Source: an uncultured Aquabacterium sp.
GTDB lineage: Bacteria > Pseudomonadota > Gammaproteobacteria > Burkholderiales > Burkholderiaceae_C
Reading direction: 5' to 3'
DNA: 57,942 nucleotides
NCBI RefSeq assembly: GCF_947366995.1
Contig: NZ_CANBCC010000020.1
Location: forward strand, 1 to 57,942
Part shown: positions 1-57,942 of the stretch, piece after piece
Position numbering within the stretch: the stretch's first letter is position 1
Layout: every line of letters begins with the position of its first letter
Made by a program: the position numbers and the translations under genes
The notes under the pieces: generated by a model
Databases searched by the model: none
Told to the model about the DNA's origin: nothing
What the model saw: the letters and a program-made list of their open reading frames with translations, nothing else

Positions 1-131
1 CGGTCTACAACGCTGTGCTGGAGGACGGAAGCGCCAAGCGGGCACTGCGCGACACGCTGACGCTCACCAGCATGCTGACGGGCATTCCCGTGTCCGCTTT
101 GAGCAGGCCACTCGCGTACGTTGAGGAGTGA
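1..131 (+). CDS. C-terminal end of a phage-like (LPD38-type?) protein, partial
   Basis: An open frame runs from the window edge (codons in phase with base 3) to a TGA at 129-131, giving the last 42 residues of a protein whose start lies outside. The tail reads LTSMLTGIPVSALSRPLAYV. A Leu/Thr-rich segment followed by 'GIP/GLP...L.RPL.Y' resembles the extreme C-terminus of very large phage or conjugative-element polyvalent proteins (LPD38-like); that resemblance is from memory and is the weak part of the call. It ends 3 bp before the convergent stop of the next gene and lies inside the integrated element, which fits a phage origin. It could be any element-encoded protein. Confidence 0.35.
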   Translation, partial: VYNAVLEDGSAKRALRDTLTLTSMLTGIPVSALSRPLAYVEE

Positions 132-134
132 CGC

Positions 135-1403
135 CTACTTCAGCTTGGTGAGCAGTTCAAGGACGTTGGGAGGGATCCCTTCGTCCTTTACGATGCCATC
201 CCCTGTGGGCCGGAAAAGGGCGGCGAGCACCGCCTTCAGATTTTCGCTATCACCGTTCAACTTCCCCTCGCTGATCAACGCAAGGTAGGTCTTCACCATA
301 GTGACTCGCTCGGCCGCGTCGTTCTCCAGATGCATGTTGCTCAAGAAGATCCTCACCAGAAGGCGGAGCACCCAGAAGGCGAGGGTCGCCAGCAGGATGA
401 AGGAGCCGAGGCGCCAAGTGGTAGCGGCGGTCAGCAGCGCCATTACCCCATCGGTTTTCCCCAAGGCAGCCGCACCGCTGGCTGCCTTGGCAGACGATGC
501 AGCAGCACTTGCAGCTTGTCCGACTTCTGTTAGCTCGCAGTGAAGTAGCCAACCGGCAAGTCCCATTGCCGATATGGTCACCAGACCAGTCGCGACCATC
601 CATCGGAAGTGGCGGATCTTCTTTTTCTCCCAGTATTCGACTGGCGCAGCGAGAGACATATGCTCTCGGTAAGCCCTTTCAATCTGCTTCAGCTTTTGCG
701 TCGCATCGTCGACCTGCTGCTTCCACTGTTCATCGCGGGTGCTTTTCTCTGTGGAGAAGTGCATGGCACGGGCGCTCTTCTCGGAGCTGAAGGCCTTCGT
801 TTGCTCTTCAACCTGCTGTCGGAGGCCTTCTTGAAGCGCAGCCATCGTGTCCCGGGAGCGCGTGATCCCTTGCAAAATGTTCGCGTACTCCGCCTCTTCC
901 CACGCTAGACGGTCCGGCCCGCCGCGTGCATAGAACTCGGACTCTGCTACGGCCTGGGCCACGAAATACGGGTGGTTGTCGCTGTTGAAGCTGAGATTCA
1001 TCCAGATCGCGAGTACGCCGCTCGCGACTGCGTCACCCTTTCGCCGTCTGACATCGGCTATGAACTTGCCAGCCGGGGATTGCTCTGACAACCAAGGGTG
1101 TTCTTCGTAAGCCCTCTTCAGAAGCAGCGCACCCTCTCGAAAGTTCTCCACCTCGTCAGAGTTCCCCGGGGCCGACTGGCTAAAGATCTTCGCGTGGTTG
1201 AACTTGGTACGGACGTCACCTAGCGTGGTCGAGATCACGCCCCAAACCTGGTTCTGCGCAAGCGAGGCCGCCATTCCGCCAGAGGTCCAAGACCATTTGT
1301 CGAGCTGAGTCTGTAGCCAAGTCGCCGCTTCGTCCAATGAACCCCACTCCAGCGTTTCGTTGGCCGGGCCCACCTCTACAACGTACTGCCTTCTGTCGTT
1401 CAT
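135..1403 (-). CDS. DUF6161-like coiled-coil membrane protein
   Basis: A protein of 422 residues from ATG at 1403; an in-frame TTG lies just upstream at 1406. Residues about 185-260 are rich in Glu, Gln, Lys and Ser with no Pro and look like a long coiled coil. Two hydrophobic segments follow (about 272-292 and 333-357), separated by an Ala/Ser-rich stretch, so it is probably anchored in the inner membrane. The C-terminal part (ERVTMVKTYLALISEG, then LFRPTGDGIVKD) matches my memory of the DUF6161 family, whose function is unknown. It is the last gene of a same-strand run int-xre-DUF6161, 53 bp after the regulator, so it is probably element cargo. A role in phage exclusion or defence is conjecture from location and architecture only. 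Confidence 0.7.
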   Translation of the reverse strand: MNDRRQYVVEVGPANETLEWGSLDEAATWLQTQLDKWSWTSGGMAASLAQNQVWGVISTTLGDVRTKFNHAKIFSQSAPGNSDEVENFREGALLLKRAYEEHPWLSEQSPAGKFIADVRRRKGDAVASGVLAIWMNLSFNSDNHPYFVAQAVAESEFYARGGPDRLAWEEAEYANILQGITRSRDTMAALQEGLRQQVEEQTKAFSSEKSARAMHFSTEKSTRDEQWKQQVDDATQKLKQIERAYREHMSLAAPVEYWEKKKIRHFRWMVATGLVTISAMGLAGWLLHCELTEVGQAASAAASSAKAASGAAALGKTDGVMALLTAATTWRLGSFILLATLAFWVLRLLVRIFLSNMHLENDAAERVTMVKTYLALISEGKLNGDSENLKAVLAALFRPTGDGIVKDEGIPPNVLELLTKLK

Positions 1404-1456
1404 CAATTACTTATCAAAATGGAGTCGAGTGCTCTCTTGCCCAGCGGTGAACGTGG

Positions 1457-1837
1457 TCAGGCTGCGTGCTTTGCCGCAATTCGCTCGACTTGGTAGAGAA
1501 CCCGCGCACGGACCGGTTCGGGGCAACTCATGAAGTCCTGTACCAGTCGGCCTACTTGCTTCGCAAGCGTTGGAGAGGGGCCTGCCGCAGGACTCGGGCG
1601 TGCCACGGGCGCATCTGCCGCTAACAGGTTAGCGAGTGGTACGCCGAAGCCGTTTGCGATGCCCTCGAGCGTTGCTAGAGTCGGAGACATCTCAGGGCCT
1701 TCCTTGCTTAAGAGGCGCTGCACGGTCGAATAGGGGAGGCCGGCATGCTGGCAAAACGCGTTCAGGCTCATGTCCGAGGCCTCCAGCATCCGGGTGATGT
1801 TGGCTCGAACGGCACTGGATGCGTTGTAGGTCGCCAT
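1457..1837 (-). CDS. XRE-family helix-turn-helix regulator
   Basis: A small DNA-binding protein of 126 residues from ATG at 1837 (a TTG at 1891 would add 18 residues; neither has a good ribosome site). Residues about 10-70 form a Cro/C1-type HTH: MSLNAFCQHAGLPYSTVQRL carries the helix-turn-helix, followed by SPTLATLEGIANGFGVPLANLL, here shown as the typical third and fourth helices. The remaining C-terminal tail is Pro/Ala-rich and then helical, with no recognised domain. It lies between the integrase and the DUF6161-like gene on the same strand. It may control the element's lysogeny or excision genes, or its cargo. Confidence 0.85.
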   Translation of the reverse strand: MATYNASSAVRANITRMLEASDMSLNAFCQHAGLPYSTVQRLLSKEGPEMSPTLATLEGIANGFGVPLANLLAADAPVARPSPAAGPSPTLAKQVGRLVQDFMSCPEPVRARVLYQVERIAAKHAA

Positions 1838-1926
1838 GCTGGAACTTGGTGAAGAAGCTCGCAGGGTAGGTCGCAAGTGCAGCTTCGCCAATCACCACTG
1901 TGAGTGGTACCGCGGCGGCATACACA

Positions 1927-3204
1927 TCATGCTGGCTCAGATCCTGCGCTCGAGACACCCGCCAACTCGAGAATATGGCGCTCGATTGCCTCAGCGAACG
2001 GGCGCAGGTCGTCCAGCGGCAACACCGCATAACCGTCCGCAGTGCCCGAGGGCGCGTGCCCCTGGATCTGATCCACAGCTCCGTGAGGCACGACAGCGCG
2101 CCCGCGCTGCTTGTACGCTCTACGGAGGCCGTGGAGCGTCAGGTGTGGGATGGCCGCCGCCTGCAGAACCTTCTGGTGGCTCGCGCGTACGTCGACAATC
2201 CGGCCCTTCTTGCCAGTGCTCGCGAACACGAACTCGTTGATTCTCGGTAGGCCTGCCAACAAATGCGCCAAGTGCGCTGTTAGGGGAATGGTGCGCGCTT
2301 TGGCGACCTTGTCCGCGATGGTCAGCTTGCGCCAAGTGAAGTCGACCTCCTTCCACCTGAGGCCGGCCATCTCCTCCCGCCTCGCGCCGGTCAACAGTAA
2401 GGCACGCAGGTAAACCGATGCCGTGCGATTGGTCAACTGTTCGGCGGCACTCCACCAGCCGCGCATCTGAGCTGATTCCAGGACATCCGTGCGCCGTTTG
2501 GCGCCGGGCAGGTCTTGCAGCAGGGCAGGGGCTCTGCCTGCATCTAAGTCCACTAGATCGCGGTACCGTGGGCGCGTGGCGCACCAGCGCATGAAGCCTC
2601 TGAACATCATCAGGCCGCGGGCCGCCTGGTGTCTGCTCGCCTTGGCCTCCGCATCGTGCCACTCCTTGAGGGCATCTTCCGTGATGTCCACTAGGCGCAT
2701 GGACATCAGCGGCCACAGTGGGCCCGGTCGGGTCTTGCCGCTGCCTCGCTTCTTCGGCTTGCCGCCCGGGTCTGCCATCTTCTTGAGGTCTTCGACGTAA
2801 CGCGGCTTCCATGCGTCCCGACGCTTCGGCTTTCCCTCGGTGAGGTACGTCGGCCACAACTCCCCTACGGTCACGCCCTGGGCGGCTCTCTGGGCGTCGT
2901 CAGCCTTCTGAGCGGCGAGCGCCTCACGTTTCAGTCCTCGGGGATCCTTTCCCTCGTCGATCTGTCGCTGGAACTCGCGAGCCTTTGCTTGCGCCTCCTT
3001 GATGCTCCAAGCTGCTGGGCTGCCAATTGTGATGCGGATGTCGCGCCCGCAGTAGGAACCCTGGAACACGTACGAGGGTTTGCCGTTCGGGGTGACCCGC
3101 AGGCCCAGGCCAGGTGTGCCTTCGTCCCACATGAAAGCCTGAGCCTTGCCCGGCGGGCACTTGAACCCTGCCACTCGCGCAGCTGTGAACGAAACCTTGG
3201 CCAT
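1927..3204 (-). CDS. int: Tyrosine site-specific integrase (P4-type, DUF4102 N-terminus)
   Basis: A full-length integrase of 425 residues. The N-terminal 90 residues are the DUF4102 arm-binding domain of P4-like integrases (DEGTPGLGLRVTPNGKPSY). A core-binding domain follows (about 100-210), then the catalytic domain. Visible active-site elements are the first Arg in LLLTGARREEMAGL, Lys in VAKARTIPL, the HGLRR box, the GH of IQGHAPSGTADGY and the nucleophile Tyr of that same segment. P4-type integrases usually recombine at tRNA 3' ends. Here a tRNA-Thr 3' fragment lies 177 bp upstream of the start codon, and two inverted repeats lie between. The gene looks intact and probably catalysed integration of the element occupying the left end of the window. 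Confidence 0.93.
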   Translation of the reverse strand: MAKVSFTAARVAGFKCPPGKAQAFMWDEGTPGLGLRVTPNGKPSYVFQGSYCGRDIRITIGSPAAWSIKEAQAKAREFQRQIDEGKDPRGLKREALAAQKADDAQRAAQGVTVGELWPTYLTEGKPKRRDAWKPRYVEDLKKMADPGGKPKKRGSGKTRPGPLWPLMSMRLVDITEDALKEWHDAEAKASRHQAARGLMMFRGFMRWCATRPRYRDLVDLDAGRAPALLQDLPGAKRRTDVLESAQMRGWWSAAEQLTNRTASVYLRALLLTGARREEMAGLRWKEVDFTWRKLTIADKVAKARTIPLTAHLAHLLAGLPRINEFVFASTGKKGRIVDVRASHQKVLQAAAIPHLTLHGLRRAYKQRGRAVVPHGAVDQIQGHAPSGTADGYAVLPLDDLRPFAEAIERHILELAGVSSAGSEPA

Positions 3205-3213
3205 GCCACTCCA

Positions 3214-3264
3214 GTCTTACATCCGCCCTTACATGTCGTCCTGATGTAAGGGCGGATGTAAGAC
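3214..3264. repeat. 21-bp perfect inverted repeat upstream of int
   Basis: Bases 3214-3234 and 3244-3264 are perfect reverse complements separated by 9 bp. Each arm contains the 7-mer CTTACAT (or ATGTAAG) twice, about 12 bp apart, so the site holds four copies of one short word. It begins 10 bp upstream of the integrase start codon. It may be an array of arm-type integrase or excisionase sites, or an operator for integrase autoregulation; as RNA it would form a long stem in the int leader. Confidence 0.85.
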
Positions 3265-3275
3265 GAAATCCCGAA

Positions 3276-3300
3276 AAGTGTTGAACGGCGCTCAACACTT
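3276..3300. repeat. Second inverted repeat in the int-att interval
   Basis: The 9-bp arms AAGTGTTGA (3276-3284) and TCAACACTT (3292-3300) flank a 7-bp G/C-rich spacer. It lies between the 21-bp repeat and the attachment site, where accessory protein sites of integrated elements are often found. The role is inferred only from position. Confidence 0.65.
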
Positions 3301-3380
3301 CCGCGCGCAGTCCCTGGGTAATTCCTAGAGAGAGCAGCCAGTTTATCAACGCTTCGGAATGTTCGCAAACACGATTTCTT

Positions 3381-3430
3381 GCTCATTCGTAATGAGAAGG
3401 TCGAGGGTTCGATTCCTTTCTCCGGCACCA
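3381..3430 (+). other. 3' fragment of tRNA-Thr(CGT); likely attachment site
   Basis: These 50 bases correspond to tRNA positions 27-76. The anticodon arm is GCTCA-TTCGTAA-TGAGA with anticodon CGT; the T arm is GAGGG-TTCGATT-CCTTT; the 3' acceptor strand CTCCGGC is followed by ACCA. A complete gene would need GCCGGAG some 75 bases before the CCA, and the bases from 3355 onward do not provide it, so the 5' half is missing. This is what integration into a tRNA leaves at the end distal to the rebuilt gene. The element then lies to the left, and the intact tRNA should lie beyond the left edge of the window. Confidence 0.8.
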
Positions 3431-3444
3431 TCAGAATCAAGCAC

Positions 3445-3471
3445 AAAGCCTCGGATGACCTCCGGGGCTTT
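3445..3471 (+). terminator. Terminator downstream of the tRNA-Thr end
   Basis: An 11-bp stem (AAAGCCTCGGA with TCCGGGGCTTT, one G-T pair) closes a 5-base loop and is followed by GTTGTTT. It lies 14 bp after the CCA end of the tRNA fragment and probably was the native terminator of the tRNA gene before integration. Confidence 0.75.
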
Positions 3472-3505
3472 GTTGTTTCCGGGGGCGCCATGTATGTCCG
3501 GGCCC

Positions 3506-3883
3506 TCACGGCCGCTGATGCCGCCCAATCAGCCGCAGCAGGCCCGCGGTGCCGGCAATGAGCAGCGCCAGGCCTGCGCCCCACACCACCCAGATCAGCG
3601 GCACCAGCCACGCCATCGCCCCGCCGAGCATCGGCAGGTGGCGCTGCACGACAGACAGCGCCCCCAGCATGGCATCGCGCCACGCGGTCAGCCCGAGGAA
3701 GTCGCCCCAGCGCCGGAGCCACTCCGGCATCTCGGGCAGCGGCATCCGCCGCACCTCTTCCACCGTGAGGTTGCCCGACTGAAGCACGGCGCTGGCCCAC
3801 TCCGTCAGCGCAGCGCCCATCCACGCGCCGGCTGTCCACAGCAGGCCGAGAAACGCGGCCAGGCCCCACGCCAGAAGGCGCAT
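3506..3883 (-). CDS. Small inner-membrane protein, unknown function
   Basis: A protein of 125 residues from ATG at 3883; an in-frame ATG at 3943 would add 20 residues, and neither start has a clear ribosome site. Two strongly hydrophobic segments at about 4-26 and 90-118 would leave a short amphipathic middle region (EVRRMPLPEMPEWLRRWGD) on one side of the membrane. I recognise no family. It is the first chromosomal gene right of the attachment site and is divergent from the PAP2 gene. The longer upstream extension of the same frame has biased composition and is probably not translated. Confidence 0.6.
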   Translation of the reverse strand: MRLLAWGLAAFLGLLWTAGAWMGAALTEWASAVLQSGNLTVEEVRRMPLPEMPEWLRRWGDFLGLTAWRDAMLGALSVVQRHLPMLGGAMAWLVPLIWVVWGAGLALLIAGTAGLLRLIGRHQRP

Positions 3884-4055
3884 GTGGCGAGATATCGTGG
3901 CAGCAGGGCGGCGTGGGATTGAAGTTCGATGCGGGGCAGTCATGCAGCGTGGCTGTGGTGGGCTTGTCCGGAGTGTCGCAGAGCCGTCCCGGGCCCTGCC
4001 ACGGTAGGGCTGCTGCTTTGGGGCAACATCGGCACATGGCTTGCCCGCACGCTGC

Positions 4056-4706
4056 ATGACTCTGCCCACTTCGCCCGTTGTCCGGCCCACGCGCCTCGCG
4101 CTACTGGCCGCGCTGCTGATCGTTCTGGCGGCCGCCGCGGCGTGGCTCTGCCCCGGAGGAAGTTGCGGCACCACCGTGCTCGACGAAGCCGGGCTGGCGT
4201 GGATGAGCCAGTACCGCTCCCCCTGGGCAGACCGGCTCATGACGGCCGTCACCTGGCTGGGATCGCTTTATGTGCTCCTGCCGACCGCTCTGGCCCTCGC
4301 TGCGTGGCAGGCAAGCCGGGAAGCGCCAGGCGGGCGGTGGCATGCGCTGTTTGTGCCAGCGGCGCTGGTCGGCGCCAGTGCCATCGTCCACGCGCTCAAA
4401 CTGGCGGTGGCACGCCCCCGGCCGGGCTTGTTCGAGCCCCTGGTCACGATGCCGGTCGACCCGAGCTTCCCGAGTGCACACACCATGCAGGCATGCGCGT
4501 TTGCGGTGGCCTGTCTGCTGCAGCGGCGCCATCGTGCGGGTGCATGGGGCTGGGCGTGGGTGGCAGTGTTCGTGGCCGCGGTGGGTGCTTCACGCATCTA
4601 CCTGCAGGTGCACTTTCCGACCGATGTGCTCGCCGGTGCGGCGGTCGCGCTGCTGTGGGTGATGGTGCTGCGCCGGGTGTGGCCCCAGGCGCAGGCCACC
4701 CAATGA
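4056..4706 (+). CDS. PAP2-family membrane phosphatase
   Basis: A protein of 216 residues from ATG at 4056; an in-frame TTG at 4041 is a weaker start. It carries all three type-2 phosphatidic acid phosphatase motifs: KLAVARPRP, PSFPSAHT (the usual PSGH with Ala for Gly) and SRIYLQVHFPTD with the catalytic His. Several hydrophobic helices place it in the inner membrane with the active site on the periplasmic face. Members dephosphorylate lipid phosphates such as undecaprenyl pyrophosphate, phosphatidic acid or phosphatidylglycerol phosphate; the substrate cannot be read from sequence. It converges on the cytochrome c gene, and a strong hairpin between them overlaps its stop codon. Confidence 0.88.
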   Translation: MTLPTSPVVRPTRLALLAALLIVLAAAAAWLCPGGSCGTTVLDEAGLAWMSQYRSPWADRLMTAVTWLGSLYVLLPTALALAAWQASREAPGGRWHALFVPAALVGASAIVHALKLAVARPRPGLFEPLVTMPVDPSFPSAHTMQACAFAVACLLQRRHRAGAWGWAWVAVFVAAVGASRIYLQVHFPTDVLAGAAVALLWVMVLRRVWPQAQATQ

Positions 4707-4743
4707 AAACAGACTTGTCCCTGTTTCCTGTGGACAAGTCTGT
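4705..4743 (-). terminator. Terminator of the cytochrome c gene
   Basis: A perfect 12-bp stem (ACAGACTTGTCC at 4709-4720 with its complement at 4732-4743) has an 11-base loop. Read on the minus strand it is followed by TTTTC, so it terminates the leftward cytochrome c transcript. The U tract overlaps the stop codon of the PAP2 gene. Confidence 0.8.
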
Positions 4744-4826
4744 TGGGAAGGGTGGGGCAAACGAGCCCGCCCCTGGGAGAGCCCCTGGTCTGCACAAAAA
4801 ACAGGCAGATCAGGGCCGGTGCCGGA

Positions 4827-5216
4827 TCAGGACTTCTTGCCTGCTTCCAGCGACAGGATCCACTTCACGAGCTTGCGCGCGTCGGCTTCCTTGATGGCGG
4901 CAGCGTTGGGCGGCATGGCGAGGCCCGAAGCCTTGCCCTTCCAGTGGCTGTCGTACGGGTTGGAGCCCTTCATGACGGTCTGGGTGAGCTGCTCGAGCGC
5001 ACCCTTCTGGCCCTTGTACTTGGCCGACACATCACGCCACGGCGGGCCGATGGGGGGCAGGCCGTCCGGGCCCTTGGCGCCGGGCTCGACGTGGTGGCAG
5101 GTCATGCAGCCGGCGTGGTTGGCCAGATCAAGCATGGGCTTGTCGGTGGCCGGGTCGGCGGCGAGCGCCGCACACGAGGCAAGCAGGGCGGCGAGGGGGA
5201 GCACCATTTTGGTCAT
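4827..5216 (-). CDS. Periplasmic class I c-type cytochrome
   Basis: A protein of 129 residues from ATG at 5216, preceded by AGGAGA at good spacing. Residues 1-20 form a Sec signal peptide (MVLPLAALLASCAALAAD). The haem site CMTCH follows shortly after maturation, and the axial Met is probably in GLAMPPN. Length and the 'AMPPN...D..KLVKWIL' C-terminus are those of small soluble cytochromes c (c-551/c-552 or c5-like). It would carry electrons in the periplasm, for example between the bc1 complex or a quinoprotein dehydrogenase and a terminal oxidase. A link to the PQQ genes 12 kb away is possible but not shown. It is monocistronic, with its own terminator. Confidence 0.9.
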   Translation of the reverse strand: MTKMVLPLAALLASCAALAADPATDKPMLDLANHAGCMTCHHVEPGAKGPDGLPPIGPPWRDVSAKYKGQKGALEQLTQTVMKGSNPYDSHWKGKASGLAMPPNAAAIKEADARKLVKWILSLEAGKKS

Positions 5217-5490
5217 TTGTTTTCTCCTGAAAAACAACCGGGGTGTCCCCAAGATAGGGCGCCATGGTGGCGCGGGATTGAGCGAGGTCAAGAACGCCGG
5301 GGCTTTTCTCAGGATGGAGCAGCGGGGCTCGTGACTGCTGCGAAATGGAGCAGTGGCGCGCCGGCGAGCATGTCGTTTCGTGGCGTCGCAGCCGTTCATC
5401 GGTGGATCACGCCCTGAGCCTGTGCGTCGTCAGACTGCAGGGCATGGTCGGTCTCGCCGTGTCGGTGGGCCGCTTATCCAGGAGCACCCC

Positions 5491-6600
5491 ATGCACACAT
5501 CCGTCACTTCGCGCGTTGCCCGTCTGGGCGTCGATCTGGCCTTCGAGCTGGGCTGGGATTTTGCCCACTACGGACTGGCTGTCCCGGAGGGCGCCGAGGC
5601 GGCCTGGCCGCAGCTGGCCCAGGGCGTCGACGCCGGCCGGCAGACCTTCGGCCTGCGCGTGCTGCAGCCCACCCGCCATGCCCGCAAGTGGCTGAACCTG
5701 CGCCTCAATGCGCTGAACCGCGGCCGCGTGTTCGACACCGAGCAGGTCACGCCCCGCTTTCTGCAATTGATCGACACCGACACCTGCCCCATCACGCGGT
5801 CGGCGCTGACGCATGGCGCCGGGGCCGAAACCGACTGGTCGGTCGACCGGGTGTTCAATGACGCGGCGTATGCGGCCGGCAACCTCGCGGTCATGAGCCG
5901 GCGCGCCAACGCGGCGAAGGGCGACGCCAGCTTTCATGACGCAATCCGCTACATGCGCGATTGCGAGGGGGGCGTGACGGAGATCGATGGCCTGAACGGC
6001 GCCGAGTGGGCCCGCGTGGCGGTGCTCGCGTCTTTCGTGACCCGGCTGGATCACCAGGAGGCGGCTGTGCTGCCCATGCTGGTGCTGCCCTCGAACCGGT
6101 TGCGCGTGTTCAACCCCATCCAGGCGCTGCAGGCGGTGGTGTGCCGCCTGGTGCTGACTCACGCCGAGAGCGAGCGCCCGGAGGCGCTGGACGAGCACAT
6201 CGACGCGCTGCGCGCCCTGGTGCCGGGCAAGGCCCTGCGCAAGGATGTGCTGGCCTTCACCGACGCGTATGTGGCCCAGGTGCGCGCGCTGCGCCGCACG
6301 CAGCAGGCGCTCACGCTGCGGTGGGCGGTGGAAGACGCGTGGCAGACGCGTCTGGTGCTCAACCGCTGGAAGCGCGTGGCGCGTGCGCTCACGGCCACGC
6401 AGGCCGAAACCATCGTGAACGCACTGGCGCAAGGCACCCGCAGCCTGCCTGACGCGCAGGCCACCGAGGGCTGGGCGCTGGCCACGCGGGGTCTGCTCAG
6501 CCCCCGCCCGGTGCCGCGCCGTCTGCCGGATCCCAAGGTGAGCCTGCCGGCCGACCACTGGCTGGCGGCCCGCCAGGCAGAACTGTTCGTCGTGCGCTGA
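5491..6600 (+). CDS. Unknown protein with an HNH-like signature
   Basis: A protein of 369 residues from ATG at 5491 with CCAGGAG upstream; the frame extends further up but that part lacks a plausible start. I do not recognise the family with certainty. Residues 99-143 read CPITRSALTH ... SVDRVFNDAAYAAGNLAVMS ... RANAAKGD. The pattern 'CP.T..L ... DR ... Y..GN...S.RAN..K' resembles the D-R/G-N/N-K core of degenerate HNH nucleases found in phages, with only one of the usual metal-binding Cys. The rest is helical with no membrane segment. It is followed 63 bp later by a WYL regulator on the same strand. A nuclease role is a hypothesis. Confidence 0.6.
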   Translation: MHTSVTSRVARLGVDLAFELGWDFAHYGLAVPEGAEAAWPQLAQGVDAGRQTFGLRVLQPTRHARKWLNLRLNALNRGRVFDTEQVTPRFLQLIDTDTCPITRSALTHGAGAETDWSVDRVFNDAAYAAGNLAVMSRRANAAKGDASFHDAIRYMRDCEGGVTEIDGLNGAEWARVAVLASFVTRLDHQEAAVLPMLVLPSNRLRVFNPIQALQAVVCRLVLTHAESERPEALDEHIDALRALVPGKALRKDVLAFTDAYVAQVRALRRTQQALTLRWAVEDAWQTRLVLNRWKRVARALTATQAETIVNALAQGTRSLPDAQATEGWALATRGLLSPRPVPRRLPDPKVSLPADHWLAARQAELFVVR

Positions 6601-6663
6601 CGGGGCGGAGTCTGCTAGAGTCGCCTTCGAGGCTCAGGGGATGAGCCTGGGAGTCGACACACC

Positions 6664-7638
6664 ATGGGCAATCGCACCGAACGCTTCTACAAGATCGAGA
6701 ACCTGATCCGCCATCACGGCGGCGTGAGCTTCCAGCAGATGCTGGACACGCTCGAGGTCTCGCCGGCCACGCTCAAGCGCGATCTGCAGTTCCTGCGTGA
6801 CCGCATGGACGCGCCGATCGTCTACCACCGCGATGACAACCTCTACCGTTTCGGCGAGGAGTTCCGCGGCCAGAAGCACGAGCTGCCGGGTCTGTGGTTC
6901 GACGAACGTGAGCTCTACAGCCTGCTGACCGCCCACCAGTTGCTGTCCAGCCTGGACAGCAACGGCACGCTCAGCCGCCACCTGCAACCGCTGCTCGACC
7001 GCATCTACCACCTGCTGGGCACGAACGACTCCGACAGCGCCGAACTGATGCGCCGGGTGCGCATCATGGGCACGGGCAAGCGCCCGGTGCCGAGCGAGCA
7101 CTTCGAGCTGATCGGTGCGGCGTTGCTGCAGCGTCAGCGCATTGCGATGCGCTACCTGACGCGCGGCCGCAAGACGAGTTCCGACCGCGAGGTCTCGCCC
7201 CAGCGCCTGATCCATTACCGCGGCACGTGGTACCTGGACGCCTGGTGCCATGAAAGCGATGCGCTCAAGCGTTTTGCGCTGGATGCAGTCGAGTCGGCCG
7301 AGATGACCGGCCAGAAGGCACGCGACATCAGCCTGAAGCGCGTGGAGCAGGAGCTCGACGGGGGCTATGGCATCTTCGCCGGCAGCAAGGTCAACTGGGC
7401 GACGCTGGTGTTCAGCACCGAGGCCGCCCAGTGGGTGTCGCGCGAAGAGTGGCACCCCGACCAGAAGACCCGCACGCTGCCCGATGGCCGCTACGAGCTC
7501 AAGGTGCCCTATGTGGAGCCCACCGAGCTGGCGATGGATGTGCTGCGCCATGGCGCCGAGGTCGAGGTGGTGTCGCCCAAGGCCCTGCGCGATGCCGTGA
7601 GCACCCGTCTCAAGGCCGCGCTGGCGCAATACAAGTAA
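6664..7638 (+). CDS. WYL-domain transcriptional regulator
   Basis: A protein of 324 residues from ATG at 6664. An N-terminal winged helix (residues about 1-65, SFQQMLDTLEVSPATLKRDL) is followed by a WYL ligand-binding domain (about 150-230, with RYLTRGRK, YRGTWYLDAWCHESDALKRF) and a C-terminal extension domain (WCX). WYL regulators bind nucleic-acid-related ligands and often control defence, DNA repair or metabolic genes. A short hairpin (GGCTC/GAGCC, 6631-6647) lies in its leader. It could regulate the preceding gene. Its stop is 4 bp from the convergent gdhA stop. Confidence 0.9.
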   Translation: MGNRTERFYKIENLIRHHGGVSFQQMLDTLEVSPATLKRDLQFLRDRMDAPIVYHRDDNLYRFGEEFRGQKHELPGLWFDERELYSLLTAHQLLSSLDSNGTLSRHLQPLLDRIYHLLGTNDSDSAELMRRVRIMGTGKRPVPSEHFELIGAALLQRQRIAMRYLTRGRKTSSDREVSPQRLIHYRGTWYLDAWCHESDALKRFALDAVESAEMTGQKARDISLKRVEQELDGGYGIFAGSKVNWATLVFSTEAAQWVSREEWHPDQKTRTLPDGRYELKVPYVEPTELAMDVLRHGAEVEVVSPKALRDAVSTRLKAALAQYK

Positions 7639-7642
7639 AGGC

Positions 7643-8926
<1,284 letters not shown>

Positions 8927-8961
8927 GAAAACCTCCTGTTGTTGAAAAGAAGCGCCGGAAA

Positions 8962-8986
8962 GGAAAACGGGGCACAAGGCCCCGTT
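8962..8986 (-). terminator. Terminator of putP
   Basis: An 8-bp perfect stem (AACGGGGC 8966-8973 with GCCCCGTT 8979-8986) with a 5-base loop is followed on the minus strand by TTTTCC. It lies just after the putP stop and before the gdhA leader. Confidence 0.8.
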
Positions 8987-9002
8987 CGTTCTGTCTGTGC
9001 GA

Positions 9003-10487
9003 TCAGCTCGCAGCGTGCTCGCGGTCGGCGCGTTCGAAACGCACCACCATGCGCTTGGTCGGTTTCGGGCCGATCAGGCTGAACACGACGATGGCGATGC
9101 TCGACAGGATGAAGCCTGGGATGATTTCGTACAGGCCCAGCCAGCCGAACTGCTTCCACACGATCACGGTGACGGCACCGACCAGCATGCCGGCCAGGGC
9201 GCCGTTGCGGGTCATGCCCTTCCACAGCACCGAGAACAGCACCAGCGGGCCGAAGGCGGCACCGAAGCCGGCCCAGGCGTAGGACACCAGGCCCAGCACG
9301 CGGTTGTTCGGGTTGGTGGCCAGCACGATGGCGATCACCGCCACCAGGAACACCATGGCGCGGCCCACCCACACGAGTTCCTTTTCAGAGGCGTTCGGGC
9401 GGAAGAAGGGCTTGTAGAAGTCTTCGGTGAGTGCGCTCGAGCACACCAGCAGCTGACAGCTCAGCGTGCTCATCACGGCAGCCAGGATGGCCGACAGCAG
9501 CACACCGGCCACCCACGGATTGAACAGGATCTTGGCCAGCTCGATGAACACGCGCTCGGGGTTCTCGGTCACGGCTTGAGCCTGGTCGGGATGGGCCGAG
9601 AAATAGGCGATGCCGAAGAAGCCGACGGCCATGGCACCCACCAGACAGACCACCATCCACACCATGCCGATGCGGCGGGCGTTCGGAATGGACTTCACCG
9701 AGTCGATGGCCATGAAGCGCGCGAGGATGTGCGGTTGACCGAAGTAGCCCAGGCCCCAGGCCATGAGGGAGGCGATGCCGATGGCGCTCGTGCCCTTGAA
9801 CAGGTTGAAGGCTTCGCTGTTCTTCATCTCGATGGCGGCGAGCGTGGGGTCGATGCCGCCGGTGGCCAGCATCACGGCGATGGGCGTGAGGATGAGCGCG
9901 AAGATCATCAGGCTGGCCTGCACGGTGTCCGTCCAGCTCACGGCAAGGAAGCCACCCACGAAGGTGTAGGCGATCGTGGCGGCGGCGCCGGCCCACAGAG
10001 CGGTGTCGTAGCTCATGCCGAAGGTGCTCTCGAACAGGCGCGCACCGGCCACGACGCCGGAGGCGCAGTAAATGGTGAAGAACACCAGGATCACCAGGCC
10101 GGAGAGGACACGCAGCACGCGGCTGTCGTCCTCGAAGCGGTGGCTGAAGTAATCCGGCAGCGTCAGCGCGTTGCCGTTATGTTCGGTGTGCACGCGCAGA
10201 CGGCCGGCCACGAAGTACCAGTTGAGCCAGGCCCCGATGATCAGACCCGTGGCGATCCAGCTTTCAGACAGGCCGGAGACGAACAGCGCGCCGGGCAGGC
10301 CCATCAGCAGCCAGCCGCTCATGTCGGACGCGCCGGCAGACAGGGCCGTCACGAAACTGCCCAGACTTCGCCCGCCCAGGATGTAGTCCGACAGGTTTTC
10401 GGTGGAGCGATAGGCGAGGAAGCCGATCAGCACCATCGCGGCGATGTAGATCACGAAGGTGATCAGGGTTGGGTTGGAGAAGCTCAT
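9003..10487 (-). CDS. putP: Sodium/proline symporter
   Basis: A protein of 494 residues from ATG at 10487 ([11 protein letters not shown]). It belongs to the sodium:solute symporter family and imports proline with Na+ through the inner membrane. About 13 hydrophobic segments are visible, with the N-terminal [20 protein letters not shown] and [14 protein letters not shown] segments characteristic of PutP, where the Na+ and proline sites lie. The C-terminus is short and charged. A purine-rich AGGGG lies about 7 bases upstream of the start. An AraC-type regulator is encoded 205 bp upstream on the same strand, and gdhA lies downstream, suggesting amino-acid use. Confidence 0.93.
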
Positions 10488-10639
10488 GAGGTGGACCCCT
10501 GGCGGGGCGTCTGGGCGGGTGGAGGGAAGCAGCTTGCGCCAGTGCCGGAAGGCGGCCGTGCGGGGCGACTGTCTTACGGTCACCTCGGGCGAGGTGCGGC
10601 TTGGTGGGCAGCGTAGGGGAGCGTTGACCGATTTTTTTA

Positions 10640-10678
10640 CCGGCTCTCCGATGGTTTTTCGGAAAACTCCGGAGCCGG
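10640..10678. repeat. Nested inverted repeat between araC-type gene and putP
   Basis: Arms CCGGCTC (10640-10646) and GAGCCGG (10672-10678) enclose a second pair, TCCGA (10647-10651) and TCGGA (10659-10663). The run of T (10632-10638) lies on the wrong side for a plus-strand terminator, and on the minus strand the stem is followed by A residues. It may be a regulator site upstream of putP. Confidence 0.45.
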
Positions 10679-10692
10679 GCAGGGTGATCGGT

Positions 10693-11457
10693 TCAGGCTT
10701 GTGCCAGCCGTGCTGTGCGCAGGCGCCTGGGCGTCATGCCCAGGTGGCGGCTCATGGCCGTGGTCAGGGCGCTCTGGCTCGAGAAGCCGCAATCCTCGGC
10801 GACCTGAAGCACCGGCAGGCTGCTGTCCCGCAACAGCATGCTCGCGCGCTTCAGCCGTGCCTGCAGCAGGTATTGGTGGGGCGTCATGCCGGCAACCCGC
10901 TTGAACTCGGCGTGAAAGTGGCTGGTGCTCATGCACGCGACCCGGGCCAGTTCCTGCACGCCAATGGGCCGAGCCAGGTGCCGGTCGATGAAGGTGTCGA
11001 TGCGGCCGACATCCAGACGCCCTGTGCGGGCGGGTGTGTCCTGCTCGAACAGACGCAGATGCAGCGCCCGCAGCAGGGTGGCCCCCAGCCCCTGGGCCAG
11101 CAAAGGGTCGCTGCCAAAGCGCTTCAGTTCTGCGCTGGCATAGCACAGCAGGTGCTGGAAGTCGGCGTCCAGCAGGGGGTAACGAGGCACCGAGAACAGG
11201 CGGCTCATGACGTCGAGGTCGGGCGTCTGCATGTCGCCTGCGTCGAAGTCGATGATGAGCATGCGGTTGTCACCCAAGCCGGCGAACTGGTGTTCGGCGT
11301 TGCCAGGCACCAGGCAGGCTCGCATCCGGCACACCTCGCCGCCATGGCCTTCCACCTCGAACTCGGCTTTCCCATCCACGGACAGCACAAGCTGGTGGTG
11401 CCTGTGCGCATGGTGGTGCGCATCGGGGCTCAGGGGAATCAGGCGGGTGTGGAGCAT
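10693..11457 (-). CDS. AraC-family transcriptional regulator
   Basis: About 254 residues from ATG 11457; a GTG at 11487 would add 10 residues and the start is uncertain. The N-terminal half is a cupin-like sensor (HHHAHRHHQLVLSVDG, a His-rich strand typical of AraC cupins). The C-terminal 100 residues carry two HTH motifs, IGVQELARVACMSTSHFHAE and PVLQVAEDCGFSSQSALTTA. Such proteins usually activate adjacent catabolic or transport genes; putP, downstream on the same strand, is the obvious candidate. The ligand is unknown. Confidence 0.88.
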   Translation of the reverse strand: MLHTRLIPLSPDAHHHAHRHHQLVLSVDGKAEFEVEGHGGEVCRMRACLVPGNAEHQFAGLGDNRMLIIDFDAGDMQTPDLDVMSRLFSVPRYPLLDADFQHLLCYASAELKRFGSDPLLAQGLGATLLRALHLRLFEQDTPARTGRLDVGRIDTFIDRHLARPIGVQELARVACMSTSHFHAEFKRVAGMTPHQYLLQARLKRASMLLRDSSLPVLQVAEDCGFSSQSALTTAMSRHLGMTPRRLRTARLAQA

Positions 11458-11545
11458 GTTGCAGCGGACGGCCGCGTCGGGCACCACGCGGGTGCACCAA
11501 CGGACACTCTCATTATTAAAGCAAGTTGAATGCCGGACTTCGGGG

Positions 11546-12442
11546 TTAACCCTTGGATTGCTCTATCAGAAAGCCGAGGACGGTCCGGGCCGCGTCTTCG
11601 GGGTGACTCTGCATGAAGCAGTGCCCCCCGGGAAACTCGGCCTCTTCCACCGCGCTGTTGACGAGGGTCCAGCGCGAGACAGCCTCGCGCACGAAGCCGA
11701 AGGTGTGCGAGGCCCGCAGGACCAGGGTGGGGGTGCGCACCCGGCCCAGGGAGGCCCACAGTCGCTCCGGCCCGGTGCTGAAGATCTCTGCCTCGCGGGC
11801 GGGCGGGCATTTCAGGCTCACGCTGCCGTCAGCCGCTTCCCGCATGCCATGGGTAACGAACGCGTGCAGCGCCTCGTCCGTCCAGCCCTTGTAGACGCCG
11901 CGGCCGTGCAGTGCCTGGAAAGCGGCCTCGCGGCTGGCCCAGTGGTGGCGTCGCTGCCGGGCCTGCCGCGCCAGCGGTGCCAGCTTGGCGGTGCCGGTCA
12001 TCTCGGCCAGAGTGAGGCCAAACAGCATGGCGGGCGGCATCAGCACCGGATCCAGCAGCACGGCACGCGAGAAGTGCCGAGGGTGCTCGGCCATCATCAG
12101 CGCCGTCAGCACGCCGCCGAAGCTGTGGCCGAGGGCCAGGTGTGGCACCTGCCGGAACGCGTGGCCCTGCGCCTGCAAGGCTTCCAGCGCCAGTTCGGCG
12201 TTGCGGTTCCAGCCAAGAAAGCGCGCGCCCTCGTCGCTGTCGCCATGCCCTTGCACGTCGCTGAGCCACAGGTCGAAGTGGGCGCTGAGCGGCTTCAGCA
12301 TGGGCTCGTACATGCGGGCGCAGAACCCGTTGCCATGTAGCACGTGCAACAACGGCTTGCCACTGGGGACGCTGTGCCAGCCCCGCAGGGTGAACCCTTC
12401 ACGGGCGGGATGAGACCACGGGTGCAGCTTCAGTTCATGCAT
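11546..12442 (-). CDS. Alpha/beta hydrolase
   Basis: A protein of 298 residues from ATG at 12442; the longer upstream frame is not convincing. It has the alpha/beta-hydrolase fold signatures: oxyanion segment LHGNGFCARMYEPML, nucleophile elbow LGHSFGG, an acid residue in the region RTPTLVLRASHTFG, and the catalytic His in GGHCFMQSHPED near the C-terminus. No signal peptide, so it is cytoplasmic. The substrate is unknown; relatives act on esters, lactones or acyl thioesters. It lies downstream of the thiolase gene on the same strand but behind a strong terminator, so it is probably transcribed separately. Confidence 0.85.
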   Translation of the reverse strand: MHELKLHPWSHPAREGFTLRGWHSVPSGKPLLHVLHGNGFCARMYEPMLKPLSAHFDLWLSDVQGHGDSDEGARFLGWNRNAELALEALQAQGHAFRQVPHLALGHSFGGVLTALMMAEHPRHFSRAVLLDPVLMPPAMLFGLTLAEMTGTAKLAPLARQARQRRHHWASREAAFQALHGRGVYKGWTDEALHAFVTHGMREAADGSVSLKCPPAREAEIFSTGPERLWASLGRVRTPTLVLRASHTFGFVREAVSRWTLVNSAVEEAEFPGGHCFMQSHPEDAARTVLGFLIEQSKG

Positions 12443-12465
12443 GGCGCGAGATGGTAGGCGCGAAC

Positions 12466-12489
12466 GAAAAAGGGGCCTGGTGGCCCCTT
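12466..12489 (-). terminator. Terminator of the thiolase gene
   Basis: A perfect 8-bp stem (AAGGGGCC 12470-12477 with GGCCCCTT 12482-12489) with the 4-base loop TGGT is followed on the minus strand by TTTTTCG. It lies 22 bp past the thiolase stop codon. Confidence 0.85.
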
Positions 12490-12510
12490 GGTGCGTGATG
12501 TGGTCGGCGC

Positions 12511-13698
12511 TTATTGCAGACGCTCGATCACCATGGCGATGCCCTGGCCGCCGCCAATGCACATCGTGATCAGCGCGTAGCGGCCGTTGGTGCGCTGCAG
12601 TTCGTACAGTGCCTTGGTCACCAGAATGGCGCCGGTGGCCCCGACCGGGTGGCCCAGCGAGATGCCCGAGCCGTTCGGGTTGGTCTTGTCGGCCGGGAAG
12701 CCCATTTCCTTGGACACGGCGCAGGCCTGGGCGGCGAACGCTTCGTTGGACTCGATGACGTCGAGGTCGGCCACGGTCAGGCCGGCCTTGGCCAGGGCGG
12801 CCTTCGAGGCGGGCACGGGGCCGATGCCCATGTACTCGGGCTCGACGCCAGCGTGGCCATAGGACACCAGGCGGGCCAGCGGCTTCAGACCCAGTTCCTT
12901 GGCCTTCTCGGCCGAGGCCATGACCACGGCGGCGGCGCCATCGTTCAGCGTCGAGGCGTTGCCGGCGGTGACGGTGCCTTCTTCCTTCTTGAACGCGGGC
13001 TTCATCTTGCCCAGCGTGTCGACGCTGGTGTCGGCCTTCACGCCTTCATCGGTGTCGAACACCACGACGCCCTTGCGGGTTTTGATCTCCACAGGAACGA
13101 TCTGTTCCTTGAACAGGCCGGCGGCGATGGCCTTGGCGGCGCGGGCCTGAGACTCGGCCGCGTAGGCGTCCTGCTGCTCGCGGCTGATACCGTGGCGGGC
13201 GGCCACGTTCTCGGCCGTGATGCCCATGTGGATGTTCAGGCGTGGGTCATGCAGCGCGCCCAGCATGAAGTCCAGCATCTTCACGTCGCCCATGCGCGCG
13301 CCCCAGCGATTGCTGGTGACGAGGTAGGCGCCACGGCTCATGGACTCGGCACCGGCGCCGATGGCCACGTCGCAGTCGCCCAGCAGGATGGACTGGGCGG
13401 CCGACACGATGGCCTGCAGGCCCGAGCCGCACAGGCGGTTGACGTTGAAGGCGGGGGTTTCCTGCGGCACGCCGGCTTCGAGCGCGGCCACACGGCTGAT
13501 GTAGGCGTCCTGCGGCACGGACGGGATCACGTTGCCGAGCACGACATGGCCGACGTCCTTCGGGGCCACGCCGGCGCGCTCCAGCGCGGTCTTGATGACC
13601 AGGGCGCCGAGTTGCGCAGGGGGAATGTCCTTCAGCGAGCCACCGAAGCTGCCGATGGCGGTACGGGCTGCGCCCACGAAGACGACGTCACGGGTCAT
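12511..13698 (-). CDS. Acetyl-CoA acetyltransferase (thiolase)
   Basis: A protein of 395 residues from ATG at 13698 with AAGGAA upstream. It condenses two acetyl-CoA to acetoacetyl-CoA or cleaves 3-ketoacyl-CoA. All thiolase elements are present: the acyl-accepting Cys in [10 protein letters not shown] (about residue 90), the NEAFAAQ segment, the His of [11 protein letters not shown] and the second Cys in CIGGGQG. Length is that of biosynthetic thiolases such as PhaA, BktB or AtoB; I cannot choose between polyhydroxyalkanoate synthesis, ketone-body and fatty-acid roles from sequence alone. It is monocistronic with its own terminator. Confidence 0.93.
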
Positions 13699-13803
13699 GT
13701 GTGTTCCTTGCAGGGGTGAAAACGCGATCATGCACCGCCAATCAGGCGGGCGTCGTTGTCAGATTATCCGTGAAAACACGGGGGAGGGTACAGAAAGGTA
13801 CCC

Positions 13804-14442
13804 TCACGGCTCGATCAGACCCTCGCGTACCGCCAGCAGGGTCATCTCCGCCTGGTTCTGCAGGCCCAGTTTCTGTTTGATGTTGTAAAGGTAGGTGCCG
13901 ACCGTCGAGGCGGACAACTGCATGGCTTCAGCGAGCTGCTGGACGCTTTGCCCGCGGGCCAGGCCAAGGAAGGCCTCGAACTCGCGCTCGGACAGGCGCC
14001 CCAGCACCGTGGCGCCCGCTTCTTCACCGGCGTGCAGGCGCTGGGCGATCAGTGGATCGAGCGCGATGCGACCCGCGGCCACGTCGCGAATGGCCTGGAC
14101 CAGCGCTTCGGCGGCGCCCCGTTTGGAGAGGTAGCCGCAGGCCCCTGCCTTCAGCACGCGGCGTGGGTGGCTGGCGTCTTCGTGGGCCGACAGGGCGAGC
14201 ACCCGCGCATCGCGGTCGAAGGACACCAGGCGCCGCACGGCCTCGATGCCGCCCATGCCTGGCATGGTGATGTCCATCACGACGACGTCGGGGCGCAGGG
14301 CGGCGTAGAGATCCAGCGCCTGCTCGCCGCTGTCGGCTTCGCCCACGACGACGATGTCCGGCGTGGTCTGCAGCAGCAGACGGAAGCCCATGCGCACGAC
14401 CGCGTGGTCGTCGACGAGGAGAACGTGGAGGCGGGAGCTCAT
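13804..14442 (-). CDS. NarL/FixJ-type response regulator (MoxX-like context)
   Basis: A protein of 212 residues. The receiver domain (1-120) has the acidic pair D11-D12, the phosphorylated D57 in VVMDITMPGMGG and a later Lys. The C-terminal LuxR-type HTH (about 148-208) is LSEREFEAFLGLARGQSVQQ followed by LAEAMQLSASTVGTYLYNIK. It starts directly after the kinase stop codon, so the pair is co-transcribed and probably translationally coupled. Given the kinase's MoxY-like sensor and the neighbouring pqq cluster, it may control quinoprotein dehydrogenase or PQQ genes; that is inference from context. A short hairpin (GAGGGTAC/GTACCCTC) overlaps its stop codon but lacks a U tract. Confidence 0.92.
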   Translation of the reverse strand: MSSRLHVLLVDDHAVVRMGFRLLLQTTPDIVVVGEADSGEQALDLYAALRPDVVVMDITMPGMGGIEAVRRLVSFDRDARVLALSAHEDASHPRRVLKAGACGYLSKRGAAEALVQAIRDVAAGRIALDPLIAQRLHAGEEAGATVLGRLSEREFEAFLGLARGQSVQQLAEAMQLSASTVGTYLYNIKQKLGLQNQAEMTLLAVREGLIEP

Positions 14443-15801
14443 TCAGGTGCCTGAAACGGGAGACTGGGACCAGGGCAGGGCGGCCGACAGGCGCAGGCCG
14501 GGGCGGGGGGCGGCGGGCTGCGCGGCAGAAAGCGTCAGTGTGCCGCCAAGTGCCTGAACCCGCTCGCGTATGCCCAGGAGGCCGTGGTGGCCGGGGCGCT
14601 GCCATGCGGCGGGTAGACCGATGCCATCGTCTTGCACAGCGAGTTCGAGCGCGTGGCCCGTGCATGTGAGTGCCACGCTGATGTGGTGCGCCTGCGCGTG
14701 CTTGATGGCGTTGGTCACAGCCTCCTGCACGATGCGATACGCGGCGGTGGCCAGGGTGTCTCCCAGGCCATCCGGCAAAGGGTCGACGTGCAGCGTGATG
14801 TCGAGCGTGGGCGCCACCTGCCGCCAGTCCAGCAGCAGGTCCGACAGGGCATCGTGCAGACCCAGGCGGTCGAGCGCGAGCGGGCGCAGGCGCGGCAGCA
14901 TGCCCTGCAGGCTGGCGGCCATGTCGTCGGACACGCGCTTGAGCAGGCCCACCAGCTCGGCCTTGTCGCGCATCAGGGCCGGATCCTGGCTCAGGACCTG
15001 AGCCACCGTGCGCAGGGCCGTGAGTTGCTGGCCGAGTTCATCATGCAGATCACGGGCAATGCGGGCGCGCTCGGCTTCCACACGCTGAAGAATGACCTGG
15101 GTGAGCTCGCGTGACTGAGCAAGGCTCGCCTGCGCGGCACGGGCCTCGTCGCGCGCATGCAGGTTGTCCTGAATGGACTGCGCCATGTCGTTGAAGGCCT
15201 GGCTCATCAGGGCGGCTTCGCGCCCTGGCAGCGGTGGCAGGCGGGTGTCGTAATCACCGCGCTGAAGGCTGCGCAATGCCCCTTCGATGCGGGCCAGGGG
15301 TGCCAGGGTGCGCACCAGCGTCAACGCCGTGAAGCCACCCACCACCACGAGGCCCGCGGCCACATGCAGCATCAGCTGGACGAAATCGTCCCATCCATCG
15401 AGCACGGCGCGAGACGGATCGGGCCGCACCGACAGTCGCCCCCCAGGCAACGCGATGTTCTGCACCGCAGTGCGTGGCATGACGAGCGCGGCAAACCAGT
15501 CGGGAGCCTGCCGGCCAGGCTTGTAGGGCGAAGGGGGCGACACATAGGCCACCCCGCCCTGTGCGTCGAACAGGGTGATCTCGTTGGCGCGCACGCGGCC
15601 CAGGCCCTGCACCATGATCCGGGCTTCCGCGAAGGGCCGCTGGTTCACCACCCGCAGCACCTGCACGGCCACGCGGCTGGCCGCCTCGATTTCTTCGTGC
15701 ACGCTGCGCCGGGTGCCATTGATCTCGCGCCAGGCCAGCAGGCCCACGGTGAGCGCCATCAGGGCCACGATGACAAGCGTGAGGCGCAGCCGCAGGCTCA
15801 T
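14443..15801 (-). CDS. MoxY-like sensor histidine kinase
   Basis: A protein of 452 residues from ATG at 15801, overlapping the pip stop as ATGA. Order: transmembrane helix 1 (about 7-26); a periplasmic sensor of about 120 residues resembling the LapD/MoxY N-terminal domain (EIEAASRVAVQVL, ANEITLFDAQGG, QAPDWFAALV); helix 2; HAMP (IEGALRSLQRGDYDTRLPPL); HisKA_3 with phospho-acceptor H253 in ARDLHDELGQQ; and an HATPase domain (AYRIVQEAVTNAIKHA, DDGIGLP). MoxY-type kinases in methylotrophs regulate methanol-oxidation genes, so the position next to pqqABCDE is suggestive. The stimulus is unknown. Confidence 0.9.
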   Translation of the reverse strand: MSLRLRLTLVIVALMALTVGLLAWREINGTRRSVHEEIEAASRVAVQVLRVVNQRPFAEARIMVQGLGRVRANEITLFDAQGGVAYVSPPSPYKPGRQAPDWFAALVMPRTAVQNIALPGGRLSVRPDPSRAVLDGWDDFVQLMLHVAAGLVVVGGFTALTLVRTLAPLARIEGALRSLQRGDYDTRLPPLPGREAALMSQAFNDMAQSIQDNLHARDEARAAQASLAQSRELTQVILQRVEAERARIARDLHDELGQQLTALRTVAQVLSQDPALMRDKAELVGLLKRVSDDMAASLQGMLPRLRPLALDRLGLHDALSDLLLDWRQVAPTLDITLHVDPLPDGLGDTLATAAYRIVQEAVTNAIKHAQAHHISVALTCTGHALELAVQDDGIGLPAAWQRPGHHGLLGIRERVQALGGTLTLSAAQPAAPRPGLRLSAALPWSQSPVSGT

Positions 15802-16802
15802 GGCGTCGCCTCCTGCTCGGCGAAGCGCCCGTGCGCCAGAAAGTGCGCCAATTGTTGACGCATGGCGGACTGCATGGCCGGCTCGAACGGTGCATGGCCC
15901 ACACCGGGCACCCAGTGCAGCACGCTGCCGGGCCACGCTGCGTGCACGGCCTCGGCATTGGCAGGGCGGCACACCAGGTCGTGCGTGCCGTGCAGCAGCA
16001 CGCCGGGCAGATGGCCGAGCCCGCGCGCGCCCTCGATCAGCTCGCTGTCTTTCAGGAAGCACCGGTGACGCAGGTAATGCGTCTGGATCCGCCCGCGGGC
16101 CAGCAGGCGATCGGCTTCCGGGCTGCCTGGTGCCGGCACGGCTGGGCCATCGGGTGGTGGCTCAACGGGCGATTCGAGCGCCGCTTCCCAGCGCAGCCAG
16201 CGCACCAGCGCACGATGGGCTTTTGCTGCGTCGCCGCTTCGGAAGGCCTCGGCGTATCGCTCGATGAGGGCATGTGGCGCCTGCCCTTCGGCAAACGCGG
16301 CGTAGGCGGCGGGGCGCACGGCACGCGCGCCGTCCACGAACCAGTCGATGTCGGCCTGCTGGCCGAGGAAGGTGCCGCGCAGCAGCAGGCCCAGGCAGTG
16401 TTGGCCATGGCGCAGGGCGTAGGTCAGGGCCAGCGTCGCACCCCATGAGCCGCCGACCACGAGCCAGCGCGCGATGCCGAGGTGCTGACGCAGGGCCTCG
16501 ATGTCGTCGACGAGGTCGGCGGTGGTGTTGTGCGCGATGTCGCCTAGGGGCGTGCTGCGCCCGCATCCTCGCTGGTCGAACAGCACCACCTGCCAGCGGG
16601 CCAGATCGAAGAACTCGAGGTTTCGTGCGCTGCTGCCGCTGCCGGGGCCGCCGTGCAGCACGACCGCGGGCATGCCATCCGGTGTGCCGTGCCGCGACCA
16701 GGCGATGCGGTGGCCGGCACCCACGTCGAGCCAGCCGGAATCCTGCAGACACAGCGCAGAAGACAGCGAGGGCAGCTTGGGCAACCGGGGAGGCGTGGGC
16801 AT
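15798..16802 (-). CDS. pip: Prolyl aminopeptidase (proline iminopeptidase)
   Basis: A protein of 334 residues of the S33 alpha/beta-hydrolase family that removes N-terminal proline from peptides in the cytoplasm. Visible features are the oxyanion HGGPGSG motif, DQRGCGRSTP, which is very characteristic of this family, the nucleophile elbow GGSWGATLAL, and the late GTHDLVCRP (Asp) and VPGVGHAPFEP (His). Length is slightly above the usual 315. It is the first gene of a three-gene operon with the sensor kinase and response regulator, joined by a 4-bp overlap. That coupling is unusual and gives no obvious functional link, unless peptide processing is part of the signal. Confidence 0.9.
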   Translation of the reverse strand: MPTPPRLPKLPSLSSALCLQDSGWLDVGAGHRIAWSRHGTPDGMPAVVLHGGPGSGSSARNLEFFDLARWQVVLFDQRGCGRSTPLGDIAHNTTADLVDDIEALRQHLGIARWLVVGGSWGATLALTYALRHGQHCLGLLLRGTFLGQQADIDWFVDGARAVRPAAYAAFAEGQAPHALIERYAEAFRSGDAAKAHRALVRWLRWEAALESPVEPPPDGPAVPAPGSPEADRLLARGRIQTHYLRHRCFLKDSELIEGARGLGHLPGVLLHGTHDLVCRPANAEAVHAAWPGSVLHWVPGVGHAPFEPAMQSAMRQQLAHFLAHGRFAEQEATP

Positions 16803-16860
16803 GGCGGGATGCTAGCAGCGCGAGGGTGGTGCGGCGGTGTACCACGGTGTGTCACGGACT

Positions 16861-16875
16861 GTTCCAAAACGGAAC
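16861..16875. promoter_or_regulatory. Operator-like inverted repeat upstream of pqqA
   Basis: GTTCC (16861-16865) and GGAAC (16871-16875) are separated by AAAAC, in the 214-bp divergent interval between pip and pqqA, about 140 bp before pqqA. It could bind a regulator of PQQ synthesis, such as the neighbouring response regulator or an enhancer-binding activator. I found no convincing sigma-54 promoter nearby. Confidence 0.4.
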
Positions 16876-17016
16876 TCCAGAAATTCATGAGCCGGGCTGC
16901 AGGAAACCCGTGATGGCAGTCGCATCCCGACCTGCCTACAGTGTGTTCAGCCGTCACGCCGTGATGGCCCGTGCGGGCAGCGAGCCCGTGCGACACCCCT
17001 CAAAGGAGACCTGCTC

Positions 17017-17091
17017 ATGACCTGGGAAACCCCTGCCGCCACCGACCTGCGCTTTGGCTTCGAAATCACGATGTACATCGCCAACCGCTGA
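17017..17091 (+). CDS. pqqA: PqqA, ribosomal precursor peptide of PQQ
   Basis: A 24-residue peptide from ATG at 17017, preceded by AAAGGAGA. It ends RFGFEITMYIANR and has Glu16 and Tyr20 in the invariant E-x-x-x-Y spacing; these two residues are cross-linked by PqqE and become the PQQ skeleton. Length and residue positions are exactly those of canonical PqqA. It is the first gene of pqqABCDE, 68 bp before pqqB, and such genes are usually expressed at higher level than the enzymes downstream. No pqqF protease gene is in the window. Confidence 0.97.
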   Translation: MTWETPAATDLRFGFEITMYIANR

Positions 17092-17159
17092 GCTTCGGCT
17101 CGGCGAACCCGGTGCGCCGGCTGCCACGGCACTGGCGCACCTGAACCGGATTCCCTTCT

Positions 17160-18077
17160 GTGAAAATCCGCATTCTGGGCAGTGCCGCCGGTGGTGGCTT
17201 TCCGCAGTGGAACTGCAACTGCCATAACTGCCGCGGCTGGCGCGAAGGCACTGTGCGAGCCAAGGCGCGCACCCAGTCTTCGATTGCGGTCAGCGCCGAT
17301 GACGAACGCTGGCTGCTGTTCAATGCCTCGCCCGACATCCTGCAGCAGCTGCGCGAGTTTCCAGCGCTGCAACCGGGCCGCGCCCTGCGCGACACCGCCA
17401 TCGAGGCCATCGTGCTGATGGACGCGCAGATCGATCACACCACCGGCCTCTACATGCTGCGCGAGCACCGCCAGCCGTGGGCCATCTGGTGCACGGCGCC
17501 GGTGCGCAGCGACCTGATGGGCGGCAACCCGCTGTTCCAGGTGCTGTCGCACTACAGCGGCGTGGCGTGGCACGCGATGCCGCTGGACCAGGCCGGTTTT
17601 GCCATCGACCGCCTGCCCGGCCTGCACCTGCAGGCGCTGCCTCTGCTGTCGAACGCCCCGCCTTACTCGCCACGCCGCGATCAGCCCGACCCGGGCGACA
17701 ACGCCGGGATGCTGGTTCGTGATGCGCGCAGCGGCCGCAGCCTGTTCTACGCGCCCGGCCTCGGGCAGATGGAGCCCCATGTGTGGGCCGCCATGCAGCA
17801 GGCCGACTGCGTGCTGGTGGACGGCACACTGTGGACGGACGACGAGATGATCCGCCTGGGTGCGTCCACGCGCACTGCCCGTGCCATGGGCCACATGCCG
17901 CTGAGCGGCGAGGACGGCATGCTGGCCTGGCTCGACCGCCTGCCCGCCACGACGCGCAAGGTGCTCATCCACATCAACAACACCAACCCCATCCTCGACG
18001 AGGACAGCCCCGAGCGCGCCGAACTGGCCCGCCGCGGCGTCGAGGTGGCCGAAGACGGCATGGAGATCATTCTGTGA
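17160..18077 (+). CDS. pqqB: PqqB, PQQ biosynthesis metallo-hydrolase-fold protein
   Basis: A protein of 305 residues from a GTG at 17160, the usual family length. It has a metallo-beta-lactamase fold with the N-terminal [16 protein letters not shown] signature, including the structural Cys-rich segment CNCHNCRGW, and a metal-ligand region around [12 protein letters not shown]. PqqB is reported to oxidise the tyrosine part of the PqqE/D product in the PQQ pathway. It is cytoplasmic. Its stop codon overlaps the pqqC start (GTGA), so the two are translationally coupled. Confidence 0.96.
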
Positions 18078-18841
18078 GCCACACGCACCACCAGGCCCAT
18101 TGGGTCGACGATGGCCGGCCACGCTGGTCGGCCGACGAGTTCGAAGCCCGCCTGCGAGAGAAGGGCACCAGCTACCACATCCACCATCCCTTCCACGTGA
18201 TGATGGCCGAGGGCAAGCTCACTCAGAAGCAGATGCAGGGCTGGGTGGCCAACCGCTATCTGTACCAGGTGGCCATTCCCATCAAGGACGCGGCCATTCT
18301 GTCGAACTGCCCGGATCGCGAGATCCGGCGCGAGTGGATCGAGCGCATCCTCGATCACGACGGGCGCCTGGTGGATGGCGTGCGTGAAGAAGGTGGCATC
18401 GAGGCGTGGATCCGTCTGGGCGAGGCCGTGGGCCTGACCCGCGACGACGTGGTGTCCGAGCGCCTGGTGGCCCCGGCCGCACGCTTCGCGGTCAACGCCT
18501 ATGTGAACTTCGCGCGGCAGCAGCCCTGGCAGGAGGCCATCGCATCCAGCCTGACCGAACTGTTTGCCCCGCACATCCACCAGCAGCGGCTGGACCTGTG
18601 GCCCGAGGCCTACCCATGGATCAAGGCGGAGGGCCTGCAGTACTTCCGCAACCGCCTGACCCAGGCCCGGCGCGATGTGCAGCATGGCCTGCGCTTCACG
18701 CTCGACTATTTCAGCCAGACGCGTGCGCTGCAGGAGCGCGCGCTCGAGATCCTGCAGTTCAAGCTCGATGTGCTGTGGGCGCTGGCCGACGCCATCATGC
18801 TGAGCCAGTGCAAGGTCGAGATCACCGGGCCGCGGGCCTGA
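18074..18841 (+). CDS. pqqC: PqqC, pyrroloquinoline-quinone synthase
   Basis: A protein of 255 residues. The start is GTG at 18074, overlapping the pqqB stop by 4 bases; the longer in-frame extension inside pqqB is not genuine. It carries out the final cofactorless ring closure and eight-electron oxidation to PQQ with O2. All-helical haem-oxygenase-like fold; visible conserved segments are [36 protein letters not shown] and ILDHDGR. Active-site His and Tyr residues in these segments are present. Length matches the family. Confidence 0.96.
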
Positions 18842-18857
18842 CACCGGACACGACAGC

Positions 18858-19169
18858 ATGAGCGACGCCAACCTGCCTGCCACACAGACCGCGCCGGACG
18901 ACACACCCCGCGTGCGCGCGCCTTATCGGCTGCAATGGGAGGCGGCCCAGGATGCGTGGGTGCTGCTCTACCCCGAGGGCATGATCAAGCTGAACCGCAG
19001 CGCGGGCGAGATCATGCAGCGCTGCAATGGTGAGCGCAGCGTGCAGGCCATCGTGACCGAGCTGGAGCAGGCCTTCCAGACCACGGGCTTGCAGGCCGAC
19101 GTGCTGGCCTTTGTCGACATGGCACGTGCCCAGCGCTGGCTGGACATCACGCCGGTGGTGCCCGCATGA
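18858..19169 (+). CDS. pqqD: PqqD, PqqA-binding chaperone
   Basis: A protein of 103 residues from ATG at 18858, slightly longer than the usual 90-95 because of a polar N-terminal tail. It has the RiPP-recognition fold, with YRLQWEAAQDAWVLLYPEGM, then LNRSAGEIMQRCNGERSV and a C-terminal helix. It binds PqqA and presents it to PqqE. Its stop overlaps the pqqE start (ATGA), as expected for two proteins that form a complex. Confidence 0.95.
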   Translation: MSDANLPATQTAPDDTPRVRAPYRLQWEAAQDAWVLLYPEGMIKLNRSAGEIMQRCNGERSVQAIVTELEQAFQTTGLQADVLAFVDMARAQRWLDITPVVPA

Positions 19170-20338
19170 GCGTCGACATGACGGCCGCGCCCGACCGGCC
19201 TTCGGCTTCCGCGCCGCGCCCCGGCCCGCCGCTCTGGCTGCTGGCCGAGCTGACTTACCGCTGCCCGCTGCACTGCGTGTTCTGCTACAACCCGGTGGAC
19301 TTCGCACAGACGACGCCCGAGCAGGAGCTGAGCACCGAAGACTGGTTCCGCGTGTTGCGCGAGGCCCGCGCCGCCGGCAGCGTGCAGCTCGGCTTGTCGG
19401 GCGGCGAGCCGCTGGTGCGTGACGACCTCGAAGCCATCGTGGCCGAGGCACACCGCCTGGGCTTCTATACCAACCTGCTCACATCGGGCGTGGGCCTGAC
19501 CGAGTCGCGCATTGCCGCGCTCAAGGCCGCCGGTCTGGACCACATCCAGCTGTCGTTTCAGGACGCCACGCGCGAGGTCAACGATTTCCTGTCCAGCACC
19601 AAGACCTTCGAGCTCAAGCAGAAGGTGGCCGGCCTGATCAAGGCCCATGGCTACCCGATGGTGATGAACGTGGTGCTGCACCGCCTGAACATCGACCACA
19701 TCGGCGAGATCATCGCGATGGGCGACGCGCTGGGTGCCGAGTACATGGAACTGGCCAACAGCCAGTACTACTCATGGGCCCACCTGAACCGCGCGCAGCT
19801 GCTGCCCACCCGCGCGCAGCTGGAAGCCGCCGAGCGCACCACCCAGGCCTGGCGCGAGAAGCTCGGCGACCGCATGCGCCTGTTCTTCGTCGTGCCCGAC
19901 TACCACGGTGACCGGCCCAAGAAGTGCATGAATGGCTGGGGCAATGTCTTCCTGACCGTCACGCCCGATGGCACCGCCCTGCCATGCCACACCGCGAAGA
20001 TGCTGCCCGGGCTGGCCTTTCCGAACGTGCGCGAGCAGTCGATCGAGTCCATCTGGTACGCGTCCGAAGGCTTCAACCGCTACCGGGGCGACGGCTGGAT
20101 GAAAGACCCGTGCCGTACCTGCCCCGAGAAGGAAAAGGACCTGGGTGGGTGCCGCTGTCAGGCCTACATGCTCACGCAGGACCCGGCCGCGGCCGACCCG
20201 GTGTGCAGCCTGTCGCCGCACCATTACCTGATCGAGCAGGCCGTTGCGCAGGCCGAAGCCGGTGTGCGCGAGCAGCCGCTGGTGTTCCGCGACCCGAAGG
20301 CCTCGCTGGCGCTCAGCGGGACTCGATCGCAGCCTTGA
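19166..20338 (+). CDS. pqqE: PqqE, radical SAM PqqA cross-linking enzyme
   Basis: A protein of 390 residues. It forms the Glu-Tyr carbon-carbon bond in PqqA. The radical-SAM cluster ligands are in RCPLHCVFCYN (CxxxCxxC, about residues 33-40). The C-terminal SPASM region has the auxiliary cluster Cys in GTALPCHTAKM, CRTCPEKEKDLGGCRCQAY and VCSLSPHH. Length matches the family. Its 3' end overlaps the convergent cbbR gene by 26 bp (20313-20338), so transcription of the two could interfere. Confidence 0.96.
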   Translation: MSVDMTAAPDRPSASAPRPGPPLWLLAELTYRCPLHCVFCYNPVDFAQTTPEQELSTEDWFRVLREARAAGSVQLGLSGGEPLVRDDLEAIVAEAHRLGFYTNLLTSGVGLTESRIAALKAAGLDHIQLSFQDATREVNDFLSSTKTFELKQKVAGLIKAHGYPMVMNVVLHRLNIDHIGEIIAMGDALGAEYMELANSQYYSWAHLNRAQLLPTRAQLEAAERTTQAWREKLGDRMRLFFVVPDYHGDRPKKCMNGWGNVFLTVTPDGTALPCHTAKMLPGLAFPNVREQSIESIWYASEGFNRYRGDGWMKDPCRTCPEKEKDLGGCRCQAYMLTQDPAAADPVCSLSPHHYLIEQAVAQAEAGVREQPLVFRDPKASLALSGTRSQP

Positions 20339-21272
20339 TCGGCTGGCCCAGCAGCGCCTCGGCCTGCGCGGCCAGCAGGGCCTCGGCTTCGTCCAGCAGG
20401 AAGTAGCGGAAGGCCTCGGCCGCCGGCGACAACACCTTCGAGGCCTCGTGCACGATGTTCCAGGTGCGCACCACCGGCGTGTCCTCGAACTCGACGACGT
20501 GCAGCAGGCCCGCGCGCAGTTCGCTGGCCACCGCGTGCAACGACAGAAAGCCGATGCCCATGCCCGCCATCACCGAGGCCTTCAGCGTCTCGTTGCTCGG
20601 GATGGCCATGGCCACGCGCGGGTCGAGCCGGTGTTCGCGCAGGTAGGCGTCCAGCGCCGCGCGCACCTCGGCTCCGGGCTCGCGCACGATCAGCGGGTGG
20701 CGCACCAGCGCGTCGAGCGGCGGGTGGCCCACGCCCAGCAGCGGGTGGCCCGGCGGGCACACGAACACCATGGGGTGTGCGGCAAAGGGCTCGGCCCGCA
20801 TGGCGACCTCGCGCGGGGGGCGGCCCATCACGGCCAGATCGATCTCGTTGCCATGCAGGCGGTCCAGCAGCTTGCTCAGGTCGCGCGTGACGTCCAGCCG
20901 CACGTCGATGCCGGGGTGCTCGGCCTGGAAGCGCGCCAGCAGCGCGGGCAGGAAGTAGCCGGCGGTGCTCAGCAGGCCGATGGTCAGCACGCCGGTTTCC
21001 ACCTTGCGGAAGCGGGCCATGACGTTTTCCGCGTCCTTCAGCGTGGACAGCAGCCGGCGCGCGTAGACCAGAAAGTACTCGCCCGCCATCGTGAGCTGCA
21101 CCTGGCGCCCCTGGCGCTCGAACAGCGGCAGGCCCACGTGGCCTTCCAGCTCCTTGACCTGCATGGTCACGGCTGGCGGCGTGAGGTGCAGGGCCTCGGC
21201 CGCGCGTGCAAAGCTCAGGTGCCGCGCGACCTCGGTGAAGACGCGGAGTTGACGAAAGGTGACGCTGCGCAT
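20313..21272 (-). CDS. cbbR: LysR-type regulator, probable CbbR
   Basis: A protein of 319 residues from ATG at 21272. The N-terminal winged HTH is FRQLRVFTEVARHLSFARAA then EALHLTPPAVTMQVKELE. The effector domain contains FLPALLARFQAEHPGIDVRL and EIDLAVMGRPP, a segment I associate with CbbR, the activator of Calvin-cycle operons that responds to metabolites such as RuBP, PEP or NADPH. It lies 1.6 kb from cbbL and points away from it. Normally cbbR is directly divergent from cbbL, but here trhP intervenes. Its 3' end overlaps pqqE. Confidence 0.85.
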   Translation of the reverse strand: MRSVTFRQLRVFTEVARHLSFARAAEALHLTPPAVTMQVKELEGHVGLPLFERQGRQVQLTMAGEYFLVYARRLLSTLKDAENVMARFRKVETGVLTIGLLSTAGYFLPALLARFQAEHPGIDVRLDVTRDLSKLLDRLHGNEIDLAVMGRPPREVAMRAEPFAAHPMVFVCPPGHPLLGVGHPPLDALVRHPLIVREPGAEVRAALDAYLREHRLDPRVAMAIPSNETLKASVMAGMGIGFLSLHAVASELRAGLLHVVEFEDTPVVRTWNIVHEASKVLSPAAEAFRYFLLDEAEALLAAQAEALLGQPIKAAIESR

Positions 21273-21362
21273 GCGGTGGAAGCGAGGTGAATACGCGGTG
21301 GTGGGGTGGGGGGATCGCGCCGGGGGATGCCGTGAGACCCGCGAACAGCGACAATACCGCCC

Positions 21363-22760
21363 GTGAAACGCCCAGCCCCCGAACTGCTCCTGCCCGCCGG
21401 CTCGCTCGACAAGATGCGCGCCGCCTATGACTTTGGCGCCGATGCGATCTACGCCGGCCAGCCGCGCTACAGCCTGCGTGCCCGCAACAACGAGTTCCGC
21501 CTGGAACAGTTGCAGCAGGGCATCGAAGAGGCCCGCGCGCGCGGCAAGAAGTTCTACGTTACCAGCAACCTGCTGCCGCACAACGACAAGGTGCGCACCT
21601 ATCTACGGGACATCGAGCCCGTGATCGCGATGAAGCCCGATGGCCTGATCATGGCCGACCCGGGCCTGATCATGATGGTGCGCGAGAAGTGGCCCGAGGT
21701 GCCCATCCACCTGTCGGTGCAGGCCAACACGGTCAACCACGCCTCCGTGAAGTTCTGGGGCAAGGTGGGGGTGCAGCGCATCATCCTGTCGCGCGAGCTG
21801 AGCCTGGACGAGATCGAGCAGATCCGCCAGGAATGCCCCGACATGGAGCTGGAGGTGTTCGTGCACGGCGCGCTGTGCATTGCCTACTCGGGCCGCTGCC
21901 TGCTGTCGGGCTACTTCAACCGCCGTGACCCCAACCAGGGCACCTGCACCAACGCCTGCCGCTGGGAGTACAAGACCCACGGCGCCACCGAGCAGTCCGA
22001 CACCGGCGAGGCGGTGCCGCTGAAACTGGAAGGCGACTTCAATTTCGCCCGCGAGCAGGAAGCGGCCGAGAAGGCCTTCTCCGGCTGCGGCGACGGCAAG
22101 CGCCACCCGGCGGCCGACCGGGTCTACCTGCTGGAAGAAGCCGAGCGCCCGGGTGAGCTGATGCCCATCATGGAAGACGAGCACGGCACCTACATCATGA
22201 ACTCGAAGGACCTGCGGGCCGTCGAGCATGTGGCGCGCCTGGCCGAGATCGGGGTCGATTCGCTCAAGGTCGAAGGCCGCACCAAGTCGCTGTATTACGT
22301 GGCGCGCGTTGCCCAGGTCTACCGTCAGGCCATCGACGACGCCGTGGCCGGCCGGTCGTTCAACCCCGACCTGCTGCTGCAGCTCGAAGGCATGGCCAAC
22401 CGCGGCTACACCAGCGGCTTCCTGCAGCGCCGCCCGGCCCAGGACTACCAGAACTACATCGCGGGGCACTCGCAGTTCCACCGCAGCCAGTTCGTGGCCG
22501 AAGTGCGTGAAACGGGTACCGATGGCTGGGCCGAGGTCGAGGTCAAGAACCGCTTCGATGTGGGCGACACGCTGGAGATCATCCACCCGAAGGGCAACCT
22601 GCAGTTCCGGCTGGACGCCATGCGCAACATGGACGGCGATCCGATCACCGCGGCACCCGGCAGCCCGCTGCACGTGCGCATTCCGCTCGACGCCCGGTAC
22701 GCCGGTGCCCTGGTGGCCAAGTTGCTGGTTCCTCAGAACGCGGAAGCGTCACCTGCGTGA
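21363..22760 (+). CDS. trhP: U32-family tRNA hydroxylation protein
   Basis: A protein of 465 residues from GTG at 21363. It is a peptidase-U32-like protein of the TrhP (YegQ) type, involved in prephenate-dependent hydroxylation of wobble uridine-34 in tRNA. Visible features are the N-terminal PELLLPAGSLDKMRAAYDFG, the central ALCIAYSGRCLLSGYFNRRD and the Cys-containing NQGTCTNACRWEY that would hold an iron-sulfur cluster, then SKDLRAVEHV and VEGRTKSLYY. C-terminal beta-rich domain present. It is a housekeeping gene lying between cbbR and cbbL, 90 bp from cbbR and divergent from it. Confidence 0.9.
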   Translation: MKRPAPELLLPAGSLDKMRAAYDFGADAIYAGQPRYSLRARNNEFRLEQLQQGIEEARARGKKFYVTSNLLPHNDKVRTYLRDIEPVIAMKPDGLIMADPGLIMMVREKWPEVPIHLSVQANTVNHASVKFWGKVGVQRIILSRELSLDEIEQIRQECPDMELEVFVHGALCIAYSGRCLLSGYFNRRDPNQGTCTNACRWEYKTHGATEQSDTGEAVPLKLEGDFNFAREQEAAEKAFSGCGDGKRHPAADRVYLLEEAERPGELMPIMEDEHGTYIMNSKDLRAVEHVARLAEIGVDSLKVEGRTKSLYYVARVAQVYRQAIDDAVAGRSFNPDLLLQLEGMANRGYTSGFLQRRPAQDYQNYIAGHSQFHRSQFVAEVRETGTDGWAEVEVKNRFDVGDTLEIIHPKGNLQFRLDAMRNMDGDPITAAPGSPLHVRIPLDARYAGALVAKLLVPQNAEASPA

Positions 22761-22839
22761 GGTGGTTTGTTAAGTGATTGCTGAACTGGCTGAAAAGAAA
22801 AACTGAATTTACCTTAGCGACCTCGCTTCCTACAGTCGG

Positions 22840-24337
<1,498 letters not shown>

Positions 24338-24352
24338 CCCGGAGCGCACGCC

Positions 24353-24805
24353 ATGATGACCAACCCGACCGGCCGGCTCACCCAGGGCCAGTTCAGCTTC
24401 CTGCCCGATCTGAGCGACGACGAGATCCGCCTGCAGATCCAGTGGGCCCTGCGCCAGGGCCACGCGTGGAGCGTGGAATACACCGACGACCCGCATCCGC
24501 GCAACACCTACTGGGAGATGTTCGGCATGCCGATGTTCGACCTGGAAGACGCGGCCGGCGTGATGCAGGTGCTGGGCGAATGCCGCGCGACCTTTCCCCA
24601 GCACTACATCCGGCTGGTGGCATTCAACGCCACACGCGGCATCGAGTCGATCACGATGAGTTTCATCGTGCAGCGGCCCGCATCCGAAGCAGGCTTCGGG
24701 CTGGTGCGCACCGAAGGTTGGGGCCGCACGCAGCGCTACACCGTGCGCGGCTACGAGGCCGAGCGGCCTGAAGGCGAGCGTTACGGAGCCGGGGCCGCCT
24801 CATGA
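24353..24805 (+). CDS. cbbS: RuBisCO small subunit, form IC
   Basis: A protein of 150 residues from ATG at 24353 (a second ATG follows immediately). It caps the L8S8 holoenzyme. The segments [37 protein letters not shown] and the C-terminal extension ([20 protein letters not shown]) are those of red-type small subunits, whose C-terminal hairpin lines the central solvent channel. It starts 15 bp after cbbL and overlaps cbbX by 4 bases (ATGA). Confidence 0.97.
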
Positions 24806-25857
24806 CGGCGCCGGTGTTCCGGCTGCCCGGGGCGCCGGTGCCGGCGACGCCGCGCGATGCGAAGGCCCAACAGCCATGGACATCGTCACCGCAGCAGCAT
24901 GGCGTGCCAGGTGCCGATCCAGCCGGTGCGCCTGCGCTGCGGGATCGCGCGCCACGGACCGTGCACGAGGTGCTGGCTGCCACGCAGGTGGAATCGGTGC
25001 TGGACGAGCTGGACACCGAGCTGGTGGGTCTGCAGCCCGTGAAGCAGAAGGTGCGCGAGCTGGCTGCGCTGCTGGTGATCGACCGGCTGCGGGCCGCGCA
25101 CGGCCTGGGCACAGGCACGCCCAGCCTGCACATGTGCTTCACCGGCAACCCGGGCACGGGCAAGACCACGGTGGCGCAACGCATGGCCACCATCCTGCAC
25201 CGACTGGGGCACGTGCGCACGGGGCATCTGGTGTCGGTCACGCGTGACGACCTGGTGGGCCAGTACATCGGCCACACGGCGCCCAAGACGAAAGAGGTGC
25301 TCAAGCGCGCCATGGGCGGTGTGCTGTTCATCGACGAGGCCTACTACCTCTATCGCCCGGAGAACGAGCGCGACTACGGGGCCGAGGCCATCGAGATCCT
25401 GCTGCAGGTGATGGAGAACCACCGCGATGACCTGGTGGTGATCCTGGCGGGCTACCCCGATCGCATGCAGACCTTCTTCCAGTCCAACCCGGGGCTGAGC
25501 AGCCGCATCGCCCATCACATCGACTTCCCGGACTACGACCCGTCCGACCTGCTGCAGATTGCCGATCGCATGCTGGAGGCGCAGCGCTATCGGTTCGGTC
25601 CGGGTGCGCGCGAGGCATTCGCTCATTACGTGAGCCTGCGGCGCGAGCAGCCCCACTTTGCCAACGCACGCAGCGTGCGCAATGCGCTGGAGCGCGCACG
25701 TCTGCGCCAGGCCGGCCGCCTGTTTGCCGAACGCCATGCGGTGCTGGACGAAGCCGCACTGGCCACCCTCACCGTCGCCGACTTTGCCGCCAGCCGGGTG
25801 TTCCGGCAGGCCACCACCGAATCCGAAACCCTCCCTGGAGCGTCACCATGTCGCTGA
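24802..25857 (+). CDS. cbbX: CbbX, red-type RuBisCO activase (AAA+)
   Basis: A protein of 351 residues, longer than the usual 300-320 because of a Pro/Ala-rich N-terminal tail of about 55 residues and a longer C-terminus; a downstream start is possible. The AAA+ module has Walker [12 protein letters not shown], Walker [14 protein letters not shown], sensor and Arg-finger region in [12 protein letters not shown], and the RuBP-responsive pore region near [10 protein letters not shown]. It releases inhibitory sugar phosphates by pulling on the large-subunit C-terminus. It overlaps cbbS by 4 bp and cbbF by 10 bp, so the operon is tightly coupled. Confidence 0.95.
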
Positions 25858-26930
25858 CCCATCCCCTGACCCTGACGCAATACCTGATCGAGCAGCGCCG
25901 ACGCTTTCCGGGCGCCAGCGGCGCGCTCAATGCACTCATCCTCGATGTCGCACTGGCGTGCAAGGCCATCGCCCGCACGGTCGCGTTCGGCCGCCTGGCA
26001 CCCGGCCTCGATCAGGTGGGCGGGCAACGCAACGTGCAAGGTGAAGTGCAGCAGCCGCTCGACGTGCTGAGCAACGAGGTCTTTCTGCGCCGCACCGAGT
26101 GGGCCGGGCATCTGGCGGGCATGGCCTCCGAAGAGATGGCCGAGCCCTATCAGATCCCGCAGGCCTGGCCGCGCGGCAAATACCTGCTTGTGTTCGATCC
26201 GCTGGATGGCTCGAGCAACATCGACGTCAACCTGACGGTGGGCAGCATCTTCTCGATCCTGCGGGCCCCCGCGGGCGTGACGGCCGGTGAGCGCGATGCG
26301 GAGGAGATCGACTTCCTGCAGCCGGGCGCGGCTCAGGTGGCTGCAGGGTATGCGCTCTATGGCCCGAGCACCATGTTCATCCTGAGCGTGGGCAACGGCG
26401 TGGTCGGCTTCACGCTCGATCCCAACCTGGGCGAGTTCATGCTCACGCACCCGCAGTTGCAGGTGCCCGAGCACACGCGTGAGTTCGCGATCAACGCGTC
26501 GAACAGCCGCTTCTGGGAGCCGCCCGTCAAGCGCTATGTGGACGAGTGCCTGGCCGGCGCGGCGGGCGCGCGCGGTTCGGACTTCAACATGCGCTGGATC
26601 GCATCCATGGTGGCCGAGGCCCACCGCATCCTCATGCGGGGCGGCGTCTTCCTCTACCCGCGCGACACCCGCGATGCCAGCCGCCCTGGCCGTCTGCGTC
26701 TGCTGTACGAGGCCAATCCTATCGGCTTCATCATGGAGCAGGCGGGCGGCAGGGCGTCAACCGGGCGCCACCCGTTGCTGGGCGTGCGACCGACGTCGCT
26801 GCACCAGCGCATCGGGCTGGTGTTCGGCTCGCGCGCGGAAGTCGAGCGCATCGAGCGCTATCACCACGAGCCGGTCAGCCGCAGCGACCTGAACCCATTG
26901 TTCACCGAGCGCAGCCTGTTCCGCGACTGA
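25848..26930 (+). CDS. cbbF: Fructose-1,6-bisphosphatase class I
   Basis: A protein of 360 residues. It dephosphorylates fructose-1,6-bisphosphate (and, in autotrophs, often sedoheptulose-1,7-bisphosphate) in the Calvin cycle. The metal site [13 protein letters not shown] is intact, as are [46 protein letters not shown] and [10 protein letters not shown]. Length is at the upper end for cbb-type enzymes. The start codon lies inside the last codons of cbbX. A separate gluconeogenic paralogue probably exists elsewhere. Confidence 0.96.
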
Positions 26931-26940
26931 AAGGCCTGCC

Positions 26941-27825
26941 ATGTCCGAACGACATCCCATCATCGCCATCACCGGCTCCTCGGGTGCCGGCACCACCTCG
27001 GTGACACGTACCTTCGAGGCCATCTTCCGCCGCGAGGGCGTGAAGGCCGCGCTGATCGAAGGCGACAGCTTCCATCGATTCGACCGCAGCGAGATGCGCG
27101 CACGCCAGGCCGAAGCCGAGGGCTCGGGAAACGGGCACTTCAGCCACTTCGGCCCGGAGACCAACCTGTTTGCCGAGCTGGAGCAGCTGTTTCGCAGCTA
27201 CTCCGAAACTGGCTCGGGCAAGACGCGCCACTATCTGCACGACCCCGTGGAGGCCGCGCCCTACGGACAAGAGCCCGGCACGTTCACGCCGTGGGAGGAT
27301 CTGCAGCCCGGCACGGACCTGCTGTTCTATGAAGGCCTGCATGGCGCCGTGGTGACGCCTGAGGTGAACATCGCGCGCTACCCCGACCTGCTGATCGGCG
27401 TGGTGCCGGTGATCAACCTCGAGTGGATCCAGAAGCTGTGGCGCGACAAGCATGTGCGCGGCTACTCGGCCGAAGCCGTGACCGACACCATCCTGCGCCG
27501 CATGCCGGACTACGTGAACTACATCTGCCCGCAGTTCACGCACACCCACGTCAACTTTCAGCGCGTGCCCGTGGTGGACACCTCCAACCCCTTCATCGCG
27601 CGTGACATTCCCACGGCCGACGAGAGCCTCTGCGTGATCCGTTTTGCCAATCCGAAGGGCATCGATTTCCCGTACCTGCTCAACATGATCAATGACTCTT
27701 TCATGTCGCGGGCGAACACCATCGTGGTGCCGGGCGGCAAGATGGCGCTGGCCATGCAGCTCATCTTCACCCCCTTCATCTGGCGCATGATGGAGCGGCG
27801 CCAGCGAGCGCTCGCGGGGTACTGA
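26941..27825 (+). CDS. cbbP: Phosphoribulokinase
   Basis: A protein of 294 residues, the bacterial (class I) length. It phosphorylates ribulose-5-phosphate to RuBP using ATP. The nucleotide-binding segment is ITGSSGAGTTSVTRTF (the proteobacterial form, with Thr-Thr in place of Lys-Thr), then GDSFHRFDRSEMR and FYEGLHGAVVTPEVN with catalytic acidic residues. It ends the recognisable cbb operon: no transketolase, aldolase or GAPDH gene follows, and no clear terminator lies after it. Confidence 0.96.
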   Translation: MSERHPIIAITGSSGAGTTSVTRTFEAIFRREGVKAALIEGDSFHRFDRSEMRARQAEAEGSGNGHFSHFGPETNLFAELEQLFRSYSETGSGKTRHYLHDPVEAAPYGQEPGTFTPWEDLQPGTDLLFYEGLHGAVVTPEVNIARYPDLLIGVVPVINLEWIQKLWRDKHVRGYSAEAVTDTILRRMPDYVNYICPQFTHTHVNFQRVPVVDTSNPFIARDIPTADESLCVIRFANPKGIDFPYLLNMINDSFMSRANTIVVPGGKMALAMQLIFTPFIWRMMERRQRALAGY

Positions 27826-27897
27826 GGCGTGTCAATCGTGTGTCACCCACCCCCGCCCGCCCTGTTACGAAGCGGGGCTTGCGTTCACCGAAAGGGT

Positions 27898-27985
27898 GTG
27901 ATTCCATCACGGAAAGCGCAGCCGACGAAGGCCCTGCGTGCCCGTCCGGGAGGGCGTGTGCAGCACGAGGCCAAGGCCCGTCGTG
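27898..27985 (+). other. Three successive hairpins in the leader of the AhpC-like gene
   Basis: The 212-bp interval 27826-28037 has three consecutive potential stems: GTGAT/ATCAC (27898-27910), CTGC..GCCC/GGGC..GCAG (27934-27963) and CACGA/TCGTG (27964-27985). The G+C content makes chance stems common, so this may be nothing. I could not match it to a known riboswitch class. No start codon with good coding character lies here. Confidence 0.3.
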
Positions 27986-28037
27986 CCGCCTTGTCTCCCG
28001 CGTCCGTGTTCCCTTGCAGTACCTCGTCTGAAAGGAA

Positions 28038-28637
28038 ATGACCATGGCCCTGACCACTCCGATTGCCGACATCGGCTGGCCTGCCGCCCCGTTCCGCCTG
28101 CTGGGTGTGGACAGCCATTACCACTCGTTGAAGCAGCTGATGGGCCGCCGCGGCACCGTGGTGGCCTTCATCTGCAACCATTGCCCGTACGTGCAGGCCA
28201 TGATGCCGCGCCTGATCCGCGACGCCCGCGAACTGGCCACCATCGGCGTGAACGTGATTGCCATCAACCCGAACGACGCCAGCGCCTACCCCGAGGACAG
28301 CTTTGCCGCGATGAAGCAGCAGGCGAGGGCGTGGGATCTGCCGTTCCATTACCTGCACGACGAGACGCAGGCCGTGGCCCGTGCATACGGGGCCGTCTGC
28401 ACGCCCGACTTCTTCGGTTTCGATGCCGAGATGCGGCTGCAGTACCGCGGCCGACTGGACGCGGGCCGGACGGAGCCGGTGGATGACGATGCCCCGCGCG
28501 AGTTGTTCGATGCGATGCGGCTGGTGGCCCATCTGGGGTACGGGCCGGGTGAGCAGGAGCCGAGCATCGGTTGCAGCATCAAGTGGCGTGAACCCCAGGA
28601 GGCCGCCGAGCGGGGCCTGATCCAGAGCGCCACCTGA
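28038..28637 (+). CDS. Thioredoxin-fold (AhpC/TSA-like) redox protein
   Basis: A protein of 199 residues from ATG at 28038, with AAAGGAA just upstream. A peroxiredoxin-like/thioredoxin fold; the candidate active site is CNHC in AFICNHCPYVQAMMPRL, where peroxiredoxins have a single Cys and thioredoxins CxxC. Further conserved segments are VIAINPNDASAYPEDSF and AVCTPDFFGFD (cis-Pro region). No signal peptide, so cytoplasmic. Members are annotated as thioredoxin-family or AhpC/TSA proteins and their substrates are unknown. It follows the cbb operon but with a 212-bp gap. Confidence 0.88.
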   Translation: MTMALTTPIADIGWPAAPFRLLGVDSHYHSLKQLMGRRGTVVAFICNHCPYVQAMMPRLIRDARELATIGVNVIAINPNDASAYPEDSFAAMKQQARAWDLPFHYLHDETQAVARAYGAVCTPDFFGFDAEMRLQYRGRLDAGRTEPVDDDAPRELFDAMRLVAHLGYGPGEQEPSIGCSIKWREPQEAAERGLIQSAT

Positions 28638-28646
28638 CGCACCGCG

Positions 28647-28712
28647 CCGCGCTTCTCGCGCGGCATACCGGCCCCGCTGCCACGCCCGCTTTCACGCGGG
28701 CGTGGGCGTTTC
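28647..28712 (+). terminator. Tandem hairpins, terminator of the AhpC-like gene
   Basis: The first hairpin is CCGCGC/GCGCGG (28647-28663). The second has a 9-bp perfect stem, CACGCCCGC (28681-28689) with GCGGGCGTG (28696-28704), followed by GGCGTTTCT. The second is the likelier terminator although its U tract is short. Confidence 0.6.
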
Positions 28713-28849
28713 TGACCCGTGCACAGGCCCGTGTCGCGCGGTGTGCCGGCACCCCACGGATGCGGGAGCCCAGCAGGGGAAAGCACTTGGCAAGCGGTCG
28801 GAATGCGCCGACCACAATCTGCTCAGCATTCAACACGTAGCGAGCAGCC

Positions 28850-29452
28850 ATGGACTCCCTTCGCCCCCTGATCTTCGTGTGGCCTGAGGGCCTGCTCATC
28901 TGGGCCGTGATGGCCTGGGCCCTGACGATGGAGTGGCGCCAACTGCAGCGCAAGAAAGCCTTCTCGGGCGGGCACGATGGCGATGACCGTTATTCGGGGC
29001 TGGTGATCTCGGTGGGGGCCTCCGCACTGCAGGTGCTGGCCGTGCTGGCAGCATGGCACGCGCCCACCGCGATCCAGGCAGAGGGCCGGCTGATGGCGTA
29101 CTACGGCGGTGTGGCGGTCATCGTGGCCGGCATGTTGCTGCGCATGCACTGCTGGGCGGCGCTCGGTCGTTTCTTCACCCACACCGTCACGGTGCAGTCC
29201 GATCACCAGGTGGTGGATGTGGGGGCGTACCGCTACCTGCGCCACCCGTCCTACCTGGGCGCGTTGATGACGCTGGGCGGCTTTGGCCTGATGCTGGGCA
29301 ACCTGCTCAGCCTGGGCGTGATGCTTGTCGGCTCGTGGGCGATCTACCTCTACCGCATCCATGTGGAAGAAGCGGCGCTGGAGGCCGCTTTGGGCGACAG
29401 CTACCGCCGCTTCAAGCAGACCCGCAAGCGCCTCATCCCCTTTGTCTATTGA
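28850..29452 (+). CDS. ICMT-like membrane methyltransferase
   Basis: A protein of 200 residues from ATG at 28850. Four hydrophobic segments and the C-terminal signature of isoprenylcysteine carboxyl methyltransferase-like proteins: AYRYLRHPSYLGALM (SAM-binding region), then IYLYRIHVEEAALEAALGDS and YRRFKQTRKRLIPFVY. Eukaryotic ICMT methylates prenylated proteins. Bacterial homologues methylate small lipophilic acids or have no known substrate, so the target here cannot be named. The next gene, a BAHD-type acyltransferase, starts 12 bp later, so the pair probably acts on one product. Confidence 0.88.
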   Translation: MDSLRPLIFVWPEGLLIWAVMAWALTMEWRQLQRKKAFSGGHDGDDRYSGLVISVGASALQVLAVLAAWHAPTAIQAEGRLMAYYGGVAVIVAGMLLRMHCWAALGRFFTHTVTVQSDHQVVDVGAYRYLRHPSYLGALMTLGGFGLMLGNLLSLGVMLVGSWAIYLYRIHVEEAALEAALGDSYRRFKQTRKRLIPFVY

Positions 29453-29464
29453 GGGAGGGGCGCC

Positions 29465-30838
29465 ATGGCCCGGTTTTCGTCGTCCCTCTTGCGCCATGTT
29501 CGGCTGCAGGCCGGCACCCAGGCGCCGCCCCAGCGTCTGACGGGATCGGACCTGTTCAACGGGCACGTCGGTATCCCGGTCATGCTGGTCTACCCGCAAG
29601 GCTTCGATGTCGTGCGGGCCGAGCGGGCCTTGCGCGAGGTGCTGCGCGGCTACCCGGTCATCACCGGCCGGCTTCGCAAGGGTAGCGACGGCCATGCCTT
29701 CATCGATTGCAACGATGCGGGCATCGACTTCCGCGTGCATGCCTGTGCGGGGCCGCTGCCGACGTACGGTATCGAGCGCCCGATGGGCCGCGACCTGCGC
29801 CGCTACTTCAAGCCGTTTCTGCCCTGGCGCATCGTCGGGCGCGATGTGCCCCTGCTGCAGGTCGACGTCTGGCGCTTCGAGGATGGCGGCATCGTGCTGT
29901 CGTGCTACGGCACGCACTCGGTGTTCGATGGCATCAGCTTCTGGCAGTTCATGAGCGACTGGTCTGCGGCATGTCGCGGAGAGGCTGTGCCATTGCGGGC
30001 ATTCGATCGGAAGGTTCTGACGGACATCGTGGCCGATCGGCCGGTGCCGCAGGAAGCGGGGCTGCTGTACGACCCGAGCATGCCCGAGCGCATCGGCCTG
30101 TTCGCTCGCCTGGGCTGGCAGGCCTTGCAGTTGCGCAAGGCGGTGCTGCGTGTGCCGGCCTCTCTGGTGCAACGGTGGAAGGACGAGGCCCGTGCAGCGG
30201 GCGATGCGACGGCGGGCGTGAGTTCGAGCGACCTCGTGGCGGCCTTCTGCCTTCAACAGTTTTCACCGCTGATGCCGCCGCAGCATGAACGCAGTGTGGG
30301 GATCGTGCTCGACCTGCGCGCACGCCGCCGGCTGCGCATCCCACGCGATTACTTCGGCAATGCGCTGGGCTACGGCGAAGGGCGCTGCACGACCCAGGAA
30401 GTCGCCAGTCTGAGCCTGCCTGAACTGGCCCTGCGGTGTCGGCCCACAGCGGCCCAGCTGGCCCACGACGCGCTGTCAGACCTGCTGGCGCTGCTGGACC
30501 ACCATCGCGCGCAGAAGTCGGTCTGGCGGCTGTTCATGCGGCCGGCCGGTGAGACGCTGCGCGCCGGCTTCATCCTCAACAACTGCGTGAACTTTCCGAT
30601 GTACCGCATCGACCTGGGGCAGGGCGGCCCCGCCTGGTACGACATCTGCGGCGTGGCCTTCCGCATGCTGATGGTGGTCTCGACCCCGGAAGGCGATGGC
30701 GGGCTGGATCTGCATCTCAGCGCGCGGCCGGCCGAGATCGAGGCGGTGCGCCGTGCCATTGCGGCGCAGAGCGCGGCGCCCGCGTCGTCTGCGGCGCTCA
30801 ACGGGGCCAGGCCGTCCGGCGCGCTGTCTCCAGCGTAG
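29465..30838 (+). CDS. BAHD-type acyltransferase
   Basis: A protein of 457 residues from ATG at 29465, behind GGGAGGGG. The length and three signatures match the BAHD family of CoA-dependent acyltransferases (PF02458), best known in plants and fungi: H151-x-x-x-D155-G in THSVFDGISF, the YFGNAL segment (about 296-301), and DLGQGGPAW (383 onward) in place of the plant DFGWGKP motif. The catalytic His is present. It would transfer an acyl group from acyl-CoA to an alcohol or amine. No signal peptide. It pairs with the ICMT-like gene and its last 41 bases overlap the convergent hydrolase gene. The substrate is unknown. Confidence 0.78.
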   Translation: MARFSSSLLRHVRLQAGTQAPPQRLTGSDLFNGHVGIPVMLVYPQGFDVVRAERALREVLRGYPVITGRLRKGSDGHAFIDCNDAGIDFRVHACAGPLPTYGIERPMGRDLRRYFKPFLPWRIVGRDVPLLQVDVWRFEDGGIVLSCYGTHSVFDGISFWQFMSDWSAACRGEAVPLRAFDRKVLTDIVADRPVPQEAGLLYDPSMPERIGLFARLGWQALQLRKAVLRVPASLVQRWKDEARAAGDATAGVSSSDLVAAFCLQQFSPLMPPQHERSVGIVLDLRARRRLRIPRDYFGNALGYGEGRCTTQEVASLSLPELALRCRPTAAQLAHDALSDLLALLDHHRAQKSVWRLFMRPAGETLRAGFILNNCVNFPMYRIDLGQGGPAWYDICGVAFRMLMVVSTPEGDGGLDLHLSARPAEIEAVRRAIAAQSAAPASSAALNGARPSGALSPA

Positions 30839-32222
30839 CGGCATGGTCGGCCGGGCGCAGCAGCCCGGCGTCCCGCAGCTGATCTGCCGAGCGATGCACG
30901 GCCTGCAGCCAGGTTTCACGGTTGCCGTGGCGTTGCTGCAGCCGCTTCGGCGTCAGCGGGGTCGTGCTGCCTCCGGCGATGCAGGTGTAGAGGCCACGCA
31001 CGCTGGGCCAGCTGGCGGTGAGGTTGCCGTAGGTGCCGAACTGCGCCAGCGGCGCCGAGATGGCCGGCAAGCGCAACCCGCCCACCACGTTGCCATCGTC
31101 ATCGTGGGTGAGGAAGCCGATGGGGCCGCGCGCCATCCGTGGCACGATGGCGGGTGCCACGCCTTCGGTCATCCAGCGGCGCAGTGCGTGCAAGGCGGCG
31201 GCATCGGCATGGCGCAGCGGCAGGGTGTTGAGCGGCTTCAGGCAGCGGGGCTCCTTGGCGCGCCAGGCGGGGGGGGCCACGGTGTGGGTCTGAGCATGCA
31301 CGTCGGCATCCAGGTGGGCGGCGCCCGCCACCTCCCAGTAACGCACACGGTGCGTGTCGGGCGTGCGTGAAAGCGGCCAGCTCACGGCCACTTCCATCTC
31401 GGTCTGAACCTGCATGACGGGCACGGGCAGATCGGCGCGCAAGCGGGGCGCGTAGACATGGCTGTCGTCGCCATGGAGCGGGGCGGCCGCCGGCGCGGCG
31501 CCGTGCAGCAGAAAGCCGTCGAACAACCTGCGTGCGGGCTCGAAGACGTTGAGCCAGGTGGTCAGGAAGACGGCCGACTGCGAATAGCCGAGCCCGACCA
31601 GCCGGACAGGCCGGGGGGCGGGCAGTTCCAGCAGACGCGCGGCCTGCCGGCGCACGGTTTCGGCTGCGTCGGCATAAAGGTCCCAGGCATGTGCGTCGCC
31701 GGGCAGGTTCAGCGCCTCATAGCGCGAGCCGCCCAGCGCTCGCAAGCCCGGCAGTGCCTCGGCCTGCACGCTGACGCCGACCCAGGCATAGCCTTCGCGC
31801 AGCAGCTCGTCGCGGGTCAGGATCCAGCCGCCATCCAGGTCGAAGCCCAGCGTGGTGTTGAGCCACTCCACCAGCACGATGCCGTTGAAGCGCGCCGGGT
31901 CGGTCGGGTGGCGCACCAACAGGCGCGTGGCGTAGGGTCGGGCGCTGCCCGGACGTGGCGTCACGCCCCAGCGCCCGTCGGCGTCCCAGCTGCCGGCACG
32001 GTCGTACACGCGCGCCTGGCCGCTCAGCCACCACTCCTGCTCGGTGTGGCCGTGCCGTGCCAGCAGGGCCGCACGCGAGGTGGCGACCGGTGCGCCCATG
32101 GCGGGCGTCAGTGTGGCGGCGGACCGGTCGTCGGCCGTCAGCGCAGGGCCGGACAGGCTCAATGAGTGAGCCAGCACAAGCAGTGCGGCGATCAGCGAAG
32201 AGCGCAGGTGCGAGGGACTCAT
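30798..32222 (-). CDS. Secreted alpha/beta-hydrolase-domain protein (PF20091-like)
   Basis: A protein of 474 residues from ATG at 32222. Residues 1-40 form a signal peptide (LRSSLIAALLVLAHSLSLSG). The body resembles the large 'alpha/beta hydrolase domain' family, with FNGIVLVEWLNTTLGFD, WVGVSVQAEAL, the nucleophile elbow LVGLGYSQSAVF (G-Y-S-Q-S) and AGAAHLDADVH, probably the His region. It should act in the periplasm on esters; the substrate is unknown. It is the last gene of the operon adaptor-ATPase-permease-permease-hydrolase, 8 bp after the second permease, which links it to the exported or processed molecule. Confidence 0.8.
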   Translation of the reverse strand: MSPSHLRSSLIAALLVLAHSLSLSGPALTADDRSAATLTPAMGAPVATSRAALLARHGHTEQEWWLSGQARVYDRAGSWDADGRWGVTPRPGSARPYATRLLVRHPTDPARFNGIVLVEWLNTTLGFDLDGGWILTRDELLREGYAWVGVSVQAEALPGLRALGGSRYEALNLPGDAHAWDLYADAAETVRRQAARLLELPAPRPVRLVGLGYSQSAVFLTTWLNVFEPARRLFDGFLLHGAAPAAAPLHGDDSHVYAPRLRADLPVPVMQVQTEMEVAVSWPLSRTPDTHRVRYWEVAGAAHLDADVHAQTHTVAPPAWRAKEPRCLKPLNTLPLRHADAAALHALRRWMTEGVAPAIVPRMARGPIGFLTHDDDGNVVGGLRLPAISAPLAQFGTYGNLTASWPSVRGLYTCIAGGSTTPLTPKRLQQRHGNRETWLQAVHRSADQLRDAGLLRPADHAATLETARRTAWPR

Positions 32223-32230
32223 GGCGCCGA

Positions 32231-33400
32231 TCACGCCTGCCGCAGGCACTCGATGATGCTCAGCCGTGCGGCGCGCCAGGCCGGCACGAACCCGCCCAGA
32301 AAGCCCATCAGGAGCGCGAAGGCCATGGTCTGGCCCGCCACCGTCGGTGTGAACCGGAACCGGAAGGCGATCTCGGAGAAGGTCTGGTAGTTCACTGTCG
32401 AGATGTTGACCATCTGCATCAGTGAGGCCGCGCCCAGCCCCACCAGCCCGCCCACCAGGGCCAGCCCGAGTGACTCGCCCAGGAAGGCAATCAGCACGGC
32501 CTCCTTGCGGAAGCCCAGCGCGCGCAGGGTGCCGATCTCGCCGATGCGTGAGGCCACGGCCGCGAACATGGTGATCATGGCCCCCACGATGGCCCCGATG
32601 GAGAAGATGACCGACAGCGACAGGCCCAGTAGCCGGATGAAGCGTGACATCGACTCGGATTGCTCGGCGTAGAAACGCTGCTCCAGCTTGGCGTCCATCT
32701 GCAGCCGCGGGTCGGTGGTCATGGCCTGGCGCGTGGCATCGAGGGCACCCGGGTGGCTCAGGCGGTAGAGCAGGGTGGAGTACACCGCGCGGTGAAATGC
32801 CTGCATGACCTGCTCGCTGTCGGCCCAGAGCTCGGAGTCGAAGCCGCTGCGCTGTGCATCGAAGTGCCCGACCACCACCCAGTCCCGGCCAGCGAAGTGC
32901 AGCGTGTGGCCGATCTCCATGTTGGCAAAACCGCGCACGATGCCCGAGCCGACGATGACCTCGGACGTGCCAGGCTGGAACATCCGCCCCCGCACCAGCC
33001 TGACCTGCGGCCGCAGCCCGATGCCGACGGCGTTGGTGCCGCGCACCGTGACGTTGCTGAGCTCGCCGCTGTCGCGCTTGGGCAGGTTGTTGAGCACCAC
33101 CACCTCGCGCGAGAGCTGCTTGCGACCGAGGCTGTCGTTCGCCACAGCCGGCAGCGCTTCGATGGCCGCGGCCTGGTCGCGCGAGATGGCCGAGTTGATC
33201 TCGGTGCCGGCGCCCTTGCGCAACACGATGACGTTGTCGAGCTGGCCCGTGGCGACCATGGTTTCGTTGATGCCCTCGCTCATCATCAGCACGGTGGCGA
33301 ACACGAACACCACCAGCGCCATGCCGCCAGCCGTCAAGGCGGTGGTGACGCGGCGCACCCAGAGGTTGCGCATCACGTAGGAGAGGGGGATGGCGCGCAT
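32231..33400 (-). CDS. ABC transporter permease, FtsX/MacB-like
   Basis: A protein of 389 residues. Topology is that of MacB/FtsX-type permeases: one N-terminal transmembrane helix (about 20-42), a periplasmic domain of about 200 residues, then three helices (LLGLSLSVIFSIGAIVGAMI, AFLGESLGLALVGGLVGLGA, AFALLMGFLGGFVPA). IGEIGTLRALGFRKEAVL before the third helix is the cytoplasmic coupling helix. It pairs with the next permease and the ATPase. Such systems extract substrates from the outer face of the inner membrane or periplasm rather than translocating them through it. Confidence 0.9.
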   Translation of the reverse strand: MRAIPLSYVMRNLWVRRVTTALTAGGMALVVFVFATVLMMSEGINETMVATGQLDNVIVLRKGAGTEINSAISRDQAAAIEALPAVANDSLGRKQLSREVVVLNNLPKRDSGELSNVTVRGTNAVGIGLRPQVRLVRGRMFQPGTSEVIVGSGIVRGFANMEIGHTLHFAGRDWVVVGHFDAQRSGFDSELWADSEQVMQAFHRAVYSTLLYRLSHPGALDATRQAMTTDPRLQMDAKLEQRFYAEQSESMSRFIRLLGLSLSVIFSIGAIVGAMITMFAAVASRIGEIGTLRALGFRKEAVLIAFLGESLGLALVGGLVGLGAASLMQMVNISTVNYQTFSEIAFRFRFTPTVAGQTMAFALLMGFLGGFVPAWRAARLSIIECLRQA

Positions 33401-33409
33401 GGTCGGGCT

Positions 33410-34570
33410 TCAGGCGATGTGGCGGAGGCCTTGAACGATGTCGATGCGCGACATCTTCCAGGCCGGCCAGGCGGCGGCAATCAGGCCCACCACAAGCGCG
33501 GCCCCGGCCTGGATCAGCATGGTTTCCTGCGACACGGCGAAGACCTTGAAGAGCTGCTGCGTCTGCGACAGAAAGGCGCTGGCCAGCGGGAAGGTGGCCG
33601 CGATGCCGAGCGCCCCGCCGATGGCCGCGATCATCAGGCTTTCACCGAACAGCAGCTTGACGACAAAGCCCGGCGAGAAGCCCAGGGCCTTGAGCGTGGC
33701 GTACTCGGCGAGGCGCTCGCGCGCCGTCATCGTCATGGTGTTGGCCATCACCGCCATGATGATGAGCACCACCACAAAGCTGACCGCACGGATCGCCATC
33801 AGCACCGCCTGGCTCATGGCCACGATGCCCAGCTGGAATGACTTCTCGGTTTCCGTGCGGGTCTCTGCACCGGAGTTGCGGAACAGGGCGTCGATCTCCT
33901 GCGAGATGGCGGCAGCACGGTTCGGATCCTTGATGCCGACCACATACAGGCCGACCTGGTTGGCCTGGGCCGACCCCACGCGCTGGCGCACGCTTTCGGC
34001 CAGCAGCGACCAGTGCATCAGCATCAGCGTTTCGTCAGTACGGGCATCGGCGCCGGTGTAGACGCCTCGGATGGTGAAGTTCCAGTTGCCCGGGTAGATG
34101 TTGCCCTGTAGCGGGATGGTGTCGCCCACCTGCCAGCCGAAGCGCTGCGCGATCTTGCGCCCCACGATGGCCCCGCGCCGATCGGCCAGGAAGGCTGCCT
34201 TGTGTTCGTCGCTGACGCGGTATTCGGGATAAAGCGCAAAATAGCTCGGGCCGTCCACCGCGAAACGCGCGAAGAAGTTCTTGCGGTCGATGTAGATCCC
34301 GCCGAACCAGTTGGCCCAGGTCACGTCGGTGATGCCTTCGACCTTGCGGATGCGCTCGGCGTAGTACAGCGGCAGCGGGTAGCCCACCGAGATGGCGCTG
34401 CGCGTGATGAGGCGCGTGCTGGAGGTGGCATCCACGCCGGCATACCAGGCATCGACGATGGTGCGCAGCAGCCCGAAGGCGCTGATGGCCACGATCAGGC
34501 CCACCATGGTCAGCAGCGTGCGCAGCTTGTGCCGGAAGGCGTTCTTCAGCAGCAGCTTGAACAGGAACAT
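33410..34570 (-). CDS. ABC transporter permease, FtsX/MacB-like (second subunit)
   Basis: A protein of 386 residues, 9 bp before its partner permease. N-terminal helix about 17-38 ([20 protein letters not shown]), a large periplasmic domain (MacB-PCD-like, with [16 protein letters not shown]), and three C-terminal helices. The coupling segment [19 protein letters not shown] is clear. The two permeases differ enough to form a heterodimer, as in LolCE-like systems, or they may have arisen by old duplication. The substrate is unknown. Confidence 0.9.
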
Positions 34571-34584
34571 CGTGGCCCGCGCGG

Positions 34585-35292
<708 letters not shown>

Positions 35293-35313
35293 GGTGTCGT
35301 ACTGCGGGTGACG

Positions 35314-36582
35314 TCAGGAGGCACTGAGCGCGACGCGGGCGCCATCCTTCAGACGGGCAGGGGGCGAGGCCACGATCTTGTCGCCTGGCTTGATGGGTCC
35401 ACTGACTTCGCGGAATTCACCGAGCTGACGGCCGGGCTTGACGGGCACGGATTCGACCGTGCTGCGGTCATCGGCCTGGCGCACGAGCCAGACCACGTGC
35501 TGATCACCCTGCCGCGTGATGGCGGCGGTGGGCACGGCGGTCACGGGCTGCTGGTCGGCGTGGGTGATCTCGCGAGACAGAAAGGCCACCTTGGCGCTCA
35601 TCTCGGGCAGCACGCGCGGGTCGAGCTGATCGAAGCGGATCTTGGTCATGACCGTGGCTTTCGCGCGGTCGACCGTGGGCACGATGCCGACCACATGGCC
35701 CTTGAAGCGTGTGCCGGGCAGGGCGTCGAGCGTGATCTCGACCGGCTGGCCGGGGCGGGCCTTTGACAGGTTGCCCTCCGACACATCCGCCTCAACTTCG
35801 AGCGTGCCCATGTCGGCCATCGTCACGACCGCGCCCTGTGCACCGGCCGCGCTCGACATCGGCATGATGATGTCGCCCACGTTGGCGTTCTTCACCAGCA
35901 CCACGCCATCGAAGGGCGCGCGGATCTCGGTGTAGTCGAGCGCCACCTTCTGCGCCTTGAGCTGGGCGCGGGCCTGGGCCAGCGCGGCTTCCGCGGCCGA
36001 CACCTGTGCGAAGACCGCCTTGTTCTTGCTCACCACGCTGTCGACCATCTGCCCCGATACAAAGCCCTGGGCTTCGAGGCTGCGGGTACGGGTGGTCTCG
36101 GCGCGTGCGTTGATGAGCTGCACCATGGCCTGCTTCTGGTTGGCCTCGGCCTGCAGCACGGCGGCCTCGGCGGCCATGATGCCGGCCTGTATGTCGCTGG
36201 CGTCCAGGCGGGCCAGCAGCTCGCCCTTCTTCACGTTGGAGCCCTCGCGCACGGTGAGCTCGATCAACCGGCCCGAGGCCTTCGACGACACCGCCGCACG
36301 GCGCTGCGCGACCACGTAGCCGGACGCCGTGAGCTGGACATACTGCTGCGAGGGCGTGCTTTGCACCACCGAGGTCGTCGTGACTTCGGCCGTGCGCGGA
36401 TAGAGCGCCCATGCACCCGCGGCGGCGAGGCCCACCCCGCCCGCAATGAGCCAGGGCAACAGGGCGGAGGGGCGCCCAGTCTTGGCTTGCACGCTTCTGT
36501 CGATCTTCAGGCGGGACAGGGCGGAAGGGGCTGCGGCGTCGGTCGTCATGGTGTCACTGCTCGGTAAATCGAGATTCTGCAT
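35314..36582 (-). CDS. HlyD/MacA-like periplasmic adaptor
   Basis: A protein of 422 residues from ATG at 36582 (a GTG two codons upstream is possible). A cytoplasmic tail of about 45 residues, a single transmembrane helix (LLPWLIAGGVGLAAAGAWAL), then a lipoyl-like half (SGYVVAQRRAAVSSKASGRL), a helical hairpin (about 130-200), the second lipoyl half (APFDGVVLVKNANVGDI) and beta-barrel domains. It would link the ABC complex to an outer-membrane channel; no TolC-like gene is nearby. It is the first gene of the five-gene operon, and a perfect palindrome lies 15 bp upstream of its start. Confidence 0.9.
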   Translation of the reverse strand: MQNLDLPSSDTMTTDAAAPSALSRLKIDRSVQAKTGRPSALLPWLIAGGVGLAAAGAWALYPRTAEVTTTSVVQSTPSQQYVQLTASGYVVAQRRAAVSSKASGRLIELTVREGSNVKKGELLARLDASDIQAGIMAAEAAVLQAEANQKQAMVQLINARAETTRTRSLEAQGFVSGQMVDSVVSKNKAVFAQVSAAEAALAQARAQLKAQKVALDYTEIRAPFDGVVLVKNANVGDIIMPMSSAAGAQGAVVTMADMGTLEVEADVSEGNLSKARPGQPVEITLDALPGTRFKGHVVGIVPTVDRAKATVMTKIRFDQLDPRVLPEMSAKVAFLSREITHADQQPVTAVPTAAITRQGDQHVVWLVRQADDRSTVESVPVKPGRQLGEFREVSGPIKPGDKIVASPPARLKDGARVALSAS

Positions 36583-36596
36583 TGTCACTTCACTGA

Positions 36597-36611
36597 TAAC
36601 GATGATCGTTA
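36597..36611. promoter_or_regulatory. 15-bp perfect palindrome upstream of the ABC operon
   Basis: TAACGAT-G-ATCGTTA, a perfect odd palindrome, lies 15 bp before the adaptor start. It is A+T-rich in a G+C-rich region, as expected for a dimeric repressor site (for example TetR-like). No regulator gene for it is evident in the window. Confidence 0.6.
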
Positions 36612-36853
36612 AGCCGACCCTCGAACCAAGGCCCCGCCGGGCTAGAACCCATGGACAAGCGGGGGTGTCTGTGATTGCGGTGGCGAGGTGGACCCCGCCC
36701 GGGTTGAAGACAGGCTAAGTCAGATGCAGAAGGGGCCCGCTTAGGGATTGCGTGGTCTCCCCCCGGACCAAGTGGGAAGAGAAGGCGCTCCCCCTATACT
36801 GACCCGCGCCCTGGCCTCGACCCTCACTCACCTTGCCGACCGCTGCTTTTTCG

Positions 36854-38680
36854 ATGGACGGATCTCGTCTGCTTGCCCTGCTGGATCCCCATGGCCGACT
36901 CAGCCTGTGCCGGCCCGATGGCCCGCTGCTGCAGGGCGTGCCGGTGGTCGAGCAGCGCGCGTGTACAGGACCGGCCCAATTGGCGAGCGCGCTGAAGGCG
37001 GGCTGGGTGGCTCAGGCCGGGCGGCAGGCAGGCCCGTTGCGGCATCTGGCGCTGGCCGTGGCGGGCACGGTGCACGACGACGAAGTGGTGCTGACCCACA
37101 AGGGCTGGCGTCTGTCGGTGTCGGCGCTGCGTGAGGCGCTCGGCCTGGAGACCTTGCTGGTCGTCAACGACTTCACGGCGCTGGCCATGGCGCTGCCCGC
37201 ACTGCCGCCCGAGGCCTGTGTGGCGCTGGGTGGCGGGCAGGCGCAGGCCGGCGGGGTGATCGGCCTGATCGGGCCGGGCGAGGGGCTCGGGGTGTCGGGC
37301 CTCATTCCGGCCGAAGACCGGCGCATCACGCTGGGCAGCGAGGGTGGCCACATCAGCTTTGCACCGGCCGACGACACGGAGTTGGCCATCCTGCAGGCGG
37401 CGTGGCGGCAGTGGCCGCATGTGTCGGCAGAGCGGCTCGTGTCGGCGCAGGGGCTGCGCTTCATCTGGCAGACGCTGGGCACGCGGACCGACACGCCCCC
37501 CGATGCCTTCACCGTGATCGACCAGGCGCACGCCGGTGAGCCGCGCAGTGCGGCAGCCGTCGGCGTGTTCGCCCGCATGCTGGGCACGGTGGCGGCCGAT
37601 GTGGCACTGATGCTGGGCGCGGTCGGTGGCGTGTACCTCGGTGGCGAACTGTTGCCGCGCATGGGGCCGTTGCTGGCGGCCGGCGGCTTCCGTGAACGCT
37701 TCGAAAGCAAGGGTCGTTTTTCAGGCTGGCTGGCGGCCGTGCCCACCGTGCTGATCACGGCGCCCTGGCCCGTGCTCACGGGGCTGGAGGCGCTGCTCGC
37801 CCATCACCTGCGAGACCGCGGTGCGGCGCTGCACGATGGGGGCGTCATGGCCCGCATCAAGAGCCTGCGCAACGAGCTGAGCCGCGCCGAGCAGCGTGTG
37901 GCCGATCACCTGCTGGCCCATCCGCGTGCCTTCATGAACGAGCCGGTGGCCGAGATTGCCCGGCAGGCCGAGGTGAGCCAGCCCACCGTCATCCGCTTCT
38001 GCCGGAGCCTTGGCTTCGAGGGGCTGTCGGATTTCAAGCTCAAGCTGGCTTCCGGGCTCACCGGCACCATCCCGTTGCGGCACAGCCAGGTCAGGGTGGA
38101 CGATGCCGCGCCCGATCTGTCTGCCAAGGTGCTGGACAACACGGTGTCGGCCATCGTGTCGCTGCGTGACGGGCTCAACGGTCAGGCCATCGGGCGTGCC
38201 ATCGCCTTGCTGCAACAGGCGCGGCGGGTCGAGTTCCACGGGGTGGGCAACTCGCATGTCGTGGCGGTCGACGGGCAGTACAAGTTCCTGCGCTTCGGCA
38301 TCCCGGCCACGGCGCACGCAGACAGCGCCCTGCAGGCCATGGCGGCCGATCTACTGGGGCCGGGCGATGTCGTGGTCGCCGTGTCGCGCTCGGGTGCCAT
38401 GCCGGATCTGATCCATGCGGTGGACAAGGCGTTGAATGCGGGCGCCGCCGTCGTGGCAATCACCGCGAGCGATTCCCCGCTGGCACGGCGTGCCACCGTG
38501 ACGCTGGCGGTGGACCACGTCGAAGGCCGCACCGAGCAGCTCTCCATGGTGTCCCGCATCCTGCACCTGCTGATGATCGACGTGCTGGCCGTGGGCGTGG
38601 CCATGCAGCGCCCCGGCTCGGTGAAGTCGCCGTTCGGGCTGCGGGAAGACGCTGCGGCGTGGATCTCGCACGCACGCTGA
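36854..38680 (+). CDS. RpiR/HexR-type regulator fused to a degenerate glucokinase domain
   Basis: A protein of 608 residues from ATG at 36854 (TTG at 36833 possible). Residues 1-325 align by eye with bacterial glucokinases (Glk). The sugar-site residues are kept: N105-D106 in VVNDFTAL, E163 and H166 in SEGGHISF, and the Glu of HVSAERLVS. But the first phosphate motif DxGGTNAR is replaced by an unrelated MDGSRLLALL start, and the second, GTG, reads G-E143-G. From 332 follow an RpiR HTH (EIARQAEVSQPTVIRFCRSL) and a SIS sugar-phosphate domain (VEFHGVGNSHVVAVDGQYKF). Burkholderiales carry known fusions called bifunctional glucokinase/regulator; here kinase activity is doubtful. It probably controls the edd-eda and zwf-pgl-glk operons. 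Confidence 0.85.
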   Translation: MDGSRLLALLDPHGRLSLCRPDGPLLQGVPVVEQRACTGPAQLASALKAGWVAQAGRQAGPLRHLALAVAGTVHDDEVVLTHKGWRLSVSALREALGLETLLVVNDFTALAMALPALPPEACVALGGGQAQAGGVIGLIGPGEGLGVSGLIPAEDRRITLGSEGGHISFAPADDTELAILQAAWRQWPHVSAERLVSAQGLRFIWQTLGTRTDTPPDAFTVIDQAHAGEPRSAAAVGVFARMLGTVAADVALMLGAVGGVYLGGELLPRMGPLLAAGGFRERFESKGRFSGWLAAVPTVLITAPWPVLTGLEALLAHHLRDRGAALHDGGVMARIKSLRNELSRAEQRVADHLLAHPRAFMNEPVAEIARQAEVSQPTVIRFCRSLGFEGLSDFKLKLASGLTGTIPLRHSQVRVDDAAPDLSAKVLDNTVSAIVSLRDGLNGQAIGRAIALLQQARRVEFHGVGNSHVVAVDGQYKFLRFGIPATAHADSALQAMAADLLGPGDVVVAVSRSGAMPDLIHAVDKALNAGAAVVAITASDSPLARRATVTLAVDHVEGRTEQLSMVSRILHLLMIDVLAVGVAMQRPGSVKSPFGLREDAAAWISHAR

Positions 38681-38698
38681 GCCGCGTCGCATTCAAGC

Positions 38699-38735
38699 AA
38701 AAAAAGACCAACCAGGCCTGGAAGCCGGGTCGGTC
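38699..38735 (-). terminator. Terminator of edd-eda
   Basis: On the minus strand an imperfect 10-bp stem with two mismatches (GACC, ACC and GGC blocks paired with GCC, GGT and GGTC) is followed by seven T residues. It lies 49 bp past the eda stop. Confidence 0.75.
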
Positions 38736-38783
38736 AAAAAGTCTGCGCCGCGATGGCGCCGACCCCATACAACAACGGTGTGA

Positions 38784-39425
38784 TCAGGCCGCGCGCAAGG
38801 TCGAGGCCGCCTGGGCCAGATCGCGGATGGCATTCCAGTCACCCGCCTTCACCAGCGCTGCGGGCGCCAGCCACGAACCGCCCACGCAGGCCACATTGGG
38901 CAGGCTCAGGAACTGAGGTGCGGTCTCAACCGTGATGCCGCCCGTGGGGCAGAACAGGGCGTCGGCAAACGGCCCACCCAGTGCCTTGAGCATGCCGACG
39001 CCGCCGGCCTGCTGGGCCGGGAAGAACTTGAAGTTGGTGAAGCCCCCGTCCAGCGCGATCATCAGCTCGGATGCCGTGGCCACGCCCGGCAGCAGGCCCG
39101 TCGTAGCGTGCTGTGCGTGTTCGATCAGGGCCGGTGTCAGCCCCGGCGACACCATGAACTGCGCGCCGGCCTCGGCCGCGGCTTCCCACTGTGCAGGCGT
39201 GGTCACGGTGCCGGCGGCCACCACGGCCCCGTCCACCTGCTGCGCGATTTCGCGGATCACTTCGATTGCGTTCGGCGTGCGCAGCGTGATCTCGAGCACC
39301 TTGAGGCCGCCTTCGACCAGCGCACGGCCCAGCGGCACGGCGTCTTCGGTGCGGTCGATCACGAGAACCGGGATCACGGGGCTCAGGCGCATGAAGGAGG
39401 CCAGGCCGGGGTTCAGGTTGGGCAT
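38784..39425 (-). CDS. eda: KDPG aldolase
   Basis: A protein of 213 residues. It cleaves 2-keto-3-deoxy-6-phosphogluconate to pyruvate and glyceraldehyde-3-phosphate. The catalytic Glu is in LEITLRTPNA, the Schiff-base Lys in NFKFFPAQQAGG, and the phosphate-binding CPTGGIT and VGGSWLAP segments are intact. Length is exactly that of the family. It starts 52 bp after the edd stop and shares its transcript; a terminator follows. Confidence 0.97.
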   Translation of the reverse strand: MPNLNPGLASFMRLSPVIPVLVIDRTEDAVPLGRALVEGGLKVLEITLRTPNAIEVIREIAQQVDGAVVAAGTVTTPAQWEAAAEAGAQFMVSPGLTPALIEHAQHATTGLLPGVATASELMIALDGGFTNFKFFPAQQAGGVGMLKALGGPFADALFCPTGGITVETAPQFLSLPNVACVGGSWLAPAALVKAGDWNAIRDLAQAASTLRAA

Positions 39426-39477
39426 CGTCGTGTCTTTCTTGGAGAGGATCAGTGAGTGAGCGAGTGCGCGTGGCGTG

Positions 39478-41322
39478 TCAGAAACCGCCGAAGCTCATCG
39501 CGCCCTGTTCTGCGCCGGTGATGGCCTGACGGAAGCCCCCGAACAGCTCGCGGCCTGTGCCCGCCCAGTTGGCGGACAGATCGGCCGTGTCCACCGTGCG
39601 TTGGGCCCATTCGGCTGCAGGCACGAGGGCCTCGAGTGTGCCGGCGTCGGCGTCCAGCCGAATCAGGTCACCTGCGCGCACCTTGCCCAGCGGGCCGCCC
39701 GCCGTCACTTCCGGCGTCATGTGGATGGCAGCAGGCACCTTGCCAGAGGCACCGGACATGCGCCCGTCGGTCACCAGGGCGACCTTGAAGCCCTTGTCCT
39801 GCAGGTTGGCCAGTGTGGGTGTCAGCGAGTGGAGTTCGGGCATGCCGTTGGCCCGCGGGCCCTGGAAGCGCACCACAGCCACGAAGTCGCGGTTCAGCTC
39901 GCCGCGCTTGTAGGCGGCAATGAGTTCGCTCTGGTCGTTGAAGAGCACGGCAGGTGCTTCCACCAGGCGGTTCTCGGGCTTGACCGCCGAGACCTTGATG
40001 ACCGAGCGACCCAGGTTGCCCTTGAGCACGCGCAGGCCGCCATCGGGCGAGAAGGGGGCGCTGACGGTGCTGACCACGCTGGCGTCGCCGCTCTGTGCGG
40101 GCGCGTCCACCCACACCAGATGGTCGCCGTCCAGTTGTGGCAGGCGGGTGTAGGCGCGCAGGCCTTCGGTGCCGCCAGCGACGGTCTTCACGTCTTCGTG
40201 CAGCAGGCCGGCATCCAGCAGTTCGCGGATCAGGAAGGCCATGCCCCCTGCCGCGTGAAAGTGGTTCACATCGGCCTTGCCGTTGGGGTAGACGCGGGCC
40301 AGCAGCGGGGTGATGGTGGAGATCGCATCGAAGTCATCCCAGTCGATGACGATGCCGGCCGCACGCGCCATGGCCACCAGATGCAGCGTGTGGTTGGTGG
40401 ACCCGCCGGTGGCCATCAGCCCGACCAGCCCGTTGACGACGGCGCGTTCGTCGATGACGTGGCCCACAGGGGTGTACTGGCTGCCCAGGCGCGTGAGGCG
40501 CGCAGCCTGGCGAGCGGCTTCTCGGGTCAGCGCGGCGCGCAGTGCGCTGTGCGGGTGCACAAAGGCCGAGCCGGGCAGGTGCAGGCCCATGATCTCCATC
40601 AGCATCTGATTGCTGTTGGCCGTGCCGTAGAACGTGCAGGTGCCTGGGCCGTGATAGGCCTTTTCCTCGGCCTCAAGCAGCTCGTCCTGGCCCACCTCGC
40701 CAGCGGCAAAGCGCTGGCGCACCTTGGCCTTGTCGTCGTTGCTCAGGCCGGTCGTCATGGGGCCGGCCGGCACGAACACCGTGGGCAGGTGGCCGAAGCT
40801 CAGTGCGCCGATCAGCAGGCCAGGCACGATCTTGTCGCACACGCCCAGACACAGGGTCGCATCGAACATGTTGTGAGACAACGCGATGGCCGTGGACATG
40901 GCGATCACGTCGCGCGAAAAGAGCGACAGTTCCATGCCGGCCTTGCCCTGTGTGACGCCGTCGCACATGGCAGGCACGCCGCCAGCGAACTGCGCCGTGG
41001 CACCCACCTCGCGGGCGGCCTGCTTGATCCACTCCGGGAACTCGGCCAGCGGCTGGTGGGCCGACAGCATGTCGTTGTAGGCCGACACGATGGCGAGGTT
41101 GGGGCTGCGTTGTTCGCGCAGCCAGATCTTGTCGCCGGCCGGTGCGGCCGCGTAGGCGTGGGCGAGGTTGGTGCAACCCAGGGCCGAGCGCTCGACCGGG
41201 CCCGTCTGGCCTGCCGCATCGATGCGGGCGAGGTAGGCCGCACGCGAGGCCGCGCTGCGTTCGCGGATGCGGTCGGTGACGGCTTGGAGTTGCGGGTGCA
41301 AGGGGGCAGGGGAGGTGGCCAT
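39478..41322 (-). CDS. edd: 6-phosphogluconate dehydratase
   Basis: A protein of 614 residues from ATG at 41322; the in-frame extension to 41370 is not needed. It dehydrates 6-phosphogluconate to KDPG. It belongs to the IlvD/Edd family, with a [4Fe-4S] cluster whose probable Cys ligands lie in [22 protein letters not shown] and [24 protein letters not shown] and [12 protein letters not shown] are also conserved. It is divergent from zwf, with a 196-bp shared control region holding a perfect palindrome. Confidence 0.97.
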
Positions 41323-41479
41323 GTTGAAGACACGTAGGCTGGCAGAGCACCGAATGTAGCGAAATTTCAATAGCTTTTCCAGTCTGACCCTTCCGACACT
41401 GGATGTTTAAAAGATGCTTTGGCCTTGATGCGAGGGATAACCCGGAACGCACTCTCACGTTTAAGTGGCTTCCGTTGAA

Positions 41480-41492
41480 GTAGTATTACTAC
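41480..41492. promoter_or_regulatory. 13-bp palindrome between edd and zwf (HexR-like operator?)
   Basis: GTAGTA-T-TACTAC is a perfect odd palindrome 26 bp before the zwf start, in the divergent edd-zwf control region. HexR-family regulators bind short A+T-rich palindromes of about this size in the same place in other proteobacteria. The RpiR-type fusion encoded 2.8 kb away is the obvious candidate ligand. No clear -35/-10 pair could be fixed. Confidence 0.6.
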
Positions 41493-41518
41493 ATTGTTCT
41501 GCGACGTCCCGAGGAAAC

Positions 41519-42991
<1,473 letters not shown>

Positions 42992-43074
42992 TCCCATTCC
43001 CGAGCGTGGCGGTGCGGACGGGCACCGCGATTGCCCGTCATCTGGCCGCCGCTTCACCCTCGGGTCCTGACACC

Positions 43075-43782
43075 ATGCAACTCAATCACCACACCGCTGC
43101 CGACGCCACCACCCTGGCGGCCGATCTGGCGCGCTTCACCGCAGACCACCTGCAGGCCGGCCTCGCCGAGCGCGACCGCGTGCTGCTGGTGCTGTCTGGC
43201 GGCAGCACCCCGGTTCCCTTCTTCGAGGCGCTGAGCAAGCTGCCGCTGGACTGGTCTCGCGTGGTCGTGACCCTGGCCGACGACCGATGGGTGCCGCACG
43301 ACCATGCCGACAGCAACGCCCGGCTGGTGCGTGCCCATCTGCTGCAAGGGCCGGCCGGGGCTGCCACGTTCGTGCCCGTGAGCAGCGAGGCGCCGTCGCC
43401 CGCCGCCGGGCAGCGCGCCATCGAGGACGAGTTGGTCGAGCTGCCGTGGCCGGCCGAGGTCACGGTCTTTGGCATGGGCGGCGATGGGCACACGGCCTCG
43501 CTGTTTCCGCATGCGCCCGAACTGGATGCCGCGCTGGACGACGCTCACGCGCCGCTGACGCTGCCGGTGGGGGCGCCCGCGCAGCCCAACGTGCCGGTGC
43601 CGCGCCTGACCCTCACACGCCGGGCCCTGCTCGACACGCGCTGTGCCGTGGTCCATTGCACTGGCGCGGCCAAGCGCGCCTTGCTGGAGCAGGCGGCGAC
43701 GGCGGGCGACATCGCCGAACTGCCCATCCGCATCGTCTTCCAGCAGGACCGCGTGCCCGTGCACGTCTTCCACGTCGACTGA
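43075..43782 (+). CDS. pgl: 6-phosphogluconolactonase
   Basis: A protein of 235 residues from ATG at 43075; an earlier in-frame start at 43006 is less likely. It hydrolyses 6-phosphogluconolactone to 6-phosphogluconate. The NagB/DevB-type fold shows LSGGSTPVPFFEAL, LADDRWVPHDHADSN and FGMGGDGHTASLFP with the catalytic His. It lies 83 bp after zwf and 34 bp before glk. Confidence 0.95.
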   Translation: MQLNHHTAADATTLAADLARFTADHLQAGLAERDRVLLVLSGGSTPVPFFEALSKLPLDWSRVVVTLADDRWVPHDHADSNARLVRAHLLQGPAGAATFVPVSSEAPSPAAGQRAIEDELVELPWPAEVTVFGMGGDGHTASLFPHAPELDAALDDAHAPLTLPVGAPAQPNVPVPRLTLTRRALLDTRCAVVHCTGAAKRALLEQAATAGDIAELPIRIVFQQDRVPVHVFHVD

Positions 43783-43816
43783 CGTCGGCTTTGCCCATTC
43801 CGACCCGAACCTGATC

Positions 43817-44788
43817 ATGTCTGCCAGTTACCCCCGTCTGCTCGGCGATGTGGGCGGCACCAACGCCCGCCTGGCCCTTCAGCAAGCGCCCGATGCCCCC
43901 ATCGAGCACATCGTCAACCTGCCGTGCAAGGACTTTGCCGGCCCCCAGCAGGCGATCGAGCACTACCTCGCGCAGGTGCTGCCGCACACCGGCGGGATGC
44001 GACCGCGCTCGGGCGTGGTCGGCATCGCGAACCCCATCCTGGGTGACCACATCGCGCTGACCAACGCGCACTGGGCGTTCTCGATCAGCGCGCTGCGTGA
44101 TGCGCTGGGCCTGGAATCGCTCCGCTTCCTCAACGACTTCACCGTGCTGGCGCTGTCGCTGCCCGGGTTGCCGGTCTCCGATCTGGTGCAGGTGGGTGGA
44201 ACCGAGCCCATGCCGGACAAGGCCAAGGCGCTGCTGGGTGCGGGCACGGGGCTGGGCGTGTCGGGCCTGGTGCCGGTGCCGGGCACGGGGCGGTGGGTGC
44301 CGTTGGAAGGCGAGGGCGGCCACGTGACGCTGCCCGCCTTCGACGAGGAAGAGGCCAGGGTGCTCAGCGCCTTGCGCGCGCTGCTGCCCGGCCATGTCTC
44401 GGCCGAGCGCGGCGCGCTGTCGGGCCAGGGGCTGCAGGCGCTGTACCAGGCGCACTGCCACCTGGCGGGCGCCGAGGCCAGCGCACTGAGCCCCGCCGAG
44501 GTGACCCAGCATGCGCTGGACGGCAGCGATGCGCACTGCGTGGCGGCGCTCAACACCTTCTGCGCCATGATGGGCACGGTCGCGGCCGACCTGGCGCTCA
44601 CGCTGGGGGCACAAGGCGGTGTCTACATCGGAGGCGGCATCGTGCCCAAGCTCGGTGACTTTTTCCTGCACTCGCCCTTCCGGGCCCGCTTCGAAAGCAA
44701 GGGGCGTTTCGGGGCCTACCTGGCCCGCATCCCCGTGTACGTGATCCACTCGGCCTACCCGGCCCTGATCGGCGCCAGTCGCGCCTGA
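43817..44788 (+). CDS. glk: Glucokinase
   Basis: A protein of 323 residues from ATG at 43817. It phosphorylates glucose with ATP. All motifs are intact: phosphate-1 GDVGGTNARLAL (residues 10-21), the catalytic Asp in LNDFTVLAL, phosphate-2 GAGTGLGVSGL, sugar-site GEGGHVTLP and HVSAERGALSG, and the adenosine region GGGIVPKL. It is about the same length as E. coli Glk (321). It gives a direct comparison with the degenerate domain in the regulator encoded at 36854-38680. Confidence 0.95.
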   Translation: MSASYPRLLGDVGGTNARLALQQAPDAPIEHIVNLPCKDFAGPQQAIEHYLAQVLPHTGGMRPRSGVVGIANPILGDHIALTNAHWAFSISALRDALGLESLRFLNDFTVLALSLPGLPVSDLVQVGGTEPMPDKAKALLGAGTGLGVSGLVPVPGTGRWVPLEGEGGHVTLPAFDEEEARVLSALRALLPGHVSAERGALSGQGLQALYQAHCHLAGAEASALSPAEVTQHALDGSDAHCVAALNTFCAMMGTVAADLALTLGAQGGVYIGGGIVPKLGDFFLHSPFRARFESKGRFGAYLARIPVYVIHSAYPALIGASRA

Positions 44789-44829
44789 GGCTTCACGCCG
44801 CCGCACCGCTGTTCGTTCTGCCCAAAAAG

Positions 44830-44856
44830 AAACCCGCCTGTTGGCGGGTTTGCTTT
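44830..44856. terminator. Bidirectional terminator between glk and desB
   Basis: A perfect 9-bp stem (AAACCCGCC 44830-44838 with GGCGGGTTT 44843-44851) with loop TGTT. It is followed by GCTTTTG on the plus strand and by CTTTTTGGG on the minus strand, so it can stop both the glk and the desB transcripts. Confidence 0.85.
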
Positions 44857-44870
44857 TGCGGAGGTGAACC

Positions 44871-45992
44871 TCAGGCGGCAGGCTGGGCCGAGCGCCGCAC
44901 GCGGGCGGGCGAGCTCGGGAACGAGTGCCGCAGGATGCGCCAGATCACTTGGCTGAACTGCTTGACCATCGAGCCGGTGTTGTAGAACTGGCCATAGCGC
45001 GCGCAGATCTCCTTCACTTCCACCGCCATGGTGGCGTAGCGGTTGGCCGGCACGTCGGGGAACAGGTGGTGCTCGATCTGGTGGCTCAGGTTGCCTGTCC
45101 ACAGGTCGATCAGCTTGCCACCCGTCAGGTTGGACGAGCCGCGCACCTGACGCAGGTACCAGTGGGCGCGCGTCTCGTTCTTCAGCACGCTCTTGGGGAA
45201 GGTCTCGACGTTGGTCGTGAAGTGACCGCAGAAGATGACGGTGTAGGTCCAGATGCTGCGGATCACGTTGGCAACTGCGTTGCCCGCCAGCACGGTGAGG
45301 AAGCCAGGGCCGGCCAGCAGCGGGAACACCAGGTAGTCCTTGATGATCTGGCGGCGCATCTTCAGCAGCGCCGGGTGGGCGATGCGGTACATCTGCTTGT
45401 TGCTCACACGGCCCGACAGCCAGCGGCCCAGGCGCAGATCCTGAATGGCCACGCCCCATTCGAACAGCAGCGCGAAGATGATGGCGTAGATCGGCTGGCC
45501 AAGGCGCGCCGGATGCCACTTCTGCTCGGGGAACAGGCGCAGCACGCCGTAGCCGAGGTCCTCGTCCATCCCGTGCACGTTGGTGTAGGTGTGGTGACGG
45601 AAGTTGTGGGTCTTGCGCCAGTTGTCGCTGGTGCCGGCAATGTCCCACTCGAAGTGCTTGCCCTGCAGGTGGGCGTCACCCATCCAGTCGTACTGGCCGT
45701 GGATCACGTTGTGACCCAGCTCCATGTTGTCCAGGATCTTCGACATGCCGAGGATGACGGCGCCCAGCGCAGCAGCCGGGAACAGCCAGCCTTCCGGCAG
45801 GAAGAAGGCCGCCATCAGCAGGATGCGGCCCAGCGCTTCGGTGTAGCGCACGGCCTTGTAGATGCGGCGGATGTAGCGGGCGTCGCGTTCACCGAGGTCG
45901 GCCACGGTGCGGGCGCGCAGCGCGTCGATTTCGGCACCGAAGCGCTCGATCTCTTCGGCGTTCAGCGTGCGGTGCAGGGATGCGGTGCTCAT
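44871..45992 (-). CDS. desB: Membrane fatty acid desaturase (DesB-like)
   Basis: A protein of 373 residues. It has the three His boxes of membrane di-iron desaturases: HNVIHG, HNFRHH and HQIEHH, with hydrophobic helices between (GRILLMAAFFLPEGWLF, PLLAGPGFLTVLAGNAV). It introduces a double bond into acyl chains of CoA or phospholipids in the inner membrane. It lies 13 bp downstream of a flavin/2Fe-2S reductase gene, and a TetR-type regulator is divergent: the same layout as desT-desC-desB in Pseudomonas aeruginosa. Regiospecificity (delta-9 is likely) cannot be read from sequence. Confidence 0.88.
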   Translation of the reverse strand: MSTASLHRTLNAEEIERFGAEIDALRARTVADLGERDARYIRRIYKAVRYTEALGRILLMAAFFLPEGWLFPAAALGAVILGMSKILDNMELGHNVIHGQYDWMGDAHLQGKHFEWDIAGTSDNWRKTHNFRHHTYTNVHGMDEDLGYGVLRLFPEQKWHPARLGQPIYAIIFALLFEWGVAIQDLRLGRWLSGRVSNKQMYRIAHPALLKMRRQIIKDYLVFPLLAGPGFLTVLAGNAVANVIRSIWTYTVIFCGHFTTNVETFPKSVLKNETRAHWYLRQVRGSSNLTGGKLIDLWTGNLSHQIEHHLFPDVPANRYATMAVEVKEICARYGQFYNTGSMVKQFSQVIWRILRHSFPSSPARVRRSAQPAA

Positions 45993-46005
45993 GCTCGTGG
46001 GCTCC

Positions 46006-47106
46006 TCAAAGGTCCAGCGTGACGTCGGTGCGGGCGCGGCTCACGCAGATGCGGACCTGGCCTTCTTCCTCGGTGCTCTGTTCTTTCGTGTTGATGTCTT
46101 CAATGGTGCCGGCGCGCTTGGTGCACACGCAGGTGTGGCACACCCCCATGCGGCAGCCTGACCGCGGGTTCACGCCGTGCGCCTCCAGCGCTTCAAGCAG
46201 CGATTGCCCGGTCGACACCTCCAGGGTGCGGCCGGTGCGGGCGAGCTGCACGCGCACGGTGGTGGCATCGGTGGTGTCGATCTGAGCCGGCGTGAAACCC
46301 TCGGCCAGGAAGCGGTGCACACGGCCTTCGGTCAGGGCGCGGGCGGTGTCGACGAAGCCGCTCGGGCCGCAGGCGTACACCTGCGCGTCCGACATGTCAC
46401 CAGCCAGCTCGGTCAGCTGCTCGGTGCTGATGAAGCCGCTGTGTTCGCCGGCAATCAGCTGGGCCTCGTGCGTCAGCACGATGTGCAGGTGGAAATTGGG
46501 GAAGCGCCGGGCCAGGCCCTGCAGCTCCAGCAGGAAGCACAACTCGGCGCGCGTCTTGGCCCAGTAGACCAGGGTCGTGTCGACCGGCATGTTCTGTGCG
46601 GCCAGAGCCCGCGTCAGGCTCATCAGCGGGGTGATGCCGCTGCCGGCGGCCAGAAACACCCAGCGGCCTTCCGGCTTCGCGGGCAGGGTCATCTCGCCGA
46701 AAGCCGGGCCGATCTCCAGCACGTCGCCGACCTGGACATCGCGGCACAGGTGGGTGCTGAGCTTGCCGCCCTCGACTCGCTTGATGGTCAGGCTGAAGCG
46801 GCCGTTGCGTTGCGGGATGCCCGTGAGACTGTAGCTGCGCGTGGTGCGCCGGCCATTGACCTCGGCACTGACGTTGACGTGCTGACCCGGCTGAAAGCGG
46901 CCGACGTGGCGGTTGGGCTTGAGCACCAGGGTGACGGTGTCGGCCGCTTCGACGCGACGCTCCACCACCTTGGCGAGCGGGCGAGACCACGACCAAGCCG
47001 GGTTGAGGTGACCCACCCAGAAGTCAAAGACATCGGGGGCGATGAACGGCTCGATGAGCCGACCCAGCGTGGAGGGCGCGCGTGCGCCGGAAGCGGAGAC
47101 AGACAC
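46006..47106 (-). CDS. desC: Flavin/2Fe-2S reductase partner of the desaturase (DesC-like)
   Basis: About 366 residues from a GTG at 47106. I chose this start because a strong promoter at 47156-47183 would put the transcript start near 47149, downstream of the ATG at 47196. Order: FAD domain (RTTRSYSLTG, about 90), NAD domain (FLAAGSGITPLMSL, VYACGPSGFVD) and a plant-type 2Fe-2S domain at the C-terminus with SGCRMGVCHTCVC and RICVSR. It passes electrons from NAD(P)H to the desaturase. Conserved IEPFIAPDVFDFWVGHLNP lies near the N-terminus. Confidence 0.88.
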   Translation of the reverse strand: MSVSASGARAPSTLGRLIEPFIAPDVFDFWVGHLNPAWSWSRPLAKVVERRVEAADTVTLVLKPNRHVGRFQPGQHVNVSAEVNGRRTTRSYSLTGIPQRNGRFSLTIKRVEGGKLSTHLCRDVQVGDVLEIGPAFGEMTLPAKPEGRWVFLAAGSGITPLMSLTRALAAQNMPVDTTLVYWAKTRAELCFLLELQGLARRFPNFHLHIVLTHEAQLIAGEHSGFISTEQLTELAGDMSDAQVYACGPSGFVDTARALTEGRVHRFLAEGFTPAQIDTTDATTVRVQLARTGRTLEVSTGQSLLEALEAHGVNPRSGCRMGVCHTCVCTKRAGTIEDINTKEQSTEEEGQVRICVSRARTDVTLDL

Positions 47107-47155
47107 GGTGTCGGAGGGCCTTTCGAAAAGGGCGCAGATCAGGAACTTGCCACCG

Positions 47156-47183
47156 AGTATACGCACGCCAGAACAATTGTCTA
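47156..47183 (-). promoter_or_regulatory. Sigma-70 promoter of desC-desB
   Basis: On the minus strand TAGACA (47183-47178) and TATACT (47161-47156) are separated by 16 bp; each matches the consensus in five of six positions. This is the strongest vegetative promoter I can see in the window. It overlaps the ACAATTGT palindrome. Confidence 0.7.
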
Positions 47184-47192
47184 TACACGTGT
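47173..47192. promoter_or_regulatory. Paired palindromes in the desC-desT control region
   Basis: ACAATTGT (47173-47180) and ACACGTGT (47185-47192) are perfect 8-bp palindromes whose centres are 12 bp apart. The first overlaps the -35 box of desC; the second lies just upstream of it, about 18 bp before a TATGAT box (47210-47215) that could serve desT. Such a place would let DesT control both directions. Confidence 0.5.
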
Positions 47193-47239
47193 GCATTAAT
47201 TCGGGCCCGTATGATGTCGGTCAGTTCTAACCCAGCTTC

Positions 47240-47944
47240 ATGACAACACTCTCCTCGCCGGTGCCCGGTCTCGCTTCTGTCTCGGAACTGGCTGCCGCCT
47301 CTGTCGCGTCGGTGCCAGCCGGGCCCGGGCGCAAGGCTGTCATTTCACGCGAGGACATCATCACGGCCGCGCTCAAGCTGCTGGGGCCGCACCGCAGCGT
47401 GTCCAGCTTGAGCCTGCGTGAGGTGGCGCGCGAGGCGGGCATTGCGCCCAACAGCTTCTATCGCCAGTTCCGCGATGTGGACGAGCTCGCCGTGACCCTG
47501 ATCGACCGGGCCGGCGAGTCGCTGCGCCAGATCATCGGGGAGGCCCGCCGGCGCGCGCGGCGCGAGGGCAGTGTGGTGCGTAGCTCGGTCGAGGCCTTCA
47601 TGGAGCAACTGCAGGCCGACGACAAGCTGCTGCACATCCTGCTGCGCGAGGGCTCGGTGGGTTCCGACGCCTTCAAGCAGGCGGTCGACAGGCAGCTCAA
47701 TTTTTTTGAGGAAGAACTCCGGCTGGACCTGATTCGCCTGGCCCGTGCCGGGCGCACGGGGCTGCACGAGCCGGCGCTGACCGCCAAGGCCATCACCCGG
47801 CTGGTGTTCGCCATGGGCGCGACGGCGATGGACCTCAGCCCCGCGCGGCAGCGTGAAGTAACCGAGCAGATGGTCATCATGGTCCGCATGATTGTGGAAG
47901 GCACGCAGGCCATGGCGGCCTCCGCCGAGCGCCCCGACCGCTGA
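47240..47944 (+). CDS. desT: TetR-family repressor of desaturase genes (FabR/DesT-like)
   Basis: A protein of 234 residues from ATG at 47240. After a polar N-terminal tail of about 30 residues comes the TetR HTH, SSLSLREVAREAGIAPNSFYRQF, here with the Ser-Phe-Tyr recognition helix typical of FabR/DesT. The C-terminal helical domain should bind acyl-CoA and adjust the saturated/unsaturated balance. It is divergent from desC-desB. E. coli FabR lacks the desaturase context, so DesT is the better analogy. Confidence 0.88.
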   Translation: MTTLSSPVPGLASVSELAAASVASVPAGPGRKAVISREDIITAALKLLGPHRSVSSLSLREVAREAGIAPNSFYRQFRDVDELAVTLIDRAGESLRQIIGEARRRARREGSVVRSSVEAFMEQLQADDKLLHILLREGSVGSDAFKQAVDRQLNFFEEELRLDLIRLARAGRTGLHEPALTAKAITRLVFAMGATAMDLSPARQREVTEQMVIMVRMIVEGTQAMAASAERPDR

Positions 47945-48046
47945 GCCTGCCCGTGGGGCGGGGTGCACCGCACCAAACTGGTGGCCCGCAACTTGCTCTT
48001 GTCACACGGTCTCTGCACCATGGGTGCAGGCCCTACGGAGAGTCGT

Positions 48047-51000
48047 GTGTCCATCCACGTTGCCCTGAATCACGTCACCCACTACCGCTACGACCGCCCG
48101 GTCACCCTGTCGCCCCAGGTCGTGCGCTTGAGGCCCGCGCCCCACTGCCGCACCCGCATCCTGTCGTACACGCTCAAGGTCGAGCCGGCCGCGCACTTCA
48201 TCAACTGGCAGCAGGATCCGTTCTCGAATCATCTGGCGCGGCTGGTCTTTCCCGACAAGACAGAGGTCTTCAAGGTCACGGTCGACCTCGTCGCCGAGAT
48301 GGCGGTCTACAACCCGTTCGACTTTTTCCTCGAGCCCTACGCCGAGCGCTTTCCCTTCGCGTACGACGCGGCCTCGCTGCACGACCTGCAGCCCTACCTC
48401 GCTCGGGCCGAGCTCACGCCCGCGTTCAAGGCCTTCATCGACAGCATCGACCGCACCGAGGTGCGCACGATCGACTTCCTGGTGGGCCTGAACCAGCGTC
48501 TGCAGCGCGAGATTGCCTACACAGTGCGCATGGAGCCCGGCGTGCAGACGCCCGAGCAGACGCTGACCTTGAAATCGGGGTCGTGCCGCGACACGGGCTG
48601 GCTGCTGGTGCAGGCCTTGCGCCACATGGGGCTGGCGGCGCGCTTCGTGTCGGGCTACCTGATCCAGCTGAAGGCCGATGTGGCGTCGCTCGACGGTCCC
48701 TCGGGCACCGAAGTCGACTTCACCGACCTGCATGCCTGGTGCGAGGTGTTCCTGCCCGGCGCGGGCTGGATCGGGCTGGATCCGACCTCGGGTCTGCTGG
48801 CCGGCGAGGGCCACATCCCGGTGGCCTGCACGCCGGAGCCCTCCGGTGCCGCACCCGTCACCGGCGCGGTGGACGAGTGCGAGGTTGCGTTCGAGCACCA
48901 CATGGCCATCACCCGCATCTACGAATCGCCCCGGGTGACGATGCCCTACACCGACGACCAGTGGGCGGCCATTGGCGCGCTGGGAGAGGCAGTGGATCAG
49001 CAACTGAGCCAGGGGGATGTGCGCCTGACCATGGGGGGCGAGCCGACCTTCGTGTCGGTGGATGACCGCGATGGCGCCGAGTGGAACACCGACGCGCTGG
49101 GCCCCACCAAGCGCGGCCTGGCCACCGAGCTGGTGCACAAGCTGCGCGCCCGGTATGGCGACGGCGGCTTTCTGCATTTCGGGCAGGGCAAGTGGTATCC
49201 GGGCGAGCAACTGCCGCGCTGGGCGCTCTCCATCTTCTGGCGCGCCGATGGCCAGCCGTGCTGGCATGACGCCAGCCTGTTTGCCGACGAGCGCCACGCA
49301 CCGCGCTACACCACGGACGACGCGCAGCGCTTCATCGAGGCGTTGAGCAACAAGCTGGGCGTCGGCACGGCGCACATCCAGACCGGCTACGAGGACACCT
49401 GGTACTACCTGTGGCGCGAACGCCGTCTCCCGGTCAACGTCGACCCGCTGGAGGCCCGGCTGGACGATGAACTGGAGCGCGTGCGCTTGCGGCGCGTGTT
49501 CGGCCAGGGACTGGACCACCGCGTGGGCTATGTCCTGCCGCTCAAGCGCGACGAAGGTGTCGGCATGGCGGGCCCGAAATGGGTGACCGGGCCGTGGTTC
49601 TTCCGGGACGAGCGGATGTACCTGGTGCCCGGCGATTCGCCGATGGGCTACCGCCTGCCGCTGGATTCGCTGCCGTGGGTAAGCGAGGCCGACTACCCCT
49701 ATGTGCACGCGCACGATCCGTTCGCGCCGAAGGCCCCGCTGGCCGAGGCGTCTGCGCTGCGCGCGCAGTATGCGGCCCATCAGGTGGGCGGCGGCTTTGC
49801 GCAGGGCGGGGCGGTGTCCGTTCAGGGGCAGGCTGCCGAGGGGGCAAGCGGGCGCGGCGTGGGGGGCGAGTGGGGGCATCTACCGGCCAATCCGGCGACC
49901 GGGGCAGCAGGCTCCAGCACTGGGCCCGATGGCGACACGGCCCGCATGCCCGCCCGCCATGAGTCGGCACACTGGATCACGCGCACGGCGCTGTGCGTCG
50001 AGGTGCGCAACCCCGACCGCGCCAATGGCCCGAAGGTCGAGTCGGCGGGACAGGGCGGTGGCGTCATGTACGTGTTCATGCCGCCGCTGAGCAGCCTCGA
50101 CGACTACCTCGACCTGCTGGCCGCGGTGGAAGCCACGGCCGCCGAACAGGGCGTGCAGATCGTGCTGGAAGGCTACCCGCCGCCGCGCGATGTGCGCCTG
50201 AAGGTGCTGCAGGTCACGCCCGATCCTGGCGTGATCGAGGTGAACATCCACCCGGCTTCGAACTGGGCCGAGCTGGTGGACCACACCGAGTACCTGTACG
50301 AGGCCGCGCACCAGACCCGCCTGTCGACCGAGAAGTTCATGGTCGATGGCCGGCACACGGGCACGGGTGGGGGCAATCACTTCGTGCTGGGCGGGGCCAC
50401 GCCGGCCGACAGTCCCTTCCTGCGTCGGCCCGATCTGTTGCCGTCACTGCTGACCTTCTGGCACAACCACCCGTCGCTGTCCTACCTGTTCTCGGGCCTG
50501 TTCATCGGGCCCACCAGCCAGGCGCCGCGCATCGACGAGGCCCGTCAGGATCAGGTCTACGAGATGGAGGTGGGGCTCAAGGAAATCGAGCGCCAGATGG
50601 GCGTGTGGGGCCAGTGCCCGCCGTGGCTCATCGACCGCATGCTGCGCAACCTGCTGATCGACGCGACAGGCAACACGCACCGCAGCGAGTTCTGCATCGA
50701 CAAGCTGTATTCGCCCGACGGCCCCACCGGCCGGCTGGGGCTGCTGGAGCTGCGCGCCTTCGAGATGCCGCCCCATGCGCGCATGAGCCTGGTGCAGCAG
50801 TTGCTGTTGCGTGCGCTGGTGGCCTGGTTCTGGCGTGAGCCGTATCAGGGCCACGGCGCGCAGCGCCTGACGCGCTGGGGCACGGGCCTGCATGACCGCT
50901 TCCTGCTGCCCAGCTTCGTGCAGCAGGACTTTGCCGATGTGCTGGCCGAGCTCGAGATGGCCGGCTATGCCTTCGACCCGGCCTGGTTCGCGCCGCACTT

Positions 51001-51559
51001 CGAGTTCCGCTTCCCCTTCATCGGCGACTTCGCGGCCTCGGGTGTGAAGCTCACGCTGCGTGGGGCGCTCGAGCCCTGGCACGTGATGGGCGAGGAGGGC
51101 GCCATCGGGGGCACCGTGCGCTATGTGGATTCGTCGCTGGAGCGGCTGGAGGTCAAGGCCTCGGGGCTCAATGGCAACCGCCATGTCATCACGGTCAACG
51201 GCCACATCCTGCCGCTGCATCCCACCGGCCGGGTGGGCGAGTTCGTGGCCGGCGTGCGCTACCGGGCCTGGCAGCCGCCCGCCTGCCTGCACCCCACCAT
51301 CGGCGTCGACGCACCGCTGGTGTTCGACGTGGTCGACACCTGGCTCAAGCGTTCGGTGGGCGGGTGCCAGTACCACGTCGCGCATCCGGGCGGCCGCAAT
51401 TACGACACCTTCCCGATCAACGCCTACGAGGCCGAGAGCCGGCGGCTCGCGCGCTTCTTCCGCATGGGCCACACACCCGGCGTGATGAACCTCAAGCCGC
51501 TGCCACCCGGCATCGAGCACCCGCTGACGCTGGATCTGCGGGTGGCCCGACAGGGCTGA
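48047..51559 (+). CDS. Transglutaminase-like / DUF2126 protein
   Basis: A protein of 1170 residues; the GTG start at 48047 has GGAG nearby. It has an N-terminal transglutaminase-associated beta domain (about 1-85, VALNHVTHYRYDRPV), a transglutaminase-like core with C180 in KSGSCRDTGWLLVQAL, H229 in DLHAWCEVF and D245 in GLDPTSG, so the triad is complete, and the very long DUF2126 region (from about 300 to the end). A Gly/Ala-rich insert lies at about 576-640. DUF2126 has been proposed to be a carboxylate-amine ligase-like domain that works with circularly permuted ATP-grasp and alpha-E proteins. It should make or process an unknown peptide. Its TGA is directly followed by the convergent RND stop. 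Confidence 0.92.
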   Translation: MSIHVALNHVTHYRYDRPVTLSPQVVRLRPAPHCRTRILSYTLKVEPAAHFINWQQDPFSNHLARLVFPDKTEVFKVTVDLVAEMAVYNPFDFFLEPYAERFPFAYDAASLHDLQPYLARAELTPAFKAFIDSIDRTEVRTIDFLVGLNQRLQREIAYTVRMEPGVQTPEQTLTLKSGSCRDTGWLLVQALRHMGLAARFVSGYLIQLKADVASLDGPSGTEVDFTDLHAWCEVFLPGAGWIGLDPTSGLLAGEGHIPVACTPEPSGAAPVTGAVDECEVAFEHHMAITRIYESPRVTMPYTDDQWAAIGALGEAVDQQLSQGDVRLTMGGEPTFVSVDDRDGAEWNTDALGPTKRGLATELVHKLRARYGDGGFLHFGQGKWYPGEQLPRWALSIFWRADGQPCWHDASLFADERHAPRYTTDDAQRFIEALSNKLGVGTAHIQTGYEDTWYYLWRERRLPVNVDPLEARLDDELERVRLRRVFGQGLDHRVGYVLPLKRDEGVGMAGPKWVTGPWFFRDERMYLVPGDSPMGYRLPLDSLPWVSEADYPYVHAHDPFAPKAPLAEASALRAQYAAHQVGGGFAQGGAVSVQGQAAEGASGRGVGGEWGHLPANPATGAAGSSTGPDGDTARMPARHESAHWITRTALCVEVRNPDRANGPKVESAGQGGGVMYVFMPPLSSLDDYLDLLAAVEATAAEQGVQIVLEGYPPPRDVRLKVLQVTPDPGVIEVNIHPASNWAELVDHTEYLYEAAHQTRLSTEKFMVDGRHTGTGGGNHFVLGGATPADSPFLRRPDLLPSLLTFWHNHPSLSYLFSGLFIGPTSQAPRIDEARQDQVYEMEVGLKEIERQMGVWGQCPPWLIDRMLRNLLIDATGNTHRSEFCIDKLYSPDGPTGRLGLLELRAFEMPPHARMSLVQQLLLRALVAWFWREPYQGHGAQRLTRWGTGLHDRFLLPSFVQQDFADVLAELEMAGYAFDPAWFAPHFEFRFPFIGDFAASGVKLTLRGALEPWHVMGEEGAIGGTVRYVDSSLERLEVKASGLNGNRHVITVNGHILPLHPTGRVGEFVAGVRYRAWQPPACLHPTIGVDAPLVFDVVDTWLKRSVGGCQYHVAHPGGRNYDTFPINAYEAESRRLARFFRMGHTPGVMNLKPLPPGIEHPLTLDLRVARQG

Positions 51560-54500
51560 TCAGTTCGCCTCGCGCAGCGGGGGCTCTGCTTCACCGGCGG
51601 AGCCCCGTGCGCGGCGCACCAGCCGCTTCGTGCGGGCAATGCCGCCGTCCACCAGGCTGAACACCACCGGGATCACCAGCAGGCTCAGGAACGTGGACGT
51701 GATCAGCCCGCCGATCACCACGATGGCCATCGGCGCGCGGAAGCTCGGGTCGACGCCGATGCCCAGCGCAATGGGCATCATGCCGGCCCCCATGGCGACG
51801 GTCGTCATGATGATCGGCTGTGCGCGCTTGTGGCAGGCATCGAGAATGGCCTCGAAGCGCGACAGGCCCTGCTCGCGTTGGGCGAGGATCACGTAGTCCA
51901 CCAGCAGGATCGAGTTCTTGGTGGCGATGCCCATCAGCATGATCAGGCCGATCATCGACGGCATGGACAGCGCCGTCTGCGTGATGAACAGCGCGACGAT
52001 CGCGCCCGGCACCGACAACACCAGTGCCGTGAGGATGGTCGCGGGCTGAATGAAGTCCTTGAACAGCAGCACGAGCACCACGTAGATGCACAGCACGCCG
52101 GTCAGCATGGCCAAGCCGAAGCTGGCGAAGAGCTCACCCATGGCTTCGGCATCGCCCACCGTGGTCTGCGTGACGCCGGGGGGCAGGTTGCGCAGGCTGG
52201 GCAGGGCCAGGGCCGCCGCTTCCACGGCCCCCAGTGGCTGCTGGTTCAGCTCGATCTCGAAGTTGATGTTGCGCTGGCGGTCGTAGCGGTCGATCTGTGC
52301 CGGGCCGCTGGCCAGGGCGATGGTGGCGACACTCGAGAGTGGCACTGCACCCTGCGCACCGGGCACGGGCAGGCGGCGCAGCAGCTCGATGTCCTCGCGG
52401 GCCGAGGTGGGCAGGCGCACCACCACCGGCACCTGGCGCTGGGCCAGGTTGAGCTTGGAAAGACTCTGGTCGTAATCCCCGGCGGTGGCCACGCGCAGCG
52501 TGTCGGCAATGGCGCTGGCCGTGACGCCCAGGTCGGCTGCCCGCGCAAAATCGGGCCGCACGATGAGTTCGGGTCGCACGAGGCTGGCCGTCGATGTGAC
52601 GTTGCCGATGCCGGGCAGTGTGCGCAACTCGCGTTCGACCTTGGCGGCATGGGCGCTCAACACCTCGCCGTCTTCACCGGCCAGCACGAGGACGTACTTG
52701 TCGTTGGCGCCGCCCAGGCCCACGCGCACCCGGGCGCCGGGCAGGGCCTGCAGGGCCTCGCGCATCTGGCCTTCGATGTCCTGCTTGGTCAGCCCCGGCC
52801 GCTCGCTGCGGTGCGTGAGGTTGACCGTGAGGGTGGCCTTGCTGACCTCGGTGGCCCCGGCGGAGGTGAAGGGGTCTCCACCCGCCTTGCCGGCCCCGAT
52901 CGCCGTGTAGACGAGCTTGACGTTGGCGTTGGCCGCCACGATGCGCCGCGCGTCTTCGGCCAGTTGTTTCGCCTGGGCGAGCGTGCTGCCGGGGGGCAAG
53001 GTCAGCGTGACCTGCGTCTGTGAGAGGTCGTCTGGCGGGAGGAAGCCCGTGGGCAGTCGGCCGCCCATGAAAATGGCTCCGAAGAAAAACCCGATGGTCA
53101 GCAGCACGGTCAGCAAGCGGTGCTTCAGGCACCAACGCGCCCAGCCCAGGTAGCGCGCCATCCAGAAGGGCTCGCGGTGCGCGTGGCGCGGCGGCTTCAG
53201 GATGTAGGCCGCCATCATCGGCGTCAGCATCCGCGCCACCACCAACGAGAAGAACACGGCGATGGCGGCCGTCCAGCCGAACTGCACGAAGAACTTGCCG
53301 GCCACGCCGCTCATGAAGGCCGTGGGCAGGAAGACGGCAATCAGCGTGAACGTCGTGGCGATCACCGCCAGGCCGATTTCGTCAGCGGCCTCCATCGCGG
53401 CCTGATAGGGCGTCTTGCCCATGCGCAGGTGGCGCATGATGTTCTCGATCTCGACGATGGCGTCATCGACCAGCACGCCCACGACGATGGACAGCGACAG
53501 CAGCGTCACGACGTTGACGGTGAAGCCGAACAGGTACATGACCCCGAAGGTGGGTAGCACCGACAGGGGAAGGGCGGCGGCCGCCACGAGTGTGGCACGC
53601 CAGTCGCGCAGGAAGAGGAACACCACGATGACGGCCAGCGCGGCACCTTCGTACAGCAGGTGCATCGAGCCGGTGTAGTTCTCCTTGACCGGATCGACAA
53701 AGTTGAAGGCCTCGGTCACGGCGATGTCGGGGTGCTCCTGTTGCAGTCGGGACAGCGCCTCGCGCACGCCGGCTTCCACCTCGACCTCGCCCGCGCCGCG
53801 CGCGCGCACCACTTCAAAGCCGACCACGGGCTTGCCGTTCAGGAAGGCGGCGCTGCGCGCGTCGGCCACGGTGTCGCGCACGCTCGCCACGGTGTCGAGC
53901 CGCACGCGGCGGCCGTCGGACAGGCTGATCGACATGGCGCCCAGTTCCTCGGCCGACTGCACGGTGGCAATGGTGCGCACAGACTGCTCGGCACCGCCGA
54001 TGTCGGCCCGGCCGCCCGAAGCCTCCTGCTGGATGGCACGCAGCTGGCGCGACACATCGGCCACGGTGGTGTTGAGCGCCAGCAGGCGTGCGGGGTCGAG
54101 CTCCACGCGCACTTCGCGCGTGACGCCGCCCACGCGCGACACCGCCCCCACACCCTTGACCGACAGCAGCCGGCGCGTGACCGTGTGGTCCACGAACCAG
54201 GACAGCGCTTCGTCGTCCATGCGCGGCGAGGCCACGGTGAAGGTCAGGATGGGCAGGCCGGAGAGGTTGATCTTCGAGATGGCCGGATCACGCAGCTCGG
54301 CGGGCAGGTCGGCCCGAACACGTGCCACGGCATCCCGCACGTCGTCCACGGCCTCCTGAATGGGCTTTTCCAGGCGGAATTCCACCGTGGTCGTGGCCTG
54401 TCCGTCCTGCACCGTGGTGTAGATGTGCTTGACGCCTTGCAGGGTCGCCACGCTGTTTTCGATCTTGCGTGCCACCTGGGTTTCCAGTTGGGCAGGCGAG

Positions 54501-54667
54501 GCGCCGGGCAGCTGTGCGGTCACCACCACCGAGGGCAGCTCGATGTCGGGAAAGTTCTGGATCTTCATCCGGCTGAAGCCCATCAGGCCCACCAGCGTGA
54601 GCATGATGAACAGCAGGATGGCCGGGATCGGATTGCGAATCGACCAGGACGAGACGTTGAGGCTCAT
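51560..54667 (-). CDS. RND efflux pump inner-membrane transporter (AcrB-like)
   Basis: A protein of 1035 residues, full length for hydrophobe/amphiphile efflux RND pumps. Twelve hydrophobic helices, two large periplasmic loops, and the proton-relay pair in [15 protein letters not shown] (helix 4). It starts with [20 protein letters not shown], typical of the family. It exports drugs or other amphiphiles using proton-motive force. The adaptor gene lies 10 bp upstream; no outer-membrane channel gene is adjacent. The two-gene operon separates the DUF2126 and ATP-grasp genes. Confidence 0.95.
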
Positions 54668-54677
54668 GGGGTGTCCT

Positions 54678-55811
54678 TCAGCGTGCGGCCGGTGCGCTGG
54701 CCACGACCTTCACCAGGTCGCCCTCGCTGAGAAAGGCGCCGCCCGACACGACCACGCGGTCTTCGGGTTTGAGGCCGCCTCGCACCTCGATGCGGTCGCC
54801 CACGCGGCGGCCCACATCGATCTTCACGGCGCGCAGCCGGTTGCCCGGCCCCACGGTGTAGACGAGGTGGAAGCCCTCGCGCAGCAGCACGGCGCTTTGC
54901 GGCAGAGTCTGCGCCGGGGTGGTGCCCAGTTCGATCCGCCCCGTGGCAAACATGCCGGCCCGTGCGACCCCGCCCGCGGGCACGTCCACATAGACCAGGC
55001 CCAGGCGGTTGCCCGGGTTCAAGGTGGGGGCGACCGTGCGCACCTTGCCGTTCAGTGTCGTGCCACCCGTCAGCGTCAGGCTCACGGGCTGACCGGGTTG
55101 AACGCGTTCCAGATCGACCTGGGGCACTTCGCCGCGCCATTCCAGCCGGCCCTGCCGGATCAGGCGGAACAGCTCCTGACCGGGCTGCACCACGCTGCCC
55201 ACCGTGGCCGGGCGGGCCGAGATCACGCCGTCGTCCGGTGCCAGCACGCGGGTCTGGCTGAGCCGCAGATCGTCGACCGCCAGACGCGCCTTCTGCGCTT
55301 CGACCCGGGCGCGGGCGGTCTGCTCGACGGTGAGGGCCTGCTGCACCTGTTGGGCACTCATGAAGCCCTGCGGCTGCAGCTGGCGGGCGCGTTCGGCATT
55401 CGCCTGGGCTTCGGCCAGGGCCGCTTGCGCTTCCGCGACGGCCGCCCGCGTGGCCGCGGCCTCGGCGCGCACGGTGTCCTGGCGGAACTCGGCCAGCACC
55501 TGTCCACGGCGCACCGTGTCGCCCACGTTGACCAGCACCTGCTGCAGTCGCAGGCCGCTGGTTTCGGCGCCGATGATGGCCTCCTGCCACGCCGCAATGC
55601 TGCCGTCGGCGCTGATCGTGCGTGGCCACGACGCCGCCTCCAGCGAGGTGACGTTGACGCTCAACGCCGCACGGGCGGAACCGGCGCTGGAGGCCGAGTC
55701 TGCAGCGGACGCGCTTTCAGCGGGGTTGGCGGATTCGTCGCGCCCGCAGGCCCCCAGCAGGGTGAGGGTCAGGAGCGTGGCGGACAGGGTCAGGCTGCGG
55801 AGTCGGTTCAT
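54678..55811 (-). CDS. RND periplasmic adaptor lipoprotein
   Basis: A protein of 377 residues from ATG at 55811 with AAGGGAAG upstream. The lipobox LTLLGAC directs lipid anchoring to the inner membrane. The Ser/Ala-rich linker is followed by the lipoyl half, a coiled-coil hairpin (about 105-175, many Ala/Gln/Glu), the second half (LAPDDGVISARPATVGSVVQ) and beta-barrel domains. It joins the RND pump to an outer-membrane channel encoded elsewhere. Divergent from the ATP-grasp gene, with 219 bp between. Confidence 0.93.
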   Translation of the reverse strand: MNRLRSLTLSATLLTLTLLGACGRDESANPAESASAADSASSAGSARAALSVNVTSLEAASWPRTISADGSIAAWQEAIIGAETSGLRLQQVLVNVGDTVRRGQVLAEFRQDTVRAEAAATRAAVAEAQAALAEAQANAERARQLQPQGFMSAQQVQQALTVEQTARARVEAQKARLAVDDLRLSQTRVLAPDDGVISARPATVGSVVQPGQELFRLIRQGRLEWRGEVPQVDLERVQPGQPVSLTLTGGTTLNGKVRTVAPTLNPGNRLGLVYVDVPAGGVARAGMFATGRIELGTTPAQTLPQSAVLLREGFHLVYTVGPGNRLRAVKIDVGRRVGDRIEVRGGLKPEDRVVVSGGAFLSEGDLVKVVASAPAAR

Positions 55812-55992
55812 GGCTTCCCTTGGCATGGTGACGGGCCCTCGACGTGGCCCTTGCCGGCATGTCGCCAGCGAGTGTACGCGGGCGTTTCAACGGGCCCGGT
55901 GCCGTGCGCCGTACCCGCTCCCGCGCGCTGGTCTCACCGGCACGGGTGAACGCGTGGTAAGCCTCTTGCTTGCTTCGTCGACAATGCACATG

Positions 55993-56009
55993 CCGGTTTT
56001 CCCAACCGG
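55993..56009 (+). promoter_or_regulatory. Small hairpin in the leader of the ATP-grasp gene
   Basis: CCGGTT (55993-55998) pairs with AACCGG (56004-56009) around TTCCC, 21 bp before the start codon of the ATP-grasp gene. It may be a regulator site or a leader stem. The rest of the interval 55812-56030 shows nothing else I can support. Confidence 0.3.
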
Positions 56010-56030
56010 TCGCTGCGCCCCTGCCTGCCC

Positions 56031-57900
56031 ATGCCCTCCTCACTGCCCCTCTTTGACGATGTCGACCCTGCTCCTGCCGTGGCGGAGGACCTGCTGCGCC
56101 GGGCTGCCGCCGTGGAGAGCGGGCATCACGACGAACTGCGCGGGCCGGATGGCGGGCTTCGGCCCGCCTGGCAGACGTTTGCAGACCAGCTGGGGGCGCC
56201 GCTGGATGACCTGACCCGCCGCCAGGCCCTGCTGGCCCGTCAGATCAACGAGGACGGCATCACCTACAACGTCTACAACGCCCAGGGCGAGCCCAGCCGA
56301 CCCTGGTCGCTCGAGACGCTGCCCCTGCTGATCGACGCCGACGAATGGCGCGGCCTCGAGCGCGGCATTGCACAGCGCGCCAGCCTGCTGGACCACATCC
56401 TGCGCGACGTCTATGGCCCGCAGTCTGCCTTGAAGGAGGGGTTGCTGCCCCCCGCGCTGGTGCTCGGCCATCCGGGCTACCTTCGCGGCCTGCAAGGGGT
56501 CTCGCCGGTCGGCGATGTGTACCTGCATGTGGTCGCGTTCGACCTGGTGCGCGGGCCGGACGGCGCCTGGTGGGTGGTGTCGCAGCGCACCCAGGCGCCA
56601 TCGGGCCTTGGCTACGTCATGCAGAACCGGCTGATCGTGTCGCGTCTGTTCCCCGAGGCCTACCGCGCACTGAACGTGCAGCACCTGGCCACGGGCTACC
56701 GTCGCCTGATCGACACCGTGACCGAACTGGCCAGCCGTTGCGCCGGCGGCGCCACACCGCGGCTGGCGTTGCTGACGCCCGGCCCCTACAACGAGACCTA
56801 TTTCGAGCAGGCCTACCTGGCGCGCTACCTCGGCCTGCCGCTGGTAGAGGGCGGGGATCTGGTCGTGCGCGACGACACCGTCTACCTGAAGACGGTGCAG
56901 GGCCTCGAGCCCATCCACGGCCTGCTGCGCCGCCTCGACGACGACTTTTGCGACCCGCTGGAGCTGCGGTCCGAGTCGACGCTCGGTGTGCCGGGGTTGC
57001 TTCAGGCTGTGCGCGCCGGCAAGGTGGTGCTGGCCAACGCCCTGGGCACCGGCTTTCTCGAGTCGCCGGCCGTGCACGGCTTCCTGCCCGCGCTGTCCGA
57101 GCGGCTGCTGGGCGAGCCGCTGGCCCTGCCGTCGCTGCACACCTGGTGGTGTGGCGAAGCCCCGGTGTGGCAGCGGGTCCGTGAGGAACTCCAGGCCCAC
57201 GTCATTCGTCCGAGCTTTCCGTATGCGGGCACACCGGGTTTCGGCTCGCCACGCCTGCGCCAGAGCTTCGACGCCATCACCGGCCCCACGCTGACCCCCG
57301 CTGCCCTGCAGACCTGGCGCAGCCGCATTGACCATGACCCCGCGGCCTACACGCTGCAACGCTTCGTGCCTTATGCCCAGGCGCCCGTGTGGAGCGAAGG
57401 GCGCGTGGCGATGCGAGGGGCGTCCCTGCGCGTCTATGCGCTGTCGGACGGGCGCGGCGGCTGGCAGGTGCTGCCCGGGGGCATGACCCGCATTGCCACA
57501 CGCGACGCCGGGCCGGTCTCCATGCAGTTGGGTGGATCGAGCCTCGACACCTGGGTCATGACCGATGGCCCGGTGGACACCTTCTCGATGCTGCCCGCCA
57601 CCGTGAAGCTCGATGAACTGGTGCAGCGGCAGCGCCCCGTGGCCAGCCGCACCGGCGAAAACCTGTTCTGGATGGGGCGCTACACCGAGCGCAGCGAATT
57701 GCAGTTGCGCCTGACGCAAGGGCTGCTGAACCTGCAGTCCGCCGACGACGAGCCCGAGAACGCGGTGCTTGAAGCCCTGTCGACGCTGGCCCTGGCCAAC
57801 GGCCTCGTGCCCCCGGGCACGCCCAGCCTGCGCCAGTCGCCGCGGGTGTTCGAACGCGCAGCGCTGGAGGCGTTGGCCGACGCCCAGGCCGCGCAGGGCG
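56031..57900 (+). CDS. Circularly permuted ATP-grasp / alpha-E protein, 3' end missing
   Basis: The first 623 residues from ATG at 56031; the gene runs into adapter sequence at 57901 so the true C-terminus is lost, and the apparent stop in the adapter is false. The N-terminal part (about 75-500) matches the type-2 circularly permuted ATP-grasp family: ITYNVYNAQGEPSRPW, VSQRTQAPSGLGYVMQNR, LTPGPYNETYFEQAYLAR, GTGFLESPAVHGFLP and RPSFPYAGTPGFG. From about 537 an alpha-E domain starts (SRTGENLFWMGRYTERSE). Together with DUF2126 and transglutaminase-like proteins it is thought to form an uncharacterised peptide ligase system. Confidence 0.9.
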
Positions 57901-57942
57901 AGATCGGAAGAGCACACGTCTGAACTCCAGTCACCGGATAAC
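57901..57942 (+). other. Illumina adapter plus index, not genomic
   Basis: The first 34 bases, starting AGATCGGAAGAGC and continuing ACACGTCTGAACTCCAGTCA to a final C at 57934, are the standard TruSeq read-1 adapter. The last eight, CGGATAAC, occupy the place of the i7 index. All reading frames here are artefacts, including the stop codon at 57921-57923. Confidence 0.97.

Follow-up and report, generated by a model that had tools for sequence, protein, structure and literature searches.

The open reading frame at 36854–38680 on the forward strand of the window (the whole stretch of DNA analysed, 57,942 nucleotides from an uncultured Aquabacterium sp.) is predicted to encode an N-terminal pseudo-glucokinase (Glk) domain joined to an RpiR/HexR-type regulator. 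We put at roughly 0.5 the probability that this protein is a HexR-like repressor of the Entner-Doudoroff genes in which the non-catalytic domain serves as a sugar-binding input. The case for an input role combines the loss of the ATP motifs, sugar and anion sites that are still in place, the distribution over the clade, purifying selection, a retained regulator half with a conserved operator-like site, and an adjacent intact Glk.

Domain organization and nucleotide-binding motifs of the fusion

The gene starts with an ATG at 36854 and stops at 38680 (608 amino acids); an in-frame TTG at 36833 is an alternative start that would give 615 amino acids. The first-pass annotation had described a Glk domain fused to an RpiR regulator, and the profile searches bore this out: the reading frame is real and matches the Glucokinase, HTH_6, and SIS profiles. 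The Glk domain, which lacks an ATP-phosphate site, occupies 36854–37822 (+) according to the profile match, residue alignment, AlphaFold model, and Foldseek search, and profile matches place the RpiR helix-turn-helix (HTH_6) at 37841–38056 (+) and the SIS sugar-phosphate domain at 38210–38593 (+). The latter two domains scored above their cut-offs in the Pfam scan, which assigns the product to the RpiR family, and the fusion was the sole match to PF01418 (HTH_6) in the 4.0 Mb assembly. The Pfam Glucokinase profile PF02685 gave 250 bits (cut-off 22.1), but over profile positions 47–313 only; in the whole-genome Pfam search, the fusion entered the profile at position 38. No match to ROK (PF00480) was found in the fusion by the Pfam scan, the one ROK match of the genome lying elsewhere. 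The score against the HexR subfamily model NF008451 was 218.6 bits, below the cut-off of 296; therefore, we call the protein HexR-like and do not file it as HexR. Homologues annotated as bifunctional exist, as stated earlier; the window protein reached 699 bits against the NCBIfam bifunctional regulator/glucokinase equivalog NF010701, below its cut-off of 920.

Residues are numbered here after E. coli Glk (glk b2388), whose D100 corresponds to D113 of the window protein, and phosphate-1, phosphate-2, and adenosine motif are the names we assume for the aligned Glk positions. The DxGGTNAR motif, previously noted as missing, is indeed absent: the segment aligned to it reads LALLDPHGRL, and D9, G11, and G12 were kept in 0/5 of the Aquabacterium fusions, compared with 50/50 deduplicated standalone Glks including that of E. 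coli, a difference that is not due to chance. The count of five omits the sixth fusion, L095, which is cut by a contig end and has no N-terminus. The 50 reference rows are 49 standalone Glks plus E. coli; 78 standalone open reading frames were reduced to 58 by length and near-identity, after which nine distant K-type ones were removed, and a separate 73-row set of standalone Glks still contains overlapping copies. The loss of G12 by itself is weak evidence: of the 78 fusions compared from the best 80 of 578 relatives, all intact in other respects, 21 have a residue other than Gly there. The former phosphate-2 motif (37277–37291, +) reads GEGLG in the alignment where standalone Glks have GTGLG, and the reported change of GTG was found throughout the clade, as GEG in five of the six Aquabacterium fusions and GAG in one; T137 is accordingly Glu in five and Ala in one (kept in 0/6). 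A third lesion, absent from the first-pass annotation, affects the adenosine motif, whose final Gly (G263 in E. coli) is Glu or Asp in 6/6.

A wrong start or a frameshift concealing an ATP motif of the form D-[IVL]-G-[GA]-[TS] was ruled out, since this pattern did not occur in the forward frames of the five dead fusions whose start lies on the contig, over the 600 nt preceding the reading frame and its first 450 nt. A sequencing error peculiar to the window was likewise dismissed, because related genomes carry the same change. An active glucokinase requires intact phosphate-1, phosphate-2, and adenosine motifs, which the fusion does not have. The domain had been described as catalytically dead in appearance, and with three nucleotide motifs damaged (D9/G11/G12, T137, and G263), the kinase activity of the Aquabacterium fusion has, judging from its sequence, very likely been lost.

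The structure prediction proposed in the first-pass annotation gave a mean pLDDT of 78.6 and a pTM of 0.55 for the full-length fusion and a mean pLDDT of 87.5 for the Glk domain alone (AlphaFold). In both models, the former phosphate-1 segment (36866–36910, +), which replaces GDxGGTNAR, forms a strand (residues 5–10, numbered from the ATG), a tight D-P-H-G turn, and a second strand (15–19). The Glk fold is thus predicted to persist with its hairpin, a tight turn being modeled where the phosphate loop should be. The best PDB match of the domain model in Foldseek was 1sz2, E. coli Glk with glucose (TMq 0.83); another E. coli Glk entry in the list had a TMq of 0.79.

An intact standalone glk lies nearby, as had been stated, at 43817–44788 (+), 5.1 kb downstream of the fusion; it carries GDVGGTNAR, NDFT, and GTGLG and matches the Glucokinase profile from position 1. 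The fusion and this gene, both in the same cluster, are the two Pfam Glucokinase matches of the genome, and a standalone glk with intact motifs is present in all six Aquabacterium fusion genomes. It is very improbable that the fusion is still an active glucokinase with a phosphate site built from other residues: its catalytic Asp and sugar site are intact, but three separate nucleotide motifs are damaged, the model has a turn in place of the loop, and the cluster already holds an intact glk.

Distribution and history of dead and intact fusions

The fusion was present in 6 of 42 Aquabacterium genomes, and all six share the motif loss, the N-terminus being visible in five. In the family sample, an uninterrupted fusion was found in 85 of 399 genomes, and the addition of five further Aquabacterium cases gave an alignment of 90; G160, whose Glk part is not in the same frame as its RpiR part, and G171, truncated where its contig ends, stand outside it. 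The 90 comprise the six dead Aquabacterium fusions, 19 with a D100N substitution, and 65 others. The D100N fusions retain N99, E157, H160, and E187 (19/19). Their phosphate-1 loop reads GATY in all 18 whose N-terminus can be seen, T137 is retained in 17, and at the anion site 10 of the 19 have Arg in place of H183. From the alignment, this clade is predicted to have lost catalysis by a different lesion, in which the ATP loop was retained and the catalytic Asp became Asn. GGTY or GGTF occurs in 49 of the 65 other fusions; two of the 65 (L102 and L110) lack D9, and the N-terminus is unseen in two.

The named fusions used for comparison are the best 80 of 578 relatives and come from Burkholderia, Paraburkholderia, Trinickia, Massilia, Telluria, Undibacterium, Derxia, Aromatoleum/Azoarcus, and some MAGs. 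Seventy-eight were compared: L126 and L127 were removed as belonging to the window's genus, and one fusion each was taken from L170 and L199. D9, G11, T137, D100, and G263 were retained in 78/78 of these, so that motif loss as a general trait of the fusions was ruled out. The alignment suggested earlier for deciding whether the loss is clade-wide therefore gave a divided answer: all six Aquabacterium fusions have lost the motifs, whereas all 78 named fusions from the best 80 of 578 relatives are intact. As far as the alignments go, this particular loss appears restricted to Aquabacterium, a different loss occurring in another clade and in a few single cases.

A second Glk gene was present in each of the 14 dead-fusion genomes checked, and the D100N genomes examined (8 of the 19) had two or three Glk matches each. 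For 40 named genomes, again from the best 80 of 578 relatives, the fusion was the only Glucokinase match in 20 and was intact there; 18 had two or more Glk matches yet an intact fusion, and the remaining two belong to the window's genus. The 18 genomes indicate that a second Glk is insufficient for the loss.

A tree of 46 selected fusions grouped the dead ones from Aquabacterium into one clade (four rows, 100/100) and the D100N fusions into another (nine rows, 100/100). The dead clade was placed by Aromatoleum (91/86) and Derxia/SZAS-77 (93/97) on unstarred branches of moderate support, which gives only a hint that the fusion might have been transferred into Aquabacterium. Constraining the dead and D100N clades as sisters gave an AU p of 0.194, which neither favors nor rejects that grouping, and constraining the dead clade with the rest of the family gave 0.0525, values that apply to groups chosen after seeing the tree; the position of the dead clade in this tree is uncertain. 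The lesions differ even if the two clades are sisters, since D100 survives in the dead clade, where the ATP site is gone, and the ATP loop survives in the D100N clade, where D100 is gone; a shared origin by way of D100N would need a reversal.

Substitution rates differed along the protein. Within the dead clade, the median dN/dS was 0.565 for the N-lobe, 0.255 for the Glk core, 0.139 for the HTH, and 0.104 for the SIS domain (10 pairs from five genomes, filtered at dS 0.25–1.3), and the standalone glk cores of the same genomes had values of 0.09–0.21 over pairs. The ratio dN(Glk)/dN(SIS) was 3.2 in the dead clade, 1.1 in the D100N clade, 0.9 in the other family fusions, and 1.9 in the named intact fusions from the best 80 of 578 relatives, with pairs passing the same dS filter and capped at 60, the number used, in each comparison group. 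In our reading, the Glk core is under selection, more weakly than the adjacent enzyme, and the ATP lobe drifts most. Relaxed but purifying selection on the core fits a changed role and equally fits a scaffold. The fusion could also be a relic, that is, a formerly bifunctional protein whose Glk half is in the course of being lost; the ratio of 3.2, the highest among the four groups, and the occurrence of different lesions in two lineages plus single cases point in that direction. This explanation is nevertheless improbable, given that no stop lies within the match in 6/6 (one cut by a contig end), that the core is under purifying selection, and that the dead clade spans down to 68% identity.

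The Entner-Doudoroff locus and the regulator half

The fusion gene is followed by eda and edd on the reverse strand, a palindrome, and then zwf, pgl, and glk on the forward strand. Profile matches identified eda (KDPG aldolase, 38784–39425, −) and pgl (6-phosphogluconolactonase, 43006–43782, +). The edd gene (6-phosphogluconate dehydratase, 39478–41370, −) has a likely start at an inner ATG at 41322, and the cluster copy of zwf (glucose-6-phosphate dehydrogenase, 41519–42991, +) has an in-frame upstream GTG at 41465. The palindrome GTAGTATTACTAC (41480–41492) ends 26 bases before the zwf ATG and occurs once in the genome, while a reversed control pattern gave 19 matches per strand; the evidence is therefore the position and conservation of the palindrome, not its number. 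The pattern GTARTNNNNAYTAC had zero matches, and a consensus search returned no promoter at the palindrome.

The box GTAGT-N3-ACTAC precedes the cluster zwf in 6/6 Aquabacterium fusion loci. With up to one mismatch allowed, none was found in the fetched stretches around glk from 9 of the 36 fusion-free Aquabacterium genomes. An absence of zwf from the fusion-free genomes was ruled out, as a zwf match was present in 40 of 42 genomes (one being a 23-residue fragment); the cluster copy (at least 85% identity) is confined to the six fusion genomes of the 42. In the best 80 of 578 relatives, 60/61 other named loci with zwf in reach have the box no more than 250 bp upstream of that gene, or 62/63 if the two from the same genus as the window are counted; these are mostly Burkholderia and Paraburkholderia and hence not independent, and zwf is out of reach in 17 of the 80 (Derxia, Massilia, and others). 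The operator consensus reported for Pseudomonas RccR in PMC5489143 is TGTAGT/ACTACA, from which the window palindrome differs in one of 12 letters. From its position and conservation, the palindrome is probably the operator of the fused regulator.

The closest solved regulators were the P. aeruginosa RccR structures 8ju9 and 8k3b, one of them with KDPG, at 38% identity in the structural alignment. Of the KDPG contacts described in PMC10810197, seven could be aligned with the fusion: S139, R152, S183, and S185 are the same (window equivalents S474, R487, S518, and S520), and H148Y, H164A, and S188M are changed; K270 and R277 fall outside the alignment. Thus, KDPG is a plausible effector of the SIS domain, judging from the aligned residues. 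The window protein resembles the KDPG-responsive HexR/RccR regulators of the RpiR family in its phosphate-site Ser and in a probable operator similar to TGTAGT/ACTACA (PMC5489143); it differs in its added N-terminal Glk domain and in three of the seven alignable KDPG contacts. The NF010701/PRK14101 fusions of Burkholderia, Paraburkholderia, and others have the same domain order, with homology over most of the length (residues 64–594 of the window protein being the best stretch), and share the box before zwf. Unlike these named fusions, which keep D9, T137, and D100 in 78/78 and have no other Glk match beside them in 20 of the 40 genomes (both from the best 80 of 578 relatives), the window fusion has lost D9 and T137, and its genome contains a second glk.

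The Ser equivalent to RccR S139 was found in 25 of 27 kinase-dead family fusions. Of the 61 that carry both D9 and D100, only one has it and 56 have Tyr at this position; two fusions with unseen N-termini were left out of the count. In the named set (best 80 of 578 relatives), the Ser occurs in 75/78, alongside D9, T137, and D100. A tentative explanation, at clearly less than even odds, is that a bifunctional ancestor was split in opposite ways by lineage, one course giving dead-kinase sensors of free sugar that kept the SIS phosphate site and the other giving the active-kinase main clade of the family, in which Tyr replaced the SIS phosphate-site Ser. Under the same explanation, the dead forms (Aquabacterium and D100N) might possibly, though we would not bet on it, be two-input regulators that read both free sugar and an Entner-Doudoroff product. 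The pattern perhaps rests on two or three independent events, and the Tyr might signify another ligand instead of none.

The search for sugar importers covered two families. No match to PF02378, the PTS EIIC family searched, was found in the genome; imported glucose would then probably arrive unphosphorylated. Neither of the two best Sugar_tr matches, judged by eye, was recognised as a glucose permease, and this is a weak point of a glucose-sensing chain.

The sugar pocket, proposed function, and relation to known systems

The earlier observation that the catalytic Asp and the sugar-site Glu and His residues persist was confirmed across the clade: N99, D100, E157, H160, and E187 are retained in 6/6 Aquabacterium fusions. 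In the window protein, numbered from the TTG, these are N112, D113, E170, H173, and E200, and the neighboring anion-site residues are H196, S198, R201, and R295. E157 was added to the list as a residue that we take to be a glucose contact of E. coli Glk. For the E. coli enzyme, PMC13133996 gives N99, D100, H160, and E187 as glucose contacts and places H160, H183, S185, R188, and R286 around a phosphate beside the glucose. All five anion-site residues are retained in 6/6 Aquabacterium fusions.

Retention was compared over 73 positions conserved in at least 90% of standalone Glks. The Aquabacterium fusions keep 9/9 sugar and anion positions, 0/5 nucleotide-motif positions, and 35/64 other conserved positions, giving a one-sided Fisher p of 0.0073 for the sugar and anion set (0.014 with the ATP positions excluded from the comparison). 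The five sugar positions by themselves gave p = 0.07, as did the C-lobe only (7/7 vs. 29/44); the p values shift with the choice of positions, so the test is sensitive to their make-up. The D100N clade, taken as a control, showed no preferential retention (7/9 vs. 53/64, p 0.8, eight rows). In the small lobe, N76, conserved in standalone Glks, is His, Gln, or Val in 5/5 Aquabacterium fusions, and the conserved Y48 and L49 are also changed; in E. coli Glk, N76 belongs to a loop that moves upon glucose binding, according to PMC13133996. On the residues retained, binding of a sugar by the pseudo-Glk domain is likely.

Two explanations compete with a glucose input at this point. The Glk domain may be a scaffold that binds no ligand and whose retention serves folding, oligomerisation, or an interaction with the standalone Glk. 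The rate of the Glk half, relaxed in comparison with both the SIS half and the standalone glk, would agree with this, as would the erosion of the small lobe with the loss of N76, the p of 0.07 for the sugar residues alone, and the p of 0.8 in the D100N clade. We consider a scaffold unlikely, though worth serious attention, because sugar and anion residues are kept in 9/9 against 35/64 of the other conserved positions, and the D100N clade likewise retains N99, E157, H160, and E187. Alternatively, the pocket may hold another ligand, either glucose-6-phosphate, which would span the sugar pocket and the anion site next to it, or a different hexose. Feedback of glucose-6-phosphate on zwf would make sense, and the anion residues kept in 6/6 are phosphate neighbors in E. 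coli Glk (PMC13133996); this is rather unlikely, as the glucose contacts of the domain match those of E. coli Glk.

For a HexR-like repressor with a non-catalytic sugar-binding input, we propose the following sequence of events. The protein would act on the promoter region of zwf-pgl-glk, and probably also of edd-eda, and by analogy with HexR/RccR, it would repress at the zwf palindrome when sugar is absent. As ATP would no longer be held, a hexose, most likely glucose, could bind the pseudo-kinase without being consumed, and the short linker would relay the closure of the domain around the sugar to the neighboring HTH. The standalone Glk of the cluster, with its intact motifs, would phosphorylate the glucose. 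Rising flux would raise an Entner-Doudoroff sugar phosphate, whose binding to the SIS domain would keep the switch open. That the first ligand is glucose, that the second is KDPG, and that the two are coupled is our inference.

DNA-binding regulators that use a sugar-kinase fold as their ligand domain are known in the ROK repressors (Mlc, NagC, and Lmo0178), and Mlc and Lmo0178 rank lower in the fold search of the Glk domain model. To our knowledge, ROK regulators have no working ATP site. In yeast, the kinase paralogue Gal3 is no longer catalytic yet still senses sugar, alongside an active copy; this eukaryotic protein has an unrelated fold and keeps ATP binding. The ROK repressors are the nearest precedent in mode of action (PMC12696579, PMC4856308), and ROK proteins (PF00480) carry the HTH at the N-terminus (PMC4856308). 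The window fusion differs from them in combining a Pfam Glucokinase domain with a C-terminal RpiR regulator that has its own effector domain. It had been suggested that two inputs in one regulator would be new; a non-catalytic sugar-kinase fold serving as ligand domain has precedent in principle, and the new part is that a Pfam Glucokinase domain does so in combination with an RpiR/SIS regulator. A Paraburkholderia fusion was termed bifunctional glucokinase/HexR on the basis of in silico reconstruction in PMC12568896. Among the matches listed for the open-licence literature, no paper described a Glk-RpiR fusion with an inactive kinase.

The annotation "bifunctional glucokinase/regulator" is probably wrong for the dead and D100N clades, and in metabolic models, a dead fusion should not be counted as a glucokinase without a test. 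If the proposed reading is true, a single polypeptide acting as one repressor would weigh a free-sugar substrate against a sugar-phosphate product, that is, supply against flux. It would also mean that an enzyme was converted to a sensor via two different lesions within one fusion family, and with intact relatives at hand, these fusions would be a good comparative system for the origins of pseudo-enzymes.

Two zwf genes and other genes of the window

The genome that carries the window contains two copies of zwf, one in the gene cluster of the fusion (G000:C20:41519-42988) and the other on a separate contig (G000:C81:4610-6073). Two zwf genes, 58% alike, were found in the fusion-bearing Aquabacterium, in which presence of the cluster copy accompanies the Glk-RpiR fusion. 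One fusion-free genome (G203) also had two zwf genes, each of them less than 60% identical to the cluster copy.

Genes of the transglutaminase/DUF2126 amidoligase and circularly permuted ATP-grasp/Alpha-E types are located at 47963-57923 of the window and are separated by an RND efflux pair. Close to the contig end, a gene at 1927-3204 encodes an integrase of the phage type that contains an Arm DNA-binding domain.

Structure of the fusion genes

Comparison of the fusion genes L094 (G235) and L095 (G205) demonstrated very little synonymous divergence between their SIS halves (dS 0.046), whereas the Glk halves were not near-identical at such sites (dS 0.66). This contrast suggests that the pair may represent a recombination mosaic. 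In Massilia (loci L170 and L199), a single genome was observed to carry two Glk-RpiR fusion genes a short distance apart. At locus L114 (G160:C135:13475-15141), the Glk and RpiR parts lie in separate frames, whereas G036, of the same genus, has a single ORF; the split is either natural or an assembly error.

Kinase lesions in the Glk domain

The alignment of the family fusions revealed a separate clade of 19 (L006, L007, L011, L012, L015, L019, L021, L124, L207-L211, L213-L215, L217, L220, and L221), in which the catalytic Asp100 is replaced by Asn (NNFT/NNYT). The phosphate-1 loop was retained in all 18 members with a visible N-terminus. Judging by these residues, the clade is predicted to be kinase-dead through a lesion unlike that of Aquabacterium. 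The phosphate-1 motif was damaged in other ways in isolated fusions (L102, L103, L109, L110, L246, and L248), which perhaps represent additional kinase losses.

In the remaining 65 family fusions, D100 was retained without exception, and the SIS phosphate-site Ser was replaced by Tyr in 58, which is the reverse of the pattern in the kinase-dead clades.
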